Part shown: positions 1 through 64,000 of the stretch, one piece after another
Layout of the letters: every line of letters starts with the position of its first letter
Position numbering within the stretch: the stretch's first letter is position 1
Assembly: GCF_009827055.1 (NCBI RefSeq)
Contig: NZ_WUMK01000014.1
Location: forward strand, 29,405 to 93,404
Length of the DNA stretch: 64,000 bases
Reading direction: 5' to 3'
From: Shinella kummerowiae
GTDB lineage: Bacteria; Pseudomonadota; Alphaproteobacteria; Rhizobiales; Rhizobiaceae
Program-made: the position numbers and the translations under genes
Notes under the pieces: generated by a model
What the model saw: the letters and a program-made list of their open reading frames with translations, nothing else
The model's database searches: none
Told to the model about the DNA's origin: nothing

Positions 1-92
1 TGGAGGACATTGCTCCTGCGAGGGTCGGAGGAGCCTCAAGTCAGATTGTGGCGCATTGCCGCCAGGACTCGATCAAACGGAGGAGGAAAACA

Positions 93-1403
93 ATGTCACA
101 GACACGCTCTGTATCAACAGGCATTTCCGCAGTCATGGCCGCGGCGCTCGTCGCCGTGACGGCATGGACAGGCGGTGCAGCGGCACAGGACAAGCCATTC
201 GCCGGCCAGCGGCTTTCGGTGCTCATGGTGGGCCACCCCACCACCGATGCCGTGCGCAAGGCCTTGCCCGATTTCACCGCAGCGACCGGCATCGAGGTCG
301 ATCTCGAGGTGGTTCCGGAGGCTGATTCCGTTCCCAAGATGATGCTCGAATTTTCGGCAGGATCCGGCCGCTACGACGTGGTGGAGGCCAGTTCGATCCA
401 TATCAAAGGCTTCGTCGGCGCGGACTACATCGTCCCGCTGGACGACTTCGCCACCAAATACGCCGCGTTCTACGACAAGGCAGACTTCGTTCCCAGCTAC
501 CTGACGCCCAACATCGTCGATGACAAGCTCTACGGCCTGCCGCTGTTCGGCGAAAGCTCGTTCCTGATGTACCGCAAGGATCTCTTCGAGCAATACGGCA
601 TCGCCGTTCCCAAGACATTCGACGATATCGAGGCTGCGGCCAGGACCGTGAAGGAAAAGTCGAACGGCGAGATCGTCGGCATCACCATGCGCGGCCAGCA
701 GGGCATTCAGGGTGTCTATATCTGGGCCTCCTACCTCTGGGGCATGGGCGGCTCGTTCCTCACCGACGACGGCAAGTCCGCACTCGACACGCCGGAGGCC
801 GCCAAGGCACTCGACACCTTCGCCCGCGTCCTTCGCGACTACGGTCCGGTCGGCGTCGCGAATATGGGCTGGGAGGAAAACCGCCTGCTCTTCCAGCAGG
901 GCAAGGCCGCGATGACGCTCGACGCGACCGTCAACGGCGCCTTCAACGAGGACCCGTCCGTCTCGACCGTCGTCGGCAAGGTCGGCTATGCGCCCGTTCC
1001 GGTCCAGACGGCAAATGCGAAAGGCGGCTCGTCGTCGCTCGCCGTCTTCAACCTCAATGTCGCGAAAGCATCGCAACAGCAGGAAGCGGCCTGGCTCTTC
1101 GTCTCCTGGGCGACGTCGAAGCAGCAGCAGATCCATTCCCTCGACACGGACCCGAATTCCGGCGTGACCTCGCTTGCCGCCATGGACAGCGAGGCGTTCA
1201 ACAAACGGTACGGCACCTTCAAGGAAGCGATGCTGGCCTCGCTGGCGAACGGCAACCCGCAATATATTCCGACCGTGCCGCAGGCCAACGAACTGGTGAA
1301 CAACACCGGCATCGCCGTCTCCAAAGTGCTCGCCGGAACCGCATCGGCCGCCGATGCACTCAAGGAAGCCAATGAGCTGAACAACGCGGCCCTGACACGA
1401 TAG
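93..1403 (+). CDS. ABC transporter extracellular solute-binding protein (family 1, sugar type)
   Basis: Periplasmic binding protein of 436 residues that would deliver a sugar-like substrate to the two permeases encoded next. The N-terminus is a signal peptide with a hydrophobic run (SAVMAAALVAVTAW) and a probable cut after GGAAAQ. The mature part has the MalE-like layout, with conserved stretches such as YGLPLFGESS and the tryptophan-rich hinge near YIWASYLWGMGG. The open frame extends upstream, but I chose the ATG at 93 because GGAGGAGG lies a few bases before it. No ATPase gene for this transporter is seen in the window, so it may lie upstream or be shared. The substrate cannot be read from the sequence. 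Confidence 0.9.
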   Translation: MSQTRSVSTGISAVMAAALVAVTAWTGGAAAQDKPFAGQRLSVLMVGHPTTDAVRKALPDFTAATGIEVDLEVVPEADSVPKMMLEFSAGSGRYDVVEASSIHIKGFVGADYIVPLDDFATKYAAFYDKADFVPSYLTPNIVDDKLYGLPLFGESSFLMYRKDLFEQYGIAVPKTFDDIEAAARTVKEKSNGEIVGITMRGQQGIQGVYIWASYLWGMGGSFLTDDGKSALDTPEAAKALDTFARVLRDYGPVGVANMGWEENRLLFQQGKAAMTLDATVNGAFNEDPSVSTVVGKVGYAPVPVQTANAKGGSSSLAVFNLNVAKASQQQEAAWLFVSWATSKQQQIHSLDTDPNSGVTSLAAMDSEAFNKRYGTFKEAMLASLANGNPQYIPTVPQANELVNNTGIAVSKVLAGTASAADALKEANELNNAALTR

Positions 1404-1470
1404 GGATCGCGGTGTCCCGTCGCGCACCCTCCCAGACGCGACGGGAACTTTGACAGGAAGAGACATTGGA

Positions 1471-2343
1471 ATGCACCCTATTTCCCGAAATCCGACACGC
1501 CTGTTCTACCAGCCCGTCATCGGCTTCCTCGCCCTCGCGGCCTTCGCGCTGCTCGGCTATGCGCTCTGGCTTTGCCTGCACAACATCTACCTGATGGGCA
1601 CGAAGGGCACGCAGTTCGTCGGACTGCAGAATTTCGTCCGCCTCGCAACCGACTGGCGCGGGCTTCAGGCCCTCTGGCGCACGGCCCTGTTCGTCGCTCT
1701 CGCGACCTCGGCTGAAGTCGTCCTCGGCATCGCGATCGCGCTGTTTCTCGACAAGGAGTTCCGCGGAAAGAAGCTCGTGCGGGCCGTGATCCTCGTGCCG
1801 ATGATCATGACGCCGGTCATTGCCGGCCTGACCTGGCGTTTTCTCTTCAATGCCCAGTCCGGCATGATCAACTACTGGCTTTCGACCGTCGGAATCGCGC
1901 CGGTCGACTGGCTCGGCAATCCCAATGTGGCGCTCTACGCCGTCCTCGTCGCCGATATCTGGCAGTGGACACCCTTCGTCGTGCTGCTGGCGATGGCGAC
2001 GCTCGAGACCATCCCGAAGGATCTGGTCGAGGCGGCGCGCATGGATGGCGCAAGCGAGATTCGCGTCATCTGGCACGTCATCCTGCCCATGCTCCGGCGC
2101 ACGCTCGCGGTTGCAGCACTCATCCGCGCCATCGACAGCGTCAAGGCGTTCGACCTCTTCTACATCATGACGAAGGGCGGGCCGGCGCTGTCCACCGAGA
2201 CGCAGAACCTCTACGGCTACACCGTCGCCTTCACCAATTTCGACATATCCTACGCCATGACGATCGCGCTGTTTCTGACGATCGTGACGAATATCGCGCT
2301 GCTGCTGCTCAATCGCTTCGCGATGCCGAAGGGAGTGCGCTGA
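1471..2343 (+). CDS. Sugar ABC transporter permease (MalF/UgpA type)
   Basis: Inner-membrane permease of 290 residues with about six hydrophobic segments. It carries the binding-protein-dependent EAA loop (VEAARMDGASEIRVIWHVILPMLRR, about residues 187-211) that contacts the ATPase. The first segment is FYQPVIGFLALAAFALLGYA. A TTG codon at 1450 keeps the frame open upstream, but the ATG at 1471 follows AGGAAGAGA and gives the usual family length. It lies 67 bp after the binding protein gene and overlaps the next permease by one base (TGATG), which indicates one transcription unit. Confidence 0.9.
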   Translation: MHPISRNPTRLFYQPVIGFLALAAFALLGYALWLCLHNIYLMGTKGTQFVGLQNFVRLATDWRGLQALWRTALFVALATSAEVVLGIAIALFLDKEFRGKKLVRAVILVPMIMTPVIAGLTWRFLFNAQSGMINYWLSTVGIAPVDWLGNPNVALYAVLVADIWQWTPFVVLLAMATLETIPKDLVEAARMDGASEIRVIWHVILPMLRRTLAVAALIRAIDSVKAFDLFYIMTKGGPALSTETQNLYGYTVAFTNFDISYAMTIALFLTIVTNIALLLLNRFAMPKGVR

Positions 2344-3155
2344 TGCTGCGGAAAATCCTGTTCTATTTCACTCTCGCGCTGATCCTGTTCGTGACGCTCT
2401 TCCCGCTCTACTGGGTGGTGACGACCTCGATGAAGACGATGCGCGACGCCTTCGCCATGCCGCCGGTCTGGCTGTTTTCGCCGACGCTGGAAAACTACGG
2501 CAAGATATTGACCAACCCGGCTTTCCTGAAGGGCTTTGCCAACAGCCTGGTCATATCGGTGACGGCAAGCGTTCTGGCGATCGTGGTCGCGGCCTTCGCG
2601 GCCTACGGCATTGTCCAGCAGGGACCGGCCCGCCGCCGGTCGATCGAAGGCTTCGTGCTGTCGCTGCGCATCGCACCTGCCATCCTGTTCGTTATCCCGA
2701 CCTACTATCTCTCGATGCGCCTGGGGCTGCTCAATTCCCATGGCCTTCTCATCGCCGTCTATGCCTTCATCAACATCCCCTTCGCCATCTCGCTGCTCGT
2801 CACCTTCTTCGAGGAGGTCCCGCGGGAGATGCGGGAAGCCGGGCTGATGGATGGCGCCGGTGAACTGCGCGTCTTCTGGCACATCGTGCTGCCCGTGGTG
2901 CGCGGCGGGCTGGTCGCAACCTTGATCCTGTGCGTGCTGTTCACCTGGAACGAGTTCTTCATCGCGCTCGTGCTCAGCGGCCGCGACACGCAGACCTTGC
3001 CCGTCACCATCACCTCCTTCCTGACCTTCCAGGGCATCGAATGGGGCGCCCTCACCGCCGCCGCCACCCTCATCATGCTGCCGATGATCATCCTCGGCAT
3101 GCTGGTCCAGGGCACCGTCGTACGCGGCATGGCCGCCGGCAGCGTGAAGGGGTAG
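2343..3155 (+). CDS. Sugar ABC transporter permease (MalG/UgpE type)
   Basis: Second permease of the same importer, 270 residues. It starts at the ATG that overlaps the stop of the first permease, a typical sign of translational coupling. The N-terminal membrane segment is FYFTLALILFVTLFPLYWVV, and the MalG-like stretch TTSMKTMRDAF follows. The EAA loop (MREAGLMDGAGELRVFWHIVLPVVRGG) is near residues 162-188. The frame is open well upstream of 2343 in another gene's reading frame, which is not coding. With the first permease it should form a heterodimeric channel. No ATPase follows. Confidence 0.9.
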   Translation: MLRKILFYFTLALILFVTLFPLYWVVTTSMKTMRDAFAMPPVWLFSPTLENYGKILTNPAFLKGFANSLVISVTASVLAIVVAAFAAYGIVQQGPARRRSIEGFVLSLRIAPAILFVIPTYYLSMRLGLLNSHGLLIAVYAFINIPFAISLLVTFFEEVPREMREAGLMDGAGELRVFWHIVLPVVRGGLVATLILCVLFTWNEFFIALVLSGRDTQTLPVTITSFLTFQGIEWGALTAAATLIMLPMIILGMLVQGTVVRGMAAGSVKG

Positions 3156-3369
3156 GGCAGGGGTTTTACAAAGGCACGGAACGTTGCCGTCCGGCACAAT
3201 ACCAGCCTGCGTCGCGACAAAATCTCGGAATACTTGGCTTGACCGGTGTTTGTGGTACCATGAATGTTGCTTGGCAGGGCTATCCGCGCTGCCAAGCGCA
3301 GATATTTTGATACCGATTTCAGCATGCTTATTAAAAATTTCTTTCATCACGTTTTTAGCGAGATTCGAT

Positions 3370-4503
3370 ATGTGTGGAACTTTTCTATGTTTCCTTGCGG
3401 CATTGTTGGCTTTTGAATCCGGCTGGGACCGGGACCGCTACAAGGCCGGCATCATCCAGGACTCCCAGCTCACCGAATGGGCCAAAGGGCCCGTTCAAAC
3501 GCATTACCCGGGCTACACAAGCTGGTCGCAGCTGACCGACGCGGAATGGGAGGCCATGTCCTACCGGTCGATGAATTCACTCGGCTTCGTCGGATTTCAG
3601 TTCGGCGAGGCGCTGCTCATCGATCTCGGCTACTACAAGGACGACACCTATTATGGTGCCGGCGCCGCGACCAACACCTGGGACGGCACCTGGACCGGCA
3701 AGAACGGCGTCAACTCCCTCGACGACTTCATGACCAAGCAAGCGCAGACCGTCGCCATTCAGGAGGCGTTCGGCTACAATCTCCAGATCCTGCAGAACCA
3801 GCTCGGCGTCTACGGCAAGTCGCTCGACGACTTCATCGGCCAATCGCGCACCTACACGCAGAACGGCCAGCAGGTGACCGTCACGTTGAGCCTGACCGGC
3901 ATCCTGGCGGCAAGCCATCTGCGCGGCGCCTGGGGCACCGCGGCACTGCTGCTCGACAATGCGGTCAGCACCGACGAGAACGGCACGTCCATCCTCAAAT
4001 ATATCGAGCAGTTCGGCGGATATGAATCGCCCAGCATCGAGCAGCTGATCGCCCGCCATGAAGGGCGGGTCGTCGGCGATGAGGGGCTCGGCTCGCTGCT
4101 GCTGCCCAATGTCGAGGAACCCGACAGCGTAACGGTCGAGGAGAATCCGCCGGAGATCCCGGAAGTCATCGCCATCGTCGACGATCCCCCGGTGACATCC
4201 GGCGACGGCAAGACCATCCAGCTTGCCTATAGCTGGGGCCAGTTTTCGACCATCGACGACTTCGACCCGAAGGAAAACCGCATCGACTTCGGCAGCCTGC
4301 CTGGCGCAGACGTGCTGATCGAGGAGGTCGGCTCCGATCTGCGCATCACCATCAAGAACAATGGCGGCAGCGGCTATCTGCTGAAGGGCATCCAGGCCGA
4401 GGACCTGTCCGTCGCCAGCATCACCGCGCCGGCATGGAATCCGGTGGTCACGCAGGGCGGCGGCATTGGCGACCAGCTGCGGAGCCTTGGCGCCACATTT
4501 TAA
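3370..4503 (+). CDS. Hypothetical protein with a carbohydrate/calcium-binding-like C-terminal region
   Basis: Unrecognised protein of about 377 residues. The N-terminus (MCGTFLCFLAALLAFESGWDRDRY) has a short hydrophobic stretch. The first 200 residues are rich in W, Y and G and contain SMNSLGFVGFQFGEALLIDLGYY and an ASHLRGAWG stretch, reminiscent of a lysozyme-like fold (a Glu follows the hydrophobic start). The C-terminal part (QLAYSWGQFSTIDDFDPKENRIDF...DLRITIKNNGGSGYLLKGI) resembles the regions that end RTX/calcium-binding secreted proteins. The frame is open from 3184; I chose the ATG at 3370 because the upstream translation is low-complexity and unlike a gene. Role unknown; a secreted carbohydrate-active protein is a guess. 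Confidence 0.65.
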   Translation: MCGTFLCFLAALLAFESGWDRDRYKAGIIQDSQLTEWAKGPVQTHYPGYTSWSQLTDAEWEAMSYRSMNSLGFVGFQFGEALLIDLGYYKDDTYYGAGAATNTWDGTWTGKNGVNSLDDFMTKQAQTVAIQEAFGYNLQILQNQLGVYGKSLDDFIGQSRTYTQNGQQVTVTLSLTGILAASHLRGAWGTAALLLDNAVSTDENGTSILKYIEQFGGYESPSIEQLIARHEGRVVGDEGLGSLLLPNVEEPDSVTVEENPPEIPEVIAIVDDPPVTSGDGKTIQLAYSWGQFSTIDDFDPKENRIDFGSLPGADVLIEEVGSDLRITIKNNGGSGYLLKGIQAEDLSVASITAPAWNPVVTQGGGIGDQLRSLGATF

Positions 4504-4514
4504 CACGCCGCCGT

Positions 4515-4579
4515 TTTCGCAATGCGCCTGCGAAATACGCTGGACGCCCGTCGGAGCTTCACTTCCGGCGGGCGTCCAG
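4515..4579. terminator. Two tandem hairpins after the 3370-4503 gene
   Basis: TTTCGCA (4515-4521) pairs with TGCGAAA, and then CTGGACGCCCG (4540-4550) pairs perfectly with CGGGCGTCCAG (4569-4579). No strong T-run follows. The position directly after the stop codon fits a transcription end. The 248 bp after it, up to 4827, show no convincing gene. Confidence 0.5.
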
Positions 4580-4827
4580 TCGCAACATCCCTGACGAATA
4601 GGATACTCCTGCGAGAACGGGGCAGGGACCTTGATGCAGCCCCAGCCTATGTACGACGTCGCCTCCGAAAGTGCACTCAAGCGCACAAGATACAGCAGGT
4701 CATCACAACCGCCCGCGTTTTCAACGAAGTGGTTCGGGCGCGCGACGGTCGTATCCGCTAGGGTCTTGTCCGGCAGCGGGAAATGCGGCGACGCCGACCA
4801 TCGCCTGGGGCCTGCGTCGATCCCAAA

Positions 4828-5406
4828 CTACAGCAGCGATCCCCAGGAGCCGGCCTCGGCGATCAGCAGCTTCATGATTTCGCGGTTGTAGGACGGATCG
4901 GATCGATCGGTGCTCGCCATGCGCAGGGCAAGCAGGCCGGCCAGCCGGTGAAGGCTGCCCTCGTCGAGGGCGGCGCCGTGATCGTCGACGAAACGCCGGA
5001 GGGCAGCCCTGGCCTCGTTGACCTGCCGCACGGTCGGCGGGACGCCGGCCCCGCTTCCTCCGGCGACGTCACCGGCCAGCTCGGCATCACCGATGAGTTC
5101 GGCGAGCGGCACGTCGCAGAAACGGGCGAACAGCTCGATCTTGTCGATGCTCCACGGATGTCCGGCCTGATCGTTCAGAAGCTTGCTGACGGCGCCCTGC
5201 GAAATGTTCAGGTAGGCCGCAAGGTCTTCCTGCGTCCGGCCGTGAAACCGTTTCTGCCGTTCCCATTCCTGCTTGATATTCAGCTTGGTCCGCTGGGAGA
5301 TCCCGTGCCAGGCAATACTCTTGTCGTTCACGGCTTTATCGCTTCCGCCCGTCGCTTTTGCGCGCGCACCGTCATATGTCGAGAAGACCGTCTTCTCCGC
5401 ATCCAT
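4828..5406 (-). CDS. XRE-family helix-turn-helix regulator
   Basis: DNA-binding regulator of 192 residues. The helix-turn-helix is at about residues 45-105 (TQEDLAAYLNISQGAVSKLLNDQAGHPWSIDKIELFARFCDVPLAELI), typical of Cro/CI-type proteins. The C-terminal 80 residues are alanine- and arginine-rich and match no domain I know. The start ATG at 5406 follows GGGAGG at good spacing. It lies 3' of repC on the same strand and could influence plasmid maintenance or be an unrelated cargo regulator. The target is unknown. Confidence 0.75.
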   Translation of the reverse strand: MDAEKTVFSTYDGARAKATGGSDKAVNDKSIAWHGISQRTKLNIKQEWERQKRFHGRTQEDLAAYLNISQGAVSKLLNDQAGHPWSIDKIELFARFCDVPLAELIGDAELAGDVAGGSGAGVPPTVRQVNEARAALRRFVDDHGAALDEGSLHRLAGLLALRMASTDRSDPSYNREIMKLLIAEAGSWGSLL

Positions 5407-5704
5407 TCTTCAACCTCCCGCAGCCGGTAGAATTTCAGCTTTGGATAGCATGCCGCATTATTATAATCACGAAACAATAATGCCACACACAAGCCGTTCA
5501 TTTCAATGAAAATCGGACAAGACTTGTTAAAAACACTCAATTCCGTACAGTAAAAATTGAAAATACTACAACCAGCCCGAGAAACAAATTTCTATAGTCC
5601 TCGACACTCGCCTTCATCTGGACTGTATCTGCTTTTTCATCCTTCCCAGTGTCGATCCTGTCTTGCGGGCCAGCAGGAAAGGAATGTTTGCGGCGGCGAC
5701 CGTG
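5407..5704. other. Intergenic, AT-richer stretch downstream of repC
   Basis: About 300 bp between the XRE gene and the repC stop. It includes an AT-rich part near 5440-5600 that should hold the promoter of the XRE gene. No gene, tRNA or clear repeat is seen. Confidence 0.5.
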
Positions 5705-7048
5705 TCACGCCGGCTGCGCTGCCCGCCCGTGTGACGCGAGCTTGTCTCGCCCGCTGCTAGCCCCTTGACGTTCCTGGAACCGGCCAAAGACGCTGCGGGC
5801 CAGATGAAGCTCGCCGTTCTTCGCCTTCAGCGCCAACCCGCGCAGATAGCCGCCCGGCGACGACACCACGCCGTCGGAATATTTATCGGTGATCAGGGCA
5901 AGCGCCGCGGCCGCCTCCTCGCGGCTCATGGCGCGCTGTGCCACGGCCCAGGCGTCTTCGGAAATGCCGATGATCGGCCGGATCCGGTCGGCAACGGCGA
6001 CGAGGTCGCGCCAGCTGTTGATATGGCCGGCAATGCCATGCGCCATGTCGGCAAAGACCGGGCAGGCATAGAGGATCGAGCGGATGGAGAGTTCGCCCGG
6101 CGTGCGCACCGGCTGCCGCTCCAGCCTGCTCGCGCCGCTGGTTGCTCCAGCGGCACTCGCTCGCATGCCTCCCGTCGGCGGCTCACTCGCCACCGGCGTT
6201 TCTGTCGCATGGTCCATGCCGTTACGGTTTACGGATTGAATGTCGTTTGTAATTCGTATGTGAGGGGCAGAAACGGCGCCCGTGGGGTTCATATTTGCCG
6301 GATTCCGGTTTGCTTCGACGGCCTCTGACGCGGCCTCGGCCGGCGTCTCTGCCATCTTGCGCAACGCCGATTCCGCCTCGTCCCTAAGTAGCTCGAACGA
6401 CTGGTGGAGCCGGGAAAGGGCCGCCGTGTCCCGCGCGCCCTGCCGGAGCGCCGCCAGCAACTCTTCATAGCGCGGCCCGATGCCGCGCCAGAACGTATCT
6501 GCCCGGCCCGCCGGGTCGCTGTCGAGGAGCGCCGCCACGGTCCGCCGCAGAATGGTGATCCCGCGCCGCAGATCCTTGACCTGGTTCCGTTCGGCCTGCA
6601 GCGCGGCGTGCTGCGCCTCGAATTCTCCGGTCCTTGCGGCCAGGGGCGACAGGTCGAAGCCATAGGCCTCGATGATCCTGCCGTCCTTGTCCCGGTGGCC
6701 CCAGCGCTTGCCGTTGGAACTGTCGCGGTAGGCGATGAGGCCCGCTTCGGAGAGCCTGCGCAGGTGCCGCTTGACGGCGGAAAGGGAATAGCCCGTGCTC
6801 TCGATGAGATAGTCGTTGGAGGGCCAGACGATGGGCCGCGCGCCGGTCTCCCAGTCGCATGGTTTCGTGAAGACGGCGAGCGTCTCCAGCAGCATGAGAT
6901 CGCCCGGCTTGAGGCCGATGACGTGGGCAACGCGGCGGAGCGCCAGCATCGCCTGGTTCTTGGGTACAGCAAGCTGCTCGCCGTCCTTCGCAAGCCCATT
7001 GGCTTTGCAAAGGCCCGGCGTCGGCTTGCGCCAACCGGATTGGGTCAT
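5705..7048 (-). CDS. repC: Plasmid replication initiator RepC
   Basis: RepC initiator of 447 residues, the rolling start protein of alphaproteobacterial repABC-family replicons. The N-terminal part has the winged-helix RepC region (VGLKPGDLMLLETLAVFTKP... WPSNDYLIESTGYSLSAVKRHLRRLSEAGLIAYRDSSNGKRWGHRD). The C-terminal RepC domain includes SIRSILYACPVFADMAHGIAGHINSWRDLVAVADRIRPIIGIS. In this family the origin usually lies inside repC (established knowledge). The ATG at 7048 follows GGAGGTAGGAAA; an upstream frame extension to 7087 is not needed. It lies 249 bp downstream of repA on the same strand, with no repB between them. Confidence 0.93.
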   Translation of the reverse strand: MTQSGWRKPTPGLCKANGLAKDGEQLAVPKNQAMLALRRVAHVIGLKPGDLMLLETLAVFTKPCDWETGARPIVWPSNDYLIESTGYSLSAVKRHLRRLSEAGLIAYRDSSNGKRWGHRDKDGRIIEAYGFDLSPLAARTGEFEAQHAALQAERNQVKDLRRGITILRRTVAALLDSDPAGRADTFWRGIGPRYEELLAALRQGARDTAALSRLHQSFELLRDEAESALRKMAETPAEAASEAVEANRNPANMNPTGAVSAPHIRITNDIQSVNRNGMDHATETPVASEPPTGGMRASAAGATSGASRLERQPVRTPGELSIRSILYACPVFADMAHGIAGHINSWRDLVAVADRIRPIIGISEDAWAVAQRAMSREEAAAALALITDKYSDGVVSSPGGYLRGLALKAKNGELHLARSVFGRFQERQGASSGRDKLASHGRAAQPA

Positions 7049-7228
7049 GGATTTCCTACCTCCGTTGTTGAAACGAAGGCACAACAAGCCGTCGCCCGGA
7101 GACCCGGTCGCTTGACAAATTTTCGGGGAAGTGATTCTCTTTCAATTGCGACATATCAAGAGAGCTTCCGGAAATTCGTTTCTGGGAGCTTTTTTGTGCC
7201 TGCGGTTAACGTGCCTCCTCCTTGGGAC

Positions 7229-7269
7229 CCAGCGCGTTCAATCCGGTCCGCCGGACGCCACCGCGCTGG
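7229..7269 (-). promoter_or_regulatory. Stem-loop in the repA-repC gap, candidate counter-transcribed RNA/terminator
   Basis: CCAGCGCG (7229-7236) pairs with CGCGCTGG (7262-7269), and inside it TCCGG (7242-7246) pairs with CCGGA (7251-7255). In repABC plasmids a small antisense RNA (incA/ctRNA) with a strong hairpin sits just upstream of repC and limits RepC expression. The position matches, but I cannot see a confirmed antisense promoter. Confidence 0.4.
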
Positions 7270-7297
7270 TATGTTCTCGCGCCTGCGGGGCAGCCGC

Positions 7298-8590
7298 CTA
7301 ACGATCCGTCCGGCCCCAGGCGGCCTTGATCAGGCCTTCGATTTCCGCCCCGACAGTCGTCAAGGATTCCATGGCGCGGTCGTAGGCGTTGCGCTGGAAA
7401 TTGTCGCGCCCCAGTTCATAGAGCGTCTGCCGCACCAGGGCTGCCTCGGAGATCGCCGCCGACTTCACCGTCGGCGCCGTCAGCACGCGCTCACCGAACT
7501 GGGCGCGCAGGAACGCGGCAATCTGCGTCTGCACCCCGTCGGTCGGCTCGTATTGCGTGATGAGGTAGCGCAGGAACGAAAAGTTCGGTCCACCGCCCGC
7601 CTTGCGCGCCACCGACATGAGATCCGAGATCATGTAGAGGAACTGGCTCATCGAGGCGACATCCAGCATTTGCGGATTGACCGGAACGATCACGCCCGTC
7701 GCCGCATAGAGCGCGCTCAGCGTGAGAAAGCCGAGCTGCGGCGGGCAGTCGAGGACCACCACGTCATAATCGTCGCCAACCATGGCGATCGCCGTCTGAA
7801 TGCGGCCGAAGGAGCGTTCGCCGGCCGCGCTTTCCATGTCGGCATGGCGCATGGCGAGGTTGCGCGGCGTGGCATGCTCGAACTCCTGCAATTCCAGGCT
7901 GCTCGGGCTGAGGTCAATGCCGGGAAAATGGGTCTTGTGAATGACCGAGCCGAACGGCACCTGCTCTTCGTCGTAGCGGATGGCGCTGTAGATCGATGCA
8001 TTCGCGTTGGGATCGGCATCGGCCTGGTGCCCGAGCAATGCGGACATGGAGGCCTGCGGATCGAGATCGATCGCCAGCACGCGATAGCCATGCAGGGCGA
8101 GATATTGCGCAAGATGCGTTGCCGTCGTGGTCTTGCCGGAGCCGGACTTGAAGTTCGTCACGGCCAGGACCTGCAAGTGTTCGCCGGCACGCGCATTGCG
8201 ATGCGGCAGATAGTACCTGGCCTTCGCGCCGCCTTGCGCCGCGAGATGGACGCGCAGCGCGTTGATGTCGTCCAGCGTATAGCCCCGCCGGCCGGTCTGG
8301 CTGATATTGGAGGGTTGCGGGCCGTCGCCGGAAAGAGACAGTTGCCGCAGGTAACCATCGGACACGCCGATCAGGCGTGCCGCCTCGCCGGACGAGAAGG
8401 TGCGAAGGCGCCGTCTGCCGGCCGGGGAAAAGAGCCTTTGCCAGATACCGGACAATTGGCCGGAGAGGAGGGCGGCATCGGCCGCCGTCTGGACATCGAC
8501 CGGAACCGTCTCGTCGAACCAGACGTCGGGTCTGCCGTTCATCAGGTAGCCTGCCTGTGGCATGGCACCACTCGATTCAAACACCGTCAT
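7298..8590 (-). CDS. repA: RepA, ParA-type partitioning ATPase of the rep operon
   Basis: Partition/autoregulation ATPase of 430 residues. A MerR-like N-terminal DNA-binding part (FSSGEAARLIGVSDGYLRQLSLSGDGPQPSN) is followed by the deviant Walker A motif NFKSGSGKTTTATHLA, the switch DLDPQASMS, and Walker B VVVLDCPPQLGFLTLSAL. This is the RepA layout of repABC plasmids. The ATG at 8590 follows GGGAGATT; the longer frame to 8719 crosses the operator palindrome and is not used. The partner RepB (ParB) that normally follows is missing here, so partition may use another ParB or may differ from the standard system. Confidence 0.92.
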   Translation of the reverse strand: MTVFESSGAMPQAGYLMNGRPDVWFDETVPVDVQTAADAALLSGQLSGIWQRLFSPAGRRRLRTFSSGEAARLIGVSDGYLRQLSLSGDGPQPSNISQTGRRGYTLDDINALRVHLAAQGGAKARYYLPHRNARAGEHLQVLAVTNFKSGSGKTTTATHLAQYLALHGYRVLAIDLDPQASMSALLGHQADADPNANASIYSAIRYDEEQVPFGSVIHKTHFPGIDLSPSSLELQEFEHATPRNLAMRHADMESAAGERSFGRIQTAIAMVGDDYDVVVLDCPPQLGFLTLSALYAATGVIVPVNPQMLDVASMSQFLYMISDLMSVARKAGGGPNFSFLRYLITQYEPTDGVQTQIAAFLRAQFGERVLTAPTVKSAAISEAALVRQTLYELGRDNFQRNAYDRAMESLTTVGAEIEGLIKAAWGRTDR

Positions 8591-8682
8591 TGCAATCTCC
8601 CTTGTCTTCCGGCCGCCAGGACATGGGTCCGGCTGCCCTTGAACCATATCTGCCCAACCCGCATGGGGTCGGCACGCCGCGA

Positions 8683-8705
8683 TTGGAACAATCCGATTGT
8701 TCCAA
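8683..8705. promoter_or_regulatory. Perfect 10-bp inverted repeat upstream of repA, probable operator or partition site
   Basis: TTGGAACAAT, spacer CCG, then ATTGTTCCAA: a perfect inverted repeat about 93 bp upstream of the repA start. It does not fit the usual repABC parS form (GTT-N4-GC-N4-AAC). Likely a binding site for RepA or another regulator of the rep operon. Confidence 0.6.
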
Positions 8706-9166
8706 GGCATGTCCTGCATCTATGCCAATCAGGAATATTTCTGCACTTTTTTTACCGGCTCACGCCGGCCGAAACCTCAATCTTCTGCACGCTGCAAACG
8801 CCACTTGTCGTCTAAAACAGCATGCACTACAGAATGCGCCTGCGAGAAAATTAAAAGCAATATACTGTCGAATATAATTCTTACTTCCGGTGAACTTCAA
8901 CAGCAAGTGCGTTGTATTCACTCTTGGATACTATTGTATTGTAACGTTACCATCGGCATTTAGTAGGCAATACTCACGGATAATTGCGATTCATGACGCA
9001 ATTATTCATTCGAAATGTTGATTCTCAATTGGGGCATTTTTTCGACATAATGGGCAATTGCTCATTATAGAGCGATTACCCAGGCCCCTTTGCTGCTGGA
9101 CGGACGCCGTCACAGGCGGGGCGCAGAACGGCCAAAGCCGTGGCCCCGCGCCGATCGGCGGCCGGC
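8706..9166. promoter_or_regulatory. AT-rich control region upstream of repA
   Basis: About 460 bp with much lower GC than the neighbours and no credible gene. It holds an inverted repeat ATAATTGCG (8980-8988) / CGCAATTAT (8997-9005), a GTAACGTTAC palindrome (8941-8950) and several CAATT-containing words (8999-9060). Such a region fits the promoter and control zone of the rep operon. No iterons with a strict period are seen. Confidence 0.5.
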
Positions 9167-9727
9167 CTATTCGGGCAGGGGCGGGCCGATCAGGAGCGTG
9201 CCGTAATCGGCGGCAAGCTGCACCACCTCGGCGGGCGGCAGGCCCGGCATGCGCAGGAACAACGCCTCGATGCCGCCGGGCGAGAAGATCGTCAGCAACC
9301 GGGCCGGCCGGCCGCTCCGGTTGCGCCAGGCGTGCGGGGTGCCGGAGCGGATGAGAACCTGGCTCCCTTCGCGCAGGGTCGATATCTGGCCATGCACGGA
9401 AAAGACGACTTCGCCCTCCAGCACGCGGCTGATCTCGTCCTCGGCATGGACATGCATGGGCGTCGCCGTACCACTCTCGGCGATGTTCTCCAGGATGCAG
9501 AACTTCCCGTCGACCTCGCGGGAATGAAGGCGCACCGTCAGGCGTTCGCCGGGTGTCGTGTCGAGCCATGTCTGCTGGTCGAGGTGGTATCCGACATCGC
9601 GGCGCGGTTCCGGACGGCCTGCCGCACCGGCATCGTCATGTCCGTCGCGCCGCGAGCCGGCAATGTGCGTGAGACGCGGCCCGTCGCCGGCAAACGGCGC
9701 GATCGCAACCCCTGTCATCTTGTGCAT
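9167..9727 (-). CDS. Cupin-domain protein
   Basis: Small β-barrel protein of 186 residues. The cupin motifs are visible as TPMHVHAEDEISRVLEGEVVFSVHG and, later, GTPHAWRNRSGRPARLLTIFSPGG, with the metal-ligand histidines and glutamate. Length and motif spacing fit the single-domain cupin_2 family, which includes dioxygenases, isomerases and sensors. The function is not readable. It stands alone between the rep region and the VirG-like gene, on the other strand from the latter. Confidence 0.75.
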   Translation of the reverse strand: MHKMTGVAIAPFAGDGPRLTHIAGSRRDGHDDAGAAGRPEPRRDVGYHLDQQTWLDTTPGERLTVRLHSREVDGKFCILENIAESGTATPMHVHAEDEISRVLEGEVVFSVHGQISTLREGSQVLIRSGTPHAWRNRSGRPARLLTIFSPGGIEALFLRMPGLPPAEVVQLAADYGTLLIGPPLPE

Positions 9728-9963
9728 GATCTATCTCCCGTCCTGTTACGGGAAAACATGTAGGAGTTGCAAGCTACCGGCAGGCTTCAGCCGCAGGGAG
9801 CTGCGTTACGACTGTAACAAAGGGCCGGTTTGGGCGGGTCGCGGGCTCGCTTGAGCATTGCAAAAACGCCGGCACAGTGTTCAAGTCGGCCGATAGGAAC
9901 TGGTTTTCGTTCGATGATCCATCGCCGTTCCATCGTGCGGCGACAGCAAAGAGGGACGATCCG

Positions 9964-10689
9964 ATGTCGACAGTGCAGGCCGCCGCGACCGTCATGATCG
10001 TGGATGACGACCCGGCGCTTGGAGCGATGATATCGGAATATCTGACGGGGCAGGGCATGGTTGCCCTGCCGGTCGCAACCGGCCGCGAGATGCTGAAGAT
10101 ACTGGAGACGAGGACGCTCGACCTCGTGCTGCTCGATCTGCAATTGAAGAACGAGGATGGGCTCGACGTGCTGCGCGAGCTGCGCCAGCGGTCCGACGTG
10201 CCGGTCATCATTGCCACCGGCCACCGCAAGGACGAGATCGACCGTGTGGTCGGCCTTGAACTGGGCGCCGACGACTATGTCACGAAGCCGTTCGGTCTGC
10301 GCGAACTGCTCGCGCGCATCAGGGCCGTGCTGCGGCGGCATGCAAGTGACTATTCGCATCGCAAGAACAGCGGCCTCACCTACCATTTCGGCGGGTGGAA
10401 ACTTCGCGCCAAGACGCGAGAACTGTTCGATCCGCACGGCGAAACCATTCCGCTGACGAAGGGGGAGCATGCATTGCTGGTCGCCTTTCTGGACGCCCCG
10501 CAGCGCACGCTGGCACGCGAACACCTTTTGCAGGCAACGCGCATCCACGAGGATATCTTCGACCGGAGCATCGACGTGCAGATCCTGCGGCTGCGCCGGA
10601 AGCTCGAGGCCGATTCCAGCGCACCGAGCATGATCGTCACCGAACGGGGGCTTGGCTATGTCTTCACGCTGCCTGTCGAGCGTTACTGA
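9964..10689 (+). CDS. VirG-like response regulator (OmpR/PhoB class)
   Basis: Two-component response regulator of 241 residues, the usual VirG length. The receiver domain holds the acidic pair VDDD, the phosphoacceptor Asp in VLLDLQLKNEDG and the conserved KPFG lysine. The winged-helix output ends in DRSIDVQILRLRRKLEADSS and TERGLGYVF, which closely resembles Agrobacterium VirG as I recall it. GAGGGA precedes the ATG at 9964; the frame is open to 9877. It is followed, overlapping by about 30 bp, by a di-heme protein gene and then a VirA-like kinase, so all three should be co-expressed. Whether it drives the vir genes of this window is inferred, not shown: I found no clear vir box near them. 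Confidence 0.85.
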   Translation: MSTVQAAATVMIVDDDPALGAMISEYLTGQGMVALPVATGREMLKILETRTLDLVLLDLQLKNEDGLDVLRELRQRSDVPVIIATGHRKDEIDRVVGLELGADDYVTKPFGLRELLARIRAVLRRHASDYSHRKNSGLTYHFGGWKLRAKTRELFDPHGETIPLTKGEHALLVAFLDAPQRTLAREHLLQATRIHEDIFDRSIDVQILRLRRKLEADSSAPSMIVTERGLGYVFTLPVERY

Positions 10690-11623
10690 ACGGCGCCGTC
10701 GTCCCGCGACCCCGTGGCTTGGCGCCGCATTCGCCGTGGCAGCCCTCTGTACCAGCGCGGCGCTGTCGGCCGCCGCCGGCACGGACGAACCGATCAGTGT
10801 GGTGAAAGCCTTGGCAATCGAGCCATCGAAAGTGGCGCTGGGCAAGGTCCTGTTCAACGACCCGCGGCTGTCCGGCGACGGCGCGCGCAGCTGCGCCACC
10901 TGTCACGACATCGAGACGAACGGCGCCTCCGGCGCCCGCTTCGACCGCTCGCCGGAGGGGGCTGCGCTCGAATTCAACACGCCCACGGTTTTCAATGCCG
11001 CCCTGAGCTTCCGCCTGAACTGGGAAGGAAACTTCTCGGTGCTGCAGGATCACGCCCGGTCGCTGATCAGCAACCCGAACGTCATGGGCGGCACGATGGA
11101 GACGATCGTGCAGGCGCTCGGCGCCGATCCCGCCATCCGTGACCTTGTCGAAACGGCTTACGGCGCACCGCTCGACGAAACCAACCTGGTGGATGCCCTT
11201 GCCGCCTACCAAAGGTCCCTCGTGCTCGTCGACAGCCCCTTCGACCGATGGCTCGCCGGCGATGCAAACGCTTTGACGGAAGCGGAAAAACAGGGCTATC
11301 GGCGTTTCAAGGCGGTCGGCTGTGCCGCCTGTCATCAGGGGCGCAATGTGGGGGGAAATCTCTACCAGCGCCACGGCATCTTCCACCCGCTAACCTCCGG
11401 CGGCCCCGCACGCGTGCGCGTGCCGAGCCTGCGCACGGTCTACTATACGCCGCCCTATTTCCATGATGGCAGCGCCGAGACGCTGGACGAGGCGATCCGC
11501 GCGATGGGCCGGGCGCAGCTCGACGTCATTCTCGACGAGGACGACGTCCGCAACATCGCGGCGTTTCTCAAGTCCCTCACCGGCAGCCATGCGGGAAAAT
11601 CCCTGCGGAAGGCGGCGCCATGA
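10658..11623 (+). CDS. Di-heme cytochrome c peroxidase/MauG-like protein
   Basis: Periplasmic c-type cytochrome of 321 residues. A hydrophobic N-terminus (WLGAAFAVAALCTSAALSAAA) should act as export signal. Two heme-binding CxxCH motifs are present, SCATCH and GCAACH, with the peroxidase-like spacing and the region TPTVFNAALSFRLNWEG. The family reduces peroxide or modifies protein side chains. The gene overlaps the end of the VirG-like gene and the start of the VirA-like gene (ATGA), so it belongs to the signalling unit. It may pass a redox signal to the periplasmic part of the kinase (inference). Confidence 0.85.
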   Translation: MSSRCLSSVTERRRRPATPWLGAAFAVAALCTSAALSAAAGTDEPISVVKALAIEPSKVALGKVLFNDPRLSGDGARSCATCHDIETNGASGARFDRSPEGAALEFNTPTVFNAALSFRLNWEGNFSVLQDHARSLISNPNVMGGTMETIVQALGADPAIRDLVETAYGAPLDETNLVDALAAYQRSLVLVDSPFDRWLAGDANALTEAEKQGYRRFKAVGCAACHQGRNVGGNLYQRHGIFHPLTSGGPARVRVPSLRTVYYTPPYFHDGSAETLDEAIRAMGRAQLDVILDEDDVRNIAAFLKSLTGSHAGKSLRKAAP

Positions 11624-14058
11624 GAATACCGCTGCTGTTCGGCGTCTGTGCGCTGCTGCTTTTCGCCCTGACGGGCTATGCGCTGGTGGATATCTGGCGC
11701 CAGGAGATGACGCTGCGGCGCATCGGCGAGACACGCAAGAGCTTCGAGGCGGCGGTGAACGAGCTGGACACGACCGTGCTCCTGTCGCGCGCCGGCCTGC
11801 TGCGCAACTATGACGCCATCGTCGCGGCATCCGACCGGGCGATGGCCGCGCTGCGCGAGATCGACGCGCTGGACACCGACATGCCGGCCCTTGCGAGCGC
11901 GGTCGAAGCGGCCCGCCGGCAGCAGGAGGACAAGCAGGACCTGATCGAACAGTTCAAGAGCGAGAACGCGCTGCTGCAGAACTCGCTCGTCTATTTCACC
12001 GCGCTCGGCAAGGATCTGCAGCAGACCGGCGATGGCGCGCTTTCGAACACCGTCAGTGCCCTCGCCGCCGTCATGCTGGCCTTTACCCTCAACCCCTCGG
12101 ACGACAACGCCGCACCGCTAACGGCCAGCATTTCCCGCCTGGCGACGCAGGCGATCGACCCATCCCATATGAAGAGCCGCGACAGCCTTGCCGCGCATGC
12201 GCAGCTCATCCAGTCCACGCTGGCGGGGGTCGATCAGCTCGTCCAGTCGGTGCTCACCCGGGCGCGCACCGCCGGCGTCAGCGACGCGGTCGCCGCCGCC
12301 GAGATCCGTCACACCTCCCTGACGCGGGCCTATCTCGTCGCCTTTTCCATCGCGACGGTGCTGGCGGCGTCGGCCTCCATCGCCATCGGCTTCCAGTTGC
12401 GCACCAAAATCCGCACCATCCGCGCCCGAAAGGAACTCGACACGATCGTCGCCGACATGACGCTGCATTCGATCAATGCCAGCACGGTCCAGTTGAACGC
12501 CATCGTCCAGGAGACGCTGCGGCGCCTCGCGGTCTGGGCGGGTGCGGATCGCGCGCGCTATGTGTCGGCCGGCATGCGCCGGATGAGCTACGATTCCATG
12601 CCGGGATCGTCGCAGGCATCCTGCGCCGCACTGGAAGCCTTCGCGCTCGCCGACGACGGCCGCGACTTCATCTATGTCCGACGGGGGCGGGCGGTGGAAG
12701 ATGCCGCACTGTCGCGAGCGCTCGCGGGCGTCGATGTCGCGACATGGGTCTGCTATCGCTCGGGCGACACCCGGCGCGGCTCGTTGCTGACGCTGGAATG
12801 CCAGCGCGGCGGCTTCCACTACGGCGAGGAGGTGCTCAACCTGCTGCGCGGCCCGCTCGATGCGATATCGGATGCCATCGACCGCGTGATCCAGAAGGCC
12901 GAACAACGCGCGCTCGAGGCACGGCTCAACCAGGCACAGCGTCTCGAAGCCGTCGGCACCTTCGCAAGCGGCATCGCGCACAACCTCAACAACATCACCG
13001 CCGCGATCCGCGGCCATGCCGAGATGGCGGGCGAGACGCAGCACCGCCAGACGCTGGATCGCCATATCCGGGAAATTCTCAAAGGCGCGGACCGCGCCCA
13101 TGACGTGGTCTCGGAGATCATGGCCTTCGGCCGCTCGGATGCGCCGGCACGCAAGAGCGCGGACCTCTCGGCCCTTGTCGGCGAAACGCTGCGCCTCCTG
13201 TCGCCGAGCGTACCGGCCTCTGTGCGGCTGGAGCCGGATATTGCCGCGGGGGTCACCGCCTCCATCGACGCGCGACAGATCGAACAGGTGCTTCTCAATC
13301 TGATCCGCAACGCATGGCAGGCGATCGGCGAGGGCAGGGGCGTCGTGCGGGTCCGTCTGGAAACCCGCGAGCAGGCGGGCGCGATGATCCTCAGTCACGG
13401 GACCGCCGAACCGGGACGGTATGCCGTTCTGACGGTTGCCGACGATGGCGAAGGCATGGACGAGACGGCTCAGGATCGTCTGTTCGAGCCGTTTTTCTCG
13501 ACGCGCGAGGGCGGCAACGGTCTTGGCCTCGCCACCGTCAAGCGCATCGTCGCCGATCATCGCGGCGCACTCGACATGGACAGCACGCTCGGCCGCGGCA
13601 GCACTATTCGTGTCTGGCTGCCGGTCGATGCGGGCAATCCGGCCGACGGGGCGATCCCGGAGGCCGAAGGCACCGGCGAACGCATCCTGCTGGTGGGGCG
13701 CAACAAGGCGGAACGGTTGAAAATGGAGGAAACCGTGGCCGCCCTCGGTTATGAGCCGGTCGGCTTCTCGGATCCCGATCTCGCCGTCGGCACGCTGCCG
13801 GCCTTCGCCTTCGACGCTGTGCTGCTGCTCACGCGCAGGAACCATGCCGGCGAATACCGCGACCTGCTGAAGGCTATCGGCCGCGATCTGCCCGTGGTGA
13901 TCGTCGGCCCTCCCGAGACGGTGCCCCAGGTCGTCGATGCGGCCGCGATGGTCGACGTCGTGCACCGGCCGATCACGCCATCGGCGCTGGCCGCAGCCCT
14001 CGCAAGAGCCATCCAGCAGCGCGCCAGCCTGAAAACCCTGGAAATGCCGCCGGCCTGA
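11620..14058 (+). CDS. VirA-like hybrid sensor histidine kinase with degenerate receiver
   Basis: Membrane sensor of 812 residues, close to VirA's length. Segment one is LLFGVCALLLFALTGYAL; a periplasmic region of roughly 200 residues follows; segment two is AYLVAFSIATVLAASASIAIG (about residues 228-250). A GAF-like linker precedes the kinase, with phospho-His in GIAHNLNN, N-box EQVLLNLIRNAW, and DDGEGMDE and GNGLGLATVKRI boxes. The C-terminal receiver-like domain (GERILLVGRNKAERL onward) lacks the normal phosphoacceptor Asp (FDAVLLLTRR) and has HRP instead of KP, so it is probably not phosphorylated. It should phosphorylate the VirG-like regulator encoded 930 bp upstream. The signal is unknown. 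Confidence 0.85.
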   Translation: MRIPLLFGVCALLLFALTGYALVDIWRQEMTLRRIGETRKSFEAAVNELDTTVLLSRAGLLRNYDAIVAASDRAMAALREIDALDTDMPALASAVEAARRQQEDKQDLIEQFKSENALLQNSLVYFTALGKDLQQTGDGALSNTVSALAAVMLAFTLNPSDDNAAPLTASISRLATQAIDPSHMKSRDSLAAHAQLIQSTLAGVDQLVQSVLTRARTAGVSDAVAAAEIRHTSLTRAYLVAFSIATVLAASASIAIGFQLRTKIRTIRARKELDTIVADMTLHSINASTVQLNAIVQETLRRLAVWAGADRARYVSAGMRRMSYDSMPGSSQASCAALEAFALADDGRDFIYVRRGRAVEDAALSRALAGVDVATWVCYRSGDTRRGSLLTLECQRGGFHYGEEVLNLLRGPLDAISDAIDRVIQKAEQRALEARLNQAQRLEAVGTFASGIAHNLNNITAAIRGHAEMAGETQHRQTLDRHIREILKGADRAHDVVSEIMAFGRSDAPARKSADLSALVGETLRLLSPSVPASVRLEPDIAAGVTASIDARQIEQVLLNLIRNAWQAIGEGRGVVRVRLETREQAGAMILSHGTAEPGRYAVLTVADDGEGMDETAQDRLFEPFFSTREGGNGLGLATVKRIVADHRGALDMDSTLGRGSTIRVWLPVDAGNPADGAIPEAEGTGERILLVGRNKAERLKMEETVAALGYEPVGFSDPDLAVGTLPAFAFDAVLLLTRRNHAGEYRDLLKAIGRDLPVVIVGPPETVPQVVDAAAMVDVVHRPITPSALAAALARAIQQRASLKTLEMPPA

Positions 14059-14246
14059 GCGCGGCGGCCGACGGCGTGACACGTCGCCTTGCGGCTTGCC
14101 CTTCGGCTGCTCCGGAGAGCATCGAGATAGTGCATTTGGCGGTGCACACGACAATCATGCGTTCTGTAAAGGCCTTCTGTCTTTCGCCTTCCTGTTGTAG
14201 AAAGCATCCTGATCGAGACGATCGGAACAACGGGGAACGATTGCGC

Positions 14247-14540
14247 ATGGATGTGCTGACGCTTCAGAATTTTGCGGGTTGCGTCGGTCAGGCGTTTGAT
14301 CTGTCCCTTGGCGAGAGCACCGTGCCGCTGACCCTTTCGGAAGCGAGGCCCAGCGCGCAGCAAATCCTTCCGGGGATGCGGCGGGAGCCGTTTTCCTTGC
14401 TGTTCCGCAGCCATTCGGCGATCGTCCTGCCACAACAGATCTACCGCCTGAAAAACATGTCGCTCGGCATCCTCGACATCTTTCTGGTCCCGGTCGCCCG
14501 CGACAAGGACGGTATCGTCTACCAGGCTGTTTTCAACTGA
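14247..14540 (+). CDS. DUF6916-like small protein
   Basis: Protein of 97 residues with no signal or membrane segment. It resembles the short DUF6916 proteins (FAGCVGQAFDLSL... EPFSLLFR... LPQQIYRLKNMSLGILDIFLVPV...), which are commonly encoded beside tail-collar proteins, as here. The function is unknown. The ATG at 14247 starts the conserved part; the frame is open to 14076. It converges with the acetyltransferase gene, separated by 4 bp. Confidence 0.6.
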   Translation: MDVLTLQNFAGCVGQAFDLSLGESTVPLTLSEARPSAQQILPGMRREPFSLLFRSHSAIVLPQQIYRLKNMSLGILDIFLVPVARDKDGIVYQAVFN

Positions 14541-14544
14541 CGGT

Positions 14545-15111
14545 TCATCCGGCTTCGGAGGCCGGGCCGCCAGGGCAGGGCCATGCCATGCCGATATGCG
14601 AGCCGCCGTCCTGCACCACGCGAAAACCGAGATTGCGATAGAGCGCCTGCGCCCGGGCGTTGTGCTGCTCGACGCTGAGGAGGACGGCCGTGGCGCCGGC
14701 GCGCGTGGCCTCTCGCTGAATGGCGGACAGCAACGCCGACCCCATTCCCCGGCCACGCCATTCCGGCAGCAGCTCGATATCGATGATGTGCCACTGCTCG
14801 GTGCTGCAATCCAGGTAGAGGCGGCCGACCGGCTCGCCATCACAATCGACGACAAGAAAATGTGCTTCGGGAAAGACCGCCAGATAGTGCCGGTGCTGGA
14901 AGGTGAACTGCTGGTCGAAAAAGGCGGTCTTCTGTTCCGGCGGCCAGGGCACCGCGGCAAACTCCTCGGCCCTCACGGAGCGATAAAGCGCGAGCAGGAA
15001 GGCCATGTCGCCCGACGCGGCGTGCCGCAACTCCATGCCCCCCGCCTTTATGACAGAAGGCACGGACCGGGCCGGAAAATCGGGCAGCATCGCAGCCCCT
15101 GGCACGACCAT
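14545..15111 (-). CDS. GNAT-family N-acetyltransferase
   Basis: Cytosolic acetyl-CoA-dependent acetyltransferase of 188 residues. The acetyl-CoA loop is in LLPEWRGRGMGSALLSAIQREA, and the C-terminal motif QHNARAQALYRNLGFRVV is typical. Its start ATG overlaps the stop of the upstream tail-collar gene (TGATG), so it is translationally coupled to it and probably acts on, or with, that group. The substrate is unknown. Confidence 0.85.
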   Translation of the reverse strand: MVVPGAAMLPDFPARSVPSVIKAGGMELRHAASGDMAFLLALYRSVRAEEFAAVPWPPEQKTAFFDQQFTFQHRHYLAVFPEAHFLVVDCDGEPVGRLYLDCSTEQWHIIDIELLPEWRGRGMGSALLSAIQREATRAGATAVLLSVEQHNARAQALYRNLGFRVVQDGGSHIGMAWPCPGGPASEAG

Positions 15112-15644
15112 CAGCCGAAGGCCGGGAAAACACCCTCGAGGGCGATGCAATAGTTCACCGCCAGATAGGGTTGTCGGTTTTCATGCGGCTGGCCGCCTCC
15201 GGCCGGACCAAGCATGTTGGGCGCGAATTGCGCATCCGGCTGGCCATTGCTGGCCAGAGGCGTGCTCTGGCTGGGCAAGGTCAACGAGTTGCCGGCGGAC
15301 GGTGTCCCTGACTTTTTCGCCGCATCACCCTGATTGTAGAGCCCGAACACATGGGCGTGGGCCGGCATTTCCAGCAAACTCAGCGTAAGACTGTTTTGCC
15401 CATAGGTCTCTCCGGCCGATCGTGGCGTGAGGCCAGGCCCGTTGCCCTGGTTGTTTGCGGTGCGGCCCGTGAAGTTCGGCAGCTGGAACGTCGTCATGCC
15501 GTTCCCGCCATAGGTCGTTCCCAGCAGCGAAAACAACGCGGTGTTTTGCTGGATCGCCAGCGTCGGGCCATTGCAGAACGCCCAGCCGCGCGGTGCGAAG
15601 GCGAAGCCGAACAGCTGGATTTCACCAATGAAAGGCTCTGTCAT
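15111..15644 (-). CDS. Tail-collar domain protein (microcystin-dependent-protein-like)
   Basis: Protein of 177 residues with a phage tail-collar (PF07484-like) start: IGEIQLFGFAFAPRGWAFCNG, then LFSLLGTTYGGNGMTTFQLPNF. The C-terminus (QPYLAVNYCIALEGVFPAFG) is shared with its two neighbours. It is one of three tandem paralogues on the minus strand, so local duplication is likely. No role is established; members of this family may be surface or fibre-like proteins of phage-derived particles. No other tail genes are nearby. Confidence 0.85.
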   Translation of the reverse strand: MTEPFIGEIQLFGFAFAPRGWAFCNGPTLAIQQNTALFSLLGTTYGGNGMTTFQLPNFTGRTANNQGNGPGLTPRSAGETYGQNSLTLSLLEMPAHAHVFGLYNQGDAAKKSGTPSAGNSLTLPSQSTPLASNGQPDAQFAPNMLGPAGGGQPHENRQPYLAVNYCIALEGVFPAFG

Positions 15645-15675
15645 TTTTATCCCCTATCGTGAAACGGAGTTCGGA

Positions 15676-16206
15676 TCAGCCTTGCGACGGATAGACACCG
15701 TAAACCGCAATGCAGAATTGCACCGTCAATGTCGGCATCGTGTTGTCGTGGGGTTGCGTATTACCGGCAACCTTCGTGGAGGACGATGACATGTTGAAGA
15801 GGGTCAGGCCCGTGACATCCGTGGCATACATCGTATCGCTGCCAAGCGCCCCCAGCTCTGCCGTCGGTTCGATGGTCTTGATATCCGCCGTCGTCGGTGT
15901 CGCGAAGAACGTGTGCGTATGTTGCGGCATCTGGTTGGGGATCAGGGTGACGCTCTCGTTGCCGGCCAGTTCGCCGGCAACATGGGGCGAGAGGCCCTGG
16001 CCCGTTCCCCAATGCATGGGGAGCCGACCGCGCAGATCGGGCACGCCGAACGTCGTCTGGCCGTCACCGCCATAGGTGGTGCCAAGCAGGTTATAGAGGG
16101 CATCATACTCCGCGATCGACAGCAGTGACCCATCACACGCCTGCCAGCCGACCGGCACACGCGCGAAACCGAACATGCGTATTTCCCCGAGAAAGGGCGT
16201 GCTCAT
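15676..16206 (-). CDS. Tail-collar domain protein (second copy)
   Basis: Protein of 176 residues, paralogue of the neighbours: LGEIRMFGFARVPVGWQACDGS, LYNLLGTTYGGDGQTTFGVPDLRG and the C-terminal MPTLTVQFCIAVYGVYPSQG. It has lower similarity to the 15111-15644 copy than a recent duplication would show. The stop is 31 bp upstream of the next gene start, consistent with one operon of three collar genes and the acetyltransferase. Confidence 0.85.
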   Translation of the reverse strand: MSTPFLGEIRMFGFARVPVGWQACDGSLLSIAEYDALYNLLGTTYGGDGQTTFGVPDLRGRLPMHWGTGQGLSPHVAGELAGNESVTLIPNQMPQHTHTFFATPTTADIKTIEPTAELGALGSDTMYATDVTGLTLFNMSSSSTKVAGNTQPHDNTMPTLTVQFCIAVYGVYPSQG

Positions 16207-16228
16207 TGTTGACCTCCGGCGGTGTGGT

Positions 16229-16759
16229 TCAGTTGCGGGACGGGTAAACGCCCGAAAGCGCGATGCAGAAGTTGATGACGCTGTAGGGCTGCATATTGCT
16301 ATGTGCCTGTCCGCCGCCTACCGAGGTGACGGTCTGCGGCGACAGAGGCACCTGGGCCCCCGGCGTCTGCGCATAGAGAGGAACGGAATTCTTCGCAAAA
16401 AGCGCGCCAGTCGGGTTGCGGGCTGTGCCATCAGTGCTCGTGCCGTTGCCCTGGTGCGTATGGTTGGGCATCTGCGTCGACAATAGTGTCACGGTTTCAA
16501 CCCCGCCGGTTTCGCCGATGTTGTAAGGCGAAGGCTGCCAGGATGGATCGGCGGATGCGCCGGCAGAGACCGGCGCGCGGCCCTGCAAATTCGGTAGGGC
16601 GAATGTGGTCGTCCCGTTGCCGCCGTAATAGGTTCCCAGCAGTGAAAACAAGGCCTGATTCTGCGCGATTCCCAAAATCTGGCCGTTGCAGAGCGCAAAA
16701 TAGCGCGGTGCAAACGCATACCCACTCATCATGATCTGCCCGAGATAGTATTCGGCCAT
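16229..16759 (-). CDS. Tail-collar domain protein (third copy)
   Basis: Protein of 176 residues that begins MAEYYLGQIMMSGYAFAPRYFALCNG, continues with LFSLLGTYYGGNGTTTFALPNLQGRAP and ends INFCIALSGVYPSRN. The frame is open to 16828, but the ATG at 16759 starts the conserved domain and gives the same length as its paralogue. It is the first gene of the minus-strand operon; the promoter should lie in the 237 bp before the divergent autotransporter gene. Confidence 0.85.
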   Translation of the reverse strand: MAEYYLGQIMMSGYAFAPRYFALCNGQILGIAQNQALFSLLGTYYGGNGTTTFALPNLQGRAPVSAGASADPSWQPSPYNIGETGGVETVTLLSTQMPNHTHQGNGTSTDGTARNPTGALFAKNSVPLYAQTPGAQVPLSPQTVTSVGGGQAHSNMQPYSVINFCIALSGVYPSRN

Positions 16760-16996
16760 GGTTGCCCCCACCAACAATTTAACGACTTTGAATTTACCCT
16801 CACACTCACTTTCGCCCATAACGGGCATCTTGGGAAGAGTGTTTCAGTAATCTTTTTATAAGCGAATTTCCCCCTCGTCTGCGCTGCAGGGTTGTATTGT
16901 CTCGCGTTTCATGCAAGTCAATAGCCGCAGCGCTGAAGGGGCCGGCCGCAACGTGAGATTGCTCGTGGCGGATTCCATGCGCATTGGGGCGGGACG

Positions 16997-19900
16997 ATGA
17001 ACAAACAGCGACTTCACGAGTCAGGCGTTTCGCGCGGGCATCGCACCTGGCCGGCATTCTTCCTTCCATTGCTGACCTTGATCTCGCTGATCGTCCTGTG
17101 GCCGGCGACGGCGGCCCAAGCGGCCTGCTCCTCGCCCCAGACAGCGACCATAACCTCAGGCGGCACGGCGACCTTCACCTGCGCCGACTTCGGCTTCATT
17201 TCGCCGGCCAACCAGTCTCCGTCCCATGGCAGCCTGACCTTCGGGATACCATCAAATACCAATGCGCTCATCTATACTCACAACGGTGACGGAGCGACGT
17301 CGGACACGTTCATCGTCAAGGACGATTTCGCAGTTCCGATTACCTTCAACATCACGATCAACCCGTCGGCATCGCCGCTGACGGTCACGCCCGCGAGTGT
17401 TGCGACGCCGGCAATCGGCACGTCCTACAATCAGGCGCTCAGCACGACCGGTGGAACAGGACCCTATACCTATTCGCTGGTCGCCGGCAGCAACCTGACG
17501 CCCGGCCTCTCCCTTTCGTCCGGCGGTGTCATCTCCGGCACGCCGACCGGCTCGGGTCCCTACAACTTTACCGTCCGCGTGACGGATTCGACGACGCCGA
17601 CGGCCAATACGCGCGACAAGGCTTATAGTGTCAACATCGCCGCGCCAGTCATCGACGTGACGCCTGATAGCCCGCCGGACGGTGGTGTCGGCACGGCCTA
17701 TAGCGTGCAGTTTTCCGCAAGCGGCGGCACCCCGGGCTATACCTATACCCGCGACAGCGGCAGCCTGCCTGCCGGGCTATCCCTGTCGGCGAGCGGTCTC
17801 CTGTCCGGTACACCATCGGCGGTCGGCAGTTCGACCTTCAAGCTGAAGGTCCAGGACAGCACCACCATCTCGACCGGCGGCGTGCACTTCCTCGCGCAGG
17901 ACGTGACCGTCACCATCAATGCCTTCCCGCCGGTATCGTTGACGCCGGCAAGCGGCACGGCCCTTTCCGCCGGCGTGGTGGGAAGCTCCTATTCGAACAC
18001 GTCGATTTCAGCGACCGGAGGTTCCGGTGCGATCAGTTATGCGGTAACCGCCGGCGCCCTGCCGGCGGGGCTCAGCATCAACGCATCGACCGGCGCGATC
18101 ACCGGCACCCCGACTGCGGGCGCGATCGGAACCGCGAATTTCACGGTGACCGCGACGGCCGCCACCAGCGGCTCGGCCGCCGCCAACTATTCGATCACGG
18201 TTGCAGCACCTCCCGTGGTGCTGACCCCGACGACAGGAACGGCGCTGACGGCCGGCGTGGTTGGCTCGTCCTACTCGAACACGTCCATTTCAGCGACCGG
18301 CGGTGTCGGAACGATCACCTATGCGGTGACATCGGGTTCGCTGCCAGCCGGCCTCAGCTTCAATACGTCGACCGGCGCCATAACGGGCACACCGACAGCC
18401 GGGGCGCTTGGTACGGCAAACTTCACGGTGACGGCAACCGCCGCGACGACCGGATCGGCCGCCGCCAGCTATTCGATCACCATCACGGCGCCGCCCGTGG
18501 TGCTGACGCCGACGACCGGTACGGCGCTTTCCGCCGGCGTGGTGGGAACGGCCTATTCCAACACCTCCATCTCGGCGACCGGCGGTGTTGGAACGGTCAC
18601 CTACGCGGTGACGACCGGCACGCTGCCCGCAGGGCTGAGTCTCAACACATCGACCGGCGCGATCACCGGCACGCCGACAGCCGGGGCGCTCGGCACGACG
18701 AACTTCACGGTGACGGCAACGGCCGCGACGGCCGGATCGGCCGCTGCCAGCTATTCGATCACCATCACCGCGCCACCCGTGGTCCTGTCGCCCGCGAGCG
18801 GCGCATTGCCTTCAGGCACGGGCGGCATCGCCTATTCGATGACCATGTCGGCAACGGGCGGCGTCGGCACGATCACCTATGCGGTGACGGCGGGTGCGCT
18901 GCCGCCAAGCCTCACACTCGATACATCGACCGGCGTGATCAGCGGCGCAGCCACGGCCACCGGCACGTTCAACTTCAGCATCACGGCAACGGCCGCCACC
19001 AGTGGCTCGGCTGTGAACGCCTATTCCATAACGATCATAGCGCCGTCGCTGAATCTCTCGCCAGCGACCGGTACCGCATTGACGAGCGGCGTGGTCGGCA
19101 CTGCCTATTCGGACGCCTCAATCTCGGCGAGCGCCCCCATCGGGCCGGTCACGTTCTACGCGAACCCGCTTCCGGACGGCTTGACGATCGACGCAACGAC
19201 AGGCGCGATCACCGGTACGCCCACCGCGAGCGCACTCGGCACGACGACCGTCACCGTGGACGTCGAATCGATTGTTTTTGGCAACTTCGAGCAAGCCAGC
19301 TACACGATCACAATCGCCGCACCCCCGGTGGTGCTGACACCGGCAACGGGAACCGCGCTTTCGGCTGGCACGGTCGGCGTCTCCTATTCGAATACGTCAA
19401 TTTCGGCGACCGGCGGCGTCGGCGCAATCAGCTACGCCGTGACGACGGGCGCGCTTCCCGATGGCCTCACTTTGAACACCACGACCGGCGCGATCACCGG
19501 CACGCCGACGGCGGCTGGATTCGGCACGGCGAATTTCACGGTGACGGCGACCGCCGCCACGGCCGGAACGACCTCGGCCAGCTATACGCTGGAAATCGAG
19601 GAACCGCCGGTGGTGCTGACACCGGCAAGCGGCGCCCTGACGGGTGGCACCGTGGGAACGGCCTATTCGGCGGCAACGATTTCGGCGAGCGGCGGACTGG
19701 GGGCCTTCGCCTACACGGTCACCGTCGGTGCGCTCCCCGACGGACTGAGCCTCGACGCAACCAGCGGCGCGATCACCGGCACGCCGACGGCAGCAGCCCT
19801 GGGAACGTCCAATTTCACCGTAACGGCAACCGCTGCGACGGCAGGTTCCAACGCGAACAACTATTCGATCACGATCGTCGCGCCGCCCATGGTGCTGACA

Positions 19901-22900
19901 CCCGTGTCCGGCACAGCGCTGACGGGCGGCACGGTCGGAACCGGCTATTCGGATACGTCGATCTCGGCAACCGGCGGGGTGGGAACGATCAGCTATGCCG
20001 TCACCGCCGGTTCGCTGCCGACGGGGCTGAGCCTCAATGCGTCGAGCGGTGCCATCACCGGCACGCCTGCGGCCGGTGCGCTCGGCACGTTCAATTTCAC
20101 GATAACGGCAACGGCCGCAACCACAGGCACGGTCTCGGCCGCCTATTCGATCACGACGGTGGCACCCCCCATGGTGCTGACGCCGGCATCCGGCACGGCG
20201 CTGACGGGCGGCACGGTCGGGACCACCTATTCGGACACGTCGATTTCGGCGACCGGTGGCGTGGGAACGATCAGCTATGCCGTGACGGCCGGTTCGCTAC
20301 CGACAGGACTGAGCCTTGATACATCAAGCGGTGCCATCACCGGCACGCCGACGGCCGGTGCGCTCGGCACGTTCAATTTCACGATAACGGCAACGGCCGC
20401 AACCACAGGCACGGTCTCGGCCGCCTACTCGATCACGACGGTAGCACCGCCCATGGTGCTGACCCCGGCATCCGGCACGGCGCTGTCCGGCGGCACGGTC
20501 GGGGTTACCTATTCCAACAGCTCGATTTCGGCGACCGGGGGCGTGGGGGCGATCAGCTATGCGGTGACGACCGGCGCTCTTCCCGATGGCCTGACGTTGA
20601 ACACAACCACCGGCGCGATCACCGGCACGCCGACGAACGCCGCCTTCGGTACATCCAGCTTCACGGTGACGGCAACCGCGGCGACCACAGGCACCGCGTC
20701 GGCGAATTACACCATCCTGGTGGGCGGGACGGCGGTCGTGCTGACGCCGGCGACGGGGACCGCGCTTTCGGCCGGCACAGTCGGGCTTGCCTATTCGAAC
20801 ACATCGATCTCGGCCGGCGGCGGCGTTGGCGCAATCAGCTTTGCCGTGACCACCGGGTCGCTTCCCGCCGGCCTCAGTCTCAATACGTCGAGCGGCGCGA
20901 TCACCGGCACGCCGACTGCCGGCGCACTCGGAACGGCGACCTTCACGGTCACGGCCACGGCGGCAATCAGCGGCGCCGCTTCGGCGAGCTACACGATTAC
21001 CGTGGCCGGACCGGCGGTCGTGATAACGCCGGTCACCGGCACGGCGCTTTCGGCCGGTACCGTTGGCGTGGCTTATTCGGATACGTCGATCTCGGCCGGC
21101 GGCGGCGTGGGGACCATCAGCTTTGCCGTGACCGCGGGCTCGCTCCCCGCGGGCCTCAGCCTCAATGCATCGAGCGGCGCGATCACCGGCACACCGACGG
21201 CCGGCGCACTCGGTACCGCCAACTTCACGGTGACGGCAACCGCCGCGACCACGGGTTCCGCCGCAGCAAGCTACAGCATTGCCGTCGGAGCACCGGCCGT
21301 GGTGATCACACCCGCCACGGGCACGGCCCTTTCGGCCGGCACGGTCGGCGTGGCCTATTCGAACACTTCGATTTCGGCCACCGGCGGTGTCGGAACTATC
21401 ACCTACGCGGTGACGACTGGCACGCTTCCGGCAGGGCTGAACCTCAACGCATCGAGCGGTGCGATCACCGGCACGCCAACGGCCGCGGCACTCGGAACGG
21501 CGACCTTCACGGTGACGGCAACCGCCGCAACCGCGGGTTCCGCCTCCGCGAGCTACAGCATTACGGTCGCGGGAACGGCCGTCGTGCTGACGCCGGCATC
21601 CGGCACGGCGCTTTCGGCCGGTACGGTCGGCGTGGCCTATTCGAACACCTCAATCTCGGCCACCGGCGGCGTTGGCGCGATCACCTTTGCGGTGACGACT
21701 GGCGCACTTCCTGCAGGGCTGAACCTCAACGCAGCGAGCGGTGCAATCACCGGCACGCCAACGGCCGCGGCACTCGGCACGGCAACCTTCACGGTGACGG
21801 CAACCGCGGCCACCGCGGGTTCTGCCTCGGCAAGCTACAGCATTGCGGTGGCAGGGACGGCCGTCGTGCTGACGCCGGCATCCGGTACGGCGCTTTCGGC
21901 CGGCACGGTCGGCGTGGCCTATTCCAACACCTCGATTTCGGCCACCGGCGGTGTCGGAACCATCACCTATGCGGTAACGACCGGCGCACTTCCTGCAGGG
22001 CTGAACCTCAACGCATCGAGCGGTGCAATCACCGGCACACCGACGGCCGCGGCAATCGGGACCGCTAACTTCACGGTGACGGCAACCGCCGCGACCGCGG
22101 GGTCCGCCTCGGCGAGCTATACGCTTGCCGTGGGCAGCACCGCCGTGGTGCTGACGCCACCATCCGGCACGGCGCTTACGGGTGGCACGATCGGCGTCGC
22201 CTATTCGAACACCTCGATTTCAGCGACCGGCGGCGTCGGCGCGATCACCTTTGCTGTGACGCGCGGTGCCCTTCCGGCCGGCCTGACCCTCGATGCGTCG
22301 ACGGGCGCGATCACCGGCACGCCGACGGCCGCCGCATTCGGTACGGCAAGCTTCACGATCCGGGCAACCGGCGCCTCCGCGGGTGCTGCGTCGGCGCGGT
22401 ATACGCTGCGGGTGCGCGGACCCGCCGTCTCGCTGACGCCGGCAACCGGCACGGCGCTTTCGGCCGGCACGGTCGGGATCTCCTATTCGGAACGGGCGAT
22501 CTCGGCCACCGGCGGGGTCGGCAGAATCACCTATGCGGTCACGAGCGGGTCGCTTCCGGCCGGGTTGAACCTCAACGCCGCGACGGGTGCGATCGCCGGC
22601 AGGCCGACGGCGGCTGCGCTCGGCACGGCAAGCTTTACCGTCAAGGCAACGGCTGCGACCGCGGGCTCCGCCTCGGCACGCTACACCATCACCGTGCGTG
22701 GACCTGCCGTCGTGCTGACGCCGGCCACCGGCACGGCGCTTTCGGTCGGGACCGTCGGCAAACCCTATTCGGACACGTCGATCTCCGCGAGCGGTGGCGT
22801 CGGCCGGATTGGCTATGCGGTGACGAGCGGTGCGCTTCCCGCCGGTCTGAGGATCCATGCATCGACAGGTGCGATCAGTGGCACGCCCACATCCGGCGCG

Positions 22901-24847
22901 TTCGGTCCGGTGACGTTCACGGTGACGGCGACGGCGGCAACGGCCGGTTCGGCCGCCGCGCGCTACACGATCACCATCAAGGCGCCGGCCGTGGTGCTGA
23001 AACCGGGATCGGGAACGGCACTTTCCGTCGGCACGGCGGGCGTCGCCTATGCGAACACGTCGATCTCGGCAAGCGGTGGCGTGGGTGCGATCAACTATGC
23101 CGTGACGGGCGGCGCGCTTCCGGCGGGCGTCAGCCTCAATGCCGCGACGGCCGCAATCACCGGCACGCCCACGGCAAGCGGTGACTTCTCCTTCACCGTC
23201 ACGGCAACGGACACGGTCGGTACGAGCGGTTCGGCGGGTTATTCGCTGAAGATCAAGCCGCCGAAGGTAACCTTCGTCTTCACCCCGCCCGGCGGCGCGC
23301 TGGATGAAGCCATGGCAGGCGAAGACTACCGCCAGTCGATCACCGCACGGGGCGGAACCGGCGCACTGATCTACAGCGTCGCATCGGGCCGGTTGCCGAA
23401 AGGCCTGGTGTTGAACGTCTCGACCGGCGAGCTCACCGGCCCGCTTTCCGCCGACGCGGCCGGCACGTACAGCTTTGCCATTCAGGTGCGCGATGGCACC
23501 GGCGCAACCGGCAAGGCGACGTTCAGCCTGCGGGTGAAGCGGCGGACAGCCACGGTCATCGACCTCGTCGTCGAGGTGCCGGCCGGCGGCACGCCTGCGA
23601 ATGTGTACCTCAACCGCGGTGCGACGGGTGGTCCGTTCACCGGGGCCGAGCTTGCCTTTGTCGAACCGGCCAATGCCGGCACGGCGACGATCATTCGCGG
23701 CGAGGTGGCGGCGGTTGGCGCGGCCGCAGCCCCTGCCGGCTGGTATTTGCAATACAAGCCCGATCCCGCCTATTCCGGCGAGGTACAGGTCGGCTACAGG
23801 CTGATCAGCGCGCTCGGTACGTCCAATACCGGGGTCGTCACCTACCGGCTGGCGCATGATGCGGACCAGGTAGCCGAGGACATCGACGCGCTGGTGCGCG
23901 GCTTCGTCGAAACGCGGCAGAACATGATCTCTTCGGCCATCAAGGTTCCGGGGCTTCTGGAGCGCCGGCAGATGGAGACGGCGACCGATCCGATCACCGC
24001 GCGCATGATGCCGTCGGAGGAGGGCATGACGGGCAGCCTGTCCACCAGCCTGCGGCAGATGGAGGCCGCGCGCGACAATGCCGATGGCGTGAGTGCGGCC
24101 GCGTCCTCGCCGTTCAACATCTGGATCGACGGCACCTTCCTGGCGCACAACCGGGATGACAATGACGGGCGCTGGGGCAGCTTCGCGATGATCAATGCCG
24201 GCGCCGACTATCTGCTGACGGACAAGGTGCTCGTGGGCCTGTCCTTCCACCTGGACCGGATGACCGACCCGAGCGATGCGGATGCGGAACTGACCGGCAA
24301 CGGCTGGCTGGCGGGTCCCTATGCCTCGTTCGAGGTCGCCCGCAACATCTTCTGGAACGCCAGCCTGCGCTATGGCGGTTCGTCGAACGATATCGACACG
24401 GCATTCTGGGACGGCACGTTCGACACGACGCGCTGGATGGCCGACACCTCGCTCGAGGGGCAGTGGGATATCGACGAGGCGACGACCTTCACGCCGAAAC
24501 TGCGGATCGTCTATTTCTCCGAAAGCGTTGACGACTACAAAGTCCGCAACGATGCCGGGGAGACGGTGGATATCGAAGGGTTCGACGAGGAGCAGTTCCG
24601 TGTCAGCCTGGGCGCGGAAATCGCCCGGTCGTTCACACTGGAAAACGGCACGCAGATGACACCGAAGCTGGGCGTGACGGGGGGCTATTCGGGCCTCGAC
24701 GGGTCCGGCGCCTTCGGCTCGGTGACGGCCGGCGTGTCGTTGCAGACCGCGGACCTGTGGATGCTGGACCTGAGCCTGCTGCTCAACATCGCCGACGGCG
24801 GCGAGACATCCGCCGGCGGACGCGTGCGCGCGGCAAAGCAGTTCTGA
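16997..24847 (+). CDS. Giant autotransporter with about 22 Ig-like (He_PIG-type) repeats
   Basis: Secreted adhesin-like protein of 2,616 residues. The N-terminal signal is FFLPLLTLISLIVLWPATAAQAA. About 22 repeats of roughly 85-90 residues follow (about residues 130-2180), each starting like VVLTPATGTALSAGTVG and holding YSNTSISATGGVG and GAITGTPTA. These match the putative-Ig/cadherin-like passenger repeats of bacterial surface proteins. After a linker, the last 270 residues (FNIWIDGTFLAHNRDDNDGRWGSF... LLLNIADGGETSAGGRVRAAKQF) form an autotransporter β-barrel ending in Phe, the type V signature. It probably carries the repeats to the cell surface for attachment. The ATG at 16997 follows GGGGCGGGA. 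The repeats are nearly identical in places and may vary in number between strains. Confidence 0.9.
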   Translation: MNKQRLHESGVSRGHRTWPAFFLPLLTLISLIVLWPATAAQAACSSPQTATITSGGTATFTCADFGFISPANQSPSHGSLTFGIPSNTNALIYTHNGDGATSDTFIVKDDFAVPITFNITINPSASPLTVTPASVATPAIGTSYNQALSTTGGTGPYTYSLVAGSNLTPGLSLSSGGVISGTPTGSGPYNFTVRVTDSTTPTANTRDKAYSVNIAAPVIDVTPDSPPDGGVGTAYSVQFSASGGTPGYTYTRDSGSLPAGLSLSASGLLSGTPSAVGSSTFKLKVQDSTTISTGGVHFLAQDVTVTINAFPPVSLTPASGTALSAGVVGSSYSNTSISATGGSGAISYAVTAGALPAGLSINASTGAITGTPTAGAIGTANFTVTATAATSGSAAANYSITVAAPPVVLTPTTGTALTAGVVGSSYSNTSISATGGVGTITYAVTSGSLPAGLSFNTSTGAITGTPTAGALGTANFTVTATAATTGSAAASYSITITAPPVVLTPTTGTALSAGVVGTAYSNTSISATGGVGTVTYAVTTGTLPAGLSLNTSTGAITGTPTAGALGTTNFTVTATAATAGSAAASYSITITAPPVVLSPASGALPSGTGGIAYSMTMSATGGVGTITYAVTAGALPPSLTLDTSTGVISGAATATGTFNFSITATAATSGSAVNAYSITIIAPSLNLSPATGTALTSGVVGTAYSDASISASAPIGPVTFYANPLPDGLTIDATTGAITGTPTASALGTTTVTVDVESIVFGNFEQASYTITIAAPPVVLTPATGTALSAGTVGVSYSNTSISATGGVGAISYAVTTGALPDGLTLNTTTGAITGTPTAAGFGTANFTVTATAATAGTTSASYTLEIEEPPVVLTPASGALTGGTVGTAYSAATISASGGLGAFAYTVTVGALPDGLSLDATSGAITGTPTAAALGTSNFTVTATAATAGSNANNYSITIVAPPMVLTPVSGTALTGGTVGTGYSDTSISATGGVGTISYAVTAGSLPTGLSLNASSGAITGTPAAGALGTFNFTITATAATTGTVSAAYSITTVAPPMVLTPASGTALTGGTVGTTYSDTSISATGGVGTISYAVTAGSLPTGLSLDTSSGAITGTPTAGALGTFNFTITATAATTGTVSAAYSITTVAPPMVLTPASGTALSGGTVGVTYSNSSISATGGVGAISYAVTTGALPDGLTLNTTTGAITGTPTNAAFGTSSFTVTATAATTGTASANYTILVGGTAVVLTPATGTALSAGTVGLAYSNTSISAGGGVGAISFAVTTGSLPAGLSLNTSSGAITGTPTAGALGTATFTVTATAAISGAASASYTITVAGPAVVITPVTGTALSAGTVGVAYSDTSISAGGGVGTISFAVTAGSLPAGLSLNASSGAITGTPTAGALGTANFTVTATAATTGSAAASYSIAVGAPAVVITPATGTALSAGTVGVAYSNTSISATGGVGTITYAVTTGTLPAGLNLNASSGAITGTPTAAALGTATFTVTATAATAGSASASYSITVAGTAVVLTPASGTALSAGTVGVAYSNTSISATGGVGAITFAVTTGALPAGLNLNAASGAITGTPTAAALGTATFTVTATAATAGSASASYSIAVAGTAVVLTPASGTALSAGTVGVAYSNTSISATGGVGTITYAVTTGALPAGLNLNASSGAITGTPTAAAIGTANFTVTATAATAGSASASYTLAVGSTAVVLTPPSGTALTGGTIGVAYSNTSISATGGVGAITFAVTRGALPAGLTLDASTGAITGTPTAAAFGTASFTIRATGASAGAASARYTLRVRGPAVSLTPATGTALSAGTVGISYSERAISATGGVGRITYAVTSGSLPAGLNLNAATGAIAGRPTAAALGTASFTVKATAATAGSASARYTITVRGPAVVLTPATGTALSVGTVGKPYSDTSISASGGVGRIGYAVTSGALPAGLRIHASTGAISGTPTSGAFGPVTFTVTATAATAGSAAARYTITIKAPAVVLKPGSGTALSVGTAGVAYANTSISASGGVGAINYAVTGGALPAGVSLNAATAAITGTPTASGDFSFTVTATDTVGTSGSAGYSLKIKPPKVTFVFTPPGGALDEAMAGEDYRQSITARGGTGALIYSVASGRLPKGLVLNVSTGELTGPLSADAAGTYSFAIQVRDGTGATGKATFSLRVKRRTATVIDLVVEVPAGGTPANVYLNRGATGGPFTGAELAFVEPANAGTATIIRGEVAAVGAAAAPAGWYLQYKPDPAYSGEVQVGYRLISALGTSNTGVVTYRLAHDADQVAEDIDALVRGFVETRQNMISSAIKVPGLLERRQMETATDPITARMMPSEEGMTGSLSTSLRQMEAARDNADGVSAAASSPFNIWIDGTFLAHNRDDNDGRWGSFAMINAGADYLLTDKVLVGLSFHLDRMTDPSDADAELTGNGWLAGPYASFEVARNIFWNASLRYGGSSNDIDTAFWDGTFDTTRWMADTSLEGQWDIDEATTFTPKLRIVYFSESVDDYKVRNDAGETVDIEGFDEEQFRVSLGAEIARSFTLENGTQMTPKLGVTGGYSGLDGSGAFGSVTAGVSLQTADLWMLDLSLLLNIADGGETSAGGRVRAAKQF
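17385..23260 (+). repeat. Tandem in-frame Ig-like repeats inside the autotransporter
   Basis: Units of roughly 255-270 bp repeat about 22 times in the same frame. Copies in the middle (about 19,900-22,200) are the most alike, which suggests recent expansion by recombination. The last few copies gain basic residues (RGP, RYT) and differ more. Confidence 0.85.
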
Positions 24848-24858
24848 GGCGCGCCATC

Positions 24859-24880
24859 CCGTCTCGACAGGTTGAGACGG
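24859..24880. terminator. Hairpin after the autotransporter gene
   Basis: CCGTCTC (24859-24865), loop of 8, GAGACGG (24874-24880), directly 12 bp after the stop codon. No T-run follows. Confidence 0.5.
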
Positions 24881-25372
24881 AAGCGGGGCGTGTCCGGGCT
24901 GTAGCAAGGCGTTTGTCGCATCGGGTTGAGATGCGGCTGAGCTGCTTGAGCGTGGCAAAGAAGCGCGCAACGGGATTGCGTCCCTATAGCGGCCCCGTGT
25001 GCATGCATGCGGGCGCCGTCGTTCGGATTTCGGCAGAACAACGGGGCTTGCGCCTGCAGGCGGCGGCGATCGGCGAGGATGGCTGCCGGCAGGATCGGGC
25101 TAACCGAAAATCTCCCGGTGCGAAGCCGTTGTAATCATTGGCATGCCGCGCTTCATCCTTGAACCCGCCCGGCTACATCCTCGAATCGGATAAGTTCTAT
25201 TATGGAACTAACCATTTGATATATAATGCCAATTTATGAAAGTTAGCCCTACGATGACCGACCTGCCCGAGGTATTTTTCAACCTACTAAAATTTGCCGC
25301 AACATCTTGGCCGAAATATTAAGCCGGCTGCGATAGACCTCGCTCCAGGATAAAGAGCACCGGAGACGAAAC
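24881..25372. other. Intergenic, with an AT-rich end
   Basis: About 490 bp without a convincing gene. From 25,190 on it becomes AT-rich and contains AGTTC / GAACT arms around 25,193-25,210, which may be a promoter or operator for the small secreted-protein gene at 25,373. Confidence 0.4.
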
Positions 25373-25675
25373 ATGAATTCGCATACGACTCTTCCCTTGG
25401 CACAGAAGGCGCGCCTGAGGTGGGCTGTGACCGTTGCACTTGGGGTCGCTCTCACCGCAGTTCTTGGCGCGGGTGCCCAGGCGGGAGAAACCGGCAGAAA
25501 AAAACAAACGAAATCCGTCTATCTCGTGAAGTATCGTGTGGGTGGCGAAGTCCGCTACGGCAAGAACCCTGCCGGCAATGTCGTGAAAATCACCGTCGGG
25601 GAATACATGAGCAACAATTCTTATGTCTGCACGCCCAGCGGCTTCGGCAGGAAGGCGTTCTGCCGCGCTATCTAG
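25373..25675 (+). CDS. Small secreted protein of unknown function
   Basis: Protein of 100 residues. The N-terminal signal is clear: positive start (QKARLRW), hydrophobic core (AVTVALGVALTAVLGAG) and AQA cut site. The mature part is about 60 residues, basic, with two cysteines (CTPSGFGRKAFC) that could form a disulphide. CCGGAGAC precedes the ATG. No family is recognised. It ends just before a hairpin repeat that also occurs at 32.4 kb. Confidence 0.65.
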   Translation: MNSHTTLPLAQKARLRWAVTVALGVALTAVLGAGAQAGETGRKKQTKSVYLVKYRVGGEVRYGKNPAGNVVKITVGEYMSNNSYVCTPSGFGRKAFCRAI

Positions 25676-25678
25676 CCG

Positions 25679-25712
25679 CCGAAGCAATGCCGCTTCGGCT
25701 GGAAATGCTCCA
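25679..25712. repeat. Dispersed hairpin repeat, copy 1 (terminator-like)
   Basis: CCGAAGC (25679-25685) pairs with GCTTCGG (25692-25698), and is followed by CTGGAAATGCTC and then CAGGCA. Nearly the same text occurs at 32,382-32,414. It lies 3 bp after the stop of the 25,373 gene and probably ends its transcript. Confidence 0.6.
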
Positions 25713-25780
25713 GGCACGCTCGTGCAACGACGGCCAAGACAAGACAGGCGCTGCCGTGTGTTTCGCCGGCAGCGTTTGCT

Positions 25781-26329
25781 TCACCGGCGCGTGGTCTTCA
25801 TGCGTGCCAGTTCCTGGCTGACACGATCGCCTGCAATCAACTTGCGTGCCTCATCGGTCACCTCAGCCGGATTGTGGCTGAACACATACCATCTGCCGCC
25901 AACGGAACGTTTTTGATAAATGACGCCGTCCTTTTCCCGGTGCAGGAAACAGGTGCGTGCGGAAGAGCGCCAGTCTTCGTCGGTCCAAAGCGCATGCAAG
26001 CATAGCTTTCCGTCATTGGTTGCGAACCAGCTCCCCTCCCCATAGGACCATCTACGGCCCTGGCGAGACCAGGCGGCGAATCGCTTCCAGTCGGCAGGCA
26101 CGAACCAACTGTTGCTCGCCTCGGCAGATAAGAAGCCGCCTCCGGTTTTCCACTTCCAAGTCCTGCCGGCGTACAGTTTTACAAGTGCATCAGCCTTCAT
26201 CGGCGAAGCGGCCTCAGCAAGCTTCGCCGTTTCGTCGACAGGTTTGGGCTTCGAGACAGCGGCTGCGCTACCCGCCAAAAGCAGCGCAGAAAGCGCGGCG
26301 TTGATGAATATGAAGCGGATCGAAAACAC
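25781..26329 (-). CDS. DUF995-family exported protein (copy 1)
   Basis: Protein of 182 residues. The start is probably GTG at 26329, since CAGGAGG lies right before it; an upstream frame opens to 26446 but has no credible signal. The N-terminal signal is FSIRFIFINAALSALLLAGSAAA. The conserved part (ALVKLYAGRTWKWKTGGGFLS... WSYGEGSWFATNDGKLCLHALW... RTCFLHREKDGVIYQKR... GRWYVFS) matches the rhizobial DUF995 family, often found near polysaccharide genes. The role is unknown. It flanks a glycanase gene together with a second DUF995 gene. Confidence 0.8.
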   Translation of the reverse strand: MFSIRFIFINAALSALLLAGSAAAVSKPKPVDETAKLAEAASPMKADALVKLYAGRTWKWKTGGGFLSAEASNSWFVPADWKRFAAWSRQGRRWSYGEGSWFATNDGKLCLHALWTDEDWRSSARTCFLHREKDGVIYQKRSVGGRWYVFSHNPAEVTDEARKLIAGDRVSQELARMKTTRR

Positions 26330-26455
26330 TTTTACCTCCTGTTTGAACAAAAACTCCAGCAAGAAGGTTCGGGATCCTGCATCTGGAATTACGCAAGGGC
26401 GGTGATGGAGAGGCCCGGCGCTACGGATAGCGCGCGCCTCTCCCATAGTGGAGCG

Positions 26456-27412
26456 TCAATTCAGCGGAACGAGCGGATGGTCGGCGACACGCCAATCCGG
26501 TCGACCGACTTTACGCGGCCAAGGGTAGACCTCGAGGTCGTTGAAGTAGACGACGGCGTTCAAGGCCGGAAATTCCGTATGCGGCTTGTTGACTTCAAGA
26601 GCCCAGGCGCGCACGTAGTCGTCACTGCCGGCATAACCGAGTTCGGCGATGACGACCGGCTTTCCAAAATCCTTCACCCGATCGTAACCCGGTGTCGTGC
26701 GCTCAACGAAGGTCGTATCGCGGCCGACTTCCAGCCTGTCATAGGGTTGATAACCGAAAACCGACAGACCGATAACGTCGACATAGTCGTCACCCGGATA
26801 ATAGGCCTTCAGTCCCTTCTCCCCCTTCGGCGACCACATGTACTGGGCCGTCGGCAGATGCTTTCGACACACGTCGACGACGCGCTTGTAGGCTTTCACA
26901 TAGTCCGCCGGCTTCCAGAAGGCCCAGGTGAACTGGCCGTCGGCGTCCTCCATTTCCTGGGCCCAGCGAATGGTGACGGGGCTCTTCAGCTTTGCCGCTG
27001 CCGAGCAGACACTCGCCATGTTGGAATCGTATTGACCGGACAGAATGCCCGCCAGAAGATCGCCGGGACTGACGCGCCAGTCGCGCGCCCAGGACCAGGG
27101 TTCGACCGTCACGAGCAAGGCTCGCCCCCGCGCTCGTGCGTAATCGTCAGCGGCGCCGAGCGTGGCAAGATCCACGTCCTCCCAGGGAAGGAACAGATGC
27201 TCGATCTTGGAATTGGAATCGCTGGCATAGTCGCCGTGGGGATCATAGGCGCCTGGCGTCACCGCGCCAGCGTTGATAACGGGCCGCTTGTCGAGAAAAC
27301 GCCCCCGGCTATCCACGTTTGCTCCCGACACGCCGCTGGCGGCGTGTACGCCCGTGGCAATGACAAGACCGCTACAGAAAACGGTAACGGCCAGTTTCAA
27401 GAGATTGGTCAT
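26456..27412 (-). CDS. GH26-like secreted β-glycanase
   Basis: Exported glycoside hydrolase of 318 residues. A signal peptide (LLKLAVTVFCSGLVIATGVHAA) leads. The (β/α)8 fold is suggested by FLPWEDVDLATL, LLVTVEPWSWARDW and the acid/base Glu in IRWAQEMEDADGQFTWAFW; the nucleophile candidate is Glu in VVIAELGY. These resemble GH26 mannanase-type enzymes, though other (β/α)8 families are possible. Placed between two DUF995 genes inside the polysaccharide locus, it may trim or release the polymer made by the GT2 synthase. Confidence 0.75.
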   Translation of the reverse strand: MTNLLKLAVTVFCSGLVIATGVHAASGVSGANVDSRGRFLDKRPVINAGAVTPGAYDPHGDYASDSNSKIEHLFLPWEDVDLATLGAADDYARARGRALLVTVEPWSWARDWRVSPGDLLAGILSGQYDSNMASVCSAAAKLKSPVTIRWAQEMEDADGQFTWAFWKPADYVKAYKRVVDVCRKHLPTAQYMWSPKGEKGLKAYYPGDDYVDVIGLSVFGYQPYDRLEVGRDTTFVERTTPGYDRVKDFGKPVVIAELGYAGSDDYVRAWALEVNKPHTEFPALNAVVYFNDLEVYPWPRKVGRPDWRVADHPLVPLN

Positions 27413-27429
27413 AACCTCCTCCTCATCGC

Positions 27430-27978
27430 TTACTGTTCAGTTACGAGAGGCACACCCAGTGCAGCCTGGATCGTGTCGCGTTGTTCGGAAACCAGATCTG
27501 CGGCGATCAGCTTGCTGGCTTCATCCTCCTTCCGGGGTGTCGCGTGGCGGAAGATGTACCAACCGCCATCTGGCTCCCGTTTCTGGTAGATGGCACCCGA
27601 GGCGAGCCGGTGGGAAAAACAGGTCTTGGCAGGGAAAGCGCCCTTGTCCGTGTGCCACGTCGCCTTGAGGCACATGAGGCCCGTCTCGGTTATGACCCAT
27701 CGCCCCTCGGCCCAGGTCTTGCCGGTCTCGCCATTCGACCATGCGCTGAAGCGCCGGTTCGCGTCGGTCATCATCCCGGCGCCGTTTTCCCAGCGCCAGC
27801 TCTTGTCCCTGTAGAGCTTGTAAAGCTCGAGGGCGCTCATGGCGCGCGCGCCCGCGGGCAGCGCGGAATCGTGTGACAATGCCATCTGTGCGGATCCGGC
27901 GAGCAAAGCCGCGGTAGCAGCGACCTTTGCCAGCATACGCAGACCCCGCGCATACGATAGAAAACTAGCTGTTGTCAT
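27430..27978 (-). CDS. DUF995-family exported protein (copy 2)
   Basis: Protein of 182 residues, the same length as copy 1 and clearly related: ALELYKLYRDKSWRWENGAGMM, WAEGRWVITETGLMCLKATW, AKTCFSHRLASGAIYQKR and GGWYIFRHA. The N-terminal hydrophobic stretch (LAKVAATAALLAGSAQMALS) is a likely signal peptide. The ATG at 27978 follows GGAGGCTCC and overlaps the end of the UDP-glucose dehydrogenase gene by 14 bp, so it belongs to the polysaccharide operon. The role is unknown. Confidence 0.8.
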   Translation of the reverse strand: MTTASFLSYARGLRMLAKVAATAALLAGSAQMALSHDSALPAGARAMSALELYKLYRDKSWRWENGAGMMTDANRRFSAWSNGETGKTWAEGRWVITETGLMCLKATWHTDKGAFPAKTCFSHRLASGAIYQKREPDGGWYIFRHATPRKEDEASKLIAADLVSEQRDTIQAALGVPLVTEQ

Positions 27979-29398
27979 TGGAGCCTCCTGCCATCTCGAA
28001 ATATGCAAGATCCGTTTTGCGTGCGGCGGAAACGTGCAGCGCAGCAGAGGACGGCGTTGCAGTGGTGACGTCATGCCGCGCCACCGTCGGGCGACCGATG
28101 CCGGAAACGCGAAAGCCCGTTCGTTCGGCAGCACCCGGCTCGAACGCGTTTCTCAGATCGACCAGGATCTTTTGGCGCATCACGGCTTTCAGGCTCGCGA
28201 GATCGAGGTGGCGGATATCGTCCCATTCGGTGACGACGACGACCGCATCGGCGTCGCGCGCGCATTCATAGGGATCGCGATGCAGCTCGACATCCGAAAG
28301 GACCTGCCGGGCATTCTCGATACCCGCGGGATCGTAGGCACGAATGCGGGCACCGAAACGCTGCAACGTCTCGATAAGCGGGACGGACGGCGCCTCGCGC
28401 ATATCATCCGTATCCGGCTTGAAGGTGAGGCCGAGGATGGCGATGGTCAGATCCTCGACGTCACCGCCCAGCGCATCCACGACCTTCAGAGCCATCCGGC
28501 GTTTGCGCGCCTCGTTCGCGGTGACGGTCTCTTCCACGATGCGCAGCGCCACACCATGGTCCTGCGCGGTCCGCAGCAGCGCCATCGTGTCTTTCGGGAA
28601 ACAGGATCCCCCATAACCTGGCCCGGCGTTCAGGAAGCTCGTCCCGATCCGTTTGTCGAGCCCGACGCCGAGCGCCAGATGGCTGACATCACTGCCCACT
28701 TGCTCACAAAGATCGGCCAGTTCGTTGATGAAGGTGATCTTCGTGGCGAGAAAAGCGTTGGCGGCGTATTTGATCAGCTCCGACGTGCGCCGCTGCGTGA
28801 CGACGATCGGCGTCCTGCGCAGGTCGAGGGACGCACCGTAGAGCTTGGTCAGAACGTCACGCGCACGGTCGTCCTCGATCCCGATCACGACGCGGTCGGG
28901 CTCCAGAAAATCGCGGATGGCGACGCCCTCGCGTAGGAATTCCGGATTGGACGCCACCGAGAAGGAGCCGGCCTTGCGCACCGATCCGATGATTTTCTGC
29001 ACGATATCGCCGGTGCCCACGGGCACGGTGGATTTGATGACGATGACAGCGTTGTCTTCGATCAGCGAGGCAAGCTCGCGCGCGGCCATGTATACGAAGC
29101 TGAGATCCGCATCGCCGTGTCCCGCACGGGGCGGCGTGCCGACCGCGATGAACACGACCGATGCCCCCCTCACGGCGTCAGCCAGATCGCAGGTGAAACG
29201 CAATCGACCGGCCGCGAAATTTCGCTCCACGAGTTCGTCCAGACCCGGTTCGTAGATCGGAACCACGCCCCGTTCCAGGCTGGCGATCTTCTGGGCATTT
29301 TTATCCATGCAGACGACGTCGTGGCCCCAGCCAGAAAAACACGCGCCGCTGACCAATCCGACATAACCCGTCCCGATGACTGCGATCTTCATGCTCAT
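27965..29398 (-). CDS. ugd: UDP-glucose 6-dehydrogenase
   Basis: Cytosolic enzyme that oxidises UDP-glucose twice with NAD+ to UDP-glucuronate. The NAD-binding start is MKIAVIGTGYVGLVSGACFS (residues 3-22); the catalytic Cys is in PGYGGSCFPKDT (about residue 260), and GLTFKPDTDDMREAPS marks the C-terminal domain. The length (477) is a little above the usual 440 because of a low-complexity tail (RPTVARHDVTTATPSSAALHVSAARK). Its product feeds the UDP-xylose synthase encoded 4 kb away. Confidence 0.95.
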   Translation of the reverse strand: MSMKIAVIGTGYVGLVSGACFSGWGHDVVCMDKNAQKIASLERGVVPIYEPGLDELVERNFAAGRLRFTCDLADAVRGASVVFIAVGTPPRAGHGDADLSFVYMAARELASLIEDNAVIVIKSTVPVGTGDIVQKIIGSVRKAGSFSVASNPEFLREGVAIRDFLEPDRVVIGIEDDRARDVLTKLYGASLDLRRTPIVVTQRRTSELIKYAANAFLATKITFINELADLCEQVGSDVSHLALGVGLDKRIGTSFLNAGPGYGGSCFPKDTMALLRTAQDHGVALRIVEETVTANEARKRRMALKVVDALGGDVEDLTIAILGLTFKPDTDDMREAPSVPLIETLQRFGARIRAYDPAGIENARQVLSDVELHRDPYECARDADAVVVVTEWDDIRHLDLASLKAVMRQKILVDLRNAFEPGAAERTGFRVSGIGRPTVARHDVTTATPSSAALHVSAARKTDLAYFEMAGGSNDNS

Positions 29399-29403
29399 CC
29401 CCT

Positions 29404-31248
29404 TTACGGCTGGCTTGCACGGCTGGCCGCGCTTGTGCGCCAGCGCGGATTGAAGATGGTACTGTGAACGTCATGGCTACCGATGCCCGCGCCGGCCACG
29501 GAAAAACGGTCGTCGAACAGGGTGAAGCTTTGCGTGCCCCAGGCGAGCGCCTCGACGCCTTCCCTCCCCCGGTCAATCATCGCGAAGCCTGGCAGGGCGA
29601 CGAGGACGAGCATGTAGGTCGCAAAGGCGGGCTGAGACATGCGCACCTGATAGCGAATCCGGTTCTCCCGCGCGTGCTGCCGCAGGATCATGAACACCAC
29701 GAACACGTAGAAGAACGCGTTGACGATGGCGAAGATATAGAACCCGCGCGTCTCGCCGGCATCGCGAACCAACAGCACCGGAGCAATCGAGATCAGCACC
29801 ACGAACACGTATGGCGCGAGCACACGAAACGGCAGTGGATCGGCCTCAGTCGTGCCTTTGGGCGTGACGCGGAAATCGACGAACGAGCCTGTCATCCAGT
29901 CACGGAACGCCGCAAAGGTGCCGGCAAGAACCCAAGGCCAGCGGGCGAGCAGGAACAGCATCGCTTCCCAGCTGAAAATCTTGCCGTCGACGGGCCGGAA
30001 CGTGCCGCTCGCGCGCCACCAGTACGCCATGATCAGGATCATCAGGGACTGCGGCATGAAGTGGAGCAGGAAATCCGGATAGGTGACGCTGACGAAATTG
30101 CGGCCGTAAAGCAAAACGACGGTCGGCAGCACGAACGTCACCGCCAGGAAGAAGGCGTAGAGCGGATACCAGAATTGCGAGAACAGAAACTGGATCTTCA
30201 GGCGCAACGGCAGGCGACCGATCAGCTTGGGCGTATATTGCAGAAGGATCATCACCAGGCTGCGCGACCATTGGAATTCCTGCGTGACGAGGTCGGCGAA
30301 GGTCCGCGGCCCGTCGCCATGCGCAATGGCATCGAGCGCATGCACGCCCCGCCAGCCATGGGCGTTCATGAAGAGCGTCGTCGAATGATCCTCGGCAAGC
30401 TCCGGCCCCAGGCCACCGATCTCCTTGAGGGCGCTCGTTCGGACCGCATAGTGGGAACCGATGCATACCGGAGCAAAGCCGCCATTGTAGCCGGCTTGCA
30501 GGGAACCGTGCATGCTGGCCTCGACATAGAGGCGGCCCCGCGCGGACCAGCTTTCGGCGGCATTGCGGTCACAGATGCTGGGTGCCGAGACATAGCCGAT
30601 GGCGGGATCCGCAAAGGGTCGCAGCATGTGGAAGAGATAGTCCGGCTCGGGAATGTGATCCGCGTCGAGCTGCGAGACGAAATCATACCGTTCGTAGCCG
30701 TAATGGTCGTAGAAGAAAGCGAGATTACCCTCCTTGCAGCGCGTGCGGCGCGGCCAGGATTGGCGGTGATAGTCCATGCGGCCCTTGCGCGTCGAGACGT
30801 GCACGCCGTTGGCCCTGCACCAGGCGAGCGTTTCGAGCGTCGGATCCTCGTCGGCGAGCCAGGTGTCGTGCGGCACGGTCTGAGCCAGCATGGCGCGCAA
30901 GGTCGCGGCCACGACCTTGAACGGCTCCGACGGCGCCTTCGTGACCACCATGGCGATCCGGCTGCCGGCGGGAATCCGCAACGGACCGACGGGACGCCGC
31001 GCATTAAAGAAGACGGTGATGAAGTAAACGGGCAGAAGCGTTATCCAAGCCAGAAGCGCCGTCACCAGGAGCGCGCCGGCGAGCTGGCTGTCGCCAACGC
31101 TGGCCAGCCACCATTGCCACAAATAGACGATGCTCGCGGCCCAGAGCGCCACGCCGACGAGATATTCCACGCGCTTGCGGCCCGTGAATATCGATGCCAT
31201 GAGCGGCTCGTTCCTCTCTCCTCTCGAGGTGATCGAAGCGGTCCTCAT
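29404..31248 (-). CDS. Processive glycosyltransferase family 2, cellulose-synthase-like
   Basis: Inner-membrane polysaccharide synthase of 614 residues. Two membrane segments (VGVALWAASIVYLWQWWL and LVTALLAWITLLPVYFITVFF) precede the GT-A catalytic region with LADEDPT, the DAD motif in VSQLDADHIPEPDY, ELAEDHSTTLF and a QxxxW-type QEFQWSRS. Further membrane segments follow (YPLYAFFLAVTFVLPTVVLL and others) and no PilZ domain is seen. GGAGGTCC before the ATG that overlaps the galE stop (ATGA) supports the start. The polymer probably uses UDP-sugars made by the neighbours; the actual linkage is not readable. Confidence 0.9.
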   Translation of the reverse strand: MRTASITSRGERNEPLMASIFTGRKRVEYLVGVALWAASIVYLWQWWLASVGDSQLAGALLVTALLAWITLLPVYFITVFFNARRPVGPLRIPAGSRIAMVVTKAPSEPFKVVAATLRAMLAQTVPHDTWLADEDPTLETLAWCRANGVHVSTRKGRMDYHRQSWPRRTRCKEGNLAFFYDHYGYERYDFVSQLDADHIPEPDYLFHMLRPFADPAIGYVSAPSICDRNAAESWSARGRLYVEASMHGSLQAGYNGGFAPVCIGSHYAVRTSALKEIGGLGPELAEDHSTTLFMNAHGWRGVHALDAIAHGDGPRTFADLVTQEFQWSRSLVMILLQYTPKLIGRLPLRLKIQFLFSQFWYPLYAFFLAVTFVLPTVVLLYGRNFVSVTYPDFLLHFMPQSLMILIMAYWWRASGTFRPVDGKIFSWEAMLFLLARWPWVLAGTFAAFRDWMTGSFVDFRVTPKGTTEADPLPFRVLAPYVFVVLISIAPVLLVRDAGETRGFYIFAIVNAFFYVFVVFMILRQHARENRIRYQVRMSQPAFATYMLVLVALPGFAMIDRGREGVEALAWGTQSFTLFDDRFSVAGAGIGSHDVHSTIFNPRWRTSAASRASQP

Positions 31249-32231
31249 TGCCGGACCTCCAGGCCGAAGAACGGGGCGGCAGAGCGGACGATGGTGTCGA
31301 GGTCGGAATAGACCGCCTTGAAACCGATCGTTTCGGCTGCAAGCGTCGGGTCGGCATAGAGTGCCTGAGGGTCGCCAACGCGGCGCTCGCGTATTGCGAT
31401 CGGCACCTTGCGGCCCGTAAGGCGATGAATCGCCTCCAGGACTTCCTTGATGGACGTGCCATGGCCCGTACCGAGATTGACGGCCAGGTTGCCGCCGCCT
31501 CCCAGCAGGTGTTCCATCGCCAGCACATGCGCACGCGCCAAGTCGGTGACATGGATATAGTCGCGGATGCAGGTGCCGTCGGGCGTATCGTAATCGTCAC
31601 CGTAAACGTCGAGGACGTCGATACGGCCGGCGGCAGCCATCATGGCGCGCGGAATGAGATGCGTTTCGGGATCGTGCGCTTCACCTATTTCCCCATCGAG
31701 ATCCGCCCCCGCCGCGTTGAAGTAACGCAAGGCCACATAGTGCATGTCGTAGGTAGCCGCGTAGTCGGCCAACATCTGTTCCGCGATCAGCTTCGTGCGT
31801 CCGTAGGGATTGATCGGGCGCTGGCCTGCCCCCTCGCGGATCGGCAGGCTTTCGGGAATCCCGTAGGTCGCGCAACTTGAGGAGAAGATGAGATTGCGCA
31901 CGCCCGAGAGGAGGCAGGCATCGAGCAGCGACTGCGTGCCGCTGACATTGTTGCGATAGTATTTTGCCGGGTTCTCCACGGATTCGCCGACATAGGCCGA
32001 CGCCGCGAAATGGATCACGGCGACCGGTTCCTCCTCCTCGATCGCCGCCCGCAGTCGCCGCGTATCCAGGATATCGCCCTGGATGAAGCGTCCCCAGCAC
32101 ACGGACTGCCGGTTTCCGGTCGAAAGATTGTCGTAGACGACGGGTTCGAACCCCTGCCCGCTCAGCAGTTTTGCCGTATTGCTTCCAATGAAGCCGGCAC
32201 CACCGACGACAAGTACCCTTTTCCTGACCAT
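31245..32231 (-). CDS. galE: UDP-glucose 4-epimerase
   Basis: NAD-dependent short-chain dehydrogenase/reductase of 328 residues that interconverts UDP-glucose and UDP-galactose. The NAD-binding motif is GGAGFIGSN (about residues 9-17); SSSCATYG and the catalytic YGRTK (Tyr and Lys) are present, as is RYFNAAGAD. The gene ends with an ATGA overlap with the GT2 synthase gene, so the two are coupled. It supplies substrate for the polysaccharide locus. Other epimerases of UDP-sugars cannot be fully excluded. Confidence 0.93.
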   Translation of the reverse strand: MVRKRVLVVGGAGFIGSNTAKLLSGQGFEPVVYDNLSTGNRQSVCWGRFIQGDILDTRRLRAAIEEEEPVAVIHFAASAYVGESVENPAKYYRNNVSGTQSLLDACLLSGVRNLIFSSSCATYGIPESLPIREGAGQRPINPYGRTKLIAEQMLADYAATYDMHYVALRYFNAAGADLDGEIGEAHDPETHLIPRAMMAAAGRIDVLDVYGDDYDTPDGTCIRDYIHVTDLARAHVLAMEHLLGGGGNLAVNLGTGHGTSIKEVLEAIHRLTGRKVPIAIRERRVGDPQALYADPTLAAETIGFKAVYSDLDTIVRSAAPFFGLEVRQ

Positions 32232-32381
32232 ATCAGTGCCTTCTCGAAGACATAGAACGATCCGTGCGCTCCGCGCATGGGCGGGAGCGACAGTATCGCT
32301 GCCTCACTGTTTTCGGTTCGGTTTGTCCGCCGCTCTTGCGCGATCAGACACAAAGCATTGTTTTCAATGCGTCATACGGCG

Positions 32382-32414
32382 CCGAAGCGGTTCTGCTTCG
32401 GCTGGAAATGCTCT
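32382..32414. repeat. Dispersed hairpin repeat, copy 2
   Basis: CCGAAGC (32382-32388) pairs with GCTTCGG (32395-32401), followed by CTGGAAATGCTC and TAGGCA. It lies just downstream of the UDP-xylose synthase stop (read on the minus strand) and matches the repeat at 25,679-25,712. Confidence 0.6.
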
Positions 32415-33420
32415 AGGCAACGATGGCGAGTTCCTTGGAGACAGGCGCCAGCTGGTGCTCAAAATAGGCGATTGTCGCCTTCAGGCCCTCCGTCAGCGCA
32501 ACCGTCGGCCTCCACCCCAGCGTCCGCTCTGCCACGGTGATGTCGGGCTTGCGCTGGTGGGGATCGTCGACCGGCAACGTGCGATAAACGATTTTGGAAG
32601 ACGACCCCGTCATGGCGATGACCTGCTCGGCGAGCTGACTGACGGTGAATTCGCCCGGATTGCCGATGTTGACCGGTGTTTGAATGGACGTCGGGCTGTT
32701 CATCAGCCGGAAGAAGCCCTCAATCAGATCGTCGACATAACAAAAGGAACGGGTCTGGGATCCATCGCCGTAGACGGTGATGTCCTCACCCTTCAAAGCC
32801 TGAACGATGAAATTTGAGACAACCCGGCCATCGTCGGTACGCATGCGCGGCCCGTAGGTGTTGAAAATGCGCCCGATGCGGATATCGACACCGTATTGCT
32901 GGTGATAGCTGAAAAACAGCGTCTCGGCAGACCGCTTGCCCTCGTCGTAGCAGGCGCGCGGGCCGAAGGAATTGACATTGCCCCAATAGGTCTCCGGTTG
33001 CGGATGCACATGGGGATCGCCGTAGATCTCCGACGTCGACGCCTGAAAAATCCGCGCCTTGTAGTGCGCCGCAAGTTCCAGGAGGTTGAGCGCGCCCAAG
33101 ACGCTGGTCATCATCGTATGGACCGGGTCGGCCTGATAATGCAGTGGCGAAGCCGGGCAGGCGAGATTGTAGATTTCATCAACCGCGAAATCGATCGGCT
33201 CGACGATGTCGTGCCGCACGAAGCTGAACGTGTCGAAGCGCAGCAGGTGGTGCAGATTTTCCATCCGGCCCGTGGAAAAGTTATCCAGGCAGATCACCGT
33301 ATTACCACCTCTAAGGAGGCGCTCACAGAGATGTGAACCTAGAAAACCCGCCCCACCTGCCACAAGAACACGATGCTTGGCTTTTTTATTCATGCTCGCA
33401 TTGAGAGTTTTGTACGGCAT
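32413..33420 (-). CDS. UDP-glucuronate decarboxylase (UDP-xylose synthase)
   Basis: NAD-dependent SDR enzyme of 335 residues. The NAD motif is [12 protein letters not shown]. Substrate and family markers are [29 protein letters not shown], the catalytic CYDEGKR (Tyr, Lys) and [10 protein letters not shown]. These are characteristic of UXS, which converts UDP-glucuronate to UDP-xylose. With the UDP-glucose dehydrogenase this gives a complete route to UDP-xylose. I chose the ATG at 33420, since GGAG lies about 9 bp upstream; an ATG at 33393 and a TTG at 33441 are alternatives. Confidence 0.93.
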
Positions 33421-33441
33421 ACCCACAATACTCCAAAACAA

Positions 33442-34002
33442 CGGGGCGATCTCGCAAATACATTTCAGTACTTGCAGGGATTTTTACCTTTCATTAACTC
33501 TGAAAATGTATATATTAGCTAAATGGTATTAATACAATATCATTAAATCCGGAAACTTTTCAAATCATCCATTCCTGTGACATGAGGATTTTTGTCTACT
33601 TCTGATTTGCTCTGCTGGACGTTTTAAACCACACAACCGCGCGGCACGTGCGGCAAGTGCAGACACCAGGTCGCTCTTGACAAGCAACACCAGCGCTCTA
33701 GCTGCGAATCGATCCTCTGGAGGGAATTCAGGTGCTTGTTTTCAAATGAAAACAGCCACATGAAACTCGAAAAAATTAACGATAAAAAATCACACTATTG
33801 GATGAATCCAAAGCACGGTATATATACAATAGGCGTAGATCGACATTTAACTCTGTGCAAATGAGTATTGTTCAAAGAAGCAAGACAATACTACCTCTGC
33901 ACATGGTGCCTGCCAAAGTGCATGACAGAGTAGGACGCGTACCACTGAAAACGGCGTCGGAACGAGACGTTCCAGCATTTCGGAGTAAGCAAGGTCAGGG
34001 CA
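33442..34002. promoter_or_regulatory. Intergenic divergent promoter region
   Basis: About 560 bp between the UDP-xylose synthase and AraC genes, which diverge. It is AT-rich near 33,470-33,560 and 33,760-33,850 and should hold both promoters. Short open frames occur here but have no supporting start or composition. Confidence 0.5.
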
Positions 34003-35136
34003 ATGGTCGACATTCGGTCGCGGTCGGAATTCGTCGAACGTAGGCGTTTTGCACGCGTGGTCCATGCTCCGCTGGGTGTGGATGAGATGCAAAGCGACGT
34101 GCTGGTCCCCCTGCATTTCGACACCGACACTCTACCGCCGTCCCAGCAGTTTGCGGCCTGGCAGGAATACATCTCCCCTTTGGTCGACATCCACCTGCCG
34201 GAACACGTCTATCCCAGCGACGGGTTTGTCGCCCGCCAGAGCGTCTGGAATCTGGGTGGCATGCTGATGACCAGGCAAAGCAGCCCCGCTTTCACCTATA
34301 TGCGCCCGCCCGAGAAGGTGCGGCTCAGCCCCCTCGATCACTGGCACATCCTTTTTCTGCAATCCGGTCGCAGTTGGACCGAGGTCGATGGCCGCGTCGC
34401 GGAGAATGAACCGGGACTGGTGGAAATCCGCTCGCTCGGCCGCCCTTTCCGAGGGCGCAAACTGGCAACGGAATCGATGAGCCTGATTGCACCCGTCGAC
34501 CTGTTTTCCGATCATGGCGGCTTGCCCACCGCCAGCAACAACATTGTCCTGGGCGGCCATCGCGCCCGGTTGCTGACGGACTATATTGCAAGCGTCGAAG
34601 CCAATCTGCCTTTCTTCACACAGGAGGATCTGCCCGGTGTCAGGGAACGCCTGCGGGAAATGGTGTTCGAGGCGGTAACGCCCCTGGTGGATCGCAATGC
34701 CGGCACGGATCACGTCTCGGATATTGGGTTAATGACACGGGCGAGGCGTTTCATCACAAGTCACATCGCCTCGCCAGACCTGACCGCCGAGGCGCTGTGC
34801 AAGGAATTGGCCATCTCCCGGACGCGGCTTTACGAACTGTTCGAGACGTCGGGCGGCGTTGCGAACTACATCCGCCGCCGCCGACTCCTTGCGGCGCACG
34901 CCATGTTGGCGGACCCGGCCGACGGCCGGAAGGTCGCGGAGATCGGTGCGGCGATCGGCATCGAATCCCCCGCGAACTTCAGCCGCGCCTTCACGCAACA
35001 GTTCGGATATAGCCCCAGCAACGTCTATAGACATGGTCTCGAACAACGAGGCGCCCATCCCCGACCGCATGGCGAAAACAATGATGAGCACGCGCTCACA
35101 TTCGAAGGCATGTTGCGCACGCTAGGGCTTTTCTAA
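34003..35136 (+). CDS. AraC-family transcriptional regulator
   Basis: Regulator of 377 residues. The N-terminal part (VLVPLHFDTDTLPPSQQFAAWQEYISPL) resembles the AraC_binding_2 domain of regulators of the FeaR/NitR type. The C-terminal double helix-turn-helix (TAEALCKELAISRTRLYELF... RRRLLAAHAMLADPADGRKVAEIGAAIGIESPANFSRAFTQQFGYSPS, about residues 262-345) binds DNA. The start is either the ATG at 34003, with a weak AGGTCAGGG upstream, or the ATG at 34087. It is close to a nitrilase remnant and may have controlled that lost gene (inference). Confidence 0.88.
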   Translation: MVDIRSRSEFVERRRFARVVHAPLGVDEMQSDVLVPLHFDTDTLPPSQQFAAWQEYISPLVDIHLPEHVYPSDGFVARQSVWNLGGMLMTRQSSPAFTYMRPPEKVRLSPLDHWHILFLQSGRSWTEVDGRVAENEPGLVEIRSLGRPFRGRKLATESMSLIAPVDLFSDHGGLPTASNNIVLGGHRARLLTDYIASVEANLPFFTQEDLPGVRERLREMVFEAVTPLVDRNAGTDHVSDIGLMTRARRFITSHIASPDLTAEALCKELAISRTRLYELFETSGGVANYIRRRRLLAAHAMLADPADGRKVAEIGAAIGIESPANFSRAFTQQFGYSPSNVYRHGLEQRGAHPRPHGENNDEHALTFEGMLRTLGLF

Positions 35137-35156
35137 CCGCGGTACATTTTTGCTAT

Positions 35157-35366
35157 TTAGCCCCACAGTGATGGCCTGTTCCTGGCAGTAACCCGCCATT
35201 CGTCAAGCTTTCGCGCCATCTTCGCGCGAAGCTTGGAATTGAAGTTATCGGCACCCGTCCGGGCGACGACAAGCTTCGGGATGTTGATGTCGATCTCCGC
35301 CACCAGGATCGCTTCGGATTTTGCAATGTCACCGCATACGGTGGTGACATGCCGGGCGGTGAAGAC
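35157..35366 (-). pseudogene. Remnant of a nitrilase-superfamily gene (3' end)
   Basis: One minus-strand frame reads VFTARHVTTVCGDIAKSEAI, then LVAEIDINIPKLVVARTGADNFNSKLRAKM and ends RNRPSLWG followed by a stop. This resembles the last part of carbon-nitrogen hydrolases (the AEID element after the catalytic region). An in-frame TAG lies directly upstream, and no catalytic Glu/Lys/Cys parts are found before mntH. So the gene is truncated. The call rests on a short stretch. Confidence 0.45.
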
Positions 35367-35454
35367 CTACTTCGCCACCGATGACCTGGAATCACTGCAC
35401 GGCCAACTTCGCGAGGTTCACTGATTTGGAGCGAACCGCGCAACGGCACGCCCA

Positions 35455-36780
35455 CTAAGCCAGGAAATCGACCAGCAGTTTGACGTTCAGCGCCGCAATG
35501 ATGATTGCAACCAATCCGGCGATGGCCGTCAGCCAGCGTGGCGCCACAAGCGCGCCCATCTTGCGCTGGTCCGCAGTGAACAGGACCAGCGGAAATACCG
35601 CGAAGGAGAGCTGCAAACTCAGCACCACCTGCGTCAGAATCAGCAGCTTCGCCGTGCCGCCGTCGCCATAGAAGATCGTCACGCCGGCCGCGGGGATGAT
35701 GGCGATCCCGCGTGTGACGAGGCGCCGCAACCACGCGGCCAACCGGATATGAAGGAACCCTTCCATGACAATCTGGCCGGCCAAGGTCGCCGTGACGGTA
35801 GAATTGAGACCGCAACACAAGAGCGCGACACCGAAAAGCGTCGGTGCAATCGCCATGCCGAGAAGCGGCGCGAGCAGATTATGCGCTTCGCCGAGTTCGG
35901 CCACCTCGGTTCGACCAGTCGCATGGAAAGCGGCGGCTGCCAGGATAAGGATCGAAGCGTTCACCAGGAGCGCAAACATCAGGGCGACCGTTGAATCGAT
36001 GGTCGCGAACTTCAGCGCTTCGCGGCGTTCCTCGAGGCTTTCTCCGTAGGCCCGCGTCTGCACGATACCCGAATGAAGATAGAGATTGTGCGGCATCACC
36101 GTCGCACCGAGGATACCGAGAGCGAGATACAACATCTCGGGATTGGTGACGATCTCGGTCGTCGGAGCGAAGCCGCGGATGACCTCGCCCCAGTCGGGAT
36201 CCGCCAATCCGATCTGGACCGCGAAGCAAACGGCGATGACCGCCAGCAATCCTATGACGAACGCTTCCAGCCAGCGAAACCCCAGCCTTTGCAGATAGAG
36301 GATGAGGAACACATCGAGCGCGGTGATGGCGACGCCGATTTCGAGTGGAATGTGGAAGATGAGGTTGAGACCGATCGCCGTGCCGATAACCTCGGCGATA
36401 TCCGTCGCGATGATGGCGATCTCGGCGAGCAGCCAGAGCATATAGGCAACAGGACGTGGGAAGGCATCCCGGCACGCCTGCGCCAAATCACGACCGGAGG
36501 CGATGGCGAGCCGGGCCGTGAGGGATTGGAGAATGATCGCCATGATGTTCGAGATGAGAGCGACGACAAGCAGCGTGTAGCCGAAGCGCGAGCCACCGGC
36601 CAACGATGTCGCCCAATTGCCCGGATCCATATATCCGACGGCCACAAGATAGCCTGGTCCGAAAAACGCAAGCGCCCGCCGAAACTGCGATGCGTCCTTT
36701 CGAACGGCGATCGTTCGGTAGACGTCGGAAAGGGAGACGCTCCCACCCGCGTGCAGCCACCCCTCGCGATGCATGTCCAT
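35455..36780 (-). CDS. mntH: NRAMP-family manganese transporter MntH
   Basis: Proton-coupled divalent-metal importer of 441 residues with about 11 membrane segments. The metal-site motif DPGNW is in [11 protein letters not shown] (helix 1), and the second conserved motif is [13 protein letters not shown] (helix 6). These residues coordinate Mn2+ in the family. A palindrome resembling the Mur (Fur-family, manganese) operator lies about 28 bp upstream of the start. The gene stands alone, transcribed away from the candidate effector gene. Confidence 0.95.
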
Positions 36781-36807
36781 TGCAACACCCTCATCTTAGA
36801 ACGCTAA

Positions 36808-36822
36808 TGCAAATCATTCGCA
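36808..36822. promoter_or_regulatory. Mur/MntR-like operator upstream of mntH
   Basis: TGCAAAT-C-ATTCGCA is a near-perfect inverted repeat of the kind bound by the manganese-responsive Fur homologue Mur in rhizobia. It sits just upstream of the mntH start, where it would repress transcription when Mn2+ is abundant. Confidence 0.65.
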
Positions 36823-37241
36823 GATAGCTTTCGTTGACGCAAGAGGTCTGCTTCCGCTTTAGGCGCAAGCAAATCGATGTTTGCGAGCACCAACCTGAAC
36901 GCAGCAACGGCTCGAATGGGCGTTGAAAGGATTGAAGCCTACGGGATTCCAGCCCTGTCCAGCCAAGCGGCAGGATCGCTTTAGCCGGCTGCGGCATAAG
37001 ACCCGATTATCGAACTTCCGATATCGCGCGGCTCTAAATTTGGATTGCGTAATTTGCCCCTGCCAGCGGGCCATGGTAGTTTGATCGCATAGTTCATGCC
37101 ATTTTTGAGTGCAGATATTTATTGATTGCCGCTTGGCCGGACGCGTTGCCACAATGCGAAGCACGCCAGGCGAACTATTGAATTTCATGACGTTTGTTCG
37201 TCCGGCCTCAGCGCTGGATGGCCCATCCATAAGGTGTGCTC
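36823..37241. promoter_or_regulatory. Intergenic region upstream of the candidate effector gene
   Basis: About 420 bp between divergent mntH and the 37,242 gene. I looked for a vir box (TNCAATTGAAAY) and saw none with a good match. A GGCAGGATCGCTTTA word at 36,969 resembles a border core only weakly. Confidence 0.4.
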
Positions 37242-38807
37242 ATGTCCGGTTTTCCGAACGTTTCAGCAGCAGACTATCTCGATACTGCCATTCGCAACGC
37301 CTCCAACCTGGTTGTTTCCGGGAAAAGAGGCCTTGAGCGGCGCACCAACGCGTGCAGGCAACCGCTCTCGCCAAGCCACGAAAGAATAGAAAAGGCGGTT
37401 GATGCGGCACTGGGTGACTTCATCCCCGCACATGAAGTCTACAATGATATGCGCAGGGCCGCCCTGGAAGCGATCATCGACAATCACCTGTACAAGGCGG
37501 ATCCGGTCACAGATCGCGTAAGGCTGGAATCGGTGGCGCAGACAATCCAGGCCAAGCAGCCGCGCTTCCGCAATCCGGGCAAGGAGCAAACAGTCGAACC
37601 GGCACTGATCGCCGGTCTCTACCGGCAGGTAAAGGATCTCCCGCCCTTCGCGCTGGCTGGCCATCGCTGGGAGCAAACAAAACTTGACGGAAACACGGCC
37701 GGAACAGTCCGCGGCCATGAGTCACCGGCAATGATCCTTGCCAACCCCATCAGCAACGCCATCATGCCGGCGAGCCCGTACTACAACGACCTGCGCCAGA
37801 CGTTCTTTGATCTTGTGCGCACGAAAGGGGCGGCAGTCAAAAACTGGCTCCAGGAAGAAGCCAGGATTCGCGAAGAAAAGCGCAAGCCGGGTGCGCCGCG
37901 CTTCATCAAGAACGAATTCTTCTATCACAACAAGAATGCAATCGAGGACTTCGACAAGCTCCTGTTGCCTCACAAAAAGGCGTTCGAGGCTGAAATTCCG
38001 CCATCAAAGCCGATCAGTCCGGAAGCGCTGGTCCGCATCGGCAGATTGATGGTGGCCCACCACCGCAGCTGGGTTCCGATACGCATCCCGCCACAGGACG
38101 GCCAGCCGATTGCCAAGATCCCCCGGCTGAACTTACGCGACACGACGAATTCCGTACCGGACAAGGTTCCGCCGGGCATTGCCGAAGCCTCGAGGCATTT
38201 TCAGCCGGACATCGCCGCCGACCGGCCGAAAGCTATCGGTTTCAGGGATCGGCTGGTCGAACAGATCGATTCCATCCTGCCCCCAACCGCCAGCAACTTC
38301 AGCAAACGGCTGCAGCTGGGAAAGAGGATTTTTGCCGCCCGCGAAAAAATGCTGTCCGCAAACTCGGCCGAACAAGCCTATCGGGCTGCCCTGGGCAATC
38401 CGGACGCCAAGAAGAACGAAGCGACCAGCCAGCACCAGCAAACCATCCGCGACATGGCCGAGACCTGCGAGCGCTTCGTGGCCGCCTACGAGGGCAGAGA
38501 TCCCGGATTCGGGCTCGACGCGGAAAGCGCCGGGCCGGCCGCACCGGTCAGACGCCTTGGCAAGCAACGGATGACGGCCAATCTGAACGGCCTGAAGAAG
38601 GCTGGAGCCGATGAACAACAGTTGCCGATCGCAGCCTTCTTCACATCGACGAAAAGGTCTCGCGCCGAAATGGAAAGCCAAACAGGTGAGCCGGCAACGA
38701 AATCGCCCGGGCGACCGCAGGCCGAGACCGCCGGCACCCCATCGCTGAAAAAGCCTGCGCTGCTGGACCTCCGCTCCCGCGAGGATGAACGCGGCCTCAG
38801 ACGCTGA
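37242..38807 (+). CDS. Unrecognised large protein, candidate VirD4-dependent effector
   Basis: Protein of 521 residues with no signal peptide or membrane segment. The N-terminal two thirds are mostly α-helical and contain RRAALEAIIDNHLYKADPV, PYYNDLRQTFFDLVRTKGAAVKNWL and ALVRIGRLMVAHHRSWVPIRIP. The last 100 residues are low-complexity, with a basic KRSRAEME and the tail LLDLRSREDERGLRR. An Arg-rich, hydrophilic C-terminus is the known form of VirB/D4 transport signals, and two proteins of the virD operon end in a similar LD-x-R tail. The gene converges with virC2, 34 bp apart. The ATG at 37242 follows AAGGTG. No family recognised; the effector role is inferred from tail and position. Confidence 0.7.
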   Translation: MSGFPNVSAADYLDTAIRNASNLVVSGKRGLERRTNACRQPLSPSHERIEKAVDAALGDFIPAHEVYNDMRRAALEAIIDNHLYKADPVTDRVRLESVAQTIQAKQPRFRNPGKEQTVEPALIAGLYRQVKDLPPFALAGHRWEQTKLDGNTAGTVRGHESPAMILANPISNAIMPASPYYNDLRQTFFDLVRTKGAAVKNWLQEEARIREEKRKPGAPRFIKNEFFYHNKNAIEDFDKLLLPHKKAFEAEIPPSKPISPEALVRIGRLMVAHHRSWVPIRIPPQDGQPIAKIPRLNLRDTTNSVPDKVPPGIAEASRHFQPDIAADRPKAIGFRDRLVEQIDSILPPTASNFSKRLQLGKRIFAAREKMLSANSAEQAYRAALGNPDAKKNEATSQHQQTIRDMAETCERFVAAYEGRDPGFGLDAESAGPAAPVRRLGKQRMTANLNGLKKAGADEQQLPIAAFFTSTKRSRAEMESQTGEPATKSPGRPQAETAGTPSLKKPALLDLRSREDERGLRR

Positions 38808-38841
38808 CGCGGGCGGGGTCAGGCGGCACTGCAAGCATTGG

Positions 38842-39633
38842 TTACTGATGCTGCGCCTGAATTTCGAAGAAGATGGCAAGTGCGGCTGAAGCGAGCTTGC
38901 GCCCGAATGCACGGTCGCTCTCGAACCCGAGCGGATCGAAATGCGCGCGCGCCCTTTCGATGAGCCTTAGCGGCATGATCCGCGACGTCTGGATGATGCC
39001 GCAGACTTCCGGCGCGACCGCCTCGGTATAGGTCTCCGGCAGATTGTCGAGATCGCCGTTTTCCAGCAGCACCTCATAATCGTCCAGTGCGCGGCGCAGG
39101 ATCATCTGCAGCGATTTCGCCGGCGCATATTGCCGGCACAGGCGTTCGAAGCTTTTCGATATGCCTCTGGCCGGCAGGGCTGCCGAGAGGAACACCTGGA
39201 TCTTGCCTTCCTCGCTGCGCTTGCCGATCACCTGCTGCTTTTGCCGCTTGGCGATTGGCCGGCCAATGTCGGGAGCCGCCTTTCTTGATTTCTTCTCGGC
39301 CGATTTCCGGCGCGAGCTCGTGTCTGCTTGAGACACTTGCGGTGGTGACACTTCCGCCGTCATCGCGACCGGTTCAGGCCCCGGGCTTTCCACCGGATGA
39401 ACCTCCGCCAGCGGGTCCGCCTCCGGTTTGGGGGTGGGCGGAAGAGGAATATCTACCGCGACGGATGCGATGGTTGTCGCGGCAACAGGCACGTCTTCCG
39501 TATGCGGACGCGGCTGCAAAGCCGATGGATCGCGCACGGGATCGTGCGGCGTCACGGAAGGCAGCAGATCCGACCGGTGAGCGGCCAGACTCCGCGCCTC
39601 CTTGACGGAAAGCACAGGTTTGCGGATTGCCAC
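38842..39633 (-). CDS. virC2: VirC2
   Basis: Protein of 263 residues. The N-terminus MAIRKPVLSVKEARSLA and the C-terminal domain (IQVFLSAALPARGISKSFERLCRQYAPAKSLQMILRRALDDYEVLL... IIQTSRIMPLRLIERARAHFDPLGFESDRAFGRKLASAALAIFF) match Agrobacterium VirC2. The C-terminal part forms a ribbon-helix-helix DNA-binding fold and, with VirC1, promotes T-strand production at overdrive. It is about 60 residues longer than the Ti protein (about 202) owing to a Pro/Ser/Glu-rich linker at about 40-130. It starts 1 bp after the virC1 stop, so the two are one operon. Confidence 0.93.
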   Translation of the reverse strand: MAIRKPVLSVKEARSLAAHRSDLLPSVTPHDPVRDPSALQPRPHTEDVPVAATTIASVAVDIPLPPTPKPEADPLAEVHPVESPGPEPVAMTAEVSPPQVSQADTSSRRKSAEKKSRKAAPDIGRPIAKRQKQQVIGKRSEEGKIQVFLSAALPARGISKSFERLCRQYAPAKSLQMILRRALDDYEVLLENGDLDNLPETYTEAVAPEVCGIIQTSRIMPLRLIERARAHFDPLGFESDRAFGRKLASAALAIFFEIQAQHQ

Positions 39634-39634
39634 T

Positions 39635-40330
39635 TCAGCCTCCCAGCTTCAGGTCCACAAAGCTGCGCATGACGTGGAGCTCATCCATGGCGGTGGCATA
39701 GTTGCGCATGGGCAGGCGCAACGCCGCCTTGCCCTCCATATTGGCGAGGGCAAGATGCATCATGCCCCGCTCCTTCATCGCCGCGAACGCGTCACGCTCA
39801 TGCATCGGCTTGTCGAATTGCGGCAACACATTCAGAAGGTCCGAAGAGGCCTTCTGCGATGACGTCAGCCGGCCGACGGGGATGCGCTGGACCAATATGG
39901 CCGTCGGGATGTCGATGGCCTCATTGACGAGCAACTCGATAATGTAGCGGTAGGTTGCCAGTGCTTCGTCGATGTCGAGCGGCGTCAGCATGGAAGGAAC
40001 CAGCAAAAAGTCGGAACTGGCGATGATCGTATTGTTCAGCTCGCTTGAGCCGCCATGCGTATCGGCCAGCGCAAAATCAAAACCCTGCTTCTCCGCACCG
40101 TTGTAGGCAGCCTCCAGAAGCCCGATGTCGTCGGCAGCAAAGACCTCGCAGGTCTCGTCCCATGTATCGCTCTTGAGGGCGTTCTCCTTCCACTTGCTCA
40201 GCGGCCGGTTTTCGTCCGCCTCAAACAGCGCAACGCGGTAGCCGAGCGAAGCCCAGGCGGAGCACAATCCCATCAATGCAGTGGTTTTACCGGCGCCGCC
40301 CTTGAACGAGCAGCAAGTCACGAGTTTCAC
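39635..40330 (-). CDS. virC1: VirC1, ParA-like T-strand processing factor
   Basis: ParA/MinD-type ATPase of 231 residues, the same length as Agrobacterium VirC1. The Walker A is [13 protein letters not shown] (residues 9-21), then [39 protein letters not shown] and [16 protein letters not shown], all near-identical to VirC1 as known. VirC1 binds overdrive next to the right border and brings the VirD2 relaxosome to the cell pole (established knowledge). The start is GTG at 40330, after AAGGAT. The presence of an overdrive-like sequence at 62.8 kb fits this role. Confidence 0.96.
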
Positions 40331-40619
40331 GATTGAAATCCTTAGCTAATGAAAACATTTGAAAAATCGAAGTTTTGTAAAAAAGGGCATGTGTAATAAT
40401 GTGCAAATGTATGCCTGCAACAGCCTTTCGTCAAACCGGAAATAATGGCGTTTTGCAAATTTCTGAAACACGCCGTGAACTACAACTGTAAGAAATTGCT
40501 TTTGACGAACTGGCGAAACTGCACTATGATGTAGTCATATATTTGGTTTTTATAGTCGTTTTTTAAATTCATTTCAGCGGCGCCTTTTCCAGCGCCATCG
40601 ATATTTAAGGCTGTTTCAG
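40331..40619. promoter_or_regulatory. virC1-virD1 divergent promoter region
   Basis: This 289-bp AT-rich gap separates divergent virC and virD operons, as on Ti plasmids, where VirG and Ros act here. A stretch near 40,500-40,560 (TAGTCATATATTTGG, TTTTTATAGTCG) is especially AT-rich. I found no strong match to the VirG vir box: the best word, near 40,328-40,339, overlaps the virC1 start codon. The regulator's site may differ in this system. Confidence 0.55.
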
Positions 40620-41081
40620 ATGACCGATAATTCCGGCGTCCTCGACGCTTTTGCTACCGTTTCCCGTACCCAGCGCCTCCCGAAAAAGATTGATCCTGCC
40701 GGTTACAAGGTTGTGAGCGTTCGCCTGCGCGAGGGCGAATTTGCCACCCTTGCACGCCAGGCAGCCAAATGCGGCATGAGCAACAACATGGCGTTGAGAG
40801 TTGCCGCGCGGCGCATCGCCGGTTTCATCGAAATCGATGCCGCCACCCGCGAGGCGCTGCAGTCCATTTCCACCCGCATCGGCGAAATCTCCTCCAGCAT
40901 CCGGCGCATCAGCCATCTGGCTCCGGGCCGCCCTGGCTTCGACATGGAGCAGTTCATGAAGGACCGGGCCGCCTTCGGGCGGGAGTTCGTCGAACTCGAC
41001 GGTCACCTGCGCTCGCTGCTCAGCCTGTCGAAGCGCCGCATCGATGGATGCGCGCTGCTTCTCGACGAGGCCTCAGATTGA
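40620..41081 (+). CDS. virD1: VirD1, relaxase accessory protein
   Basis: Protein of 153 residues, close to the 147 of Ti VirD1. Diagnostic stretches are DPAGYKVVSVRLREGEFATLARQAAKCGMSNNMALRVAARRIAGFIE and FVELDGHLRSLLSLSKRR, which match VirD1. It helps VirD2 nick the border on supercoiled DNA and probably binds DNA through a ribbon-helix-helix-like N-terminal part. It is the first gene of the virD operon, 12 bp before virD2. Confidence 0.95.
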   Translation: MTDNSGVLDAFATVSRTQRLPKKIDPAGYKVVSVRLREGEFATLARQAAKCGMSNNMALRVAARRIAGFIEIDAATREALQSISTRIGEISSSIRRISHLAPGRPGFDMEQFMKDRAAFGREFVELDGHLRSLLSLSKRRIDGCALLLDEASD

Positions 41082-41093
41082 CGAGGTCGCGCC

Positions 41094-42404
41094 ATGTCCG
41101 CAAACGCACCCGGCATTCGCCCCCAGGCCATCGTCAAGGTGGTGCCGCGCGGCGGCACGGTCAATGCGCACCAGATCCGCCGCCAGATCTGTTACATCAC
41201 CCGCAATGGCACCATCCCGTTCCGCCGCTCCGACCGCTATCTTGATGCAGCACCCGCAGGGATAGACGAATTCGACCGCATCTCTGTCGACTGGGCCCGT
41301 CATGCAGCCCGCTATCCACTGCGCAACCGCGCTGATGGCACGCAGCGCGACCTCACCACACATATCGTGGTCAGCCTTCCGCGCAACACGCCGCACCAGC
41401 TCGCGGAAGAGACGATGCGTGACTACGCCTATGAAATGTTCGGGTCGGGACGCAACGGCGGCCAATGGGATTATTTCACAGCCTTCCACACCGACCGCGA
41501 ACATCCCCACCTGCACATCGTCGTCAACCGCATGTCGCACGAGGGCCGCTGGCTGAAGATTTCCCGGCGTGATCCGTTCATGAACTATGACAACATGCGC
41601 GCCGTGATGTCCGACGTCGCACATTCCCGCGGCATCAATCTGGATTCCACCTCTCGCGCCGAGCGCGGCATCATCGAGCGTCCCGTTACGTTTGCCGAAT
41701 ATCGCCGCCGCGCCCGCGACCGGATTTTCCTCTATCCGCAGCCCACGAACAACACGCCGGTCGAGCCGGATGCCATCATCGGACCAAGCCGGACCGGCGC
41801 AATCCATCGGCGCAATGCTGCCGAACACGGCATTGCCGAACGCGCGGCAGCCATTCAGCGCGGCTTCGTCAATGGACAGGATTTCCAGGCTGCCCGCCAG
41901 CGTGGCCGCGACATTGCCGCCGCAGCCGCAGCCCGCGCCCGCCAGCTTTTCCCCGACCCGCAGGATGATCTTGACGATGATTTCGGCGGCGGCGGTGGCG
42001 ACAATAACGGTGACGATGATCCGGATGATGATGACGCAGGTGCGAACAACAATGGCGGCCCGGCCGGGAACGGAAATGGTCAGAACAACAATGGCCAAGG
42101 CCAGGGTCAGAACGGCCAGGCCCGCCGCCAGCGCGCGCCGCAGCAGCGCAGCATCATCGAAACCCGCGCCCAGCGCCGGGTCCGCGAACAGCAGGAGGCT
42201 GCCCGCGCACGGGTGGATGAACAGCGCCGGGCGCGCGCGGAGCAGGCCCGCGAGGCCGAGCGGCGCCGCCAGGCAAGAGAAGCTGCACCGGTCGCCCGCA
42301 CCCGCGCCCAACAGCGGGAGCTCGATACGTTGAACCTGCGCTCCGGCACGCGCATCGACCGCACCGGACGGGGGCGCACCAACCGCAATGATCACGACCG
42401 GTAG
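41094..42404 (+). CDS. virD2: VirD2, border-specific relaxase
   Basis: Relaxase of 436 residues that nicks the T-DNA border and stays bound to the 5' end of the T-strand. The catalytic Tyr is Y34 in RRQICYITRNG; the metal motif is HTDREHPHLHIVVNR (H132, D134, H139, H141); and WLKISRRDPFMNYDNMR with SRAERGIIERPVTFAEYRR completes the family. Residues 280-345 are an unusual linker rich in Asp, Gly, Asn and Gln. The C-terminal tail is Arg-rich (RAEQAREAERRRQ, GRGRTNRN) and lacks the Lys-Arg bipartite signal of Ti VirD2, yet it keeps many arginines that could serve secretion or nuclear import. A border to act on lies at 62.8 kb. Confidence 0.96.
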   Translation: MSANAPGIRPQAIVKVVPRGGTVNAHQIRRQICYITRNGTIPFRRSDRYLDAAPAGIDEFDRISVDWARHAARYPLRNRADGTQRDLTTHIVVSLPRNTPHQLAEETMRDYAYEMFGSGRNGGQWDYFTAFHTDREHPHLHIVVNRMSHEGRWLKISRRDPFMNYDNMRAVMSDVAHSRGINLDSTSRAERGIIERPVTFAEYRRRARDRIFLYPQPTNNTPVEPDAIIGPSRTGAIHRRNAAEHGIAERAAAIQRGFVNGQDFQAARQRGRDIAAAAAARARQLFPDPQDDLDDDFGGGGGDNNGDDDPDDDDAGANNNGGPAGNGNGQNNNGQGQGQNGQARRQRAPQQRSIIETRAQRRVREQQEAARARVDEQRRARAEQAREAERRRQAREAAPVARTRAQQRELDTLNLRSGTRIDRTGRGRTNRNDHDR

Positions 42405-42438
42405 CCATGGAAGGTGAAGCACGAATGGGTGAGCCCCC

Positions 42439-45400
42439 ATGCCGAATTTGAATGAATTTGAAGAAGCAGAACGCAGACGAATTTCAGAACATGAATTGTT
42501 TAATTCAGAGGATGACGAAATCATGCCAAAGGCAGAAAAAAAGGCCCGCACCGCAACCCGTGAAACCCCTTATCAAAGGGAAAAGGCGCGACTGGAGAAA
42601 GAGAAAGCCGAGCAGGCCGAAAAGACCCGCGTGCAGAACAACAGCCGCGCTGCCCGTGCCGCACGCCGGGCAGGTCAGATGGAGGGCGTAGAGGCTACTC
42701 CGCAGCCGCCTGTCGAACCTGCACCGCAGGCCCGGGAAACCGCACGGCAGGCAAATGCCGCCGACGAAGCGCGGCGTATGGAGGCTGCGCTGCAAGAGCA
42801 GATCGCCCGCGACAATGCTGTCCGGGATGAGCGCCGGGCTTCGACAGCCCCTGGCATTGAAATGGATCATGATGCCGATATCGCCGCCCAGTTCGCGGCA
42901 GACTTGGCTGCCGCCGACGTTCGGGCGCGGGAAGCACAGCGTTCCTCCCCAGACATTGACGAGCATGCGATCCAGGAAGAGCTGGACCGGCAACTCCAGG
43001 AAACGGTCGCATCTGAAGCGACGCAGGCGCAGGCCCGTGCGGACAATTTGCGCCTTCGGGAACTGGAAGCGGAAAACCAGGCCCTGCGCAAAGCAGCCGA
43101 AACGGCAAATCAGGAAAGGCTGGATGCAGTCTCCGAGCGCATGGCGGAAACCACACGCGCCGATGATGCAACCGCGGCAAGCCAGCAGCTCGCCAAGCAG
43201 CTCAGCCAATCCAACTTTGAACGGGAATTCGCCGTCAAGCGTGCACAGGATCTCGAAGCCGGCAATGCCGAATTGACAGTTCGCCAATCCGAGCTGGAAC
43301 GCCAGTCCGACACGACGATCGCCATGGGCAAGACCAGCATCGAAGCGGCAAACCGCGCCCGTCAGGACGCCGAAACCCGCGTCAGCCGGCTGGAAGGCGA
43401 CAACCAGGTTTTGCGCCGTGAACGCGACGAAGCCGTGAAGACTGTCGGAGAGCGGGATCAGCAGCTTGCCCAGGCTGGGGCCCGCAATGAAGCTCTGGCC
43501 AGATCGCAGGCAGCGGCGAAGCAGGCTTCCGATTTGCGGATAGCTGATCTGGAACGCCGCAACCTCGAACTGGTCAGTACAGCGACACAGGCTGATCTAA
43601 GCGCCACCACAGAGAAAGCAAACCGCGAGGCGACCGAACGCGAGCTTGTCAAACGTGATGGCGAACTCAGGACAAACAAGGAGAGCCTAGCTGCTGAAAA
43701 AGCCGCGCGCCAGCAGGCTGATGCACGAGCTGGTGATCTCGACGACAAGCTGAAAGCCGCCAATGAAGCTGCGGCCCGCGAGAAGGCGGGTCGCGAGGCG
43801 GCGGAAAGAGAAGCCGCCAGCCAGAAGAAGCTCGTTGGCGAACTGTCCGGCGAAGGTGACAAGGCCAAGGCTCTGGAAACTGCGCGCCGCGATGCAGAGA
43901 CAAAGGCCAAGGATCTTGAAAGCAAACTGCAGTCGGCAATCGAGGAAGCCGCGCGCGAGAAAGTGGGTCGCGAGGCAGCGGAGAGAGAAGCCGCCAGCCA
44001 GAAAAAGCTCGTCGGCGAACTGTCCGGTGAAGGTAACAAGGCCAGGGCTCTTGAAACGGCGCGCCGCGACGCAGAAGCAAAAGCCAAGGGTCTTGAAAGC
44101 AAACTGCAGTCGGCAACCGAGGAAGCCCAGCGTGAAAAGGCTGCCCGTGAAGCGTCTGAGAAGAATGCGCAGGACCTGATCGCCAAGAATGATCAACTGA
44201 CAACCCAGGCGAAGGAGGCCACGCAAGCTCTTGTCCAGACCGAAGAACGGTTGAAGACGATGCGTGACCATGACGGTGATTCCGAATTGCGAAAGCAACT
44301 CGAGCAGGAGAAAGACGCACGCCAGGCTGCCGAAGCGAAACTGGCCGCCACCACCGAGCGCATGATCGATCAATCCAAGGCCGCCGCCACGGCACGGCGG
44401 AACGAAACGCAACAGGCGGCGCGTGATGCCGAACGCATCGTCCGCCTTGAAGCCGAGTTGAAGACCGCACGGGAAACGCCCGACCCGGACAAACCCATCC
44501 CCAGCGTCGAAAAAGATGAAACGGGCAAAAATACCGGCCGTGCTGCAACGGCGGCCAAGGACGACGAGTTTGGCCTGGACGATATCAGTAATGCGGACTT
44601 CGATGCAGCGGTCGCCGCCGCCGAGGCAAAGCAGAAGCAAGCGGCAGCGGCGAAGGCCAAGGACGATGAATTCGGCCTGGACGATATCAGCGTTGCGGAG
44701 TTCGATGCGGCGGTGGCCGCCGCCGAGGCTTCACGGAGCACTCCGGCGCCCGCCTCGCGCGAAGGCTCGCCCGCGCTGGATCCGGCCCATACGGTCAAGG
44801 GCAATGTCTGGTACCGCGCCGGCAAGATGTATGTGCCGGAAGCGCAATACGACAAGATGCTGAAGGCCGGTGTCAAAGTTCCGCTGCAAACGGACAAGCC
44901 TGCCCGGGAGGTTCTTCTACAGACCCCCAATGGTGATCTGCATTCCCCGAAAGCGTATAAAAGTGCCCATGGCGCAGCCGCTTTCGAAGCGCGCGCGAAA
45001 GCCGAAGGGCTTGATCCGAAGATTGCCGCCAAATGGGCAGCCAAGGATCAGACCCGCCCGGAAGTTCTGGTGAGACTGAAGAACGGTAATCTTGTCGATG
45101 GCAAGAGCCTGGAAATCGCAGCCGGCAAGGCAGGACTCGCAGGCAAATTCGGCGAAAAGAATGTCTTCATCGAAAACCAGACGACGAAGATCGAAAACGG
45201 CCGGGAGATCAAAAGTGGCACCGGCAACTATCGCCGCGCCGACAATGCCATCGAGCATGCGCGCGCCGCCGGTAGCACAGTAAAGCTTAACCAGCGGCTC
45301 GACACCATGCGCGTCAGCCCGCAGCCGGAAGGCCGCGCCTCACGCAGTGCAACGCCGGCATCCAACCTCAGCACGAACCGCAACGCTTCGCCTTCGACAC

Positions 45401-45804
45401 GCGGCACGACACCAGAACGGGCTGCACCGCCCGCCCAGCAGCGCAAGCCGATCTTCCGCAACGGAAAGGTGGTCGCAAGCGTGCCGGTAAATGGCAACAA
45501 TGGCGGCGTCAAGCGGTTGAACCAGCGCCCTGCGACCGTCCAACCCCGGCAGAATGCTCAGGCCGACAATCGCTACGATCGTGGCGGCAGTCAGCCACCC
45601 GCACCGGGCTACCAGCGGCCCGACCAGGGCGGCGCGCACAACCGCCAGACCAGTCCAACGACCACCATCAACCTCACCGTCAACGGTGCGGTCGGGCACG
45701 GCACAGCGACGCCCAATGTCGCCGCCAATGCCCCGTCGCAGACCAAATATTCACCCAAACTCGATGACCGCCCCCGGACACCAGATCCGCTCGAACGCAA
45801 CTGA
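42439..45804 (+). CDS. Giant coiled-coil protein between virD2 and virD4, candidate effector
   Basis: Unrecognised protein of 1,121 residues. Residues about 30-740 are a long Ala/Glu/Lys/Arg coiled coil with two near-identical 59-residue repeats (period 177 bp, starting at 43,777 and 43,954). Two copies of KDDEFGLDDIS with a 34-residue period follow (44,557 and 44,659). A globular part comes next (NVWYRAGKMYVPEAQYDKMLKAG... EVLVRLKNGNLVDGKSLEIAAGKAGLAGKFGEKNVF), then a Pro/Arg/Asn-rich tail ending KLDDRPRTPDPLERN. The hydrophilic, Arg-containing C-terminus resembles VirD4 transport signals. No family recognised; Ti plasmids have no such gene between virD2 and virD4. It sits 34 bp after virD2. 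It could bind DNA, stiffen the T-strand or act in the host cell (speculation). Confidence 0.8.
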   Translation: MPNLNEFEEAERRRISEHELFNSEDDEIMPKAEKKARTATRETPYQREKARLEKEKAEQAEKTRVQNNSRAARAARRAGQMEGVEATPQPPVEPAPQARETARQANAADEARRMEAALQEQIARDNAVRDERRASTAPGIEMDHDADIAAQFAADLAAADVRAREAQRSSPDIDEHAIQEELDRQLQETVASEATQAQARADNLRLRELEAENQALRKAAETANQERLDAVSERMAETTRADDATAASQQLAKQLSQSNFEREFAVKRAQDLEAGNAELTVRQSELERQSDTTIAMGKTSIEAANRARQDAETRVSRLEGDNQVLRRERDEAVKTVGERDQQLAQAGARNEALARSQAAAKQASDLRIADLERRNLELVSTATQADLSATTEKANREATERELVKRDGELRTNKESLAAEKAARQQADARAGDLDDKLKAANEAAAREKAGREAAEREAASQKKLVGELSGEGDKAKALETARRDAETKAKDLESKLQSAIEEAAREKVGREAAEREAASQKKLVGELSGEGNKARALETARRDAEAKAKGLESKLQSATEEAQREKAAREASEKNAQDLIAKNDQLTTQAKEATQALVQTEERLKTMRDHDGDSELRKQLEQEKDARQAAEAKLAATTERMIDQSKAAATARRNETQQAARDAERIVRLEAELKTARETPDPDKPIPSVEKDETGKNTGRAATAAKDDEFGLDDISNADFDAAVAAAEAKQKQAAAAKAKDDEFGLDDISVAEFDAAVAAAEASRSTPAPASREGSPALDPAHTVKGNVWYRAGKMYVPEAQYDKMLKAGVKVPLQTDKPAREVLLQTPNGDLHSPKAYKSAHGAAAFEARAKAEGLDPKIAAKWAAKDQTRPEVLVRLKNGNLVDGKSLEIAAGKAGLAGKFGEKNVFIENQTTKIENGREIKSGTGNYRRADNAIEHARAAGSTVKLNQRLDTMRVSPQPEGRASRSATPASNLSTNRNASPSTRGTTPERAAPPAQQRKPIFRNGKVVASVPVNGNNGGVKRLNQRPATVQPRQNAQADNRYDRGGSQPPAPGYQRPDQGGAHNRQTSPTTTINLTVNGAVGHGTATPNVAANAPSQTKYSPKLDDRPRTPDPLERN

Positions 45805-45838
45805 TCAAATCGCTGCGAAAGCGCGAAAGGAGTAAATC

Positions 45839-47359
45839 ATGTCAGACGCATCCGATGCGGCCCCGGTGGCCAACAAAAAACCGAAAACCAGCAAGCGGGA
45901 AAAACTTGCCGCTCGCGAGGCGAAGAAGACTGAAAAGAGCAAAACAAGAAAGGCGGAGCGCACCGAGAAGAAAGCCGATGGCTGGGAGCGCAAAGGTCGC
46001 AATTCCAATGGCCAGAAAGCGTATGACTTCAACAGCAACACTGCCAACGGCAGTTTTGTCGCCTTCGATGAAAACACCGTCAACGCTTCAAGGCGCGTGA
46101 AAGGCGCCTACAAGGAAGAGATTGCCCGCAACATGGATACGGGCGATGCCGCCCGTTCGCGATCCTGGGCCGGCGGTATCAAGCGCAAGACCGAGTACAC
46201 CGAAGAACGGGTCGACAAGGAAACCGGCCAGCTTGAAGACGTTCGCACCCGCAAGGAAAAGCAGAATTTCGCCGCGAGCAAGAATATCGACTACAAGGAG
46301 AACGGCGCCAAGACCATCGAGCGCGGCACCCGCAAGGGCATGTTCTCGATCACGTACACCAACAATCCAGATGGCAGCCGTTCGTTCAGCGGCTTCAAGA
46401 TCGGGCCCTTCAAAATCAACCGATCAAAGGGCGAAAATGGCGCAAAATCCTTCGAGGTCAGCTTCGGCAAATCCTTGTCCTATTCGACCTTGACCGAAGC
46501 GAACGGCAACAGGACACGAAACTACAATATCGGCAACATCTACGCGAACTCCACCACCGTAAATTCAAAAGGCGAGCTTGTCCGTTCGGAAAAGACCTAT
46601 TTTGGAAGGCGTACCAAGACCATCGAAAACACAGCGGACGGGTCGACCAAATACACGACCAAGGGCCGCAGCGTGAATGAGATGAAGCGCGACGGCCTTG
46701 ATGAAAACCAGATCAAGGACGCGATCAACGAGGATATCGCTGCTGGTAAGGTCTACAGGCTGAAGCGCACCAATGAACGCGGCGAGGTCACGCGCGACTA
46801 CAATCGCCAGACCTACAAGGGCAAGACATCCGACTACATTGCCGGCGACAGGGATACGAACGATGTTTCGCGGAAGTCCAGCGGGTGGGGCCTGAGCAAA
46901 ACAAGCTCGCAAACGCTTTCCAGCGAACAGCGCGCCGCCCGCAACGAGCGGCAAGAGCAGCTTGAACTGGAATCGATAACCTCCTCGACACCCGGAGCCT
47001 TCCCGTCCGATCTTAGCCCTGCCGACAGGAGGATGAACCGCAACGCCTCTGCTTCGTCCAAGGTCGCCCAGGTCAAGGGTGTGGCCGATGCCAAGGGCAC
47101 TGATGCGAAGTCGGTAAGCTCGGCAGCATCGGACAAGAGTTCAATCGCCTCATTCGCCACCGCTGCGGGCAATTCCGTCAGAAGCATGGTTTCGGGCAAG
47201 GGATCTATCGACTCGTCTGCCACATCCAAGACAGCACACAGCAATGCCTCCTACTCAAGCACGGCAACGACAGCGACCGCGAACTCGCAGACCAAGTTGC
47301 AGGCCAAGCTCGACGAGCGTTCGCGCGGCCGCGAAACGCCCAGCGTATCGATGGAGTGA
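45839..47359 (+). CDS. Unrecognised basic protein between virD2 and virD4, candidate effector
   Basis: Protein of 506 residues. The N-terminus is very basic (KKPKTSKREKLAAREAKKTEK...KTRKAERTEKKADG), like a nuclear localisation signal. Residues 60-340 hold repeated strand-like stretches (FNSNTANGSFVAFDENTVNASRR, MFSITYTNNPDGSRSFSGFKIGPFKINRSKG, TTVNSKGELVRSEKTYFGRR). The last 130 residues are Ser/Ala-rich low complexity ending KLDERSRGRETPSVSME. That tail resembles the Arg-Ser-rich end of Ti VirE2. AAGGAG precedes the ATG and the gene is 34 bp after the coiled-coil gene and 15 bp before virD4. No family recognised; a host-nucleus effector is inferred from tail, basic start and operon. Confidence 0.8.
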   Translation: MSDASDAAPVANKKPKTSKREKLAAREAKKTEKSKTRKAERTEKKADGWERKGRNSNGQKAYDFNSNTANGSFVAFDENTVNASRRVKGAYKEEIARNMDTGDAARSRSWAGGIKRKTEYTEERVDKETGQLEDVRTRKEKQNFAASKNIDYKENGAKTIERGTRKGMFSITYTNNPDGSRSFSGFKIGPFKINRSKGENGAKSFEVSFGKSLSYSTLTEANGNRTRNYNIGNIYANSTTVNSKGELVRSEKTYFGRRTKTIENTADGSTKYTTKGRSVNEMKRDGLDENQIKDAINEDIAAGKVYRLKRTNERGEVTRDYNRQTYKGKTSDYIAGDRDTNDVSRKSSGWGLSKTSSQTLSSEQRAARNERQEQLELESITSSTPGAFPSDLSPADRRMNRNASASSKVAQVKGVADAKGTDAKSVSSAASDKSSIASFATAAGNSVRSMVSGKGSIDSSATSKTAHSNASYSSTATTATANSQTKLQAKLDERSRGRETPSVSME

Positions 47360-47374
47360 GGGGAGGATCGCATC

Positions 47375-49393
47375 ATGAACCAGACCAACGACAACAGGCT
47401 GACGACGCTCGTCTTCGCCGTCATGCTTTCGCTCGTCCTCGGGCTGTTGCTCTCAAGCGGCTATGTGACGTTCCGTGATGGATTCGACACCTATGCGCTG
47501 AAAAACTTCAGCCTGTTGGCTGCCTGGCAGGAAACCCCGTTCGTGGCCGGTTATGTCACGGATGCCTTCATAACCTGCTTGAAAATCCTCGCCGGTTCTG
47601 CCGTTGCCACCACCGCGGTCGTCTTCGCCATCCTCTACCTGAGGGGCGGCGATCACCACGGCACGGCGCGCTGGGGCAGCTATTCCGAGCTTGCCCGCGC
47701 CGGCTATATCCGGCGCTACCACAAAGTCTCCGGCCCGATCTTCGGCAAGACCACCAGTCCGAAGCGCCGCGGCAAATACCTCACCAATGGCGACCAGCCA
47801 CATTCGCTCGTCGTTGCTCCGACCCGCGCCGGCAAGGGCGTCGGCGTCGTCGTGCCGACATTGCTCACCTTCAATGGCTCGATCCTTGCCCTCGACGTCA
47901 AGGGCGAACTGTTCGAGTTGACGTCGCGCTCGCGCCTGGCGCGCGGCGACCGGGTTTTCAAGTTCTCGCCGCTTGACCGCGAAGGGCGCACCAACAGCTA
48001 CAATCCGATCCTCGACATCGTGAAGCTGCCGCCGGAACGCCGCTTTGCTGAAACCCGCCGCCTCGCCGTCAACCTGCTTGTCCCCAAGGGCAAGGGTTCG
48101 GAAGGCTTCATCGACGGCGCGCGCGATCTGTTCGTCGCCGGTGTGCTCGCCTGCATCGAGCGCGGAAACCCAACCATTGGCGCCGTCTATGACCTCTACA
48201 CGCTGCCTGGCGAGAAATACAAACTGTTCGCCCAGCTTGCCGAGGAAAGCGAGGTGCCGGAGGTCAAGCGTATCTTCAACAACATGGCGGGCAATGACAC
48301 CAAGATCATCACTTCGTACACGTCGGTGCTGGGCGATGGCGGCCTGAACCTCTGGGCCGATCCGCTGATCAAGGCAGCGACCACGACGTCGGACTTTTCG
48401 ATCTACGACCTGCGCCGCGATCCCACCTCCATCTTCCTCGTCGTCTCACCGAACGACCTTGAAGTCATCGCACCGCTGGTGCGCCTTTTCTTCCAGCAGG
48501 TTGTTGCCGTCCTGCAGCGCGAGATGCCCAAGGAAGATGAAATCTTTGAGGTCCTGTTCCTGCTGGACGAATTCAAGCATCTGGGCAAGCTCGAATCCAT
48601 CGAAACGGCCGTGACCACGATTGCCGGCTACAAGGGCCGCTTCATGTTCATTATCCAGTCGCTCGCTGCGCTCACCGGTGCCTATGAGGCATCGGGCAAG
48701 GAAAACTTCCTGTCCAACACCGGCGTGCAGGTCTTCATGGCCACGGCCGATGATGAAACGCCGCAATACATTTCCAAGGCCATCGGCGACTATTCCTACA
48801 AGGCCAAATCCGTCTCGTGGAACCAGACCGAAATATTCAAGGCGAACATCCAGAAGTCCGAGCAGGGCGCAACACTCATCCGGCCCGAACAGATCCGCCT
48901 CCTCGACGACCAGACCCAGATCGTCCTCGTCAAGGGCAAGCCGCCACTGATGATGCCCAAGGTCAAGTATTACGAGGATCGCATACTCAAGACGCTGTTC
49001 GACAGCCAGACCGGGCCCCTGCCCGAGCCGGAACCGCTGAAGGCTGTCACCGAGCCCGCCTCGTTCCTCGCGGCATTGACCGGAGAGGAGCCGGCAAAGC
49101 GCGGTTCGGCTCATGATCCGAACGATCTGCAAATGGACCAGGAGCCGGAAAACGAGATCCGCATTCAGCCACAGGCCGAGCAGATCCAGGCAGCGTTCGA
49201 AGCGGAAGATTTCGCCGATGCGCACGACGATGTTCAGGAATTGCAACAGCAACGCATCGCGCGCGAAGCCTTGCAGCAGCCGGAGTTCGAAGACGAGCCG
49301 CAGATCGAGTATGAAAAAACCGCGCAGCAGGCCCTTCTTGAGCGCATCATCGCTGTACAGGAGCGCAACCGTGCCCAGGGTATTAGCCGGTAG
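47375..49393 (+). CDS. virD4: VirD4, type IV secretion coupling protein
   Basis: Inner-membrane ATPase of 672 residues (Ti VirD4 is 668) that hands VirD2-DNA and effectors to the VirB channel. Two N-terminal membrane segments (TLVFAVMLSLVLGLLL and ILAGSAVATTAVVFAILYL) are followed by the Walker A APTRAGKGVG (about 148-157) and Walker B VLFLLDEFKHLGKLE. The stretches DVKGELFELTSR, GARDLFVAGVL, NDTKIITSYTSVLGDGGLNLWADPL and FLSNTGVQVFMATADDETPQYISKAIGDY are close to Ti VirD4. It closes the virD operon. No virB genes are present in this window, so the channel genes must lie elsewhere. Confidence 0.97.
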   Translation: MNQTNDNRLTTLVFAVMLSLVLGLLLSSGYVTFRDGFDTYALKNFSLLAAWQETPFVAGYVTDAFITCLKILAGSAVATTAVVFAILYLRGGDHHGTARWGSYSELARAGYIRRYHKVSGPIFGKTTSPKRRGKYLTNGDQPHSLVVAPTRAGKGVGVVVPTLLTFNGSILALDVKGELFELTSRSRLARGDRVFKFSPLDREGRTNSYNPILDIVKLPPERRFAETRRLAVNLLVPKGKGSEGFIDGARDLFVAGVLACIERGNPTIGAVYDLYTLPGEKYKLFAQLAEESEVPEVKRIFNNMAGNDTKIITSYTSVLGDGGLNLWADPLIKAATTTSDFSIYDLRRDPTSIFLVVSPNDLEVIAPLVRLFFQQVVAVLQREMPKEDEIFEVLFLLDEFKHLGKLESIETAVTTIAGYKGRFMFIIQSLAALTGAYEASGKENFLSNTGVQVFMATADDETPQYISKAIGDYSYKAKSVSWNQTEIFKANIQKSEQGATLIRPEQIRLLDDQTQIVLVKGKPPLMMPKVKYYEDRILKTLFDSQTGPLPEPEPLKAVTEPASFLAALTGEEPAKRGSAHDPNDLQMDQEPENEIRIQPQAEQIQAAFEAEDFADAHDDVQELQQQRIAREALQQPEFEDEPQIEYEKTAQQALLERIIAVQERNRAQGISR

Positions 49394-49426
49394 GTCGCAC
49401 GATCCCGCGCGGCGGAAAACCAGCCC

Positions 49427-50341
49427 TCAGGTGCCGGTCCTGACGCCCGGCAACCCAAAGGCCTGTTGGAAATAGCTGCGGAAGGCGAGCATGGGGGGCG
49501 TCAGGGCATTGCCGCTTCGCCAGGCAAGGCCGACATCCATGCCGGGTATCGGATCCTTGATGTTGATGGTCTCGATGCGCCGTCCCTCAAGCGACCATGG
49601 CCGGTGCACCATGTCGGAAAGAATGGCAACGCCCTGGTTGTTGGCGACCATCGAGCGCACCGCTTCCACCGAAGAGGTCCGCAGGATCACGTTCGGCTGA
49701 TACTGCGTCTTGCTCCAATATTTGAGCGAGGACTGCGCCGCCTCGTCCACCGTCAGCATGATATAGGGTTCTTCCGCCACCTCTTTCAGGCCGACGCCGT
49801 CCTTGGCGAGCAGAGGGTGCCTGGCCGGCACCCAGAGCCGGCGCATTGAAGTGAGGAGCGTTTCCGTCGCCAGCATGGGATTCTGGATGTTGGAGGTCAA
49901 AAGGACCGACAGATCATAACGGTTGGCGAGCAGCCCCTCCTCGATCGATTCCCGGTTGATCTCGTAGAGCTGGACGCGCAGTTTGGGAAAAAGCCGCCGG
50001 ATGCGCTCGATATGCATCGGCAGGAAGTAGCCGATCACCGTGTAGGTCGCCGCGACGACGAGCTCACCCTCGACATCGCTGTTGATGACGTTGAGATGCA
50101 TGGCCTCGTCGATCTTAGAGAGGATCTCGTAGGCATGCGACAGGAACTGGCGTCCTGAGGAGGTCAATTCCATGCCTTGTGCGGCGCGATTGAAGAGGGT
50201 TACGCCAACGGTCTGCTCAAGTTCCTTGATCGCCGCCGTGATCGCGGATTGAGAGATATTCTGTTTGATCGCCGCCTGCGAGACCTGACCGAATTCGGCC
50301 GTGGCGACGAAATAGCGAAGCTGCCTAATACTAAGAGACAT
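49427..50341 (-). CDS. LysR-family regulator of the catabolic operon
   Basis: LysR-type regulator of 304 residues. The helix-turn-helix is at the start (SIRQLRYFVATAEFGQVSQAAIKQNISQSAITAAIKELEQTVGVTLFNR), and the effector domain follows. It is transcribed divergently from the long catabolic operon that begins at 50.6 kb, the standard layout for a LysR activator of its neighbour, and it converges with virD4. I chose the ATG at 50341; the open frame extends to 50410. The likely inducer is the operon's substrate. By analogy with OccR and NocR of Ti plasmids, it may sense an opine-like compound (inference). Confidence 0.9.
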   Translation of the reverse strand: MSLSIRQLRYFVATAEFGQVSQAAIKQNISQSAITAAIKELEQTVGVTLFNRAAQGMELTSSGRQFLSHAYEILSKIDEAMHLNVINSDVEGELVVAATYTVIGYFLPMHIERIRRLFPKLRVQLYEINRESIEEGLLANRYDLSVLLTSNIQNPMLATETLLTSMRRLWVPARHPLLAKDGVGLKEVAEEPYIMLTVDEAAQSSLKYWSKTQYQPNVILRTSSVEAVRSMVANNQGVAILSDMVHRPWSLEGRRIETINIKDPIPGMDVGLAWRSGNALTPPMLAFRSYFQQAFGLPGVRTGT

Positions 50342-50616
50342 AATCGATAGTCCTAGGAATTCAGAATTTTGCATCGCAAAATCAGATACTGCTGCGCACA
50401 TAAACGGCATTTTCCAGCTTAAATTTCAGCCACTTTGCCTAAGTAGCTGTAAAAAAAGCGCTTTCCTATATCGCCGAGAGGCAGATGAAATCTGATTTTC
50501 CGATATCGTGATTGAAAAAATTCTATTTTTCAAGCCGTAAGAATGCGCCTACCGTCAGTGTCACATCGGGAAACCTCATCGCCAGAGCATGTCTCACATT
50601 AGGAAGAGGGCGTATT

Positions 50617-51420
50617 TTGAAGGACACTGTCGACATCAATTGCGATATGGGTGAGGCCTTCGGGCGCTGGCGCATCGGTGATACCAGCGACGAACAGCTG
50701 TTTCCCCATATCAGCTCCGCCAATATCGCGGCGGGTTTCCATGCCGGCGATCCGAACCTGATCGACGAGACCGTCAAGCTCGCCATGCAATATGGCGTGG
50801 CAATCGGCGCCCATCCCGGCTTCAACGACCTGCAGGGCTTCGGCCGCCGGAAGATTGCCGGCAGCAGTCGCGAATTCGTCAACGACATTATCTATCAGGT
50901 CGGGGCGCTGCGCGAATTCTGCCGTCGCCATAACACGACGATCCAGCATGTGAAGCCGCATGGCGCACTCTATATGGAGCTTGCCGCCAACGCCGACTTC
51001 TCAGCCGCCTTCGTAGAGTATATGCGCACCGCCGCTCCGAACATGCCGATCTTCTGCATGGGCATTTCCGAGACCTACAGAACGGCAAAACTGCTCGGCC
51101 AGCCGATCGTGCGGGAATTCTACGCCGACCGCGACTATGACGACAGCGGCTCCATCGTCTTTACCCGGGACGCGGGAAAGCCCGATCCGAAGGCGATCGC
51201 CAGGAAGGTCGTGCGGGCCTGCGTCGAGGGCCGGGTCAAAACCGTCAGGGGCACGGACATCACCGTCGATTTCGAATCCATCTGCTTCCACTCCGATACG
51301 CTCGGAGCCCTCGATATCGTCGGCGAAATGCGGGAGGCGCTCACCGCCGAAGGCATACGCATCGCACCCGTGTCCCAGATCCTGGAAAGCCACGCTGACC
51401 AAGTTCTGGAACGCCAATAA
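50617..51420 (+). CDS. pxpA: LamB/YcsF family 5-oxoprolinase subunit A
   Basis: Protein of 267 residues that begins [18 protein letters not shown], the conserved PxpA start, and continues [39 protein letters not shown] and VKPHGALY, with metal-binding His/Asp residues. PxpA acts with PxpB and PxpC to open the lactam 5-oxoproline with ATP. The start is TTG at 50617 with AGGAAGAGGG just upstream; a frame extension to 50512 has no family counterpart. It heads an operon with a biotin carrier, biotin carboxylase, PxpB and PxpC. Confidence 0.9.
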
Positions 51421-51442
51421 TCGAACCCAAAAGGGGAACATC

Positions 51443-51685
51443 ATGAGCAAGATCGAAATCAAATCACCGCTTCCCGGCACGTTCTACCGCGCATCTTCGC
51501 CGGATACGCCACCCTTCAAGGCCGATGGAGATGCGGTCGCCAGCGGCGACGTGATCGGCGTCATCGAGGTGATGAAAACCTTTCATGAAATCACCGCCCA
51601 GGATGCGGGCACGAACATCACCTTTCTCGTCGATAACGAGGAGCCGATCATGCCGGGCCAGGTCATTGCGGAGATCGAGCAATGA
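51443..51685 (+). CDS. Biotin carboxyl carrier protein-like subunit
   Basis: Biotinyl domain protein of 80 residues: KIEIKSPLPGTFYRASSPDTPPFKADGDAVASGDVIGVIEVMKTFHEIT. The lysine of EVMKT is the biotin attachment site. It lacks the Pro/Ala-rich linker and N-terminal extension of a housekeeping AccB. It overlaps the biotin carboxylase gene by 4 bp (ATGA). It should carry carboxylated biotin between the carboxylase and the PxpB/C-type acceptor subunits. Confidence 0.9.
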   Translation: MSKIEIKSPLPGTFYRASSPDTPPFKADGDAVASGDVIGVIEVMKTFHEITAQDAGTNITFLVDNEEPIMPGQVIAEIEQ

Positions 51686-53067
51686 CGATCCGATCGGTTC
51701 TTATCGCCAACCGTGGAGAAATCGCGGTGCGGATCATTCGGGCGGCCAAGGCACTCGGGATCCGGACCGTGCAGGTCCACAGCGCCGCCGATGCCGAAAT
51801 GCTGGCGGTCAAACTCGCCGACGAGGCGGTCGATATCGGCCCACCGGCGCCAAAGAAGTCCTACCTCAACATCGAGGCAGTGATTGCGGCCGCCAAGGCC
51901 GCGAAGGTGGATGCCGTTCATCCGGGCTACGGCTTCCTGTCTGAAAACGGCGATTTCGCCGATGCGGTCGTGGCTGCGGGCATGGCCTTCGTCGGCCCGA
52001 GCGGCGATGCGATCCGACTGTTGGGCGACAAGGTGTCGGCGCGTGAAGTGGCGGCGAGAGCCGGCGTCCCCACGGTCCCCGGCAGCGGCGGCCGTGTACT
52101 GACGCTCGATGATGCACACCGCATCGCCGAACGCACCGGCTTTCCCGTCATGGTCAAAGCGGCGGCTGGCGGCGGGGGGCGCGGCATCCGCATCGTCGAA
52201 ACGCTCGCCGACCTGGAAAAGCAGTTTCCGCTCGCCTCCGCCGAGGCGGCAGCAGCCTTCGGCGATGGTGGCCTCTACATGGAGAAGGTCATCACCCGTG
52301 CCCGCCATGTCGAGGTACAGATTTTCGGAGACGGGGAGAATTTCGTCCATCTCTACGAACGCGAATGCTCCCTACAGCGCCGTCGCCAGAAGGTCTGGGA
52401 AGAAGCACCTGCTTTCGAATTGCCCCAGGTCGTGCGCAAGAAGCTCTGCGAAAGCGCGGTCGCGCTTGCCCGCGAGGTCCGCTATACCGGCGCCGGCACG
52501 GTCGAATATCTCTATGACGAGGAAACCCGCGAGTTCTACTTCATCGAAGTGAACACGCGCATCCAGGTCGAGCATCCCGTGACCGAGATGATCACCGGCG
52601 TCGATCTTGTCCAGGAAATGCTGAAGGTCGCCGGCGGTGCGCCGCTCTCCCTCAAGCAGGACGATATAAAGCCGCGCGGTCACGCCATCGAATGCCGGAT
52701 CAATGCGGAGGACCCGTTCAAGGACTTTGCACCCTCCCCCGGAACCATAACGAAGCTTGTCGTGCCGGAAGGCAAAAGCGTGCGCTTCGATACGATGCTC
52801 TACGAGGGCTACACGATCCCGCCCTTCTACGACTCCCTGCTTGGCAAGCTCATCGTCTGGGGCGAGACGCGCAGCGAATGCCTGGAGCGGTTGGCAAAGA
52901 CGCTCGAGGGCCTGAAAATCGAGGGTGTGCCGACGACCATCCCGCTTCACCAGACGCTGGCCCGTTCCGCCGCCGTGGCAAGCGGGGCCTTTCACACCCG
53001 TTTCCTCGAAGGCTGGCTGGAAACGGACTTCACCGAAACCAAGACCAAAAGCGCGGAGGTCGCCTGA
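51682..53067 (+). CDS. Biotin carboxylase (AccC-like)
   Basis: ATP-grasp enzyme of 461 residues that carboxylates biotin on the carrier encoded just upstream. The start TIRSVLIANRGEIAVRIIRAAKALGI, the ATP loop KAAAGGGGRGIRIV, ECSLQRRRQKVWEEAP and the C-terminal EVNTRIQVEHPVTEMITGVDLVQEML are all standard. It overlaps the carrier gene by 4 bp and the PxpB gene by one base. Together with PxpB/PxpC this resembles the layout of urea carboxylase-type multi-enzyme systems. The carboxylated substrate is not known. Confidence 0.95.
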   Translation: MTIRSVLIANRGEIAVRIIRAAKALGIRTVQVHSAADAEMLAVKLADEAVDIGPPAPKKSYLNIEAVIAAAKAAKVDAVHPGYGFLSENGDFADAVVAAGMAFVGPSGDAIRLLGDKVSAREVAARAGVPTVPGSGGRVLTLDDAHRIAERTGFPVMVKAAAGGGGRGIRIVETLADLEKQFPLASAEAAAAFGDGGLYMEKVITRARHVEVQIFGDGENFVHLYERECSLQRRRQKVWEEAPAFELPQVVRKKLCESAVALAREVRYTGAGTVEYLYDEETREFYFIEVNTRIQVEHPVTEMITGVDLVQEMLKVAGGAPLSLKQDDIKPRGHAIECRINAEDPFKDFAPSPGTITKLVVPEGKSVRFDTMLYEGYTIPPFYDSLLGKLIVWGETRSECLERLAKTLEGLKIEGVPTTIPLHQTLARSAAVASGAFHTRFLEGWLETDFTETKTKSAEVA

Positions 53068-53942
53068 TGCCTGCCCGTTACACCTTCGGCGGCGATGAAC
53101 ATCTTTTCATCGAAGTAAGCGACGAGATGTCGCTCGACGCCTTCTTCAAGAGCCTTTCCATGGCGACAGGCGTGCGCGAGAGCAGGATTTCCGGCGTCAC
53201 CGAAATCTGCCCAGCCAATGCCTCCTTCCAGGTGAAATTCAATCCGGACATCATCAAGCCGGACGACATCCTGAAAGAAGTCAAAGCAATCGAGGCGGCG
53301 GCGGAAAAGGCCGAGCCCGTGCTGAAGACCCGAATTGTCGAAATTCCCGTCTTCTACGGCGATCCCTGGACGCACGAGACGCTGATGCGCTTCCGCGAGC
53401 GCCACCAGGAACCGTCCGGCACGGATCTCGATTATGCGGCGAAGATCAACGGTTATCCGGATGTCGAGGGCTTTATCGCGGCCCATGCCGGCTCGCCCTG
53501 GTTCGTCTCCATGGTGGGCTTCGTTGCAGGCCTGCCCTTCATGTATCAGATGGTGGAGCGGCAACGGCAGATCGAGGTGCCGAAATATCTCCGCCCAAGG
53601 ACGGACACGCCGCGGCTGACCGTCGGCCATGGCGGCTGCTTCGGTTGCATCTACTCGGTGCGCGGCGCTGGCGGTTACCAGATGTTCGGTATCACGCCGA
53701 TGCCGATCTTCGATTCCAGCCAGACCACCAGCTATCTGCGCGATTTCATGGTGTTCTTCCGCCCCGGCGACATCGTCAAGTTCAATCCGATTACCCGAGA
53801 GGCCTACGACGCGGCTGTAGAGGCCGTGGACAAGGGCACATTCACCCCGCCGATCCGCGAGGTCACCTTCGATCTTCGGGAGTTCCAGAAGGATATCGAC
53901 GGTTACAACAGCAAACTGGAGGACGTGCTCCATGGCCATTAA
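53067..53942 (+). CDS. pxpB: 5-oxoprolinase subunit B / allophanate hydrolase subunit 1-like
   Basis: Protein of 291 residues of the KipI/PxpB (CT_C_D) family. The N-terminal part (ARYTFGGDEHLFIEVSDEMSLDAFFKSLSMA) and a C-terminal part (EIPVFYGDPWTHETLMRF... VGFVAGLPFMYQM... TPRLTVGHGGCFGCIYSVRGAGGYQMFGITP) are both recognisable. The ATG overlaps the biotin carboxylase stop. With PxpC it forms the acyl-transfer/phosphorylation half of the ATP-dependent lactam-opening complex. A run of upstream frame is noise. Confidence 0.88.
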   Translation: MPARYTFGGDEHLFIEVSDEMSLDAFFKSLSMATGVRESRISGVTEICPANASFQVKFNPDIIKPDDILKEVKAIEAAAEKAEPVLKTRIVEIPVFYGDPWTHETLMRFRERHQEPSGTDLDYAAKINGYPDVEGFIAAHAGSPWFVSMVGFVAGLPFMYQMVERQRQIEVPKYLRPRTDTPRLTVGHGGCFGCIYSVRGAGGYQMFGITPMPIFDSSQTTSYLRDFMVFFRPGDIVKFNPITREAYDAAVEAVDKGTFTPPIREVTFDLREFQKDIDGYNSKLEDVLHGH

Positions 53943-54903
53943 GGTTCTCCATCACGGCATCGCGACCAGCGTTCAGGATTTGGGCCGTCCCGGTTATTTT
54001 CATCTCGGCATACCGATCGGCGGGGCGATGGATCGCCTGGCGCTGCGCGCAGCAAACCTCCTCGTCGGCAACGACGAAGGCGCAGCCTGCCTTGAGGCCG
54101 TCTTCATGGGCCCCAAGCTCGAATTCACCGAGGACACGCTCGTTGCCGTGACCGGCGCGGACATGCCCGCGCTCATCGACGGGGCACCCGTTCCCGGCTG
54201 GACCGCCGTCAAGGTCAAGGCAGGCCAGGTGCTGAGCTTCGACTTCTTGAAGTCCGGCGCGCGCATCATCATCGCAGTCTCGGGCGGCATCGATGTCCCC
54301 CTGGCGCTCGGCAGCCGCTCGACCTATCCGATCGGTGCGCTCGGCGGCTACAAGGGCCGGGTCCTCGCCGCCGGCGACGAGCTGCCGGTCGGAGAAGGCT
54401 CGCTTGCGACAGAAGGCCGGACGATCGCCGACCACCTCCGCCGCAAGCCCGGCACGCCGGCAGAACTCCGCGTCCTTCCCGGCCTCTACTGGGACAGGCT
54501 CACGGACGCGGCGAAGCAGAATTTCTTTGCCGACACCTGGAAGGTCGCGCCGGAAGCCGATCGCATGGGCTATCGCTTCCGCGGCGGCCGGAAGATCGAA
54601 TTCGTTGAGAGAAAGCAGTCCTTCGGCGCGGGCTCGGACCCGTCGAACATCGTCGATAGCTGCTATCCCTACGGTTCCATCCAGATCCCGAGCGGCACGG
54701 AGCCGATCATCCTGCACCGCGACGCGGTGTCCGGCGGTGGCTATTTCATGGTCGGCACGGTCATCTCCGCCGACATGGATCTGATCGCCCAGCTCCAGCC
54801 CCATACGCCAACCCGCTTCGTCGAAGTGACCATGGACGAAGCGCTTGATGCCCGCAAAGCGCGCGCCGCGCTGATCGAGGAGGTGCGCGCGACATTCCGA
54901 TAG
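53932..54903 (+). CDS. pxpC: 5-oxoprolinase subunit C / allophanate hydrolase subunit 2-like
   Basis: Protein of 323 residues of the KipA/PxpC (CT_A_B) family. It begins IKVLHHGIATSVQDLGRPGYFHLGIPIGGAMDRLALRAANLLVGN, a signature of these proteins, and continues ADMPALIDGAPVPGW and FRGGRKIEFVERKQSFGAGSDPSNIVDSCYPYGSIQIP. It overlaps PxpB by 11 bp. It completes the PxpABC set; the extra biotin proteins suggest a substrate related to, but different from, 5-oxoproline. Confidence 0.9.
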   Translation: MAIKVLHHGIATSVQDLGRPGYFHLGIPIGGAMDRLALRAANLLVGNDEGAACLEAVFMGPKLEFTEDTLVAVTGADMPALIDGAPVPGWTAVKVKAGQVLSFDFLKSGARIIIAVSGGIDVPLALGSRSTYPIGALGGYKGRVLAAGDELPVGEGSLATEGRTIADHLRRKPGTPAELRVLPGLYWDRLTDAAKQNFFADTWKVAPEADRMGYRFRGGRKIEFVERKQSFGAGSDPSNIVDSCYPYGSIQIPSGTEPIILHRDAVSGGGYFMVGTVISADMDLIAQLQPHTPTRFVEVTMDEALDARKARAALIEEVRATFR

Positions 54904-54941
54904 CCGGCCCGTTCCACACCAATCCATAAAAGGGGAATAAC

Positions 54942-56015
54942 ATGCGAATGCTGGGAAAACATTTCGCCGCCTGCACCGCCATTCTTGCGGGCCTCACCGT
55001 CACCGCCCATGCCGAGGGCTGGGCACCCTATCCTGCACAGAAAATCGAACCGCCCTTTGCCACCGATGGCAAGGCGGTTGACGTCGACTACACGCCGGTC
55101 GAAAAGGCCGAGAAGCCTTGGAACATCTGCGTCTCCTTCCCGCATATGAAGGATGCTTACTGGCTTGGCGTCGACTACGGCGTGGTGGCCCAGGCCGAGG
55201 ATCTCGGCGTCAAGCTCAACGTCGTCGATGCGGGCGGCTACACCGAACTCGCCAAGCAGATCTCGCAGATCGAGGATTGCGTGGCGGGCGGCGCCCAGGC
55301 GGTTGTCATCGGCGCAATCTCGTTCGACGGCCTCAACAATCTCGTCGACGAGATCACGGCGAAGGGCATTCCGGTCATCGATGTCATCAACGGCATCTCC
55401 TCGCCGAAGGTCACGGCGAAGTCGCTCGTCTCTTTCTATACGATGGGCTACGAGACCGGCGTCTACCTCGCAAAGAAGCACCCGGCGGGCGGTGAACCCG
55501 CGAAAGTCGGCTGGTTCCCGGGCCCGGCGGGCGCCGGCTGGGTCGAGGCCGCGAACAAGGGTTTTCTCGAAGCCGTCAAGGGCTCCGCGCTCCAGGTTCT
55601 GGATCCGAAGTTCGGTGATACCGGCAAGGAAGTGCAGCTGAAGCTCGTCGAAGACGTGCTGCAGGCCGAGCCTGACGTAAAGTATATCGCCGGTACGGCC
55701 GTCACGGCCGAAGCCGCCCAGGGCCTCATCCGCGAGCGCGGCTTGAAGGATCAGGTCGGTCTCCTCTCCTTCTATATCACGCCCGGCGTGTATGAGGGCA
55801 TCAAGCGTGGCTTCATCGCGGCCTCGCCTGCCGACTCCATGGTCATCCAGGGGCGTATCGCCGTGGATCAGGCTGTTCGCGCGCTTGAGAAGAAGGAACT
55901 GATCCAGCATGTCGGGCCGAAAATCTTCGTGCTCGACTCCTCCAATATCGGAGATGTCGCAAAGGATACCATCCTCCCACCCGATGGTTTCAAGCCGAAG
56001 TTCAACGTGAACTGA
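54942..56015 (+). CDS. Periplasmic substrate-binding protein, TorT/RbsB-like
   Basis: Exported binding protein of 357 residues. The signal peptide is HFAACTAILAGLTVTAHAEG. The conserved core (ICVSFPHMKDAYWLGVDYGVVAQAEDLGVKLNVVDAGGYTELAKQISQIEDCVAGGAQAVVIGAISF) is close to the TorT subgroup of the RbsB-like family, whose members include the sensor partner of TorS. Here it precedes an ATPase and an RbsC-like permease, so it is a transporter component. It is separated by 38 bp from pxpC and probably brings the operon's substrate to the membrane. Confidence 0.88.
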   Translation: MRMLGKHFAACTAILAGLTVTAHAEGWAPYPAQKIEPPFATDGKAVDVDYTPVEKAEKPWNICVSFPHMKDAYWLGVDYGVVAQAEDLGVKLNVVDAGGYTELAKQISQIEDCVAGGAQAVVIGAISFDGLNNLVDEITAKGIPVIDVINGISSPKVTAKSLVSFYTMGYETGVYLAKKHPAGGEPAKVGWFPGPAGAGWVEAANKGFLEAVKGSALQVLDPKFGDTGKEVQLKLVEDVLQAEPDVKYIAGTAVTAEAAQGLIRERGLKDQVGLLSFYITPGVYEGIKRGFIAASPADSMVIQGRIAVDQAVRALEKKELIQHVGPKIFVLDSSNIGDVAKDTILPPDGFKPKFNVN

Positions 56016-56072
56016 AGTTTGAACTTGAAACGTGCCCCGGCGGTTTCGCCGGGGCATGGAAGGAGAGATGTC

Positions 56073-57587
56073 ATGCAAAGCGCTCAAAAGCCGCTTGTCG
56101 AGATGACGCAGATCTGCCGGGTTTTTCCCGGCGTGATCGCGCTCGACAAGGTCAATTTCGAACTGTTGCCGGGAGAGGTGCACGTCCTCTTCGGAGAGAA
56201 TGGCGCGGGGAAATCCACGCTGATCTCCATCCTTTCCGGCGTCTTCCCGCAGACGTCCGGATCGCTTCGGCTCGACGGCGAGGAAATCGCCTTCGCTTCC
56301 GTAGCGGATGCCAAGTCGAAGGGGGTCTCGGCCGTCTTCCAGGAATTCTCGCTGGTCCCGACGCTCAGCGTCGCCAAGAACATCTTCCTCGGCGCCGAGC
56401 CGATGATCGGCCCCTTCATCGACCGGCGGCGGATGGAGCGCGAGGCGAAAGATCTCTTCAGGACACTCGGCTTCGATATCGACGTCAGGGCCGCGGTCGG
56501 CTCGCTCTCGCGCGCCGAGCAGCAGATGACAGAAATCGCGAAGGCCGTCCATTCCAATGCCCGCGTGCTGATCCTCGACGAGCCGACGGCCTCGCTGACC
56601 GAGCGAGAGACGGAAACGCTCTTCCGCATCGTGAAGGATGCACAGGCGCGTGGCGTCGGCATCATCTATATCTCGCACCGCATCCAGGAATTCTCCGTCA
56701 TCGCCGACCGGGTCACGGTCCTGCGCGATGGCAAGCTGATCGGAACCGTCAAGGTCGCCGACACCACACCGGAAAAGCTCGTGGAGATGATGACCGGCCG
56801 CGCCATCGGCCAGATTTACCCGACGATCGAGCGCGCCGCCGATCCCCAGCCGCTGCTTTCGATCCGCGATCTCCATGCGGCTGGCGTCGAGGGTGTCAAT
56901 ATCGAGATACGAGCCGGCGAAGTGCTCGGCGTTGCCGGTCTCGTCGGCAGCGGCAAATCGCGCTCCTTCCGCGCAGCGTTTGGTCTCGCGCCCATCCATT
57001 CCGGTGAGGTCCGTCTCGACGACCAGGATGTGACCGGTGCGCCGACCCGGACGTTTTTGGCGCGCGGCGTCTTCTATCTGCCGCCGGACCGGAAGAACGA
57101 AGGTCTCATTCTCAATGCGACAGCGCGAAACAATATCAATCTCGGCCTGCTCTTCCGGCCGGAAATTATAACAGCCACGGGCGTCTCGGTGCGGCGCCAG
57201 AACGCGCTTTCCACCGCCATCGGCCGAGAGGTCGATTTGACCGATGCCTATATGGAGCGGCCGATCGCCAATCTTTCCGGCGGCAACCAGCAAAAAGCGC
57301 TCTTCGGCAAGGGCTTTGGACGGGATTACCGGATCTATATCTTCGACGAACCGACCGTCGGCGTCGATGTCGGCACGCGCGCGGCGCTCTACAGGCTGAT
57401 CAAAAACCTGGCGGAGGCCGGCAAGGCGGTGGTCGTCATCTCCTCCGACCTGCCGGAAGCCATGAACCTCGCCCATCGCCTGATCGTCTTTTCCAGTGGC
57501 CGGATCACGGCGGAGCTTTCGGGGGACGCGGTCACCGAAGCCAATGTCCTCAGCGCATTTTTCAGAACAGAAGGGGAAGCCGCATGA
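56073..57587 (+). CDS. ABC transporter ATPase, RbsA/MglA-type dual domain
   Basis: Cytosolic ATPase of 504 residues with two ABC domains. Domain one has the Walker A GENGAGKST and the Walker B LILDEPTASL, with a degenerate signature (SLSRAEQQM). Domain two has GLVGSGKSR, LSGGNQQK and IFDEPTVGVD. This is the monosaccharide-type dual ATPase. The frame is open to 56019, but the ATG at 56073 after AGGAGAGA starts at the conserved site. It overlaps the permease gene by 4 bp (ATGA). Confidence 0.92.
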   Translation: MQSAQKPLVEMTQICRVFPGVIALDKVNFELLPGEVHVLFGENGAGKSTLISILSGVFPQTSGSLRLDGEEIAFASVADAKSKGVSAVFQEFSLVPTLSVAKNIFLGAEPMIGPFIDRRRMEREAKDLFRTLGFDIDVRAAVGSLSRAEQQMTEIAKAVHSNARVLILDEPTASLTERETETLFRIVKDAQARGVGIIYISHRIQEFSVIADRVTVLRDGKLIGTVKVADTTPEKLVEMMTGRAIGQIYPTIERAADPQPLLSIRDLHAAGVEGVNIEIRAGEVLGVAGLVGSGKSRSFRAAFGLAPIHSGEVRLDDQDVTGAPTRTFLARGVFYLPPDRKNEGLILNATARNNINLGLLFRPEIITATGVSVRRQNALSTAIGREVDLTDAYMERPIANLSGGNQQKALFGKGFGRDYRIYIFDEPTVGVDVGTRAALYRLIKNLAEAGKAVVVISSDLPEAMNLAHRLIVFSSGRITAELSGDAVTEANVLSAFFRTEGEAA

Positions 57588-58621
57588 CCGGCAGCGTCGA
57601 AACCACCACGGAGAACCAGGCGGTCGCCGGTTTCTCCCCGCTGGTCCTGTTGAAGCAAGTCTTCCTCCGGGCGGGCGTATTACCCTTTTTCCTGATCATC
57701 GCGCTCCTGATCTTCTCGATCGCCTCGCCGCAGTTCCTGACGGTGCAGAACCTCACCAACGTGGCGCGGCAATCGGTCTATCTGGTGCTCGTCTCGCTCG
57801 GCCAGATGCTGGTGCTGATCACCGGCGGGTTCGATCTGTCCGTCGGCACGGCGATCGTGCTCACCTCCGTCGTCTCGGCCTCCACCATGGTCGCCACCGC
57901 CGCGATGTTTCCCGATGCCGTCTGGCTGGTGATCGCACTTGGGCTTACCGCCGGCTTCCTCTCTGCTCTTGTCATCGGCCTCGTCAACGGGGTTGGCGTC
58001 TCCTTCTTCGGCGTCTCGCCCTTTATCATGACGCTCGGCGTGCAGTCGGTCGGCGCGGGCATCGCACTCTTCATCACCGGCGGCGTGCCGATCGGAAATC
58101 TTCCGTTCGAATTCGGCGACTTCTTTGGTTTCGGCCGGGTTTTCGGGGTTCCTGTCCCCGTCCTTGTCGCGCTGGTCGCCATCCTTGTCATGTGGATCGT
58201 CATGAACCGGCTGCGCTTCGGCGCCAAGGTCTATGCGGTCGGCGGCAATATCAAGGCAGCGCATCTTTCCGGCATTCACACCGCGCGCACCCTCTTCCTC
58301 GCCTATATCGTTTGTTCGCTGCTCGCCTCGCTCGCCGGTGTGCTGCTGACGGCCCGCGTCGAAAGCGGGGAAACCAATCTCGGCGGCACGATCGGGCTCG
58401 AATCCATTGCGGCTTGCGTGATCGCCGGCGTTTCGCTGCGCGGCGGCATCGGCCGCGTCGAGAATGTCGTGCTGGGCGCGTTCTTCATCGTGCTGGTGCA
58501 GAACGGCATGAACGTCATGCAGATCGGCTCCTACATGCAGATGGTGCTGCTTGGCAGCCTCCTGATCCTCGCCGTTATCATCGACCAGCTGCGGTATCGC
58601 ATGCTGCTCGTGCGACGCTAA
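57584..58621 (+). CDS. ABC transporter permease, RbsC type
   Basis: Inner-membrane permease of 345 residues with 8-10 hydrophobic segments, including FLIIALLIFSIASPQFLTVQNLTNVARQS and GQMLVLITGGFDLSVGTAIVLTS. The stretch FDLSVG is the family's marker and ETNLGGTIGLESIAACVIAGVSLRGGIGRVENVVLGAFF is highly typical. It ends the importer that starts at 54,942. The substrate is likely a nitrogen compound given the neighbours, not a pentose (inference). Confidence 0.93.
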   Translation: MTGSVETTTENQAVAGFSPLVLLKQVFLRAGVLPFFLIIALLIFSIASPQFLTVQNLTNVARQSVYLVLVSLGQMLVLITGGFDLSVGTAIVLTSVVSASTMVATAAMFPDAVWLVIALGLTAGFLSALVIGLVNGVGVSFFGVSPFIMTLGVQSVGAGIALFITGGVPIGNLPFEFGDFFGFGRVFGVPVPVLVALVAILVMWIVMNRLRFGAKVYAVGGNIKAAHLSGIHTARTLFLAYIVCSLLASLAGVLLTARVESGETNLGGTIGLESIAACVIAGVSLRGGIGRVENVVLGAFFIVLVQNGMNVMQIGSYMQMVLLGSLLILAVIIDQLRYRMLLVRR

Positions 58622-58648
58622 GGATCCTTTTGGGGGGAGGACGGGATC

Positions 58649-58831
58649 ATGCGCAACTCGGACGGCTCCTTCGATGATGACATCGTCGATGTCGCGATCC
58701 TCGTCGAGCTCGATCCCATTGCCGGGGATGACCGGTTGGCGGAAGGCAGCATCCGGCCGCGGGCGACGGTCATGGACGCGGCCGAGGCCAGGCTCGACTG
58801 CCGGGCGCCAGACTGTTCAGCGAGGAATTGA
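58649..58831 (+). CDS. Small hypothetical protein
   Basis: Open frame of 60 residues (MRNSDGSFDDDIVDVAILVELDPIAGDDRLAEGSIRPRATVMD...). A strong GGGGGGAGGACGGG lies just before the ATG, and the frame sits in the operon, 4 bp before the FAD-subunit gene. It is acidic and has no known domain. It may be a real short gene or a translated leader for the hydroxylase genes. Confidence 0.5.
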   Translation: MRNSDGSFDDDIVDVAILVELDPIAGDDRLAEGSIRPRATVMDAAEARLDCRAPDCSARN

Positions 58832-58834
58832 CCC

Positions 58835-59698
58835 ATGCATCCGCCTGCCAAACGCTCCCTTCATATCGCGCGCTCGGTCACGGAGGCACTCGAGGCCCGC
58901 GCCCGTCTCGGCGACAATGCCGAATTCTTCGCCGGTGGTACCTGGATCATGCGGGCCGATCGGCGGGAGGAATTCGAGGACCGTCATTATATATCGATCG
59001 GCGGCATCGAAGCGCTTGCCGGCATCTTGATCTCGAAAGACGACGTCGTGATCGGGGCTTCCACGAGCCATGCCGAACTTGCCGCGGCGCTGACGGAGGT
59101 TGCGGGGTTCCGTGCGCTCCAAGTCGCGGCAGAGAAATCCGCCAATCCCGCGATCCGCAATCTGGCGACGGTCGGCGGCAATATCTGTACCGGCGGCTTT
59201 GCAGCCGCCGACCTCGTGCCGGCCCTTCTATGCCTTTCGGCGTCGCTCGAGTTCTCCGGCGCGGACGGTCTGGAACGGGTGCCGCTTGAAACCTTTCTGA
59301 AGACCAGGAGCGCCGTTCTGCCGGGGCGCATCCTGACCAGGATGATCGTGCCGCGCAGGCCCCGCCGCTCCGCCCATGCGCGGCTGCCCCTCAAGAAGGC
59401 CGGCGACTACCCCGTCGCCATTGTGAGCGCATCCTTTGCACTTGGCGAAAACGGCGCGGTCGAGGACGCCGTCATCGCCGTCGGCTCGGTGGAACACAGT
59501 GCAAGGCGCTGGACGGCGCTCGAAACGGCGATCCGCGGCCTCAGGCCCACGTCAGCCGATGTCGTCGCGCTTGCGAAGGAGACGGCCGGAGAGTTTCAGG
59601 GACGCGATGGCGTGGAGGCGCCGGGCTGGTACAGGGTGAAGGTACTTCCAGAACTCGCCCGTCGGGCATTCGAGGACCTTGCGGAAAGGAAGGTATGA
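58835..59698 (+). CDS. Molybdenum hydroxylase FAD-binding subunit
   Basis: Medium subunit (287 residues) of a xanthine dehydrogenase/CO dehydrogenase-type enzyme. The FAD-binding text includes FFAGGTWIM, the loop SANPAIRNLATVGGNICTGGFAAADLVPALL, and VVIGASTSHAELA, while LKKAGDYPVAIVSASFALG lies in the C-terminal domain. It passes electrons from the 2Fe-2S subunit to an acceptor. It overlaps the next gene by 4 bp. Together the three subunits form the usual CoxMSL arrangement, in the order medium-small-large. Confidence 0.9.
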   Translation: MHPPAKRSLHIARSVTEALEARARLGDNAEFFAGGTWIMRADRREEFEDRHYISIGGIEALAGILISKDDVVIGASTSHAELAAALTEVAGFRALQVAAEKSANPAIRNLATVGGNICTGGFAAADLVPALLCLSASLEFSGADGLERVPLETFLKTRSAVLPGRILTRMIVPRRPRRSAHARLPLKKAGDYPVAIVSASFALGENGAVEDAVIAVGSVEHSARRWTALETAIRGLRPTSADVVALAKETAGEFQGRDGVEAPGWYRVKVLPELARRAFEDLAERKV

Positions 59699-60165
59699 TG
59701 ACCGTGATGCTCAGGATCAACGGCGAGGAGCGCGCCTTTTACGGCGACCCCATGACGCCGCTCGTCGATGTGCTGCGCGAAACCCTGCTGCTGACCGGTG
59801 CCAAAGCGGTCTGTCGTGAAGGGTTCTGCGGTGCCTGCACCGTCCTGATCGACGGTGTGCCTACACCCTCCTGTCTGAAGCCGGCGGGGCTTTCGGGTGG
59901 GGCCGAGATCACCTCCATCGAAGGGCTTGGCATCGAAGGCGAACTCACGGCGCTTCAGCAAGCGCTCGAGGACAACGACGTCGTCCAGTGCGGCATGTGC
60001 TTTCCGGGCATGGTGATGACGCTCACCCCTTTCCTTGCGGCAAAGCCCGATCCGACCCGCGAGGAGGTGAAGCAGGCGCTGGTCGGCAATATCTGTCGCT
60101 GCACCGGCTATGAACGCATCATCGACGCCGTACTTTCGATTGGGAACAAGGAGCGGACGCCATGA
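59695..60165 (+). CDS. Molybdenum hydroxylase 2Fe-2S subunit
   Basis: Small subunit of 156 residues with two [2Fe-2S] clusters. The plant-ferredoxin-type cysteines are in CREGFCGACTVLIDG with a later Cys, and the second cluster is in CGMCFPGMVM and NICRCTGYERI. The start may be the first ATG at 59695 or the next codon group at 59698. It overlaps the FAD gene and the large-subunit gene by 4 bp each. Confidence 0.93.
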   Translation: MMTVMLRINGEERAFYGDPMTPLVDVLRETLLLTGAKAVCREGFCGACTVLIDGVPTPSCLKPAGLSGGAEITSIEGLGIEGELTALQQALEDNDVVQCGMCFPGMVMTLTPFLAAKPDPTREEVKQALVGNICRCTGYERIIDAVLSIGNKERTP

Positions 60166-62528
60166 CCGCGAGCATCGCCAACCCCGCCGTCATGAATCTG
60201 GCGCGACGCGACGCGCGCGACAAGCTGCGCGGACGCACCCGCTACACCATCGATCATGTGACGCCAGGGACATTGCATGCCTTCCTACTGCGCTCGGAGG
60301 TTCCGGCCGCGCGAATCCTGCGCCTCGACGTCACGAAAGCCCGCGCCATGCCGGGCGTCCGGGCAATCGCCACAGCCGCAGACGCACCGGGCTTTTTCGG
60401 CATCGGCATCGCCGACCACCCGCTTTTCGCCAAGGACGTCATCCGCTATGACGGCGAGCCGATCGCGGCGGTTGCCGCCGAAACGCTGCAACAGGCGCAG
60501 GCCGCCGCGGCCGCAATCGAACTGGAGATAGCCCCCCTTCCCGCGTCGATCACCATGGCGCAAGCGCTGGCGCCGGATGCGCCGCTGATCCACGAGAACT
60601 GGCGCGACTACGAAATCCTGCTGGAGGGTGCTGCCCGGGGCGGCAATGTCGCCTGGGAGGCAAAGGTGATGCGCGGCGACACGGAGGCCGCCTTCGCGCG
60701 GCCCGATGTGACGATCATCGACAGCTGCTTTTCCGTCGGCCGGCAGAACCACGTGCCCTTCGAACCCCGTGCGGTCGTCGCCACCTACGAGGATGGCCGT
60801 TTCCACATCAAGACCTCGACGCAGGTGCCCTGGACGGTGAGGAACGCCACCGCCCGCGCCCTCGATGTGCCGGCGTCCCAGATCCGCGTCACCGTGCCCC
60901 CGGTCGGCGGCGCCTTCGGGCTTAAATTCGACTGCTCGCTCGAACCCTTCGCCGCCGTGCTCGCCCGCAAGACCGGGCGCGCGGTGGCGCTCGTCAATTC
61001 GCGGCGCGAGGAGATGCTGACCTGCCTGTGCCGGGAAAACGCTGAAATCCGCATCCGTTCGGCCGTCACCAAAGAGGGTGAGATCGTCGGGCGCGAGGCG
61101 ACTGTGCTGATGGATTGCGGGGCCTATGGCGGCGAGCAGATCTTTCTCACCACCATGACCGCACATACGCTCGGCGGCAATTACAAGCTCGGTTCGGCGC
61201 GCATTTCGAGCCGTGCGGTCTATACCAACACGGCGCCCAACGGTGCCTTCCGCGCTTGCAATGGCGTCTACAACACCTTTGCGCTGGAACGGCATACCGA
61301 CGAGATCGCGGAAGCGATCGGCATGCATCCGATGGAGTTCCGTCGCCGCAACGTCATCGGCGATGGCGACCTCGGCTCGACAGGCCAGGTGTTCGAAGGT
61401 GACGTGCTTGGCCCCATGCTGGAAAAGATGGCAGCGCTCCAGGCAAAGGCCCCGGCAACGCCGCGCGCTCCCGACGACCGCCGCCTGTTCGGCCGGGCGA
61501 CCACGGTCGGCACATGGTTCATCTTTGTCGGACCGTCTTCGGCGACGATCAACCTCAATACGGACGGCAGCGCGACACTGATCACATCCGGCGTCGAGAT
61601 CGGCTCGGGCACCATGGTGCAATCGCTGCCGCAGATTGTCGCCGCACGGCTCGGCATCCGGCCGGAGGATGTCGTCGTCAAAGGCGCCGACACGGATGCC
61701 GCCGGCTTCGACCTCGGCGTCGGCGGCGGGCGCACGACGGTCTCGATCGGGGCGGCGAGCACGGCGGCAGCCGACGAGGTGCGCAAGCAGATTCTCCATG
61801 CCGCAGGCGAGTTGCTCCAGACCAGGGTCGAGGATCTGGAACTCGGCGCGGGCCGGGTCGAAATCCGTGGCGTCAAGGGCTCGGGCATGACGATCGCCAA
61901 GGTCGTCCAGCATCTTCATGGCACGGTCGGCCCGGTCGCGGGTACGGGCGCCTTCACCAATCCCGGCGTCGAGGCGATGGCGGGCTGCGCCATGGGCCAT
62001 TTCATCGATGCGATCGACATTCCGGTCTTCGCCGTGCACGACTGCGAGGTCGCGGTCGATCCGGATACGGGCCATGTGGATGTTTTGAGCTACCGCGTCG
62101 TGCAGGATGTCGGGCGCGCGCTCAACCCTCGCGCCATCCATAGCCAGATCCAGGGTGGCGTCGTGCAGGGTCTCGGCTATGCGCTGCACGAGGACATGTC
62201 GGTCGGACCGGAAGGCCGCATCCTGCAGAGCGGTTTCGAGACCTACCGCCTGCCCGGCGCGCTCGACGTCGTGCCCGTGGAAATCGAGCTCCACGAGGGC
62301 GCGCCCTCGATCGGCCCGCTGGGCACGAAGGGGGCCGGCGAAGTCCCGATCCTCAATGTCGGAGCAACGATTGCCTGCGCGGTCAGCCGCGCGGTCGGTA
62401 AGCCGATCCACGAACTGCCGCTCACGCCGCCGAAGGTGCTCGATCTCATCCTCGGCGATCCACGCCATCTCGATCATCCGCATATCAGCGCGACCTGGAT
62501 CGACAACACGATCCCCGTACGCGCTTAG
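60162..62528 (+). CDS. Molybdenum hydroxylase large (molybdopterin-binding) subunit
   Basis: Catalytic subunit of 788 residues. The N-terminal hammerhead domain (GRTRYTIDHVTPGTLHAFLLRSEVPAARIL) is followed by the molybdopterin-cytosine-dinucleotide domain, with PPVGGAFGLK, AYGGEQIFLTTMTAHTLGG, FRACNGVYNTF and VGGGRTTVSIGAAS. The catalytic Glu is in GTKGAGEVP near residue 727. These enzymes hydroxylate a ring carbon next to nitrogen, often turning an N-heterocycle into a lactam. That product would suit the PxpABC-type enzyme of the same operon (inference). The active-site text alone does not reveal the substrate. Confidence 0.92.
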   Translation: MTASIANPAVMNLARRDARDKLRGRTRYTIDHVTPGTLHAFLLRSEVPAARILRLDVTKARAMPGVRAIATAADAPGFFGIGIADHPLFAKDVIRYDGEPIAAVAAETLQQAQAAAAAIELEIAPLPASITMAQALAPDAPLIHENWRDYEILLEGAARGGNVAWEAKVMRGDTEAAFARPDVTIIDSCFSVGRQNHVPFEPRAVVATYEDGRFHIKTSTQVPWTVRNATARALDVPASQIRVTVPPVGGAFGLKFDCSLEPFAAVLARKTGRAVALVNSRREEMLTCLCRENAEIRIRSAVTKEGEIVGREATVLMDCGAYGGEQIFLTTMTAHTLGGNYKLGSARISSRAVYTNTAPNGAFRACNGVYNTFALERHTDEIAEAIGMHPMEFRRRNVIGDGDLGSTGQVFEGDVLGPMLEKMAALQAKAPATPRAPDDRRLFGRATTVGTWFIFVGPSSATINLNTDGSATLITSGVEIGSGTMVQSLPQIVAARLGIRPEDVVVKGADTDAAGFDLGVGGGRTTVSIGAASTAAADEVRKQILHAAGELLQTRVEDLELGAGRVEIRGVKGSGMTIAKVVQHLHGTVGPVAGTGAFTNPGVEAMAGCAMGHFIDAIDIPVFAVHDCEVAVDPDTGHVDVLSYRVVQDVGRALNPRAIHSQIQGGVVQGLGYALHEDMSVGPEGRILQSGFETYRLPGALDVVPVEIELHEGAPSIGPLGTKGAGEVPILNVGATIACAVSRAVGKPIHELPLTPPKVLDLILGDPRHLDHPHISATWIDNTIPVRA

Positions 62529-62638
62529 CATCATCATCATCGGGGGCCTTGAACGGCATTGACGACAATGCCGGAGACGGCCACAGATTTGGAGCGCGCG
62601 GTCTCCCAGCTTTGCGCTGGACGGTGCGCTGGCGCCGG

Positions 62639-62675
62639 GGCTCGGGCTAGCGGGACACGCCCCCTCGCCCGAGCC
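62639..62675. terminator. GC-rich hairpin after the hydroxylase operon
   Basis: GGCTCGGGC (62639-62647) pairs perfectly with GCCCGAGCC (62667-62675), about 110 bp after the stop. No T-run follows, so a Rho-independent end is uncertain. It separates the operon from the border zone. Confidence 0.4.
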
Positions 62676-62693
62676 GTCTGAGCGTCTGCGGCC

Positions 62694-62718
62694 ACACAAA
62701 TGCACAAGAACACAAATG
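62694..62718. repeat. Two direct repeats ACACAAATG outside the border
   Basis: ACACAAATG is at 62694-62702 and again at 62710-62718, 16 bp apart. On the other strand these read CATTTGTGT, similar in flavour to the TTTGT-rich overdrive text next to the border. Ri plasmids use short direct repeats as T-DNA transfer stimulator, so a related role is possible. Confidence 0.4.
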
Positions 62719-62785
62719 TACGTCGCATGACCGTCAACGATTACACATAGATACTTATATTCTACGATAGGTAGAAACTCACAAA

Positions 62786-62809
62786 GAGACGAACAAACGC
62801 ACAAACTTA
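62786..62809 (-). promoter_or_regulatory. Overdrive-like T-DNA transmission enhancer
   Basis: Read on the minus strand it starts TAAGTTTGTGCG and continues TTTGTTCGTCTC. Aligned without gaps to the known octopine overdrive (which starts TAAGTCGCTG and ends GTTTGTTTG) it agrees at 16 of 24 positions, with TAAGT and GTTTGTT kept. It lies 4 bp outside the border on the side expected for a right border. VirC1, encoded at 39.6 kb, is the overdrive-binding protein. Confidence 0.7.
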
Positions 62810-62813
62810 TTTA

Positions 62814-62838
62814 GTTTACATCTCCATATATCCTGCCC
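62814..62838 (-). promoter_or_regulatory. T-DNA right border repeat
   Basis: The plus strand reads GTTTACA, then TCTCC, then ATATATCCTGCCC. The minus strand therefore starts GGGCAGGATATAT and ends GATGTAAAC. Compared with the 25-bp nopaline left border (TGGCAGGATATATT...TGTAAAC), 21 of 25 positions agree, and the mismatches fall at the first base and in the known variable middle. The nick made by VirD2 would be after the third base (minus strand), between 62,836 and 62,835. Orientation plus overdrive position place the transferred DNA at higher coordinates, making this the right border. No second border is seen in the window. Confidence 0.88.
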
Positions 62839-63624
62839 TCCCCCAAAAAAGAGGTTAGCGGCCGGGCGGCTCTTCCTCCCATTCTCAGAAAGGAAGGTCG
62901 GAAGGCCCAGCCGGAAGCTACGAAAACGATGCGCAGGCCTAAACTCCGGCTCCACCCTCTATCGCCTTGAGAGAGAAAAGAGGAATGAAGCGGGTGGGCG
63001 ATGGCCATCTCCCCATAAGCTGATCTCGACGAGAACGAGGGGGCAGTGCAATCACGCCATGGCTGCGCCAAGCCAATAGTGGGGTTTCATTCCGGAAGGA
63101 TCGGGGCTGAGCTCAAGGGTGCGTCAGCAACCAGGCAGCCATGATGACACGCGGTCAGCTCGTATTCCTCGCATCGCCGATCGCCTGCATTCGACCCAAC
63201 CACCGTATTCCCAATGGAGAAGTCCGAAACATTGTTGGCGTCAGCTGAAAGGCCACGTCAGCTGCACTGCCCGGATGCCACCCGTTCCGACTTGGCGAGA
63301 AAGGGCGATAACGGGAAAGCCAATGAGAATGCGCCAGCGACGCACGAGGCACCCACCCAATTTCCGATGACCCACCATGGCGTTTCGGATGTTCGGACAT
63401 CCGGTGCACAGCCCCCTTTCATGGAAAGGGATGGAAGACGATGGATGCTGATCGCAGGGCGCTGAGGAAAACATAAATACGAGCGCTTTCCCTCTCACTT
63501 TCCTGCTCCTCATCACTCTCACCCTCACCACCTTCAGCACTTCCACAGCAACTCCCAAGTACTTTCCAGTTTTCCAATCATCTTTGTTTCTCACCAAACA
63601 CTCATCCCCCCAAAAACCACCAAC
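62839..63624 (+). promoter_or_regulatory. Eukaryote-type (fungus-like) promoter and 5' leader inside the T-DNA
   Basis: Plus-strand CCAAT boxes occur at 63073-63077, 63211-63215, 63320-63324 and 63357-63361. A direct repeat CGTCAGCTG is at 63239-63247 and 63256-63264 (containing the TGACG word on the other strand), and CGGATGT / ACATCCG arms occur at 63386-63403. ATAAATA is at 63473-63479. After it the leader 63486-63624 (139 bases) holds only six G, with CT-rich and then CA-rich text, a pattern typical of highly expressed fungal genes. No Shine-Dalgarno sequence precedes the ATG at 63,625. No bacterial gene is seen in this stretch. Confidence 0.7.
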
Positions 63625-64000
63625 ATGTCTTACCCCAAGATGCAGCCGCTCCAGTCGGTCGCCCGCATGATCCATCCGGATGCCAACTATGCGGAGCTCC
63701 TCACGAAGTTTGCGGCCGTCGACCCCACTCCCGAGGCCCAAGTCAAGTTTTGTGCCGAGCAGCTCGGCGGCGGCGCCACGATCGGGCTCATGCAGGCCTT
63801 CCACCAGGGCCTCAACCTCACCGAGCGTGGCCGCGAGGCTCTCAAGCTCATCCTCACCTGCGAGGCCGGCCGCAAGAAGACGGGCGTCGCCCTTAAGTTG
63901 AACCGCACCCCCGGCATGCTGGTCACCGACCCCACTTTGGCGCTCCTCCCCAGTTCCTCCGTCCTGACCTATGACGACGTCGAAAAGGTCAAGTCGACTG
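63625..64000 (+). CDS. Unrecognised eukaryote-type gene in the T-DNA (partial, 5' end)
   Basis: Open frame of 125 codons with no stop, cut by the window end. It starts MSYPKMQPLQSVARMIHPD and continues ANYAELLTKFAAVDPTPEA, then QLGGGATIGLMQAFHQGLN, EAGRKKTGVALKLNRTPGM and TYDDVEKVKST. The start context is CCAACATGTC with A at -3 and no ribosome-binding site. Codons strongly prefer C in the third position (GAC, CTC, AAG, GTC, GCC), as in filamentous fungi. It does not resemble known T-DNA genes (ipt, iaaM, iaaH, rol/plast, opine synthases) as far as I can tell. A domain cannot be named. No intron is evident so far. Possible roles are host-cell growth control or opine-like synthesis, but neither is supported. 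Confidence 0.7.
   Translation, partial: MSYPKMQPLQSVARMIHPDANYAELLTKFAAVDPTPEAQVKFCAEQLGGGATIGLMQAFHQGLNLTERGREALKLILTCEAGRKKTGVALKLNRTPGMLVTDPTLALLPSSSVLTYDDVEKVKST

Follow-up and report, generated by a model that had tools for sequence, protein, structure and literature searches.

A border-like repeat beside an overdrive-like sequence, on a plasmid segment of Shinella kummerowiae that also carries virC and virD genes, raises the question of whether this plasmid encodes a set for T-DNA transfer and, if so, for which recipient that T-DNA is made. Natural T-DNA transfer is known from bacterium to plant, and transfer to fungi is known as a laboratory technique. The stretch of DNA analyzed here, 64,000 nucleotides long and hereafter called the window, comprises positions 29405 to 93404 of contig C6, with its right edge at the contig end, in a 6.34-Mb genome of 41 contigs (G000).

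Plasmid context and closure of the contig

C6 is a 93,404-bp plasmid on which family searches recognized repABC and a topoisomerase gene. A database protein of 923 amino acids (P0001) is 96% identical to the protein encoded in the window's T-DNA; its residues 1 to 125 align to C6:93029-93403 and its residues 127 to 923 to C6:3-2393. Since the identity is only 96%, P0001 is a separate sequence, and since its alignment spans both contig ends, we conclude that C6 is circular and closes at the contig end and start. The T-DNA crosses this linearization point, and its telomere-type array is placed beyond window position 64,000. An assembly join near 62.6 to 62.8 kb, which the original prediction had named as a possible undoing, is unlikely, given that P0001 runs full length across the C6 ends.

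Borders, overdrive, and extent of the T-DNA

The right border lies at 62814..62838 on the minus strand. It matches the core pattern CAGGATATATN6GTAAAC with 0 mismatches at 62,814-62,835 (-), compared with a mean of 0.01 in shuffles, and this is the sole match in the window even when up to 3 mismatches are allowed. The full 25-mer agrees with the reference border TGGCAGGATATATTGTGGTGTAAAC at 21 of 25 positions and with TGACAGGATATATTGGCGGGTAAAC at 18 of 25. Outside the border, an overdrive-like element (62786..62813, minus strand) agrees with a reference overdrive at 16 of 24 positions; the score is obtained at both 62,786 and 62,790 (-), is the highest in the 64 kb, and was reached in 15 of 1000 cases when the adjoining 100 bp on the outer side of the border were shuffled. 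The original prediction of a border with an intact core and 21/25 agreement, flanked directly on its outside by a 16/24 overdrive-like sequence, was thus borne out for both elements. The words GTTTGT/TTTGTT, which were picked post hoc or from the reference overdrive, occur outside 6/6 right borders examined versus 0/6 left borders (one left border with 41 readable nt). From established VirD2 chemistry, we take the VirD2 nick to fall after 62,835, presumably cutting within the border after TATATCCTG, with the plus strand from 62,836 rightwards as the T-strand.

A second border in the same orientation, which had been proposed as something to look for beyond 64,000, is present at C6:2795-2816, on the same strand as the right border and with 3 mismatches to the strict pattern, all in the GTAAAC end. 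Together with the nick at 62,836, this left border gives a predicted T-DNA of 3,981 bp that contains a single large open reading frame. Its first 1,165 bp occupy 62836..64000 (+) of the window, and it continues through C6:1-2816 (L009) with the rest of the reading frame, the array, and a hairpin left border. Apart from three on C6, the border-like matches in the genome (3 mismatches) were rejected as further borders, being at the level of a reversed-pattern control (9 in total versus 7).

Telomere-type array and hairpin at the left border

Ahead of the left border, C6:2581-2681 consists of 16 TTAGAG/TTAGGG units plus one partial unit, and the hairpin left border (C6:2686-2816) lies between this array and the predicted nick. 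Starting 4 nt past the array is an inverted border copy to which the final 25 nt of the predicted T-strand are complementary, and this pairing stops exactly at the predicted cut (CCTG-3'; z = -10.4, with 0 of 200 shuffles as stable). The left border of Rhizobium etli 8C-3 has a similar hairpin with its final 4 nt unpaired (z = -10.0), as does a partly seen A. arsenijevicii T-DNA with its final few nt unpaired (z = -8.7); the left border of A. arsenijevicii T-DNA II, when folded, has no such hairpin (z = -0.5). An Rfam search of 55,000-64,000 gave no match. The C6 T-DNA lacks telomere-type units on the right, which we count against our best reading, and with an array at the left end only, it does not have the outward arrays at both ends expected of a linear minichromosome. 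A separate A. arsenijevicii stretch (L029 1-434) holds the end of another reading frame, whose product has a Glu-rich C-terminus, together with a hairpin left border that lacks TTAGGG; it is apparently a second T-DNA.

TTAGGG arrays at T-DNA borders in other genomes

Nine clear arrays were found at the borders of 7 T-DNAs in 4 genomes, and in 9/9 cases the G-rich strand runs outward, as in a telomere. They adjoin the C6 left border, a left border of A. arsenijevicii KFB 330, six borders of a genome from another genus of the same family (G067), and one left border of a further genome of this family (G489). Spacing was measured for the arrays other than that of G489: in 4 of the 5 left borders exactly 23 nt separate the end of the array from the nick, and in 3/3 right borders the array begins 4 to 10 nt after it. 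In C6 the distance is 140 nt because the hairpin lies in between.

The pattern also proved rare. TTAGGGx4 with at most 1 mismatch occurred in 3 of 394 genomes of the family (G000, G067, and G280), with 0 for the reversed pattern, and the listed matches in G000 and G067 are at borders. The G280 tract, which is degenerate and G-rich and has no border within the 8 kb read, was rejected as a further case. When 60 genomes related to G067 were screened for exact TTAGGGx4, the pattern was present in G067 itself and in one new genome, G489, whose array lies 8 nt from a left border and points outward; this genome was found by the telomere pattern alone. Of the two new genomes found by the array alone, therefore, G489 fits and G280 does not (1/2). 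The G489 T-DNA carries two genes 97% identical to G067 genes and is adjoined by a ROK regulator and a sugar importer, and a decayed CCCTAATTCTAACCC stands just past its right border.

Of the G067 T-DNAs, A (C61) and D (C65) carry arrays on either side; B is tipped on the left and C on the right, the extents of these last two resting on borders that we assigned. The 923-aa family is absent from G067, and the cargo there includes a dehydrogenase-like protein (ApbA; E = 0.07, below cut-off), a GDPD-like protein (E = 7.5e-4, below cut-off), and an MmgE/PrpD protein (4.7e-46); a plasmid search with two of the cargo proteins gave no useful result. On contig_54 of KFB 330, a right border, an 889-aa relative of the 923-aa protein, four TTAGGG units, and a left border lie within 3.6 kb. 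A. arsenijevicii has TTAGGGx3 at the left border only.

Arrays do not accompany every T-DNA. None was seen in 40 kb of G037, which has T-DNA borders together with canonical VirD2 and VirE2 and lacks TTAGGGx4 throughout its genome, in the 33.75 kb read of Mesorhizobium mediterraneum R31, which has T-DNA borders and a RolB gene, or in 40.7 kb around virD2 on four other plasmids. The R. etli 8C-3 T-DNA, which carries a member of the 923-aa family, has no array either, and this we count against our best reading. Single border matches with 1 mismatch in G010, G048, G059, and G101 were set aside as near the control level (two control matches in 151 genomes). On the M. mediterraneum R31 plasmid (L063), which comes from a chickpea nodule and carries vir genes, three border matches in one direction lie at 16941, 18564, and 20615, and one pair of them flanks a gene annotated as RolB family.

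The T-DNA gene and its promoter anatomy

The T-DNA gene begins in the window with the N-terminal 125 codons of the 923-aa protein (63625..64000, plus strand), and the rest lies at C6:1-2396. Upstream are a TATA-like box, CATAAATAC, at 63472..63480 (+), of a kind that precedes, by 250 nt or less, 2 of the 59 other genes called on the plasmid, and a CT-rich, G-poor leader at 63481..63624 (+) without a Shine-Dalgarno sequence. The last 100 nt of this leader have a G fraction of 0.05, versus a median of 0.30 and a minimum of 0.14 for the 59 other called C6 genes. The same anatomy recurs in other T-DNAs. Across the seven better-supported T-DNA genes, a set that leaves out three doubtful genes (137, 177, and 140 aa) and a 631-aa row, leader G ranges from 0.05 to 0.15 over the last 100 nt (6/7 below the C6 minimum of 0.14), the best Shine-Dalgarno score is 1 to 2 of 6 in 7/7 (median for the 59 C6 genes, 4), and a strict TATA motif stands upstream of 6/7 versus 2/59 C6 genes. 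Promoters of filamentous fungi have this appearance, a TATA box and a CT-rich leader.

A further element, TGACGTGG, lies upstream of the T-DNA gene at 63253..63260 (-) and is common to other T-DNAs, with 18 sites in 30,966 bp of T-DNA (6/7 T-DNAs) versus 11 in 212,734 bp outside, an 11-fold enrichment of a motif that was picked post hoc after inspection of the sequences. Codon usage was rejected as a T-DNA mark because it fails to separate T-DNA genes from plasmid genes. The NCC/NCG codon ratio is 2.03 in the 923-aa reading frame, versus a median of 0.93 and a maximum of 1.95 for the 59 other C6 genes, and is not used as evidence here because the other T-DNA rows span 0.75 to 1.95.

The protein family itself is an orphan, consisting of six database proteins, two named loci, and the window's own copy, and a profile search with the family returned the same six proteins. 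A Pfam search with P0001 gave no match above cut-off, and the C6 T-DNA contains no recognized oncogene or hormone gene. PDB searches found no relative of the family, the predicted structure of the 923-aa protein (pLDDT 44.7) was unusable, and searches of viral contigs gave no useful result. With neither a Pfam match, nor a PDB relative, nor a usable structure, calling the protein a synthase rests on the cassette that adjoins the family's genes. The reading frames of the eight relatives seen are intact (866 to 969 aa). The R. etli T-DNA protein is 34% and the A. arsenijevicii protein 49% identical to P0001.

Occurrence of the family and an accompanying candidate uptake cassette

The 923-aa family occurred once in 72,556 plasmid records, on R. 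etli 8C-3 pRsp8C3a. Among 21 genomes of the genus to which the window belongs, 1 had the protein, namely, the window's own. A scan of named genomes with the alignment of the 923-aa protein gave 28 pattern matches, of which 1 was confirmed (KFB 330 contig_54).

In each of the three loci examined (3/3), the family is accompanied by five genes, which encode a GDSL hydrolase, a ROK regulator, a sugar-binding protein, and two permeases. On C6, the hydrolase and regulator genes are at C6:26897-29318, just before the window, and the sugar-type ABC importer (binding protein and two permeases, by Pfam) is at 3..3152 (+). The five cassette genes are 82 to 92% identical between R. etli and C6 and 72 to 93% between R. 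etli and A. arsenijevicii. The end of the cassette adjoins the right border in R. etli and A. arsenijevicii, and on C6 about 24 kb separate it from the left border. By analogy with opine systems, the cassette is a candidate catabolic set for the T-DNA product, and the pairing would follow opine logic, in which a host-expressed gene is matched by a bacterial meal. A sugar ester as product would suit the GDSL hydrolase.

Transfer genes on C6

The genes for processing and export of a T-strand are clustered at 38,842-49,393, in agreement with the claim that VirC1, VirC2, VirD1, VirD2, and VirD4 are encoded 13 to 24 kb from the border, with VirD1 and VirD2 below their equivalog cut-offs. VirC2 (38842..39633, minus strand) matches the Pfam VirC2 family at 1.3e-43, and VirC1 (39635..40330, minus strand) matches its Pfam family at 3e-113 and its NCBIfam model at 384 bits (cut-off, 313). 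VirD1 is the plus-strand reading frame at 40620..41081 (NCBIfam VirD1, 2.3e-47 and 160.7 bits, just under the equivalog cut-off of 173); a minus-strand frame at 40,605-41,006 was rejected as VirD1, having no family match. The VirD2 relaxase (41094..42404, plus strand) is diverged, scoring 224 bits (4.8e-66) with the NCBIfam VirD2 model, whose equivalog cut-off is 623, and is 49.8% identical to Agrobacterium VirD2 over residues 9 to 208. VirD4, the coupling protein (47375..49393, plus strand), reaches 1016 bits (NCBIfam VirD4; cut-off, 681).

A VirG-like response regulator (9877..10689, plus strand; best NCBIfam model VirG, 246 bits; cut-off, 344) and a VirA-like sensor kinase with a DAHL domain (11620..14058, plus strand; 553.6 bits; cut-off, 647) enclose a MauG/di-heme peroxidase-like gene (10652..11623, plus strand), as on R. 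etli pRsp8C3a; the MauG-like protein possibly has a role in sensing host signals. Its MauG/cytochrome c peroxidase-like counterparts, the gene on pRsp8C3a and a 45% relative in G067, were seen at L066 48388-49362 and L050 3446-4312.

The original prediction had proposed a search for virB1 to virB11 and virE, and had named the absence of a left border and of virB genes as its refutation; both tests came out in its favor. On C6 are eight virB-type genes (a B1-like transglycosylase, B2, B3, B4, B8, B9, B10, and B11; called by Pfam domain or NCBIfam matches, several under NCBIfam cut-offs). No gene there could be assigned to B5, B6, or B7, and VirE2 (PF07229) had 0 matches in the whole genome. The broader claim, that one plasmid holds a T-DNA transfer set, is supported, in that borders, overdrive, VirC, VirD, and VirD4 all lie on circular C6; so is the claim that this does not look like a known Ti or Ri plasmid, as the T-DNA gene matches no known T-DNA gene family. 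With VirD1 and VirD2 under their equivalog cut-offs and VirE2 not found, C6 represents a diverged system.

In a tree of 11 VirD2 relaxase domains, from which the G489 protein (204.7 bits) was left out, the VirD2 proteins of R. etli 8C-3 and G067 and the second VirD2 of A. arsenijevicii group in a single clade (100/100). Outside it falls the VirD2 of the window, on a long branch whose placement is unsure; the telomere trait is therefore not tied to one VirD2 lineage, or else the placement is wrong. In addition to that second VirD2, A. arsenijevicii KFB 330 encodes a VirD2 of canonical Ti type (838 bits) and VirE2. The C1 and C3 contigs of KFB 330 (G467) hold two VirD2 genes and two VirE2 matches, that is, a canonical set and a diverged set.

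Three orphan proteins sit among the vir genes without a Pfam or NCBIfam match: one of 523 aa beside virC (37236..38807, plus strand) and two between virD2 and virD4, of 1121 aa (42439..45804, plus strand) and 506 aa (45839..47359, plus strand). The 1121-aa protein is, from its position, a candidate secreted protein, and all three have arginine-bearing C-termini and, by position and look, are candidate VirD4-dependent secreted proteins. Neither the 523-aa nor the 1121-aa protein matched an R. etli protein suspected to be VirE2-like.

Comparison with known systems

C6 shares with Agrobacterium Ti and Ri plasmids direct borders, an overdrive, VirA- and VirG-like genes, VirC1/VirC2, putative VirD1/VirD2, VirD4, a putative VirB-type channel, and repABC, and its cargo is apparently paired with a catabolic cassette, as in those plasmids. 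It differs from them in a T-DNA of one orphan gene with no recognized oncogene, in the TTAGGG array and hairpin at the left border, in a eukaryote-like promoter of fungal look, in its diverged VirD2, and in the VirE2 that was not found. We therefore regard C6 as a T-DNA plasmid of Ti-like anatomy that, as far as tested, is not tumor inducing.

The plasmid pRsp8C3a of R. etli 8C-3 (NZ_CP017242.1) likewise has a 923-aa-family protein in a bordered segment (labeled a hypothetical protein in the record), the GDSL/ROK/ABC cassette, a hairpin left border, and the VirG-MauG-VirA order; unlike C6, it lacks a TTAGGG array, its borders are weaker, and its protein is 34% identical to P0001. In R. etli CFN42, the vir genes of p42a move the T-DNA of a binary vector into plants, and the authors report that looking for borders and T-DNA genes of its own revealed no significant similarity (PMC4788154). 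That plasmid resembles C6 in having vir genes in a Rhizobium-type bacterium and differs in the borders, for which its authors found no match (PMC4788154). The plasmid pTiCFBP4996 of A. leguminum has a small oncogene-free T-DNA with opine genes (PMC8756689); unlike C6, it has an annotated VirE2 and no TTAGGG array in the 40.7 kb around virD2, a stretch that excludes its T-DNA. Filamentous fungi can maintain plasmids that bear two telomeres, which replicate there as minichromosomes without a centromere (PMC7451986). The pTEL construct used in Botrytis resembles C6 in being a gene cassette with telomere ends and becomes a linear fungal minichromosome; it is man-made and was transformed into protoplasts as a plasmid, whereas C6 is natural and has one array, at a T-DNA border (for pTEL, PMC7451986).

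Proposed recipient and fate of the T-DNA

We propose that C6 is probably a natural T-DNA system for bringing one opine-like synthesis gene into a eukaryote with TTAGGG telomeres, a filamentous fungus being the likeliest recipient. Most fungi and many animals have telomeres built of TTAGGG, and most plants have TTTAGGG instead. The array and the fungal-looking promoter anatomy point to a non-plant host, which the original prediction had not considered; that TTAGGG is not exclusive to fungi counts against a specifically fungal one. The VirD1 and VirD2 scores under cut-off, the lack of matches to VirE2 and of assignable virB5, virB6, and virB7, the VirD2 branch outside the shared clade, the orphan nature of the 923-aa family, the borderless G280 tract, and codon usage also weigh against our reading.

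In such a system, VirD1 and VirD2, aided by VirC1 and VirC2 at the overdrive, would nick the border at 62,836 and free the plus strand, which VirD4 and the VirB channel would export with VirD2 on its 5' end. The T-strand would end at C6:2795-2816, where fold-back of its last 25 nt could prime a second strand across the array. Once in the host, the outward G-rich repeat might seed a telomere: a one-ended array, as on C6, could cap a broken or captured chromosome end, and arrays at both ends, as in two G067 T-DNAs, could yield a linear minichromosome. Host RNA polymerase II would read the T-DNA gene from its TATA-like, CT-rich promoter, and the product would return to the bacterium through the GDSL-hydrolase and sugar ABC-importer cassette.

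Array-border T-DNAs occur in at least four genomes, one strain having a classic Ti-type vir set as well. As to whether Rhizobium- and Agrobacterium-type soil bacteria in general naturally transform fungi, with telomere-tipped T-DNAs that become capped ends or linear minichromosomes, opine-like synthases under fungal promoters, and a matching uptake cassette, we consider the case for this fungal counterpart of crown gall evenly poised. If it holds, natural interkingdom transformation would widen to a second kingdom, T-DNA would have a second fate (capping or a minichromosome instead of random insertion), and T-DNA enzymes with their bacterial uptake cassettes would form testable pairs. No natural T-DNA with telomeres or directed at fungi was among the matches listed in a literature search (e.g., the best 20 of 185), which is weak evidence, as preprints and most subscription journals were outside its scope.

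Other explanations deserve consideration. That this is an oncogene-free, opine-type T-DNA for plants, with TTAGGG arrays that serve plants or nothing, seems unlikely: 0/9 arrays are of the TTTAGGG type of most plants, and the plant-type, border-bearing G037 and M. mediterraneum R31 (in the 33.75 kb read) are without arrays. In its favor, the named relatives have plant origins, R. etli 8C-3 coming from Phaseolus vulgaris and A. arsenijevicii having been described from crown gall tumors, according to a title cited in PMC8756689. An oncogene-free T-DNA exists on pTiCFBP4996 (PMC8756689), and KFB 330 has a canonical Ti-type VirD2 and VirE2. A distinctly unlikely alternative is that the arrays are not telomere seeds and that C-rich 5' and G-rich 3' ends form a panhandle or quadruplex protecting or circularizing the T-strand. 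The both-ended arrays of two G067 T-DNAs are indeed complementary within one strand, and (TTAGGG)n forms quadruplexes. One-ended arrays leave little for this idea, as 4 of the 7 T-DNAs with arrays are tipped at one end only and a fifth, that of G489, shows just a decayed trace at the other, and a generic structural role would not demand the exact eukaryotic hexamer seen in four genomes.

The borders and vir genes might instead be a relic that serves only plasmid conjugation or protein export, T-DNA transfer having been lost. The diverged VirD2 and the VirE2 that was not found would suit such decay, and VirB/D4 protein export is discussed for R. etli (PMC4788154); set against the intact frames of 866 to 969 aa in eight relatives, the exact array-border spacing, and a hairpin exact to the nick, we find this reading very improbable. 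An assembly artifact or fungal contamination joined to a bacterial contig is hardly credible, even with arrays and promoters that look fungal and a window cut inside the T-DNA, given that the same array-border design lies beside bacterial genes in four separately assembled genomes and that P0001 is full length. A T-DNA addressed to a TTAGGG eukaryote remains our preferred reading of C6.

Other genes in the window

Beyond the transfer genes, a reading frame at 16997-24847 (+) encodes an adhesin-like protein of 2616 aa with 22 putative Ig (He_PIG) stretches. Next to it, at 15111-16828 (-), are neighboring reading frames of ~180 aa, two of which have similar starts (PF-GEI--FGFA---GW--C-G) and which we take to resemble phage tail-collar proteins. 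Metabolic genes, including LamB/YcsF, occupy 50512-54903 and 58835-62528 beside the right border, where other reading frames presumably encode biotin carboxylase-like and aldehyde/xanthine oxidase-like proteins; these genes are possible further catabolic cargo.
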